Source of the DNA: Sinotaia quadrata
Lineage: Eukaryota > Mollusca > Gastropoda > Architaenioglossa > Viviparidae
Direction: 5' to 3'
Assembly (NCBI GenBank): GCA_028829895.1
Contig: CM054181.1
Span: 32,024,857-32,088,856 of the forward strand
Length of the DNA: 64,000 nt
Part shown: piece after piece, positions 1 to 64,000 of the stretch
Numbering within the stretch: position 1 is the first letter of the stretch
How the letters are laid out: every line of letters begins with the position of its first letter
Translations under genes and position numbers: made by a program
The notes under the pieces: generated by a model
Seen by the model: only the letters and a program-made list of their open reading frames with translations
What the model was told of the DNA's origin: nothing
The model's database searches: none

Positions 1-225
1 AATGTAAGTATAATACGTCACTGTTTATATAGGTATTAATGACATGTATAACGTCACTGTTTATATAGGTATAAATGACGTATACGACATTATAACTTCA
101 CTGTTTATATAGGTATAAATGACGTATACGAGAGGTATCACGTCATTGTTTATATAGGTATAAATGACGTATACGACAAGCATAACGTCACTGTTTATAT
201 AAGTATAAATTACGTATACGACAGG
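1..225. repeat. 44-bp minisatellite, about 5 copies
   Basis: Unit built around 'cactgtttatataggtat' and 'aatgacgtatacgaca'. The window opens with aat/gtaagta, donor-like at position 4, inside the first copy. Confidence 0.8.
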
Positions 226-1280
226 TATTTTCATTCTTAGAAGAGCTCCTAGTTTTGATTTATATATTATCTGTCATTTCTAATATAATGCACTTCTTAA
301 ATGGTGACTGGGTTACGACACATGTGACCTTCCCTATCCAATGCTAATTGTCCTTTTTAAATGCATACATAGTATTAACATTGACCTGCTATATTCCCAT
401 ACTCTGGTGGTGGACTATCCATGTTTAAAGGTTCTTTTTAGGTCAGACCTCTTATTAAACATGTAACACCCACCACCACCAAAACAAACCATTATTCCAA
501 TATACAAAAAAAAAAAAGTAGTTTATGAGCAATAAAGAAAAATAGAAATTTATTTTAACAATATAAATTTACCACACACACTACACAACATATAGCATAG
601 AGTCAAAAATAAAATATATACTTAACAACACATACAATCAAACTGAATAATTATCCAACTTGCTCATTTAAAGATTCGAGTTCAATTTTGACAGCCAAAT
701 AACAAATGTATTGTTCTGACTATCACGAAGAGTTCATTTCGAAATCCGCTAAATAATGTTCTTGTAACGCTGCTCCTAAGAAGCTGGTGGGTAAGGATCA
801 CATACAGTTAAACAGGTACATAACCAAAAGGGAAAGGATCATATAGGTACATAACCAAGACTTTGTAGAATTGTCTTCATTTGCCCCTCTCCAGAAATAA
901 GAATGACTTCAGAGACAATAGTATAGTTTGAGTTGCCCCCATGCGGCATACCCTCCTTAGGCCCTAAAGGGTCACAAAACCATTTAGGCACAGAGATGAA
1001 GCTCAAAAGCCAGGCAAAGTCACAGCCAACAATAAGAAGATTTGGAAATGAAGAACAGGAAGTTAAAATGAAATACTGCTATTCATTCCTGTAACACATG
1101 TGTCTGTCTTGTAAGGATCTTGTTTGCTCACATTATTGATCCATCCCATAAAATAATTTATCAGATTCTTCTAGGAATCAGAGGATCTAATTATTCCATT
1201 TCTCTTGGCCTCAGCAGATTAACATGACGTCATTACTGTGAGTATATCGATGAGACCATGCAACACACTTCTCTTGCAAA

Positions 1281-1283
<3 letters not shown>

Positions 1284-1328
<45 letters not shown>
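1284..1328. repeat. (CA)n microsatellite
   Basis: Uninterrupted CA dinucleotides in intronic or upstream sequence of the plus gene. Confidence 0.95.
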
Positions 1329-1329
<1 letters not shown>

Positions 1330-1819
1330 TACAACTCATTTAAGATTAATTAAACAAAGTTAGCATTCATCATAAATCAAACTAGCTGTGAAAAATCCAG
1401 ATCATTACGAATAAAATTCTAAACAATTTCAAACTGCTGCTAAGGCGGGGTATGAAGCATCAACAGTGGCTACACCAGTTACTTTCAAAATTTATTTTAT
1501 AACAAATCATGTAGCGTTCTCTACTGATTCAAAATATATAAATGGGTAAATTCTTTACAGGTTATAAATATCAGTCACCATTAATCTTATATATTTACAA
1601 ATTATACTGATGGACAAAGTATATTAACTACTGGCTTGGAAAAAATCTTGAAAAGGTTCAAGTTTGAAATTTGTAATTCTGAATTCTTTACTCACAAATA
1701 CCAAAGCTTGATTTCCCTTAAATAGAGGCCTTCACAATGCATTTATTCTTGATAGTTCGAATTGGAAGTGTGAATTGGAAATTGAAATATTTTAGGGTTC
1801 GACTCCGAGCTCTCTAACT

Positions 1820-2160
1820 TAGTATTTTAATTGGATAATTTCAGTTGGCCAGTACTCGACCATTGGTTAATTATGATGTCTTCCTCTGTGGCATCTCTAT
1901 CTAGCTATTAACTGCCAATAACTGGCGCTTAACAATCTAGGTTAACTTTCGGTCATCAAGCCTGGGCATGTAGGTAAACATATTTATGGAACATTTGGCA
2001 CTAGAAGCAGACAATACTTCAGTGATTGATTTCTCTACAATCAAAATTTAGGAAATAATTCGATACTGACTTTCATTAGTGTTGCACTTAACGTGCAGAT
2101 AACGACGTCTACTTTAACATAGCTAAATTATCAGCACTAATACAACGAAAAATACAATAC
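1820..2160 (+). repeat. Dispersed repeat family R2, copy 1
   Basis: Shares 'ggccagtactcg.ccattggt', 'acttaacgtgcagat' style blocks and their order with 5540-5880. A GGTTCGACTCC box lies just upstream (1796-1806), which could be a tRNA-like B box, but I see no A box. Class unknown. Confidence 0.45.
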
Positions 2161-2183
2161 ATTTTATGCATATATAATATATA

Positions 2184-2212
2184 GTGGTGTGTGTGTGAGT
2201 GAGTGTGTGTGT

Positions 2213-2280
<68 letters not shown>
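2184..2280. repeat. (GT)n microsatellite
   Basis: About 90 bases of GT with a few interruptions, 180 bp upstream of the first plus-gene exon. Open frames here are dinucleotide artefacts. Confidence 0.95.
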
Positions 2281-2282
<2 letters not shown>

Positions 2283-2460
2283 TGTAAAAGTGTAACATAG
2301 TGCATAAGGCAAACATTTGCAAAGACAGACATATTATTGAATGTAATGCAAAATTACTTTGAAGCATATGGTTAAAAACACATTTTTTTCTTTTGCAAAT
2401 CATGTAGATATTGTAGTTGTATTACAATAATAAACTTTTGTTTCATACTTACTACTGCAG

Positions 2461-2544
2461 AAACCTGGAGAACAACGACATAGAGATGATAGAGAAATAC
2501 GCATTTCTGACATTGCCTGCGAGCATTAACTCCAGGGTGGACAT
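2461..2544 (+). CDS. Receptor exon: last leucine-rich repeat
   Basis: Acceptor ctgcag before 2461 and donor gtaagt after 2544 enclose 84 bases (phase 2 in, phase 2 out). The peptide contains ENNDIEMIEKYAFLTL, an LRR of the form LxxNxIxxIxxxAFxxL. The GPCR gene has an exon of the same length and phase at 63370-63453, about 64% identical by eye. It is followed in frame by the LRR C-terminal cap exon. LRR arrays form curved extracellular recognition surfaces; this is the last repeat before the cap. Confidence 0.8.
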
Positions 2545-5500
2545 GTAAGTCTTGCGTACCTCTTGAAACAAACCTATTTACAGAGCAGTAATTTTGTTTT
2601 AAAATATGGCATTCACTTTCTTATCAAGAGTGTAATTTATGTTGATAAGATAGTGAATTTAAATTATATACGAATTGTAAAATTATTCGGAAAGTATTTT
2701 TTTATACAACAGAACTAAAGGGAAATAACTTTTCACCAACATACACCACATTTTATCAAATAGTAGACGTTAAGAGAATGTCAAATAAGTGTGATAGTTT
2801 AGTAAAATATTCTAATTGTTTTCGGAAGTAGAAATTGCAAGAATTTGTGTACAGAGTTATGAGGTCTTAAGATCGTATTTCTAGAAAAAGATGGAAATCA
2901 GTCATGTAACAAACACTTTGAAGATAACGCCAGTGAAGACAAAGGGAGTATAAAGACATGATTTATACAGGGACGTTGTGGAGTTTATGCCTTTATCATT
3001 ATGATTAACTGTAATAGTTGAATATTTGTAGAAATAATAGTCTACTCTCATAATACATCTCTACACAAAACACAAGTATAGCATATCAATAGCAAAGATA
3101 CATGAAATACATCTTCCATTCTCTCTTCAACCAGTTGATTAACTCACCATCAAACTAACAGCCACCTTTCAAGACCAGACTTTTCCTGCAGCTCCATATT
3201 CAAAGTGATTAGACAGTATATTCCTCTACAGCAGGTACACTTTTAGATCTCAGCCCATTGGCCTGTATCACTCTAGTAAATCATAAAAATTGGATTAAAA
3301 ACAAACTGCTCGCTCAGGATGAATTGCATTTTCTAGCATATTCTAAAATCGGGTGTTTACTTCAACTCAGAAACTTTCAAAAGTACCGTCATAAGGAGTG
3401 CCCAAAGGTCGGATTACTCTGACAATTTAACAATTTATATAACAATTAAATTTTAAAACAGGCAATTTGTTTAGAGCGACATTATACGCTGTAAAGCATT
3501 AGTCACATTTCACACCCCAAAATTACTTTTAGACTTATATTACAAACATTTTTATTTGCTGTACTTTAGAATGACAGTAAAAGCAGAAATGTTTTCGGTG
3601 TGTATTATTATTGTTGTTATTTTTCTTTGTTTATTCGATTTAAATTTTCATAAAGGAAGAAGACGATAGTTAATTTAATTAGTATAAATATTTTGTTTTA
3701 AGTTTCATTTAAGATTTTCATTAAATCTAATAAATTATTGATCTATTTATTTCATTTAAGCTAAACTCAAAGCAGCAACTAATTTCTATATATTCACTTT
3801 AATTAAACTTGCTGTCACGAAACCTCACATAAAGAAACTAATTTATTTCTTAATTTCATGAGTTCTTTCGGGTTTTAATTTATCATGAAATCAAAATGAA
3901 GACTACTCTTCCTTTATTAATTTTCATTTTATGTTAAAATCTATAATAATATGTACGATACTAATAAGTTTATGTAAAAATGAAAAGCACTTCATTATTT
4001 ACTATACTTTTGTAACATCACATTTTGTTAATGCGTGAAACACCAGCAAAGCATTTTCTGAATTTTGCTTTTCAGACACGTGTCACACAATGAAGGCATT
4101 ATCTGCTCGTGTGACTTGGTGAGTATGAATGAATGGCTAATGAAGACAAACAACATTAGTGGTCTGACACCTGTTTATCTACACGGAGTTCGATGTGCAA
4201 AGTTCGGAAATAGGAATCTGGATAATGTCACGTCATCAGAATTGTCTTGTAATGGTGAGAAAACATTCATACAAAACGAACTACAAATATATTCACTGAC
4301 CATGACATCAGAGACTTTTCAAAGCAATAATATTACACGTTCGAGTACTTTGAACAGTGGATTTAGTCTGGAAGAAATATGAAAACTCTCAAATTCACCA
4401 ACAGATACAGTCGAATTATTTAATAGTAGTAATCTGAAGGAGTGCTTGTATTCTGAAGGGATGAGTTGACAAAATATGGAATACTTTTTCATAGAAAGAA
4501 CGAATACACACAAATACAGAATAGGAAATATAAAAAAGAGAACATTTTATCCAATATTTTTTAATTCCACTAAGAATTATTTTACGAATCATAATTCAAA
4601 AGCTTAAAGTCATGTGTTACTTCTTATAATTTGTCAGTCGCTATCACTAAAGAATTTAAATAATGAGAAAACTTTAATATTCAAACAAAATAATTTTACT
4701 TGTTTGATCTCTCTTTCTCTGTCACCCTCTCTTTCGTTAACGCACGCACACAGTTTCGCGATCTAATGTTTACTGGTAATTATAGTATTTGCCTCACTCT
4801 TTGCAGAGCGATTCTGAAATATTTTCATTGTTAACTGACGTGTGTAATGTACACAACAATATTCGTAACATGACCAGAGACGGCAGAGAAGATAAAAAAC
4901 ATTTAAAGTTAACTTGACCTGAATTGTGCAAATTCGTTTCTCCTGCTTTTTCGTTTCGTGCGGGATAAATATTAGTGACAATCCGAGTCGAGGTGTACAC
5001 GCACTCACCTCAGCAAGTCACTTAAGGTCAAATGTCAGTTGTAGCTTACTTGCAGACTAATCAAGCGAAGAATAAGAAAGAAGGAGGAACTATAAGGAAA
5101 AAAAAGAAGAACCAAGAATCGCTGCCAACTTCCAGTATTTTTAAAGTATTTTGTCTCGACTCACATTATCTATCTCTCTACTTAAACATTAGAGTTATCG
5201 TAATAATTATACTGTTCTGTTATTTGACTCTCTCATCTTGACTCATCAATGTTACCTCTTACTAAAGGTCAATAATAAAATTGTACTAAAATAAAAGAAA
5301 TTCTCTCAAAGATATAAATCATTATACACAATTTTACTTATGAATAAAAATACATTCTACCAGCTGAAAGAAAACACGGAAGTTTACAAGCTGACATTTA
5401 TAACTCTGATTTTTTACTCACTATTATGACATTTACCACGTTTGCTTAAGAGGGACTGCTGACACGTCAGAGAATTTGGAACAGTAATTAATACAAGAAA

Positions 5501-8500
5501 TATTTCTACAAATCTGACTTGATTCCTATAATTCCATAATTCCTATTGGTTAACAGTAACCGGCCAGTACTCGGCCATTGGTCAGATAATATGTACTTTT
5601 CGATCTGTCTCCTAACTATGGTCACTCGGTGCCACTTAGTGCCATAATTAATGTGGTTAACAATAACAATACATAGTGGGTAGGCGTAAATATTTCAGGT
5701 GATGCTAGTCGTAGAATTTGTAAAATCCTGTTAGTGTGGAATGTCGCCCGAGTTAAACTTTAATTACAGCCCTGGGAAATACTTGCCTTAGTTCGCCACG
5801 GGTTTGACGTGCAGATCATGATGTTTACTATAAACTTCGCTACATTAGCGTTAATTACAAGAAATGAAGTGCACTTTAAACCTCGCTACATTAGCGTTAA
5901 TTACAAGAAATGAAATGCACTTTAAACCTCGCTACATTGGCGTTAATTACAAGAAATGAAATGCACTTTAAACCTCGCTACATTGGCGTTAATTACAAGA
6001 AATGAAATGCACTTTAAACTTCGCTACTTTAGCGTTAATTACAAGAAATGAAGTGCACATTAAACTTCGCTACTTTAGCATTAATTACAAGAAATGAAAT
6101 GCACTTTAAACTTTAAACTTTACTACTTTAGCCTTAATTACAAGAAATGAAATGCACTTTAAACTTCGCTACTTTAGCGTTAATTACAAGAAATGAAATG
6201 CACTACATTTTAGCATATACAAAATAATGCAAAATATACACATAAAAATAAGTGACAAATAGTGGAAGGTGTTAGTATTTGTCACATTATAACATTTAAC
6301 CAGTAGTGGTTTTTAGTACAGCCGCTTGTCAGTATTTAATGTTCAAGTTAAGGTTCCTATCACTCTTTTCAACGTTGTAACATTTCGTTTTTACTCCTTC
6401 CGATTGTTATGCTTCTCTTTTTCCACCTGTATGCGGGTATGAGTTTCCGATGGCTACCAAAGCATTTAAATGTTTTAAATAGCAAGTGAATCAGTCCACT
6501 CATCCATCCGATACAGACTAATAATATGCAGGATACATTTATTTACAAAAAAATCTATTATTTATCACTACTTCAAATGCACCCATATATATTTGGTCAC
6601 TATAATGGATATTTTCTTCACGCTGTCATTTTTTTTTACATTGTACCTCTGATCTGTAGACATATATTAATCTCCTTCTCTTTCAAGATCGGTCATATTT
6701 CCAAGGTCAACAAATGTGTGCGCATTGCACGACACAAGTGAACAGATCGACGTGTGACGTCAAAACGCCACTCACGTGTTCTGCAAGACAGGTAAGTCAA
6801 GATTAGTTGAAAGGGTAAATTTTGCCTGACCTCCTATCCAAAATTTATTTTCATTGTCGTATTAAGCTCTTGTATCATACATTCCTTTGCACCAGTGATT
6901 GCAGCCAAATTATGTATTAGTATGTGTTATACTGTAAGCAGATTATGGGCAATTAGAAAGTCCATGCATGTTAAAATGAAAATGCTAATCACTATAAACA
7001 GATTATGTGATACCCTCCAACAATATCAGAGAGGGGGTTGTTGTTGAAGTCTGACACTCAACCAACAGAGTTTCTGCCACTAATTCATAGACGTGCAAAA
7101 TTGTCGTGAAACTGATTTGGGAAATTATTCACGAGGGAACTTTGCCTAGACTCTCAAAGGCTGCACATATTCTGTGTATCGAAGATAAACCCACTAAATA
7201 TTCATACAAGGTAACATATCAATTTCTTAATATTTTATTAAGAATGTGTAGCATGAGCTGTATTTTGTTTGTGATTGATATGAGTTGTTGCTATTTCTCC
7301 TGATGTGTGGCCAGAGAATAGAGTGACCAAGTAAATATGTGCCCCTTAATTCTAATGATTATTGAAATATATAATGATTTTGTGAATGTTATTTTATCTC
7401 CACTAAATAAGTGATTAATTTGATAATTGTAAAATGCTGTGCGTGTTTGAATATTTTTGCTAGTATGATAAATATAATTCACCTGTGTGAAACATATTTT
7501 TATTCGAATTGTAACATATATGTGCATGGTTTAAACCATTTTCTATCTTCCTTGTAAAAATACGAATTGAGGTCAATTGTAATAGGACACCTATTTGTCT
7601 GTTGCCACTACGTATGGATCAGCAAACTATTGACTGTCACTCATGGAAATAATTGCTATTGTTTCAGAGCAGGCTTTTCGTTTGGATTGTTGATTCCTCT
7701 ACTTGATTGGAGTTCAGTTGAGAATTCCAGAACTGGCAGTCAGTTGATGCTGAGTTCTAAGGCTATTAAGCTGAGGACCTGATGCCAAGATACATTGTTC
7801 AAATGTGACAAGTCATGCAAACCAGTCAGTTAGAACATTCAACAATGAACTGTTGATGTGTGAATTGCCTGAAGGACTTCTCCAATAACTACTATTGACA
7901 GATAAGTGGGCGTCTGATAGACTCTGAAATAGGAAATGTGTGTTATGTTCCATACAAACATTTAAAGACAGAATAGGCAGTCCTAATGACTTTGGTATTG
8001 AATGTAATGAATGTATTGACCTATGAATTCACTATTTTGCTAAATTGCTAAATATTAGATTTTCATATTTTTGTTATCGTAATAACGAAGTTGACTAATT
8101 ATTAGCGAGAGAAAAAGCGAATAGGAATTGGGCTGACATTGTATGCATGTGACGCTGTTTCAACAAAAGCTTAACTTGACAATAATACTAATTATGGGTT
8201 AGGAGGTCAGGTATAATTTTTGGCCTTGACTCCATTACAATGTACCTACTTCTGTTGAATTTTAATGTTCACTTATACAGTTTAAAATGAACCTCATATA
8301 CCTAAGATAAATAAATGATTTATTAATGCTGGATATATCTTGATAATCCACTTTTGTAATTTAATTTCATGCAGTGTGTGTATGGATACAAGTAAAGCTC
8401 CCACCCAAACTATATAAGTGTTTAGTCTTGATCTCTTATCTATCTATTACTCAATATTAAGGATTCTATAAAACATATCTACATACACTTTGCTCACTCT

Positions 8501-11303
8501 AATGTATTCACATGTCGTTTTTATTACTAAATAATCCAGGTTCAAATATCATATACTTAATAGTGATTAAGAAATGTTCAATGTTCATTCTCTTTGCGTT
8601 TTATTGCTTTAATTCATTGTTACTCTGTCGCAGATCTTTATGCTACATGGGGAAAAATCTCATTCATCCATTCAGTCAATTCTCATTAAACATATTGATT
8701 CTAAATCCACGACATGTCTCACTAGATCTTTGAGATAACATAATAATAAATGGCTATGTGACTATTATATTTGCATAAGGGTCTCATATGAATCGGTCGC
8801 ACCCTGCCCAATTCAAATTCAAACAGACCTCAAACAGACCGCGTGCATCAAACTCAACCCCATCCCTTTATGCCTCCACTACCCACGTCTGACCATTGGA
8901 GAACATATCATCATTTCTTTCATTTATTATTTGTGCCTGTCATCACTACACAGCAAAACAGTTCTTTAATTCCAAACACTTTGCCAGCTATTTCATTATA
9001 CCTGGTTTACTATAACTAGTACGTATAAAGTCATATGTTTATATAAGTGAAGTTTATATAACGTCATTTAATCTATAATTTATTTTTCTTTAACATCATA
9101 ATCATCTCCATCATTTCTTCATCACCATGACGTAGCTTAAGAATCAAAATTAGGAAATGTGCAACATGAACGATTCTTTCTGCAGAACGTTTGCTACCGC
9201 ATTCATGGCAAAACTTTATCCAAGGGATGTCACAGTAACCCCTACTCGTGTCTTCTTAATGAACGTCAAAACAATCAGAGCTGCAGAACAAATCTAAATA
9301 ATCCAGCCTTGGGGCGCTGCTACTTTTGCTGCGCGGGTAATGGCTGTAACAATTTGAAAGGTGAGTGTCTGAACACTTCTGCAGAGGTGTTAAGAATGTA
9401 CTCTTGGGTGACATTGCAATAATGAATGAGACTAAATATTAGTAATTAGCTAATGATATACAACATTTACAAGTACCGATGTACTCTCGTGTGACATTAC
9501 AATAATGAATTAGACCAAATATTAGTAATTATCTAATGATATAAAACATCTGCAAGTACCGATGCACTCTCGTCTGACATTACAATAATGAATTAGACCA
9601 AATATTAGTAATTAGCTAATGATATAAAACATCTACAAGTACCGATGCAGAGTATGGACTATTGGTTAAATATGCTTATCTCCAACAGTTACGCTGATAT
9701 GCCAATTTGTCTCACGACCCCACTCAGTAATTTAATAAATTATACCGAGAAATATATTTTATATGATAGATACACAAATAAATATATAGATGGACAGACA
9801 ACAAGATGTAATCATTAGGCTGTCACAACAAGTTACGATAACAGACAAAGAAGTTACTTTGGACTAACAAATACGCGCGACTGGAACAATTAACAAACAT
9901 TTAAATTAAAAATTGTTTAACAATATTAAAAAAGAATAAGCAAATGCGTACATTCTGTACTATTTTCTCACCTTTAGGCAATTCAAACTAATGTGTTTTT
10001 TCTGTGAGTTTATTAATTCTAACTCAGAACTAGAGTTACTGTCCAAAAGCAAAACTTATTTTCTTATCTATTTTGTGCGGTGGGCAGCACTCAAATCATT
10101 CATCAGACAAACATCAAAGTAGGCAGCCAAAGCCCACATCATAGATTTTTACAATAAATATAGAAACTGAAAAACCTGAAACATAGGATATTGCAGAAAC
10201 TAAGCATACTGCAAATTACTACATTAATACATACTTAATTTGGCTTATGTAATAGCAACAAATAAAAGTTATACGTGTTTCAAATAGCATAACATTCCTA
10301 ATAAACCCTAACCATTCACACAATACACAGACGCCTTTACCTTATCTAGCCAAGGGTCTTCTTGTTTCTTTCACAAACAAAAGTTATAGGGACGAAATCA
10401 GACGTTAATGCTTGTCCGAAGACGTTTGCAATGAGTAAAGAATAGAATTTCAACCCTGGTATTTTTAGACTTGAAACCACGCCCATCTCTATCTAAACAT
10501 ACTATTTTACTCAATAAATGTAAGAATCCACCTAGAGCTAATTAATATTTATGACTTTCTCACATCATTAATTGAAGACTACAGATCTAACAGTTTAAGT
10601 CAACTGCGCTAGTGCTTAGATGCCTTGGAACTAGCGTTCATACAAACAATAACAACAGTCCTATCCTGCGGCTACTACTCTATGCTGTGTACTTTAACAG
10701 AGTTGTCTAAAACAAACCTCTGAATGCTGTGTACTTTAACAGAGTTGTCTAAAACAAACCTCTGAATGCTGTGTACTTTAACAGAGTTGTCTAAAACAAA
10801 CCTCTGAATGCTGTGTACTTTAACAGAGTTGTCTAAAACAAACCTCTGAATGCTGTGTACTTTAACAGAGTTGTCTAAAACAAACCTCTCTATGCTGTGT
10901 ACTTTAACAGAGTTGTCTAAAGCAAACCTCTCTATGCTGTGTACTTTAACAGAGTTGTCTAAAACAAACCTATCTATGCTGTGTACTTTAACAGAGTTGT
11001 CCAAAACAAACCTCTGAATGCTGTGTACTTTAACAGAGTTGTCCAAAACAAACATATCTCGGTTGTGTGCTTTAATGGGTGATGTCCAAATCAAACTTCT
11101 CTATGCTGTGTGCGTTAAGGGAACTGTTTAAAACAAACTTCTATATGTTGTGTACATTAATGGAGCTGGCCAAACCCAGGCATCGACTTTGCTTGAAGTG
11201 ACATTAACAACCTGCTCTCTGTGTTTCTTTTCGGTTTAGATGACGAGCGTGTGCATCCGATTATCATCTACATTCTTCATCTAATGTTTAAGTAGTAGGT
11301 TAA

Positions 11304-11354
<51 letters not shown>

Positions 11355-12039
11355 ATAGATAGATAGTTGCATATGGCGTATGTTTATTATTTGTAATCAT
11401 GGCTTTTACTTTTTTTGGTATTTATAAAGGAAGTATGCAGGAAAGAATAATGGAATAAATAAGGATTATCTCTAGTAGTGTTGTTCGTATTTCAACAGTA
11501 TTATGTCAATAATGCAAGTATAATTTGTAGTCCCTTTGATTTAACCTCTTAATTTTTTTTAAGTTGTCAGTGCAGGACACACTTGTACAAATGAAGTCCG
11601 TTGCGATCAGTTTTCCAGTTGCGTGTTCGGAAAATGTCAATGTCACGAATTTCACTACAACAACAATGGTCAGTGCGAACAGAGTAAGTGTCTGGAAAAC
11701 ATGAGCAAGAGAATTTAATGGAAAGGAGTGTTATACTAGCTTATTAAGGGATTGTAATCACAATTCATAATTAATTATTTTCGTTTACTTTCTTAGTCAC
11801 TGTTTTCTTGATTTATATCTAGATGTTATTTATTATGCATAACACGAATTTGCAGTCACTTAGAGAGAGGGTTTAAAAATTGAATCCTTACCGCTCTGTG
11901 TTTACTGGTGAAGAAGTTGGGTAAATGTAGATGTCATGAGAAAATCATGGAGCCAAAATTAATTTTTATTTCACAGTTTGCGCTAGACAGTTGTGGTCAA
12001 ATGGGAACAATCCAGTGACAAAAAGCGTGATTGTAAGAG

Positions 12040-12088
<49 letters not shown>

Positions 12089-15000
12089 AAACAAATATAT
12101 TCACAAATGCGTGTATACGAGCGTATAATTATTTATGAGCAATTGTTGAAGTAGAAAAGTTAGCCAATGCAATCCTAGGGAAAGCAAGACACAAGACGTC
12201 AAACATTCTAGAATCTCAAGAAAAGGACGAAAGAGAGAACCGAAGGGTTAGAAATAGAGAGAGAGTCAAACAACACCAAGACAGCAGAAACAACAGAAAA
12301 TACTTTGAGATTCGCGCCTGCTGCATGGCAAAGGTCGTGCAGCTTGGCATTAACACTGGCAACAAGTTAAATTCTCTCTCCATGAAACATCAGATGAGAT
12401 TAAAGTACGAACACCAAGTGTAGTTCTGTAAAGGTATTATAGCTGGACATGAGAACAGGTCTTTTTGCGAGAGTAACATGAAGATATGACTAGGTAAAGT
12501 AGGAAGCACATTTGTTCCTCATCCTTCTCATCCATCAAAAGTATCATGAACAATGAGGCAACGTGTTTGTAAATACGTCTTGGAAAAAGTGAAAAGTTCA
12601 ATGCTTCAAGACAGCCTGGTGTGTAATGTCCTCTGCACTCCATCATAGACAGACAAGTCATTCAGATCTCTCTGTCTGTGCTCCGTCATCGAACATTCTA
12701 TTCCATGTGTAAAGGAGCGGATTCTCTGGTCTCAGACCAGAGTACAGGTAGAGAAAGTATCCCATTCACGAGAGTGATGACACATTCACTTGACGAAGTA
12801 TGGTGACAGCACCAGAACGTCATTGAGGCCCAGCCGTCTACCGGGGGCCAGCGAAATCAGTGATAGTTGTCACTATGGTGACAGCACCAGAACGTCATTG
12901 AGGCCCAGCCGTCTACCGGGGGCCAGCGAAATCAGTGATAGTTGTCACTATGGTGACAACCAAGACTACCAGACCCAGCCCACACATGGGAGGTCTAGAA
13001 CAGCGATTCGAGTAATCTTCATTCTGCAGTTAGAACATTTGCGATAGGATTTAAGAATATTTTCTTCTTATCGGGACAAACATTTTGTTATATGTAAAAC
13101 GAACGTTTTCTGTGAATCGTTTCATGTTGGCGGTACAATTTACTGCATTGAAATTTTATATATAATTTTTATTTTTGACCTTTTTGAATTTCAACATTTT
13201 CATCTCCCCATCCTTATAGTGTATGTCATTCGATAGGTGTGTGATTGATTTAACCACTGTATGAGAGTGACGTCCCATAAGGTTAATAAAACCTAAATCA
13301 TACTTTCTGAAAAACGCGTTATTCACAGTTTTTGAAAGAGGCAAAAGGGTTTGTGTTTGTATTGATTCGTTGCGTTCGTCTGTTCATCCATGTATTCATA
13401 AATATTCATATTCACACACTCGCAGACACAATAAGACGTTCCTTTCCCTGACAATAAATTCGGGCCCCACCCAACCATCATGGTGTATCTGTCTTGTGTT
13501 TTTGTAACATCTAAAAACAACCGACATATTACTGACACATGTCATGCCCTGCACCTTCCCTCACAAGAGAGAGACATCGGAGCAGCTAAACAAGACCCCC
13601 ACATGACAGTAGAAAAATAATTATCAGTGTGTATTAGAAGACTGCTTAATTACCCATATTATGTATGTATGTATGTACGTTTCTCAGTATGTACATGTGT
13701 GTATTATATGTGCGTATATTTGTCTATGTGGGTTTATATATGCACGCGTGTCTTGTTGAGTATGCATGAGTTTCTGCGTTTGTCTATGCATAATAAAATG
13801 TACATATGCATGAGTTTCTGCGTTTGTCTATGCATAATAAAATGTACATATGCATGAGTTTCTGCGTTTGTCTATGCATAATAAAATGTACATATGCATG
13901 AGTTTCTGCGTTTGTCTATGCATAATAAAATGTACATTTATGTACTAATTACTACTCACCTCATTGGAAAAAATATTCGGTCAAACATTCCTGGGTGTAA
14001 ATAATTAACGGAATATTTCTTGAATAATTATTTTAAGTTATATTACAGATACTGATAGTATTTTTTTTCTGCTTTCGAAAGTGAAAGACTAATGTTTATA
14101 AATACTTCATAGTGAAATAAAGCACTGTATCTCAAAAACCAGAATATACATATATATTGTATCTCTTTCTTTGACAGATAAACGGATATTCAGATATTTA
14201 TTGATTATATTATAAATAATACATATGAAAGATCTTAGTCAAGGATTATTTTTTTGTATTAAATGTATTCATTTGATATTAATTATTATTTATTGCATCT
14301 TCTATCTTCACAAATGTAACTAAAAATAGACAGGAGATATTACGAAGCAAACAAAATTAAAATGGATTCTGGATTTTTTTCAAACTGTTTCATTCTTGGT
14401 AGTTATGTTTTAGAAACAGCAAGCCACCGGCTGCAAAACTCAGTGATATTTCTTTCACAAATCTGTTTGTCAAGTGAATTTCTGGCATCGTTCTTTGTAA
14501 TCAAATAGATTCAGTGCACAGCTTACTTCATTAATCGCCTCCAAAACTTGTAGTAGTGAGGCTTAATTGAAGCATAGTTAATTGATGGTTATTCTGACAG
14601 GTGGCAGCAATTGTTTTTGTTTTATTTCTTACACGCTAATTCCTCAGTCATAACTTTTTTATGAAATAGTCAAATGGAAGACGTGAACTGTTGACAATAG
14701 TTGCAAATTGCGATCGATTGAAAAAGAGCGAAAAAAGTACAAAAAAGTATAAGATTAATAAAACAGAGATAGACAAGCACAAAGATAAAAAGAAAGACGG
14801 GGAAGAAGTGAAGAAAGATATGAGAGATTACGGGTACATATCTCTGAAACAGCTCCTAGGATGAAGGAAGCAAAACTTTCATGCAGGAAACTAAATGACT
14901 TACTGACGATATCGTATTATCTGTATCAGAGGAGGTAAAGCTCATGTACAAGGCTATACGACTTACTGACGATAATTGCGTTACCTATAAGAATAGCTCA

Positions 15001-16428
15001 TGGAGACATTTGTATGACTTACTGATAAACTATATGTCATCTCTATCAATACGTCTTGTATTGGCCATTGATGTAATGCATGAATCATTATCAAAGGTGT
15101 CTAATTCACAGACAAAGTTTGTTGACTTACTGATGATAAAGTATATTGTCTCTGTAAGTAGACTTCCAGATGACTTACTGATAAAATGCCTGATATCTCT
15201 ATCAATAAAACATATATAGCATTTAACGAAGTCTCTAAGAAATGCCGATATATCATGAAAAGGTTGTATGATTTATTTTATGCAATATATGTTATCTCTA
15301 TTAATACTTAATAGGTATATATCTTACTCAGAAGGCTGTTTGACTTACTAATGAAATACATTTTATCTCTGTCGTTAGAAATACGACCAGGAGAGACTTG
15401 TAACAGCAGCATTTCTGACGTCACCCAGTGTGTACAACACGCCGTATGTCGCTCTGATACCTGTGAATGCACTGAAATGTACTTTAACAATAACGGAAAA
15501 TGTGATATGCGTGAGAATTTTACTCATCATAATGTCAGTAATAAGTTATGTGATTAATAATTATTAATGAACTACATAAATTGGTTCAATCATGTTTGCA
15601 GTGAATAAAAATCACATGAACAATAGCATATAATTTGAATCCATGAATACTAGAATAAAAAATAATCTTAAAGGACCTACAAATATCAAATAAAGACATT
15701 CGAATTAATAATTCTTAAAATGCAATTTCGTATAGTGACTTGTGCAAAAGGAAATGTCATCTTCTCCATTCTTCTTACTCCATTTTTTTATTTTTTATTC
15801 TCCGTGTATAAAACACAGAGTTATATTAGGGAGTTTACGTGTGTTTGCCGTTTGTGTGCGTGTGTGTTCGTGTGTTTGAATGTTTGTGTATGATGTTTGT
15901 TTGGTGTGTATGCACATGATGACAAAAAATCTGAATAATTTTTAGTGAATAAATTAACAGGTCTGAAGGTTGGAGAATTTTGTAACGAGACTCTACTAAA
16001 TCTACAGAAGTGTGTAATCAACGCCGTCTGCCTGTCTGACACGTGTCAATGTAATGATGATCATTACAACAATGCTGGAGTATGTGACTTACGTAAGCAA
16101 GCCATCAACCTAATTTTCTGGATAATTCACTCGAATAGAAAAGTTATATGATGCATGTCATTGAGATATACTCGTTTTTCTCCGTATTACGTTCTGTGTA
16201 TTATGTTCTATGTATTATGTTCTCTGTATTATGTTCTCTGCATCAATAATGTTCTCAAATGATACATAAATGCAGTTTTTGTCACCTAGAAGACATTATC
16301 TACTAACTAATATTGCTTATTTTTTCTTACAGTAATTAACATCTTGAGATTAAAAACTACTATTTACCTTTATGACCCTTGATAATTATCTCTGAGAATA
16401 GAAAACTAATTATAAACAAATAACGATT

Positions 16429-16516
<88 letters not shown>

Positions 16517-19500
16517 CGGACTATTGGCGGATGGATGGATGGATGGATGGATGGATGGGTTAGAAGAACTTACACCTGCAATTTAGGCAATGAATAGGAA
16601 ATACAACTTTGCTGTTGTCATAATGTCAGAAATTTTAAATAATAATTTAAAACTATTTTAATTGGAATACTCGCTGACAATGGAAATAAGCAAGCCAAAC
16701 GCACAATGTGTAAAGCAGATAATCCACTTAAATAAAATAAAGCAATCACTGGAAAATCTTATTATGAATAACATATATAAGCGTCTTGTAATATGCCTAA
16801 AAATAATACATGGCTACTGATATATATATGTTACTAAACATACATAATTTAAAACAGTGAAGTAACAGAAACATAATTATTAATAACATATTATTATTTT
16901 TGAGTATCTTAAATTGTGAATTATATGAATGGAAATATTAGTTTGTCGTAATTTTTGTTAGGGCGTTTAAAAATTCTCTCTCTGTTCACTAGATTTAAGA
17001 AAAACGTAAATAATAAATACATTAACATAAAACTAATTATGACTTGAAATTCTAAATATTGTTTGCATTAAAACAGGTCTCAAGGCAGGTGTGCAGTGTA
17101 ACAACAACAACACAGATAGCCGGCAGTGTACACAACATGCCTTTTGCCACTCACGTGTGTGTGAATGTGACGGAAACCACTATAACAATGCTGGAGCCTG
17201 TGAATCACGTAAGCATATCAAAACTTTGCAAAAAGCTCTTTACTTCACTGCAGGGATTTGTAGAAACATATTTAGTTCAATGCAATTTTGAAAAGATATT
17301 TTACTTTAAAATCGACCTTGCAAAATTATCTTTAAAGGTCTTATTTCAGTACAGCGCTTGAAAAGATATTTTACTTTAAGATCGACCTTCAATAAATATT
17401 TCAGTACAGTGATTGTAAAGACATTTTTCTTTAAAGTCGACCTTGCAAAATTATCTTCAAAAATCTTATTTCAGTACAATTCTTGAAAAGACATGTTACT
17501 TTAAGACCGACCTTGCATAAATATCTTTAAACGTCTTCACTACTTGTAATGACATATCATATTCAATTCATGTTTGTAATAACATCTTCTATTCACTCTA
17601 TGACATCACTACCATCTTTTAGTTCCTTACATATCTGCAATAGCACTTGATTTAATTTCCTGCTTGAAATAACACATGTTTTAATTTCTTGCCTTCAATA
17701 GTACATTTGTATTTCAAGATAAGAGTAACAGTTATCGTTCCCTGCATGCTTATAATATCTTACATTCAATACACTGCAGGCCATATTTAATTCATTTCAG
17801 TGTTTATTCATTGTCGCCACCCCCATTCTCTCTGACGAGGGGAGGGTGGTGCCTTGTCAACGCCACGTAGGACTTGCATAAAGAGTATTACAAATCCGCA
17901 CACAGAATACCAAGATGGTTGTTTGGCTCGAATTTTATTCTGCGTGTAGGTTACGTATTGCCGACATGTTTGCATGTGTGCTTGCATACGGGTAAGGGTG
18001 AAGTGTAGACGACACAGACGACACAACGTATAACAACGACAACAACCACTCTTTCGAAACCATAGACAGGAGAAGCCTCAATGTCAGAGTATGAATTCAA
18101 ATTTATTGGTCTAAGGGTTTCCTCTCACACGTTTGTTAGTCAGTCAGCCATCTACACTCGCACCCATGGGTAAGGGGAAAGAAAGAAAGAAAAATGATAA
18201 ATGATGAAATAAAATCAAAGAAATACAAAATTCAATTTCTCCATGCAGTACTACTTCTAGAATTGCCTAAGCATTTTACAACGTAATGTTACAGTCATTA
18301 TTTCAAAGTTCTGGCACCACTGCTCTTATATCAAAGTTCAATAATTCAACAATAAACAAATGTTTATCCATTTTATTTAGAATAGTGCAAAAGTGTGCGA
18401 CTTACTTTGCAAACTGGAACTCAAACTACTGAATGATAAAATATTAACACATAACAAAATCAATGAATGAAGAATTTGTACGAATATTCCTGTGTACGCG
18501 TGTGACTTTATTGATGACAATAAGCCCAAGATCTAGAAAACTCGCTATGCTTCTGTAACATTTTCAACAATCCTAATAAACCAAGTCACAGCCCTACATA
18601 GGTACACTGTTTTCACATATATGGAAATCATGTGTGTATAAGATAAACAAATAACAGCACGATTTACACACATGCACGAACACTTACATGCCTCAATCAT
18701 GCAAAATGTATTCACGAATTCAGTGTACCTGCATATTCAGTATACATTTTCTTTCTTAATATGCACATGTAATACGTTAATGTATAAATGCATATTCATT
18801 ATGTGCTTTCTACAATTTCGAACAAAATCTTGAGATATCTATGATTTTAACTCATGAAAATTATTTCTTTAGAACTCTGCTTCCCCTTTCTTCTGAATGA
18901 CTCGACTATACTTATATAGAAAGGAACTGTTGAAATGTCGTTTATTGAGATTTCAGCATTTTTCATCGAATGACCTGAAAATAACTGTCCATCAACAGGA
19001 CATAAAATAAGAAAAAGAATTGAAAGAATGTGTCATTAAGTGTGGGAGGTTCCTTGGCTTATTGTTTAGAATAGCCACGTAACATGCACACAAACAAACA
19101 TATGCATACGAAAGTACATATACACACATACACACAGCGCACTAACCTGTAATACTGTCACATATGCATACAGTTTACAGACAGACAGAGATATACAAGC
19201 ATACAGCTTACCAATTAGGCACAAACACATGTTAATTTCATGTCTGTGTGTACATAATACTAAAGCTAGTCAAACTGAATCACACTGCACATCACATTAA
19301 TATTCCTTTTCATTCAACAGCTCTGTAGCCTGTAATCATTAACAATAAATAATTATGTAGTTCATGTTCGCTTTGTAAATGGCATCATTTCTCTGATCTA
19401 GATACAATCTTTACATATTGTATAAGACTAGATGTAGTATTATTTTCAACAACTACATCAATGTATAAAGTAATTTTACAAATTGTGTATTATGTTAATA

Positions 19501-22500
19501 GCAGTTATTTTACGTTAATAATTATTGTAATCAGCAGACCACAATATAATGTTTAAAATACTAGAAACGAAGTGACTAATCTGCAATGGCATTGCCCGGA
19601 CTAATTACAATCAGTAAAGGCATTAGCAAAGCTAATTACTATCAGTAATGGATAATATGTGTATGTCTTGAGAGTTCCTCGGTTTCTTTGTTGTACTGTG
19701 TCTGTTGCAACCAGGAAAGAGTCGGATTTGAAGTAAACAGTATCGGAGAATCGGTTTAGGCAGTAGTTTATTATATATTGAATGACTTTGTGTACATGTT
19801 GCAGTTATCAGAGCCGGCGAATCATGCAACGCAAACATCACAGAGGATCAGTGTGTCAAGGACGCTGTTTGCCGTACAGACAAGTGTGAATGTCGCAAGA
19901 ACTTGTATAACAGTCAAGGAGTATGCAGTTCACGTAAGCACGTCATTCTTCTTTGTCACTGGTAACATTTATGGAGTATGCAGTTCACGTAAGTACGTCA
20001 TTCTTCTTTGTCACTGGTAACATTTATGGAGTATGCAGTTCACGTAAGCACGTCATTCTTCTTTGTCACTGGTAACATTCATGGAGTATGCAGTTCACGT
20101 AAACACGTCACACTTCATTGTCACTGATTACATTACAATGAAGGGGAAAGTAAGCAATGGAAGCATGAATATTTATTGCAATGTCCAGCCCGGATGACTA
20201 ACAAACAATACTAAACCAAATTATTGACAGATAAATGACATTAGACAAGCAACACTAAATCATAATATTGACAGATAAATGACATTAGTCAAGCAAAACT
20301 TTATCAAATTATTGACAGATAAATGACATTAGTCAAGCAAAACTTTATCAAATTATTGACAGATAAATGACATTAGACAAGCAACACTAAATCAAAAAAT
20401 TGACAGATAATGACATCAGATGAGCAACACAAATTCAAAATATTGGCTGATAATGAGATTTGACAAACAACACTAAATCAAAATATTGACAGACATATGA
20501 CATTAGACAAACATTAAATCAAAATATTGACAGACATATTGCAAGAGTGTCAGTTTTACCAAAAAAGATGAAGATTGAAGAAGAATTAAATGAAAGAATT
20601 TAAAATAATTGCCGGGTAAATTATGTTAGGTCTTAAAACTGAAATAAATTTCGCATGTCAACAGCTCTCAGTGCCGGGTTATCCTGTGACAACAACAACA
20701 CAGATGTCAATCAGTGCGTTCACAACGCTTCATGTCAGTCAGGAACGTGTACATGTCACGACAGTCATTATAACCAGCAAGGAAACTGTCAACCACGTAA
20801 GCATTACATTTGATGACGTAATGTCAGCAATACAGACATGGTTGTCGCGCTGTACTGGGATGACGTGGAACTAATGTATTATACCAAATATTATTTCGTT
20901 AACAGACCAATAAATTCTTAAATAAATGTGCGTCAGAATAATACGTACAAAATAGTCCACAGCGCAAGTCATAACTTGTTCACATATTACATAAAAATAG
21001 GTCATCAGAACATCTTATTTCAAAGAAATCAAACTAAAGTTAAGTATCAACATTAACCCAGGAGGTCTCACTCTATATCTACAGTTATAACATTATTTAA
21101 TGTCTTCAAGAACACAGCAGCTTGTCGGACAGCTAAATATAAAAAGTAAAAATTATATACATCTTTCTGTCGTGTACTTATACAATAATTATGTTACTGT
21201 TGTATAGATACACTATTTTACTTTTGGACATACACAATAGTTTACTGTTGCATAGACACAATACTTTAATGTTTTATAGATACAATATTTTACTGTTGTA
21301 TAGACAAAATATTTTGCTGTTGTATAGTCAAACTATTTTACTGTTGTATAAACACACTATTTTACTGTTATGTAGACACACTATTTTACTGTTATGTAGA
21401 CACAATAATTTATTGTTGTACACACAAAATGCTCACTTTGGCTTAAACGCGTGCATAAATCAAATTCAGTTCATAACCAGTTTAAAATATTTCTAACACC
21501 CACAAATCAGTATAAAGAGACATATTTAACTAGTTTAATTTTACATTTCTCAACGGAATACATGTTTTTTTTTCTCCAAAGGCTATTTTCATTTTGATCA
21601 TAACCACTTCTATTAGTTACTCCTCACATCTGCCCATCGAACCCACATAACAAATAGAAAAACAAATGGTACAACTTCTTCATCAGTACTTTGAAATTAA
21701 AACTGCTCCTTGTTGCGATGAAACTATCCTTACGCATCTGACTGAAGGCTTTTCCTATAAAGAAATATTCCAAACTGTTCTTTGCTGCTAAGAAACTGTC
21801 CTGAGACACTTGACTGAATTCCGATGATGAAATAGTTTAAACTGTTCTGACACAAGTGATGACTTAATTCCTATGATGAAATAGTCAATATGATTGTGTT
21901 TCACTAAGAGTCATCGATAATGTCGACAACGTTAGACACTGTCGATCTTCATTTTCCTCATATAAGTTATTGAAATGACAGCTTTTTGCCTTCTTACTTC
22001 TACAGGTCTAGGTGCGGGTCATAACTGCAACATGTCGATCCCTGACCAAAATCAGTGTGTTGAAAACGCCTTGTGTAATTCAGCTGGGTGCACGTGTACT
22101 GACGCCTACTATGCATCTAAAGGCGTTTGTCACACACGTAGGTTATAGTTTAGGCCGGACACGTAGGCTTCAGCACTGATTTATTATTGCAGTTATTTAA
22201 TATAGTTTTGACTGGATACTTTAACGTGGATTATTATTTATTAATTATTATAAATTATATTTCTTATTTTGTTCATATATCTTTTATCATTTAGTAGTAA
22301 TTTGACATTTCTCTGACTTTTGTCTTCGTATGCTTAACAATTTATGTTTTCCTTTTTCCTTTCGAGAGTACGCCCATTGGTTAAAACATGGGTACTTCTA
22401 AAACATTTTCATCTAGAGAACAAGTGCCTTCTCGGCCTCTTTAAACATAGGTAGTGCCTAGTTAGTTTCCGCATATGACTTAGACTTATATAGGTTAACA

Positions 22501-22830
22501 AATGTTGTGTTCCACAAATGTCTTTATTTTAGGTGCACATGAAAATATTGATAAAAATAAATATAAAATAAAATATATAAATAATAAATATTATAAATAT
22601 AATAAATATATAAAATAAGCACCTTCCAAGACTACCAATTATAATTTATGTGTCCTTCATCTTTATTTTTGTTTGCAATAACAAAACTATGTATTACTAT
22701 GTAGGTTAGTTTTAGATCGATGTAATCAAGTGTAGTGATTGTTAGTATCAGAAACCTCACTAATTGGACGAACAGAAAAACAAATAGATAGAAAATAATT
22801 AAGAAATTTAATTTACTACATATTACTATA

Positions 22831-22876
<46 letters not shown>

Positions 22877-22910
22877 TACACACGCACACACACACGCACA
22901 CACACACAAA

Positions 22911-22959
<49 letters not shown>

Positions 22960-25900
22960 CAGCTGTTGTGTCGACATATTAAATTGTTAGCCGTAAATCC
23001 GTTATCTTAATTGCTTTATACACAACAAAAATCATAACAGATATCATTCATTTACTATATGCAATAAATTACCTTACATTGTCAATATACATAGAAACAT
23101 AAGCAACATGTTTGCAGAACTTTATTGACATTTGAGTAATTGAGTAAATGAGTAGCTTTAGTCCTAATCTAATTATTACGGAATCAGTTTATTTTAAAGT
23201 GGAAGGAGGTTTCCTTCTCAACACATTAATTCTAAGTATTATAAAGATGATGATTCTGTCTCTACTTAACACATTTCTTGAAGATATTCTAGAGAGGATG
23301 ATTATGTCACTTCTTAACACACCACTTATAAATATTCTTTAGAGATGACTGTCACATCCAGTGATAGCACATGATTTTTAAGTGAGATTGTTACGTAGCA
23401 GTTTTAACTTTATCATTGATGACAAACATTTTTATTTTCATTGTTAATTCCTGGAATTGACCAAATATTGCTGCATCCATTCTGTATAGCATTTCCTTAA
23501 TCCGAAGAACCCAATTGTGATTTCGTCCAAATGTTTGACATCTTACAGTTTATCTAGACTGCAACCAATCTGTTTCAATACTTTTAGTTAATACTGAATA
23601 TTATTTAGGTATGATAACAGAGGAAATCGATCTTTAATAAAAAATGAATTTGTCAGATGCAGTTCATACCGCTTAAAAAGAAAGTGGCACATTGTCAAAA
23701 ATTTGTTAGCCGCAAACCTGACTCTTCCAAGTAATAAGTAGAATATGTTGTACCTATACTTCTAATATAGAGAAGCATGAGTGGTAATATCTCTCAAACA
23801 TATCTCTAACACGTAGAATTGCACCACTGAAAGAAAATTAGGAACTTCTGAGTAAATTTAATTGTAGCCATAAGCATGCAACCTTAACCCTTTAAAAGTT
23901 ATGTTACCCTTAAATGTCATTTAAGTTTTAAGTCATTAAAAAAACACAGGTTACAAAGACATAGACAAAAGATAAATATTTTGGATTCTCCGTTAGTGAT
24001 TACTATTGGCTTAGTTGAAATTGCTAACATCATTTATTTTGTTTGTGTTTTTTTCTTCCCCGAAAGTGACAGTAGTATTAAATCCTGTATAATACATGCA
24101 CTAGTAGTTCTAACAACCAATGATATAATTTAATGACGTGTTTTTTGTAGTGCCTCCTTTTGGCAAACATTCTCATTTATAAAAACGGAGCATAGATGGC
24201 AGTATAAAAAAATATATAGTTTTGTAGAGAAAAAAGAAACGTTTGTCAAACAAAATTATTTTAAGCGATGAACTCGTACCATTAATTATCTATAGTACGT
24301 TTGTCAAACAAAGTTATTTTAAGCGATGAACTCGTACCATTAATTATCTATAGTACGTTTGTCAAACAAAATTATTTTAAGCGATGAACTCGTACCATTA
24401 TCTATAGTACGTTTGTCAAACAAAATTATTTTAAGCGATGAACTCGTACCATTATCTATAGTACGTTTGTCAAACAAAATTATTTTAAGCGATGAACTCG
24501 TACCATTATCTATAGTACGTTCTTTAACATAATTAAAAACGGAAAAGCATTCATCGCATATATTAATCATTGTGCATTTATTAAAACAACGATAACAAGA
24601 TTTACAAATTATCTACGTGGAAAGATAACTCTCCCTTGTTCAAACACATCACTCTGATAGGAGTTATCAATAAGATTTATTACAAATTATTACATCAATC
24701 TCCCAACAATTTGTACCTATGTTAACAAGCTCAGTTCCTAATGGTCGTGCCATACACACAGAAAATGTATTTTGTGCTCTGCTCGATCTAAGGCTTTTCT
24801 TATTAAAACATTAGTATACGACTGAAACATGAAGGAGCAAACGTTAATGTATTTGTGCCTGATAATTTAAGGCTTAACTTTGTACAAGTAATAGAATATG
24901 AAAGAAACATGACAAGGAGGAAACATACAAATGCTTGTTCTTCTTTAAATCTAAGGCTTTTCTAATTTTAGAAGAAAATAGTATATCCTAGAAACATAGA
25001 AAGACGCAAAGATAAAATATGCTGGGTTTGTTAAGTGTAAGACTTTTCTTTTTTTAAAAAAATGGTTTGAGAGACAGAAAAGAACTAATGTAAAAATATC
25101 ATTACACTTCTGTCAACGTTATTTATTAAAGTTTTAGTCGGACAAAGTTCTGGAAACCATCTCATCATTCTTTTCTCATTACAGGGATCCACGCAAGACT
25201 TCCCTGTAACCAAGACAACTCTGATTTCAAACAGTGTGTTCAAGGCGCCATGTGCTTGAAAGGCGTGTGTGAATGTCAAAACACCTACAATAATGTGAAC
25301 GGCGCTTGTGTTCAGAGTCAGGGTACGCACGCACGTTTCCATACTTCCATAAAATCGTATATTAAATGTTTTTAATAATCGTCTCTTGCATGTAATTATA
25401 CTCAATTATATCGATAAATATAATCATCAAACATCGTGTAAGAGTAGGGAATTTTTGTCATGTAAAATCGCTCTGTGTTAAAATCCAGGTTGGTATATTT
25501 ACAGATTTTATCAGAGTTTCTACAGAAAATAGCTAGCAATTGTTGTCCCGAACATGTGAAAGCGAGAAAGGTAGTCTCCCTTGTATTTGTTAGACTAATA
25601 AATATAGTTTGATTACTTTTGCCAATATCTGGTGTGTAATATTTCCTTAGCACAGCTAACTAAAGATGATTCTCATAAGCATGTATATTTCTGTTTTTGT
25701 ATTCTTTAGGAACGTCCTCACCTGCAATAAACAAGACCATTATTGTATCAACAGTCGTCGGTGGTGTGGTCGCATTGATTATCATCTTCATCACCATTAC
25801 TAAAAATGGTAAAGTCGGTGAATGACTAAACTTAAAATGTTTTATATAAAGTAATGGTTTAATAAATAACTACTATTTTCTGGAAAGACATAATATTTAA

Positions 25901-28900
25901 GCTATCATAAGAAAAGAAAGGAAATATTTCATATATAAGTGTGATAATTTCTCCTCATAATTCAACGCAAACTTTTTGCCCTATCTTACCCTTTTTGGTT
26001 GAAATCGCGTACTTTAAAAGACTTGAATATTTAATATTTATTTACATAAATGTATGTGATCAGATCGGATCTGGGATTAAAACATCAACATACAGTGAGG
26101 TAATGTGATGTAATATTAGTGTTTTCTCGGTTTCATGGGTAAGTAGGACAGTAAATGTCTGCATAAGTTCTAGATCAGTATGCTACTTATTAACGAGTAA
26201 ATAATTAATTGTATTGTATTCTGTCCATCCTTCCACCTTATGAAACATGCATCCTGCCACGTCACATTCACTTCATGCATACACAGTGTGTCTATCTACC
26301 TATGGCGCCAACGCCACTTAGTTAACATATATGATTATAACTAATTAATTAAACTTCCAAAACTAATTACAAGTGATGAGAATCTTAATTTATTTTTATT
26401 AATGATTCTGAATGATTCTCGAACAGGCACCACTCATCACTCACATATGCAAACACTGTTCTGTTATTTAGAGTTAACTTGGGCACTCCTTTTTGCCATG
26501 TCAGTTCCTTCAAGCAGAACATGAATAATGTATTTCTGGTAGCTTCACTGAACTAGAATTTTCCCACTATACTCAGCATACTATACCATAATACATCAAA
26601 CGTGTATAGCATACTATACCATGATACATCAAACGTGTATAGCATACTATACCATGATACATCAAACGTGTATAGCATACTATACCATGATACATCAAAC
26701 GTGTATAGCAGGGGTGCACAAACTCCGGCCCGTGGGCCAGATCCGGCCCGCGAAGAGTTGACGAGTGGCCCGCCATGTCAAACGAAAAAGTCAAATGTTT
26801 ACTTTATACACTGAGTGATTTGAAACAAAGCAGCACCTCCTGACCCATTTTTCCAGGCGCTCCGTGTAGATGTTGTCTGCCCGCTGACATAACACTCACA
26901 GAGGCAAGAGAAAAAAGCTATACCAAGATAGGCAGCAAACCCCACACATACATGCTTGCCCCTTCCTGTGATATGGTTGGTCAGTAGCTGTTAAACCTTA
27001 GTGTCCGATCTACCACATTCTGTTGTTTATTTTGATTATATTTTTGTGACAAAATGGCAGCTAATCGTAAAAGAAAAGTTGACAAGGAAAACCGGCAGTT
27101 TAATGATGACTGGTTAATGCACTTGTCCACACCAGCATACTTGGCAGCACATACTGCTGCAAACAGGCTTTCTCACAGATGAAACTGAACAAAAGCAACA
27201 CCTGCGGTCAGCTGACTGATGATAATCTGGAAGCAATTTTGCATCTTTCAGCGTCAAACATCAAGCCTGACATTTTGAAGCTTGCAGATGACATGCAGCA
27301 CTATCCATCACACTGACTTTGTGAAAGTTGACGTATCATAACATTTTTAGAATGAGTCTTAGTATACAACTTCTTTGTCATAATTATAGTCTTAATCATC
27401 ATTTGTGTGTTCTTAGATGTAATGTTGCTTATATGGGACGATTTTGATCTTCACTTTTTTGTGGCCCCCGACGGTTTCGACAAGTCAGATTTTGGCCCCC
27501 GACTCAAAAAGTTTGTGCACCACTGGTGTATAGCATACTCCCTTATGCTTTCACATAATGCAACAGACATTTTCCACATCTTCTCGGTCATCTCGGTCAT
27601 TCAGGTTTATAATCAGTGAACCAGTAGATTCAATAAACACGTGAAAATAGGCAACTGGAAAGGCTACATGCTCACACCAAGCTAACGGCTGCCTTTCAAA
27701 AAACAGACTTTTTTCTTGCCATTCCAAATTAAAAGTGACTAAATGGTAGAATTTTCTACAGCAACTAAACAATTTAATCTCAGCCCATTGGCTGGTCTCA
27801 TTCTTGTAAAACATAACTACAGGATAATTAAAACTACTCACTATTTTGCATTACATCAGCAAATCTAGAATAGTTTTGCCTCGAGTATTTACTTCAAACT
27901 TAGACACTTTAAAAATTACTTTCATATGGAGTGCCCAAGGTTGGGTTACTCTGGCAATTTAACAACTTATATAACAATTACATTTTTTAAAATAGGGAGA
28001 CCAAATTTACTCTGTCACAGTCTCTTCCTTTTATTACAGGTTTGCCACGTGTTCTCTCAAAGTCAACCTGGGCTATTTTTTCCTGCCATACCAGTTCATT
28101 CAAGTAGAACAACAATTGTAGTAATTTCTAGTACTTCCACACGACAAATTTTCTCGATGTAGTCAACATACCTTTCCACCACACATCAGAGGTGTGTAGT
28201 TTATTCTTTTACACTTACACACACTGCTTCCCACCTCTCCCAGGGTCGATCGTAGCAGTTTACAATCACACATAGGAAAAACGGCTTCTTGCCCTTAAAG
28301 AATAATCAAGGCGCGACACTGTTTTCAGTTTATCGCTTTATAACTCCATTCTTTCTTACATTCCAGTTTCAACTTACAATTACCTACAACGGTATTTGTT
28401 AGCCCAATACACGCACACTGCAAAATGAATACAGCATACCAAGACAATGTCAAATGTTTAGAATACTGCACGTGAGCAGTTTAGTTCAAACATTTGTAGA
28501 AATAATAGTCTATTCACATAATACATCTTATTAAAACACAGGTATAACATATCAATAGCAAAATATTTCAAAGTCCATTCTCTCTCAAACAGTCACTTAA
28601 CTCACCATCAAGCTAACGACCATCTTTCAAAACCAGACTTCCTTGCCACTTCAAATTCAAGTGATCAGACAATAGATTTATCTACAGCAAGTAAACTTTT
28701 AGATCTCATCCCATTGGCTGGTCTCGTTCTCTAAAATCATTATCATTGGATAATAAAACTAATCACCCAGTAGGGGGTGGTTTACATTACATCAGCAATT
28801 TCTAGCATATTCTCAACTCGGGTGCTTACTTCAACTCAGAAACTTTCAAAAATACCGTCATAGGGAGTGGCCAAGGTAGGGTGACTCTGACAATTTAACA

Positions 28901-30383
28901 AATTAAATTTTAAAATACGGAGAGGCAAATTTCCTCTGCCACATTACTATTACTCGAGTTGTGTTTCTCTACTTTCATTACTTTGTATTCACAGTCAATA
29001 CCTTTTTATCATTTTACATACATGTAGCTCTGTGACAAGGACTTTGCAGGTGGCAGAAAACATTGTTGTCACATGAAGTCAAAAACTTTTTATCATTTTA
29101 CATACATGTAGCTCTGTGACAAGGACTTTGCTGTCACATGAAGTCAAAAACTTTTTATCATTTACATACATGTAGCTCTGTGACAATGACTTTGCAGGCG
29201 GCAGAAAACTTTGCTGTCAGGTAAAGCTAAAGCAGGAGGATGAGGTTGTCGTGTACAGACATTTTGAGGAACAGAGGGAACCGTGCAGGATCTCCTCGGT
29301 TTCAACCTGCAGTATATATGACGTCATTCCTGGGACTCCACAAGGTACTATTATATTGAGTTTCTATTTCTGTCTTTTTAAATTCTCTAAAGCACCATCC
29401 AGATAAAAGAGAAGTTACTGAACAATAATTAATAATTAATCTAATAAGAATAAAAATGGATACTATCACCTACTTACTTCAAGATACTATCACCTACTTA
29501 CAACACTTCAATAAAAATGGATACTATCACCCACTTACAACTTACTTTAATAAAAATGGATACTATCACCTACTTACAACTTACTTCAATAAAAATGGAT
29601 ACTATCACCTACTTACAACTTACTTCAATAAAAATGGATACTATCACCTACTTACTTCAAGATACTATCACCTACTTACTACTTACTTCAAGATACTATC
29701 ACCTACTTACTACTTACTTCAATAAAAATGGATACTATCACCTACTTACTTCAAGATACTATCACCTACTTACTACTTACTTCAATAAAAATGGATACTA
29801 TCACCTACTTACTACTTACTTCAATAAAAATGGATACTATCACCTACTTACTTCAAGATACTATCACCTACTTACTACTTACTTCAATAAAAATGGATAC
29901 TATCACCTACTTACTTATAGGAATAATAATTATAATGAACTAATACTTTAAATGCATGATGTTCAATATGCGCAAATATTTTTCCATAATTTTAAAAGCC
30001 ATAATTCTCTTACATGTTTTCTTCACTTTTCGTACGTGTCACATTCCTTCTCGATGCAAGTACAAATGCAAGAAACATGATTGTCAGATATGCAAGGATA
30101 CAATATCTGTTAAAATCAACCGTCTTTTCTCACCTATTAAGATCCTTCTCTTTAAAATAAATGTAAGAAATATGTGTCAGATATGCAAGCATACGATATC
30201 CCGTAAACTCAACCGTGATGCTTTCATATTTGAAACACTGTATGAACAATTAGTACATAATTTTATATAAATAAATAATAACCATGGTGATATCGTACTA
30301 CGTCCATACCTCTCCTATAAGTCTCTCTCTCTCACTTGAAGTAAGCAGGTGATAGTAACCATTGTTATTCCTATAAATCTCTC

Positions 30384-30436
<53 letters not shown>

Positions 30437-30511
30437 ACGTAAACAGGAGTAGTATAATGTTGTGTATGACGGATCATGTACATTTCATACAAATGTTTGC
30501 ATACGTTCACA

Positions 30512-30591
<80 letters not shown>

Positions 30592-33500
30592 ACATACTTA
30601 TATGTCTGTTGAATAGTTATTGCTATTTTTTCTTTCTTTCTTCTTTCTTTTATTTTGAGTTACTTTTTATTTTTAAAAATCTGAAATATCTCTATAGGTT
30701 CTGATGACAACAATAATTAATAATTATGCGTACGGCTAGTTTCATGTTCTTAGTTCAATATATTTCCAAGGAAATACAGTCTAAATTACAAAGTCCTTGA
30801 AGAATGACGTTTGAAATGGTATGGAGATAATCTGAGACCCTAGATTAAAACATTTAATGTGTTTAATGTGAACAAGATGTGCAGGCATCATATACAAACT
30901 ATTAGGAGTGAACAGTGAAAGTTTAATGCCTTGTATCACATGAACAGGACGTGCGAGCATCATGGAAAAGATATTAAGATAAATGTCCAAACTTAGTGTT
31001 TAGTTTCATATAAATAGCATCATGGGAAAGATATTAAGATAAATGTCCAAACTTAGTGTGTAGTTTCATATGAATAGCATCATGGAAAAGATATTAAGAT
31101 AAATGTCCAAACTTAGTGTGTAGTTTCATATAAATAGCATCATGGGAAAGATACTAAGATAAATGTCCAAACTTAGTGTTTAGTTTCATATAAATAGCAT
31201 GTAATACTGACAAATACAATTCATTAATAAATCTATGCTTTTGTTGATACACATTTTTTCCTATCCAATGGAACAACATTTTTATTTTAGCCACTATGCA
31301 ATTTTTGACTGAAGGACCAGGATTATTTTCCAGTAGTGTTAATGCAACTGGGTATCTTAACTCTGTGAAGTTATTTGATGAGAGAGTGTCCCACTTTCTT
31401 GGCAAAATTCATTAATTATTTAATGAGCCATTATGGTGCATCGGCAAAACAGTCAGACAGGGCATTTGCCTGAGGACAGTCAGACACCTCGAACCAATAC
31501 TGTTCCAGGATGGACTAATTATATTCACGTGGACTTCCAAGAAGGGTAATACCATGCCTGAGGTTACTTCACTGCTGGAGGAGCGCGGCATCAAGTTATC
31601 ATTGATTTAGCAGTATCTGAAAATTCCTCGACCAGCTCTACGTAACCTACATACAGGGAAGTCTGGACCCAACTTACGTACATGCAGTCAATTTAATAAG
31701 TTGTTTTGGATCATGCATAGAGCTGATCATGTGGCACCGGAAGTACATGAGAAGGGAAAAGACCCAGGTATGAGCAGCCCCGTGAAAGACAGAGATGACA
31801 ACAACTACATTTGAACTGTGACCTTCCATTATTTTTCTTTTTCTACACTTCTGCAATCTTCTACAACCAGTGCCAACACAGCACACACATTACCTGGTTG
31901 TTATCGTTTTTCTTCATGGCCGATTGTGTCATCTTTGCTTCGAGTACATCCAATTTAACTTTTGAAGGGTACTAAATAAAATCTCTGTACATAATCTAAA
32001 ATTCAATCTATTAGAAAAACATCAGTGCACATAAATTAAGTATTAGTAAGTAGGGCTATGTAGGACATATAAATTAAACTTAAAGTATAAACCATCATCT
32101 ATTCTTATTAAGTTATGGAGGATTAAATAGGTCTATGATTTGACTCTAATAATTTTGTACATTTTACTCGTAATTTGTATATTTCCTTGATTATGTAATT
32201 TTATAATTTGATGAATTTTACTTACTTCTCTTCTTAACTTTCTCTTATTTCATCATCCATTAATTTACAAATTATCTCTTTACCCCAGAGTGTATGTTTT
32301 CTTTTATTTACCGCACGAAAAAGTTAAATCATAATAATCGAAAACAAAGTACTATTAACTATTGTTGTTTTGAAGCTGTCCTGTATTATTTACATTCTCC
32401 ACTCCACGTACGACCTCGCATGCAAACACGTCAGCATACGTTACCCTTGCATGCATAATAAAAGAGCCAGACAAACATCCATAGTATTTGAGTGTCGGTC
32501 ACTGTGAAGAACAACCAACAGGTCCATACGTAGTTTTTGACAAATCACTAAGGGAGTGAATAAAGTTATGACAGTGGGACACGTGACGTAGACGATAGAG
32601 ATACGCTACAGCGACGTTTTCCTGTTTTAAGCCGTTAACACAGTAATTTCTAAATGCAATTTTAGTATTCAGATCTTATAAAAACATTTTATGTAAGTTA
32701 TCTGACTATCAATGAGCAATATATTTAATTATTTCATCATCTAACACTGTGTATAAGCAGTTAGTCTGACTTCTTACTGATGAATGAGACCTAAAACATC
32801 TATTGTCAATGAACAAAAGTACACGAACAAACAAAGGCAACATTATGATTGGAAAATAAATGAACATATCAATAAAGAAATAATCAGGATTAAATTAAGA
32901 GTTTTGAATATATAGAGACGTATAAATGTTTTATTTTAATCCCTTTCACTAAGTTTTCTTTTCTACTCTCTTTTCTCTTTTGCTTTGTTTTGTCTTGTAT
33001 TATTTATTTTATGCCTCTGTAAAACTGCTTCATACATTACACTAAATTCGCATTTCGTTTCGTTTCGTTTCGTTTCGTTTCCTTTCCTTTTCTTTCCTTT
33101 CTATTTTGTCTTGTTTTATTTCTCGTAAAAACTGTGAAGCAGATTCGCATATTTCACTAATTGTGTTTCCTTTCTTTAGTATCGAGATTAAATCAAGAGA
33201 GTCGACAGAATCAAGCCAATGAATATATTACTTTGATTAGCGAACAAAGCGACGTTCCAATACGCCATGCTGTCACCTCTACCTATGACCACATGCAATG
33301 TTTATCATCTTCCGGTCTGCAGCTGAAAACAGAGAACTCCGAATACTTCAACCTAGCATGCCCACAAGATGCCGCCTGCAGTATTCCTGACCTTTCGATT
33401 CCGACACTGATGGTTCGTAAACCTGAAAATACATATCACTGTATGAACTCGACATCTACAGAAAACTCTAATGAAGAATTACAAAGCTATCCGTATATGA

Positions 33501-34111
33501 CTGTCTCGTCACACGACTATCTACGTAACACAAATGTAGCCCACGGTAGTCGAGCGAGTTCAGACTACCTACAGCCTACACAAGTTTATTTGAGCGGTCG
33601 AGTGAATTCAGAATATCTACAGCCTAAACAAGTAGATTTGAGCGGTCGAGCAAGCCCACAATATCTACAGCCTAAACAAGTAGATTTGAGCGGTCGAGCA
33701 AGCCCACAATATCTACAGCCTAAACAAGTAGATTTGAGCGGTCGAGCGAGCCCACAATATCTACAGCCTAAACAAGTAGATTTCAGCGGTCGAGCGAGCC
33801 CACAATATCTACAGCCTAAACAAGTAGATTTCAGCGGTCGAGCGAGCCCACAATATCTACAGCCTAAACAAGTAAATTTGAGCGGTCAAGAAAGTCCAGA
33901 ATATCTACAGCCTAAACAAGTAGATTTGAGCTGTCAAGCGAGCCCACAATATCTACAGCCTAAACAAGTAGATTTCAGCGGTCGAGCAAGCCCACAATAT
34001 CTACAGCCTAAACAAGTAGATTTCAGCGGTCGAGAGAGTCCAGAATATCTACAGCCTAAACAAGTAGATTTGAGCGGTCGAGCGAGTCCAGAATATCTAC
34101 AGCCTATTTAA
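2461..34111 (+). CDS. Gene model: LRR-Ly6-EB(x8)-TM receptor with multi-phosphotyrosine docking tail (5' partial, 15 exons)
   Basis: Spliced model, exons listed individually below. Every exon has AG/GT borders and all phases agree, giving one 917-residue open frame from the first base of the window's first exon to TAA at 34109-34111. Order: last LRR (residues 1-27), LRR C-terminal cap (28-87), Ly6/uPAR-type domain (88-180), eight EB/EGF-like modules (181-525), transmembrane helix (about 532-554), cytoplasmic tail (about 555-917). The signal peptide and earlier LRRs must lie left of the window. The tail has no kinase motif; it has YxxM, YxN and twelve YxxP sites, so it probably recruits SH2 adaptors after phosphorylation by another kinase. 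I do not recognise a named orthologue. Exon structure is directly visible; the signalling role is inference. Confidence 0.82.
3013..3475 (+). repeat. Dispersed repeat family R1, copy 1 (3' part)
   Basis: Resembles 27640-28018, 28485-28945, 43590-43745 and 61435-61640. Landmarks are 'tgtagaaataatagtcta', 'ctcagcccattggc' and 'aggagtgccca'. It lies in the intron between the LRR and LRRCT exons of the plus gene. No coding capacity is seen; class unknown. Confidence 0.7.
4076..4254 (+). CDS. Receptor exon: LRR C-terminal cysteine cap (LRRCT)
   Basis: 179-base exon (phase 2 in, 1 out) between ttttcag and gtgaga. It encodes a cysteine cap: ICSCDLVSMNEWL, then LHGVRCAKF, then ELSCN, i.e. C-x-C...W...C...C as in LRRCT domains that close the hydrophobic end of an LRR stack. 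The GPCR gene has the equivalent exon at 62907-63088 (182 bases, same phases, about 40% identical by eye, sharing CSC, VSM, W, HG.RCA and SC). Confidence 0.88.
5540..5880 (+). repeat. Dispersed repeat family R2, copy 2
   Basis: Contains 'ggccagtactcggccattgg' and 'gacgtgcagatcatgatg', parallel to 1853-2110. It runs straight into the 44-bp tandem array at 5835-6205, so the array probably grew from the end of this element. Confidence 0.45.
5835..6205. repeat. 44-bp minisatellite, about 8 copies
   Basis: Unit contains 'cgctacattagcgttaatta' and 'caagaaatgaaatgcac'. In the intron before the first Ly6 exon of the plus gene. Confidence 0.9.
6688..6791 (+). CDS. Receptor exon: first half of Ly6/uPAR-type three-finger domain
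   Basis: 104-base exon (phase 1 in, 0 out) between ctctttcaag and a strong donor gtaagt. The peptide has four cysteines as MCAHC, STCD and LTC, the C-x2-C...C...C opening of Ly6/uPAR domains. It was found because the cap exon (phase 1) and the following cysteine-rich exon (phase 0) could not join directly; this exon repairs the frame exactly. Its counterpart in the GPCR gene is at 60519-60625. Confidence 0.82.
6792..9185. other. Intron, no recognisable element
   Basis: Unique-looking AT-rich intron between the two Ly6 exons of the plus gene. Short ORFs lack splice-compatible borders. Confidence 0.6.
9186..9360 (+). CDS. Receptor exon: second half of Ly6/uPAR-type domain
   Basis: 175-base exon (phase 0 in, 1 out) between ttctgcag and gtgagt. 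It holds eight cysteines and ends CYFCCAGNGCNN, the CC-x4-CN signature that closes three-finger domains. The whole domain has 12 cysteines, more than the usual 8-10. Spacing matches the GPCR copy at 59367-59559 almost residue for residue (KGC-x6-C-x10-C, then C-x2-CC-x4-CN). As a two-exon cassette the domain is phase 1-1, suited to exon shuffling. Confidence 0.88.
9410..9650. repeat. ~85-bp tandem repeat, about 3 copies
   Basis: Unit includes 'gtgacattacaataatgaat' and 'gcaagtaccgatg'. It begins 50 bp after the second Ly6 exon of the plus gene but does not include exon bases. Confidence 0.8.
10675..11165. repeat. 42-bp minisatellite, about 9 close and 3 degenerate copies
   Basis: Unit 'tgctgtgtactttaacagag' plus 'ttgtctaaaacaaacctctgaa'. 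Because 42 is a multiple of 3 the minus strand is open for 139 codons (repeating VLDNSVKVHSI), but nothing else supports a gene. Confidence 0.9.
11307..11350. repeat. (GA)n microsatellite
   Basis: Perfect GA run in the intron before EB module 1. Confidence 0.95.
11576..11683 (+). CDS. Receptor exon: EB/EGF-like module 1
   Basis: 108-base phase 1-1 exon. The acceptor that keeps frame is the second of two nearby AGs (tgcag, ending 11575); using the first (ending 11570) would shift frame. The peptide has six cysteines (HTCTNEVRC, SSCVFGKCQC, then NGQCE), the C...C...C-x4-C-x-C...C pattern of EB or short EGF-like modules. This module is the shortest of the eight, with a reduced first loop. Donor gtaagt. 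Confidence 0.85.
12043..12081. repeat. (CA)n microsatellite
   Basis: CA run in the intron between EB modules 1 and 2. Confidence 0.95.
12150..13060. other. GC-richer intronic segment, possible old mobile element
   Basis: Less AT-rich than its surroundings. It holds two near-perfect 75-bp tandem copies (12808-12957, with 'gaggcccagccgtctaccgg'). No transposase, reverse transcriptase or terminal repeats can be identified. Confidence 0.3.
13735..13940. repeat. 44-bp minisatellite, 4 copies
   Basis: Near-identical units of 'catgagtttctgcgtttgtc' plus 'tatgcataataaaatgtacat', preceded by a degenerate (GTAT)n stretch from about 13661. Confidence 0.9.
13941..14889. other. Intron, nothing recognised
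   Basis: AT-rich unique sequence upstream of the acceptor-side repeat array of EB module 2. Confidence 0.5.
14890..15378 (+). repeat. Degenerate tandem array ending in the EB module 2 acceptor
   Basis: Repeated 'gacttactgatgataa...tatctctatcaat' blocks at about 14895, 14964, 15020, 15123, 15172 and 15342. The last block is the polypyrimidine tract and acceptor (atctctgtcgttag) of the exon at 15379. Confidence 0.6.
15379..15510 (+). CDS. Receptor exon: EB/EGF-like module 2
   Basis: 132-base phase 1-1 exon between gtcgttag and gtgaga. Six cysteines: GETCNSS, TQCVQHAVC, DTCEC, NNNGKCD. An N-glycosylation sequon (NSS) directly follows the first cysteine, as in several sister modules. The intron just upstream is an array of degenerate copies of the acceptor-side sequence (14890-15378). 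Confidence 0.88.
15961..16092 (+). CDS. Receptor exon: EB/EGF-like module 3
   Basis: 132-base phase 1-1 exon starting after ttaacag, chosen because the start LKVGEFC then aligns with LKAGVQC of module 4. Six cysteines: EFCNET, QKCVINAVC, DTCQC, NAGVCD. Donor gtaagc, shared by most modules of this gene. The intron to module 2 is only 450 bp, so these two exons probably arose by local duplication. Confidence 0.88.
16431..16558. repeat. (GATA)n followed by (GGAT)n microsatellite
   Basis: About 85 bases of GATA, then GGAT, in the intron between EB modules 3 and 4. Confidence 0.95.
17077..17208 (+). CDS. Receptor exon: EB/EGF-like module 4
   Basis: 132-base phase 1-1 exon between aaaacag and gtaagc. 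Six cysteines: VQCNNNNT, RQCTQHAFC, RVCEC, NAGACE. Same length, phase and donor as modules 3, 6 and 7, marking a tandemly duplicated exon family. Confidence 0.88.
17270..17560. repeat. ~70-bp tandem repeat, about 4 copies
   Basis: Unit contains 'ttgaaaagatattttacttt' and 'cgaccttgcaaaattatct'. Just downstream of EB module 4; no exon bases included. Confidence 0.75.
17561..19804. other. Intron, no recognisable element
   Basis: Unique AT-rich intron between EB modules 4 and 5; contains a short T-rich degenerate repeat near 17560-17700 and nothing else identified. Confidence 0.5.
19805..19933 (+). CDS. Receptor exon: EB/EGF-like module 5
   Basis: 129-base phase 1-1 exon between gttgcag and gtaagc. 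Six cysteines: ESCNANIT, DQCVKDAVC, DKCEC, QGVCS. Its last 16 coding bases plus the donor are repeated three more times downstream every 55 bp (to 20130), so four near-identical donors compete. Only the first preserves the frame: read-through meets TAA after eleven further codons. Confidence 0.87.
19918..20130 (+). repeat. 55-bp array of exon end plus donor (EB module 5)
   Basis: Four units starting 19918, 19973, 20028 and 20083. Each contains ggagtatgcagttcac, the last 16 coding bases of the exon, followed by a GTAAG or GTAAA donor. The first unit is the real exon border. Confidence 0.9.
20180..20545. repeat. ~45-60-bp tandem repeat, about 7 copies
   Basis: Unit around 'attgacagataaatgacatt' and 'agacaagcaacactaaatc', between EB modules 5 and 6. 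Confidence 0.8.
20665..20796 (+). CDS. Receptor exon: EB/EGF-like module 6
   Basis: 132-base phase 1-1 exon between gtcaacag and gtaagc. Six cysteines: LSCDNNNT, NQCVHNASC, GTCTC, QGNCQ. The linker start LSAG resembles LKAG and LGAG of modules 4 and 7. Confidence 0.87.
21190..21430. repeat. ~30-bp degenerate tandem repeat
   Basis: Units of 'ttttactgttgtatagacac' between EB modules 6 and 7. Confidence 0.75.
22006..22137 (+). CDS. Receptor exon: EB/EGF-like module 7
   Basis: 132-base phase 1-1 exon between ttctacag and gtaggt. Six cysteines: HNCNMS, NQCVENALC, GCTC, KGVCH. A second AG at 22010-22011 would remove six bases and keep frame (NAGNAG-like variation); the outer one gives the standard 132-base length. 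Confidence 0.87.
22831..22953. repeat. (CT)n-(CA)n compound microsatellite
   Basis: CT run of about 38 bases followed by interrupted CA run. Confidence 0.95.
22954..24237. other. Intron, no recognisable element
   Basis: AT-rich sequence between EB modules 7 and 8; only weak internal similarity (23200-23340) is visible. Confidence 0.5.
24238..24525. repeat. ~55-bp minisatellite, about 5 copies
   Basis: Near-identical units of 'acgtttgtcaaacaaaatta' and 'ttttaagcgatgaactcgta', two lengths (with or without 'attaat'). Confidence 0.9.
24526..25184. other. Intron, nothing recognised
   Basis: AT-rich sequence before EB module 8, with a weak internal repeat around 'ctaaggcttttct' (24790, 24950). 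Confidence 0.5.
25185..25322 (+). CDS. Receptor exon: EB/EGF-like module 8 (membrane-proximal)
   Basis: 138-base phase 1-1 exon between cattacag and gtacgc. Six cysteines: LPCNQD, KQCVQGAMC, GVCEC, NGACV. This last module leads into a short stalk and the transmembrane exon. Confidence 0.86.
25710..25808 (+). CDS. Receptor exon: stalk and transmembrane helix
   Basis: 99-base phase 1-1 exon between ttctttag and gtaaag. It encodes a short stalk with a sequon (NKT), then an uninterrupted hydrophobic stretch IIVSTVVGGVVALIIIFITI followed by TKNG. The small-residue GG inside the helix could favour helix packing. The orientation, with the cysteine-rich side outside and a basic GGRK following inside, marks a type I membrane protein. 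Confidence 0.9.
26320..26576 (+). repeat. Dispersed repeat family R1, internally deleted copy
   Basis: Begins with 'actaattacaagtgatgag' as at 42555 and passes directly to 'ccttcaagcagaac...ctcagcata' as at 43165-43240, omitting the middle seen at 42700-43140. The 33-bp satellite and the hAT insertion follow it. Confidence 0.55.
26577..26708. repeat. 33-bp minisatellite, 4 copies, interrupted by the hAT element
   Basis: Units 'atagcatactataccatgat' plus 'acatcaaacgtgt'. The truncated next copy resumes at 27526 after the hAT element. Confidence 0.9.
26709..27525. mobile_element. Non-autonomous hAT-family DNA transposon
   Basis: 817-bp element with terminal inverted repeats CAGGGGTGCACAAACT (left) and CAGTGGTGCACAAACT (right, inverted), 15 of 16 matching, and an exact 8-bp target duplication gtgtatag (26701-26708 and 27526-27533). 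The 8-bp duplication and CAGNGGTG ends define hAT elements. Subterminal GC-rich CCGGCCC/GGGCC blocks contrast with the AT-rich host. It carries transposase remnants and sits in the intron between the transmembrane and juxtamembrane exons. It inserted in a 33-bp minisatellite unit. Confidence 0.9.
27054..27316 (+). pseudogene. Deleted hAT transposase remnant
   Basis: ATG at 27054 opens MAANRKRKVDKENRQFNDDW, like the start of ZBED/GTF2IRD2-type hAT transposases. About 40 bases later the other frame reads QAFSQMKLNKSNTCGQLTDD and onward to TGA at 27314-27316, the C-terminal hAT dimerisation region. The catalytic middle is missing and the two ends are in different frames, so no active transposase is made. 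Confidence 0.75.
27640..28945 (+). repeat. Dispersed repeat family R1, two adjacent copies
   Basis: 27640-28018 is a 3' part copy; 28040-28945 is a longer copy running from 'ccagttcattcaagtagaac' through 'tgtagaaataatagtcta' to 'aggcaaattt'. They occupy most of the intron between the hAT element and the juxtamembrane exon. The order of landmarks is the same as in 43145-43745. Confidence 0.65.
29002..29197 (+). repeat. Array of acceptor plus exon start (juxtamembrane exon)
   Basis: Units starting 29002, 29086 and 29151 share 'ctttttatcattttacatac' and 'tgtagctctgtgacaa'. The first includes a full decoy acceptor (ends 29049) and about 30 bases resembling the exon start; the second has lost the acceptor; the third is the real one. 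Confidence 0.88.
29198..29344 (+). CDS. Receptor exon: juxtamembrane cytoplasmic segment
   Basis: 147-base phase 1-1 exon between gactttgcag and gtacta. It begins GGRKLCCQVK, a basic juxtamembrane stretch with a CC pair that could be palmitoylated (inference), and ends near SIYDVIPGTP, whose tyrosine (codon 29317) fits a loose ITIM-like or SH2 site. The intron before it repeats the acceptor with the first coding bases: a decoy acceptor at 29048-29049 opens an in-frame GGRKHCC version that stops at TAG 29109-29111. Confidence 0.82.
29452..29925. repeat. Composite minisatellite, many copies
   Basis: Alternation of 'aataaaaatggatactatca' and 'cctacttacttcaagatact'. Several long open frames are products of the repeat. 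Confidence 0.92.
30388..30591. repeat. (GT)n and (CA)n microsatellites, inverted to each other
   Basis: GT run 30388-30434 and CA run 30515-30591, 80 bp apart; on one strand they could pair as a hairpin. Confidence 0.93.
30960..31205. repeat. 60-bp minisatellite, 4 copies
   Basis: Unit contains 'gaaaagatattaagataaat' and 'gtccaaacttagtgtgtagt'. Confidence 0.9.
31206..33054. other. Intron, no recognisable element
   Basis: Part of the intron before the terminal exon. A GC-richer patch at 31430-31620 might be an old mobile-element fragment but shows no family features. Confidence 0.4.
33055..33120. repeat. (CGTTT)n pentamer and pyrimidine-rich tract
   Basis: 'tttcgtttcgtttcgtttcg' then degenerate T/C-rich sequence up to about 33120, 60 bp before the terminal exon. 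Confidence 0.85.
33180..34111 (+). CDS. Receptor terminal exon: phosphotyrosine docking tail with 12 YLQP repeats
   Basis: Acceptor ttctttag; phase 1 entry; 932 bases to TAA at 34109-34111. The first part has tyrosines in SH2-site contexts: YITL (codon 33224), YDHM (33284), YFNL (33344), YHCM (33434), YPYM (33488) with YMTV (33494), and YLRN (33518). The second part is twelve copies of a 16-residue unit, consensus SGRASPQYLQPKQVDL, with tyrosine codons 48 bp apart from 33566 to 34094. Established knowledge: pYxxM binds PI3K p85, pYxN binds Grb2, pYxxP binds Crk/CrkL. No kinase, TIR, death or phosphatase domain is seen. The reading frame is intact through all repeats, unlike the decayed copies after the stop, which suggests selection on the coding part. 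Confidence 0.85.
33552..34108 (+). repeat. 48-bp coding repeat encoding the YLQP array
   Basis: Twelve units of 48 bp in one open frame; core 'caatatctacagcctaaaca' plus 'agtagatttgagcggtcgag'. Inner units are nearly identical at the DNA level, implying recent unequal exchange; outer ones differ. Confidence 0.95.
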
Positions 34112-34265
34112 GTAGGTTTGGGCAATCAAACTAGCACAAATTTACCCACACCCTATTCAAGTTGAATCGAACGGTCAAGCGCATCCAACTTTCCTACAGC
34201 CAACATAAGTAGATTTAAACTATCACGCGAGTCAAGATTACTTACAACCTAAACACGTGTCCCTC
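34109..34265 (+). repeat. Decayed YLQP-repeat copies after the stop codon
   Basis: Sequence after TAA still resembles the unit ('aagtaggtttgggcaatcaa', 'tacagccaacataagtagat', 'acttacaacctaaacac') but has stops and frame changes. In the array CAA follows CCTAAA; here it is CCTATTTAA, so the stop arose inside a repeat. Confidence 0.75.
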
Positions 34266-34530
34266 TAATTCAGGTTGCCTCAGCCTAATCACTGTGGCTT
34301 TAGGGGTGGGGTTAAGGAAGATGTTTTAAAAGACTTAAAACTTTAACCTGGCCAACACTCGTCCACTTACTCTTTAACAGTGCCATGTGTTACAAGGTAT
34401 TTGACAATTAAAAGATATTTTGACAATTAAAGGATATTTTGACAATTAAATGATATTTTAAATATGAACAATCACAAAATACTACTACTAGACCACTAAT
34501 CCCGTCGTGACATGACGATGAAACGAGGAA

Positions 34531-34536
34531 AATAAA
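34531..34536 (+). terminator. Candidate poly(A) signal AATAAA of the plus-strand receptor
   Basis: AATAAA lies 420 bp after the stop codon. It is the first exact hexamer I see downstream. Position is plausible for a 3' UTR; no transcript evidence is available. Confidence 0.45.
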
Positions 34537-34789
34537 CATGCAAATACTTATAAATTTAAGGATGGGTGAAAACTTGATAGAAATGAGTAATGGTGGCCGA
34601 AAGAATTATAAAATCAAAATGATTCGAGTACGTTCTCATAAGTCAAGGTTTTCAAAAGTGTCCACTATTTAACAGAGGTAGACTTTTAATCTAATTTATT
34701 TCTTTAGACTTGCTGGGTTGTCCGTTAAGTTGACTGGCGGCTTGGTGTTTCTCGCATCTGTGTGGTCAGTCGATTGGCAAAGCGCAACG

Positions 34790-34889
34790 TCACCTTTGCA
34801 CAGATAGAACATTAGTCGACCGTGACCTTTGCACAGATAGAACATTAGTCGACCGTGACCTTTGCACAGATAGAACATTAGTCGACCGT
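34790..34889. repeat. 33-bp tandem repeat, 3 copies
   Basis: Units 'gacctttgcacagatagaac' plus 'attagtcgaccgt' in the intergenic region. Confidence 0.88.
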
Positions 34890-36718
34890 GGACTGTCTGT
34901 AGATCGCTCACTAAGACACAAAGAAATGGTAGATACTTGGCGTGCCAATAGAGTAGATAGGGTGCTGATTCGTTCTCAGCAAAATTCCTTTTTACAAGTG
35001 GTTTCTGGGAGAGATTTTCTGAGCGATGTACTCTGACTACAGCAGGATTGATATTTTGTAACCGATTTCGGCACGAACAGTTGGGCTAAATATCTGGGGA
35101 ATTATTAGGCCTACACATTGACCTACTAGATAGGCCAAGATTTGCCTTGAATGTACACTCAACAGTGTCAATAGATCAGGCCTTTTGCACTGAATGCACA
35201 GTCAACAGTATCAATAGATCAGGCCGTTTAGTCTTGTTTGGACAGAGGGCAATATTAAATGAAAGATCTGTGACTCCTCACAAGACATGCTAAAGAATGT
35301 CGAACAACATTCTTGCTAAACAATTTGACAAATCTAGTAGGCCTTAAATACATCGTACAAATTTATGAGCAGACCAGACTGTTACGATCTAAATACATAG
35401 TCAGTTATTTATACGGATGTGTCTCTCGCACCTCCAATTCATTCTAAGCAATATCAAACGGAACAATATATAAATGAAAATATTCGTCATATCGACCAGT
35501 TTGTTACGTCCTAAATGCAAAATAAGTACTCATCAATAGTTGTCGATGTACACCCTAACCAAGTAGTGCACTAAAAGTGCACATCAGTATACTAGGAAAC
35601 CATTTTTAAATGTTTTTCTAGCTCAATTAGTTCACTAAACATTTTTTCCATTTTTATTATGTTATGAGAACGTTCTTCAAGACTGGCAATCCAGAAGATA
35701 ACTTGCGATATCAGACTAGTGTAACAAATTATAGTTTCCAAGCCATTGTCGTTATGGAAACACCACAGTAACAATCTTTCTAAATGTTCTGCCCTCTCTG
35801 TTCTTTAACATATTTTAGCTACTATGCCTGCCTCCTACGTCAGTCATGACACGTATACAGCTCAGATATATTATTGACGTCATCTGAACTCTTACACTCT
35901 ATTTCAAACATTTTTACGAATGGACGTAACTTCATCAGAATTAACTATCAAAGAAATAATGTTTGCGTCGTAAAGAGAATATATATAACTTAAAAAGAAA
36001 ACAGCTGCATAATTCTCTTGTAATGACAATTAAAATCTAATAATAAACAAACAGTACTTTAGAATTATATGAAAATGGCTGGTCTTCATCTAACAGTTAT
36101 AACAGAGTCCAAATATTTATGTCTGTTAAGGACACACAAGACATATTCCGAAGGGCATACATATCACCCTCATGTATGTAAGACATACAGAAATAATTTA
36201 TCAAGAAAAAAATAACTAAAACGATTTCTACAAGTTTATTTGTATATGCTCTAAACATGAAACCATTTCATTGAAAAATAATATTGTCGTTTACATCAGT
36301 ATACATAAAGGGCAGTAGAAATTCAAACTAGTTTACATTCTTCAAGTTCTATAACTTGTGACTTGATATTCAGTAGCCAGTCATTTTGTTTACTTGCATA
36401 GAATAGTATAGGTCATATGACCCTAACTATCATTACTGTGGCAACGATTCATTGAATAATGAATGTGAATAAACACTGGATTTCATTTCTTTAGATTGTG
36501 CTCTTTAAACCTTGATGTCTTAGTGCTGCTTTAAAAGAGAACTGCAGAATTACATTTACCATAATTATTTTAGAGTGACCAGAGCTTTTAAAACTGTGTC
36601 ATATACATGCCATGATGTTATGGGTGGGGGGTGAGTGTCATGTCCCGCTAATAATTATTTGAAGATTGCTTATTTTTACCAAATCAGTACAGATAACATG
36701 TTAAGTCCCGCAGTTCTG
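34890..36718. other. Intergenic stretch, nothing recognised apart from one duplication
   Basis: AT-rich. A segment with 'caacagtgtcaatagatcag' is duplicated near 35150-35225. A minus-strand ORF at 35592-35774 is not supported as an exon. Confidence 0.4.
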
Positions 36719-36749
<31 letters not shown>

Positions 36750-36918
36750 TGTGTGTCTGTGTGTGTGTCTGTGTGTGTCTGTGTGTGTGTGTTTGTGTGT
36801 CTGTGTGTGTGTGTCTGTGTGTGTTTGTGTGTCTGTGTGTGTGTTTGTGTGTCTGTGTGTGTGTCTGTGTGTGTGTGTTTGTGTGTGTCTGTGTGTGTGT
36901 CTGTGTGTGTGTCTGTGT

Positions 36919-36966
<48 letters not shown>
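36719..36966. repeat. Compound (GT)n array with regular CT/TT interruptions
   Basis: About 250 bp of GT blocks of 3-5 units separated by TCT or TTT, in the intergenic region. Confidence 0.95.
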
Positions 36967-36967
<1 letters not shown>

Positions 36968-37247
36968 CAGGAATAAATACATATAATAATAATTTAACGA
37001 CTATAGACCATTTTCTAATGATTCTAAATTTACATTTTCTGTCTCATAGATTCTTGAAATTGTCGAATAAAAATAAACAAAGTAATATTTAATTTACTGC
37101 AAACTAAACAATTACCTAATACAAACGTTCATTGTGGCATTACGTAATGACACAAACATACTTGAAATATTTGAACATCTGCTAAATGTTTTCCATCAGG
37201 AAAATATAATCGCCAGTAGGAACATCTGTTAAATTTAGTGGGAGACT

Positions 37248-37253
37248 TTTATT
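37248..37253 (-). terminator. Candidate poly(A) signal of the adhesion GPCR gene
   Basis: TTTATT on the plus strand (AATAAA on minus) lies about 900 bp after the GPCR stop. It is a simple hexamer match in AT-rich DNA, so chance is likely. Confidence 0.25.
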
Positions 37254-37647
37254 AGCCTAGCAAGTGATAAAATTAAAGTGCGTAGTTAAAAGTAATGATA
37301 AACATGATCAATCATTAGAGATGACTGGAAAGAGTTTTGTGAAGTTATTTATATCCATTCGAAAATCACAGGAATATGCTGCCACTTCGTTAAGTTAGTA
37401 TGGATTGTATTGGATGCTGATTTGTTGCATACTGCAGTTCGTATTTCAATATGGCGATTACTAACGAATTGTGACATGACCTCTTTGCAAAAGGCGAGAT
37501 AGTCAGTCTATTCAGATGTATCTAGCAACTGCTAAATTCAGCTAATAATATCAACTGTTATACTCTAATGCAGCAGTAGTGCGGAAATAACCCTGGTGTC
37601 ACCTTAGGAGGAAGACAAAATATTGCAGTTAGACGTGGGTGGATGGT

Positions 37648-37706
37648 CTCTCTCTCTCTCTCTGATTCTGTCTCTCTGTCTCTGTCTGTCTGTCTGTCTC
37701 TCTCTC
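37648..37706. repeat. (CT)n/(CTGT)n microsatellite
   Basis: CT-rich simple repeat with CTGT units. Confidence 0.93.
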
Positions 37707-38146
37707 ACAAATATTCTGAAGTTCTTGTAAACTACTAATCTACTTGTACACACATGAGAAAAAACAAATCATTGAATGGAATCTAATATCTAAAAGCCAA
37801 ATAAGCATAATTGATGATTGATACACAACAAATTAAAACAAAATAAAATTACTGAAGTCCAATACAATCGTGGGAAGAAAACGGTCACTGCTTTGAGCTA
37901 GGACATTTCGCTTTCTAGGGTCTTTGTTTCCAATGAGTTATAAATAAGAAAGAATTTGAGAACATTAAATACGTAGAGCATCGGTCAGGAGGTCTCAAAT
38001 CAATGAGATCACTGATAACATAAAATACGTAGTGTACGGGTATGGAGATTTCAGATCAATGGGATCACTTTGTCAATTGTGGAGGAAATGCCAAACTGTG
38101 GGCATGGCTCTTCAACGGGCACCCAGCAAAGTGAACAAACTTCAAA

Positions 38147-63791
<25,645 letters not shown>

Positions 63792-63902
63792 CTGCAATCA
63801 GATAGGAAACTAAAATTAAAGTTGATTTATTTAAAATACATCGTCAGATCTAAAAATTAATAAATGCACTCACACAAACCACAAGCGTGCACAGAGACAC
63901 AA

Positions 63903-63934
63903 AGATAGATAGACAGTCAGACAGACAGACAGAC

Positions 63935-64000
<66 letters not shown>
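63903..64000. repeat. (GACA)n-(GATA)n microsatellite at window end
   Basis: GACA then GATA repeats running off the right edge. Confidence 0.95.

Follow-up and report, generated by a model that had tools for sequence, protein, structure and literature searches.

Receptors carrying arrays of YxxP sites are already known. In vertebrates, the scaffolding receptors DCBLD1 and DCBLD2 (ESDN) span the membrane once and carry eight and seven YxxP motifs, respectively, on the intracellular side; these are phosphorylated by Fyn and Abl and bound by the SH2 domain of CRKL, for which the YxxP tyrosines are required, as described in PMC6029619. The substrate domain of p130Cas (BCAR1) comprises 15 YxxP motifs within 306 disordered residues, in a pseudo-repeat that varies 2-9 residues before the tyrosine (PMC3983058). 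PMC5043372 describes five choanoflagellate transmembrane proteins (e.g. PTSG_05573 and PTSG_12436) in which YxxP recurs several times on the cytosolic side. One of them carries extracellular EGF-like repeats and three contain SH2-like domains; in a peptide assay, a Crk-type SH2 domain bound two peptides from PTSG_05573, both pYDVP. Finally, the amphioxus FrLRR is an invertebrate LRR receptor, perhaps exon-shuffled, with reported ties to phagocytosis and to Grb2, an adaptor with an SH2 domain (PMC10199209). Among the matches listed in a search of the open-licence PMC literature, neither the exact motif described below nor an invertebrate or molluscan YxxP-array receptor was found.

In the window, i.e. 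the whole stretch of 64,000 nucleotides analysed here, positions 33180-34111 (+) are predicted to be the terminal exon of a type I receptor, whose ectodomain comprises LRR-like and Ly6-like parts and eight EB modules and which has one transmembrane (TM) helix. The reading that we prefer, and to which we give about an even chance, is that the tail encoded by this exon would form a two-part multivalent phosphotyrosine docking surface, composed of membrane-proximal YxxPhi sites and twelve YLQP(K) sites. This reading and the alternatives weighed below overlap, and our confidences in them need not add up to one. The underlying gene model was assembled by hand, with splice borders picked for fit and the 5' end outside the window or unfound: fourteen exons between 2461 and 34111 (+) join into one open frame of 872 residues, in which the phases chain throughout (Table 1). 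All fourteen are open and preceded by AG, and each is followed by GT except the last, which ends in a stop. The order of the domains is LRR-like, cap-like, Ly6-like, eight EB modules, one TM helix and the tail.

Table 1. Features of the putative receptor gene and of the region downstream of its stop codon (positions in the window).
Feature	Position	Strand	Remarks
LRR-like exon (NLENNDIEMIEKYAFLTL...)	2461..2544	+	AG/GT borders; phase 2 at both ends
LRR C-terminal-cap-like Cys exon	4076..4254	+	AG/GT borders; 41.5% identity to minus-strand paralogue, E 1.4e-14
Ly6-like domain, first half	6688..6791	+	splice borders; label from Cys pattern
Ly6-like domain, second half	9186..9360	+	33% identity to minus-strand paralogue, E 4e-10
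EB module 1	11564..11683	+	possible alternative acceptor at 11576
EB module 2	15379..15510	+	Pfam EB 20.3 bits singly (cut-off 24.3)
EB module 3	15961..16092	+	Pfam EB 17.9 bits singly, below cut-off 24.3
EB module 4	17077..17208	+	Pfam EB 14.9 bits singly, below cut-off 24.3
EB module 5	19805..19933	+	exon borders, aligned cysteines
EB module 6	20665..20796	+	exon borders, aligned cysteines
EB module 7	22006..22137	+	exon borders, aligned cysteines
EB module 8	25185..25322	+	Pfam EB 22.2 bits singly, below cut-off 24.3
Transmembrane exon (IIVSTVVGGVVALIIIFITIT)	25710..25808	+	phase 1-1, AG/GT borders; mean hydropathy 2.72 over 21 residues
Cytoplasmic terminal exon and stop	33180..34111	+	acceptor ctttctttag, phase 1, TAA 34109-34111
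Membrane-proximal tail	33182..33538	+	YITL, YDHM, YFNL, YHCM, YPYM, YMTV, YLRN
Array, twelve 16-codon units, one YLQP each	33539..34108	+	last unit cut by stop
About three decayed repeat units past stop	34112..34268	+	stops and frame shift; unit borders by eye
AATAAA, possible polyadenylation signal	34531..34536	+	420 bases past stop

The ectodomain was identified through its EB modules (PF01683): once joined, it scored 58.9 bits in six stretches against a cut-off of 24.3, while the four that were run one at a time, each in its correct frame, stayed below that cut-off (14.9-22.2 bits), and six cysteines and one glycine align in all eight modules. The LRR-like and cap-like labels are tentative assignments from sequence patterns, as is the Ly6-like label from a CCxxxxCN signature; Pfam gave no match for the cap-like exon and remained silent for the Ly6-like exons even at E 10, no match to a Ly6/uPAR profile being found there. 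Neither a kinase nor an SH3 domain was detected by Pfam in the tail, in the 562-residue model of ectodomain and TM helix, or in ten nearby ORFs; nothing of any kind rose above cut-off in the eight ORFs between the TM exon and 33180 or in the two after 34111, where short exons may still lie. A transposon-like fragment was recognized by eye at 26709-27540, inside the intron that follows the TM exon, and the three ORFs in it had no Pfam match.

Position 33180 is the first base past the acceptor (tcctttctttag), and, continuing the upstream reading frame, the exon contains 309 whole codons after a split codon. Translated from its first base it shows 26 stops, and the right frame begins with the split codon, as expected because phase-1 splicing predicts one. 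An open frame through a tandem array is not rare in this region: seven of 24 arrays, hand-picked out of 101 overlapping TRF rows in the window and including this one, were at least 98% open in some frame. The window as a whole is rich in tandem arrays, many of these rows having a 30-100 bp period. For the non-repeat part of the exon, on the other hand, only 4 of 5000 mononucleotide shuffles left the frame open. We take the terminal exon as coding because of this openness, the phases of the fourteen exons, the upstream EB match and the pattern at +3 of the tyrosines described below. An exon foreign to this receptor, or a dying gene whose tail is no longer made, could account for the 7.4-kb intron ahead of the exon and the decayed repeat units behind its stop, and would be compatible with a model joined by hand from borders picked to fit. 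We regard this as improbable, given that the fourteen exons selected all have an open frame, AG/GT borders and phases that match, that a possible AATAAA follows the stop, and that the proximal +3 pattern is far from that of shuffled peptides. ATTAAA also occurs at offsets 296, 315 and 334 past the stop. The sequence-only reading, which had placed twelve YLQP motifs, 16 residues apart, in the cytoplasmic exon of a single-pass receptor without a kinase of its own, was right about the motifs and the exact coordinates of an open, phase-correct exon; the TM exon with its chained phases supports the single-pass topology, and the kinase scan agrees with the third point.

On a charge-hydropathy plot the tail falls narrowly on the disordered side of the boundary (0.404 versus 0.417), and it contains 28 prolines in 309 residues. 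Relatives of the whole tail were sought with phmmer, and among the 7993 scored candidates sharing most words with it none reached E<=0.01, repeat words possibly having crowded out others; residues 1-125 yielded 20 candidates, none at E<=0.1. Four pattern matches in viral contigs and 40 in bacterial and archaeal genomes were not confirmed, and PDB sequences gave nothing at E<=1; these three nulls say little on conservation, because an animal tail is not expected in those collections. A Pfam Fibrinogen_BP match to the tail (26.7 bits, cut-off 50) was rejected as below cut-off and repeat-driven. A protein search with the whole model returned one match among 1740 candidates, the EB protein P0001 (732 aa; 30% identity over 39% of the query), which has the same Cys-rich EB module (PF01683) in many copies (14 stretches) but lacks the YLQP array.

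With DCBLD1/2 the gene shares a single TM helix, several intracellular YxxP motifs and, in the sequence scanned, the lack of a kinase match. It differs from them in the ectodomain, CUB/LCCL/discoidin in their case, whereas only EB was found here by Pfam in the exons located, and in the arrangement of the motifs, which in DCBLD1/2 are described as dispersed and conserved across vertebrates (PMC6029619), and here form an exact 16-residue tandem array. The likeness to p130Cas lies in the many spaced YxxP motifs (12 here) and in variation that clusters before the tyrosine in both; however, the Cas substrate domain is reported to have about 20% proline (PMC3983058), a higher content than in this tail, the Cas peptides given in PMC3514216 are mostly YDxP instead of YLQP, and it belongs to a scaffold protein that also contains an SH3, a serine-rich and a C-terminal Src-binding domain. 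Pfam matched no CAS-family SH3 domain in the tail or in the 562-residue model of ectodomain and TM helix (from 2461 onward), and no C-terminal FAT-like domain in the tail, whose frame ends at YLQPI. The CAS family consists of soluble cytosolic proteins, unlike this gene with its TM exon. The choanoflagellate proteins, as described in PMC5043372, are likewise transmembrane with cytosolic YxxP repeats, but they are not metazoan and the sites assayed were pYDVP, not pYLQP. FrLRR is comparable as an invertebrate LRR receptor tied to SH2 signalling, although its C-terminus is predicted to carry a site for a GPI anchor, and the abstract of PMC10199209 accordingly mentions no cytosolic tail of this kind. 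The gene would work like DCBLD1/2, the choanoflagellate proteins and p130Cas, yet it is a member of none of these families, because the exons found contain neither the SH3 and FAT domains of Cas nor the ectodomain of DCBLD. What distinguishes it is the exact tandem array, the motif YLQP and the LRR-like/Ly6-like/EB ectodomain. The DCBLD1/2 and choanoflagellate precedents had been overlooked in the sequence-only reading, as had the proximal YxxPhi block, the decayed units past the stop and the neutral substitution ratio in the array.

The strongest statistical indication of a signalling tail comes from the membrane-proximal block and not from the array. Six of its seven tyrosines are in YxxPhi context, a count reached by 5 of 20000 peptide shuffles in a test devised after the tail had been seen, and three of the seven are YxxM (10 of 20000 shuffles). 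Out of ten offsets tried, only +3 scored 6, with 4 for the runner-up. The number of tyrosines itself is ordinary (7 seen, 5.4 expected in shuffles, P ~0.26), leaving the +3 pattern as the only significant feature. YxxM sites belong to the PI3K class, and YxxPhi is also the preference of AP-2. The tail might then serve mainly endocytic or phagocytic sorting, its YxxPhi sites binding AP-2-type adaptors while the array sets length or clustering, an option suggested by the six YxxPhi sites. We consider it very unlikely, since three of these six are YxxM and the +3 residue of YLQP is proline instead of a bulky hydrophobic one, so that the array is not YxxPhi. Compared with the SH2 preferences of PMC3514216 (Table 3), YITL, YFNL and YMTV match ITK/RASA1-type rows, and YDHM fits PI3K1_N; the PI3K part of the preferred reading is weakened, because YHCM and YPYM match neither PI3K row. 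Our confidence in that reading is unchanged by this, as its central claim concerns the docking array.

The twelve YLQP sites are one amplified unit and not independent sites. TRF reports one 48-bp array at 33549-34120 with 11.9 copies, and YLQP is present in all twelve units at a constant spacing of 16 residues. Its flanks are nearly uniform, with S-P-(Q or E) at -3 to -1 in ten of the twelve units, L at +1 and Q at +2 in all, and K at +4 in ten, and the frame ends directly past YLQPI. Between units we counted 16 types of substitution, after setting aside 15 dissimilar bases at the start of unit 1 and the final 9 bases of unit 12, which contain the stop: 12 nonsynonymous and 4 synonymous versus 103 and 33 possible, which is neutral overall. 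Thirteen of the 16 sit before the tyrosine. None of the 12 nonsynonymous changes alters YLQP, where 24 of the 103 possibilities fall, a marginal depletion (P ~0.04 by our own arithmetic). The units past the stop are decayed, so a shorter array is tolerated; the last of them reads DYLQPKHVSL followed by a stop, in a shifted frame. Its YLQ carries three synonymous changes, a hint that the array formerly coded beyond the present stop. Taken together, the copy number looks loosely held, and the motif is perhaps held.

These observations bear on the possibility that the array is a neutral coding minisatellite which merely lengthens a disordered tail, only the proximal YxxPhi block signalling or sorting. 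The neutral ratio, the abundance of minisatellites in the window with the seven open ones counted above, and the decay of the array beyond a stop all speak for it. We nevertheless hold it to be rather unlikely, as YLQP is intact in every unit, and both unit 1, with one synonymous change in the motif, and the decayed last unit still spell it; moreover, the similar, non-repeat DYLRN just before the array suggests that the array grew from an existing tyrosine site.

Regarding the partner of the YLQP sites, 39 of the 42 rows of PMC3514216 Table 3, which lists SH2 preferences for mammalian peptides, were matched to all 20 tyrosines of the tail. All twelve YLQP sites fit the VAV1 pattern, pY-[V/E/L]-x-P, and none of them fits any other row compared, although this pattern of a mammalian domain is easy to match with its two constraints. 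The sites had previously been called Crk-type, and the array read as a Cas-like substrate domain linked to Crk, Rac and the control of the cytoskeleton or engulfment; spelled out, it would mainly recruit Crk/CrkL and then DOCK180/C3G and Rac/Rap. The resemblance of a spaced YxxP array to the p130Cas substrate domain stands, whereas the Crk-type label is not supported in that form: CRK and CRKL prefer D at -2, D at +1, V/L or another hydrophobic residue at +2, P at +3 and P (or P/R) at +4 (PMC3514216), and none of the twelve sites matches the full pattern of either, one of the five positions being met, namely the proline at +3 (12/12). With L at +1 and Q at +2 the sites are unlike pYDVP, and the flanking residues, as read from the predicted tail, do not fit the proposed partner. 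For FGFR1 pYELP, a site without D, PMC3514216 is inconsistent on Crk binding, giving 44 uM in its Table 2 and 380 nM in its text. Crk may still bind weakly and multivalently, because its SH2 domain is stated to require Leu or Pro at +3 (PMC3514216); multivalency can make up for weak single sites, as argued in PMC5043372, and DCBLD1/2 and, in a peptide assay, a choanoflagellate protein do pair YxxP with Crk-type SH2 domains. On balance we find recruitment mainly of Crk/CrkL unlikely. The N-terminal SH2 domain of PLC-gamma is absent from Table 3 of PMC3514216, which elsewhere lists PDGFRb pYIIPLP for it.

Here we infer the phosphorylation, the SH2 partner and the biological role of the tail. In the preferred docking-surface reading, clustering by ligand would allow Src- or Abl-family kinases, whose taste for YxxP is described in PMC6029619, to phosphorylate the array, which could then bind multiple molecules of an SH2 protein that recognizes pY-hydrophobic-x-P. 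On paper the best candidate is Vav; PLC-gamma may be considered by analogy, and Crk/CrkL is a possible partner for which the sites are off-consensus. The proximal YxxPhi sites, with their three YxxM, would suit PI3K p85 and other SH2 or sorting adaptors, and Vav together with PI3K may lead to local activation of Rac/Rho and control of the cytoskeleton. In this way the tail would probably assemble numerous signalling proteins simultaneously. DCBLD1/2 show that YxxP sites can serve a receptor that lacks a kinase. The valency of the array would derive from the 48-bp minisatellite, whose copy number may shift without breaking the frame. A bolder version, which we consider doubtful, is that this coding minisatellite sets the valency of the receptor, unequal exchange adding or removing whole 16-residue pYLQP units in frame and so acting as a heritable gain control, sensed by an SH2 protein of the Vav class and not by Crk; if true, individuals or species would have tails with differing numbers of docking sites.

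If the tail is made and phosphorylated, multivalent phosphotyrosine docking could be tested on it in an unusually clean natural case, with twelve near-identical sites at fixed spacing in a receptor without a kinase; it also illustrates a plausible route from a minisatellite to a signalling array. It has been proposed that pre-metazoan Crk orthologues answer transmembrane signals that are absent from metazoan cells (PMC5043372). In animals, DCBLD1/2 and this gene appear to be counterparts of such a layout.

An adhesion-GPCR-like gene with an LRR-like/cap-like/Ly6-like head was observed on the minus strand at 40258-63830. Two of its exons match 7tm_2 (53.7 and 32.7 bits, cut-off 20.6); its HRM match stays below cut-off (21.1 bits versus 26.2), and no GAIN match was found in the pieces scanned. 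The heads of the two convergent genes, at 2461-9360 (+) and 59365-63470 (-), are paralogous, with 62% identity for the LRR-like exon (over 37 residues, tblastn E 5.7e-9, searched in this window only), 41.5% for the cap-like and 33% for the Ly6-like part. The shared head is joined to different outputs, an EB array and tyrosine tail in one gene and an HRM-like and 7TM part in the other, which suggests an inverted duplication with exon shuffling.
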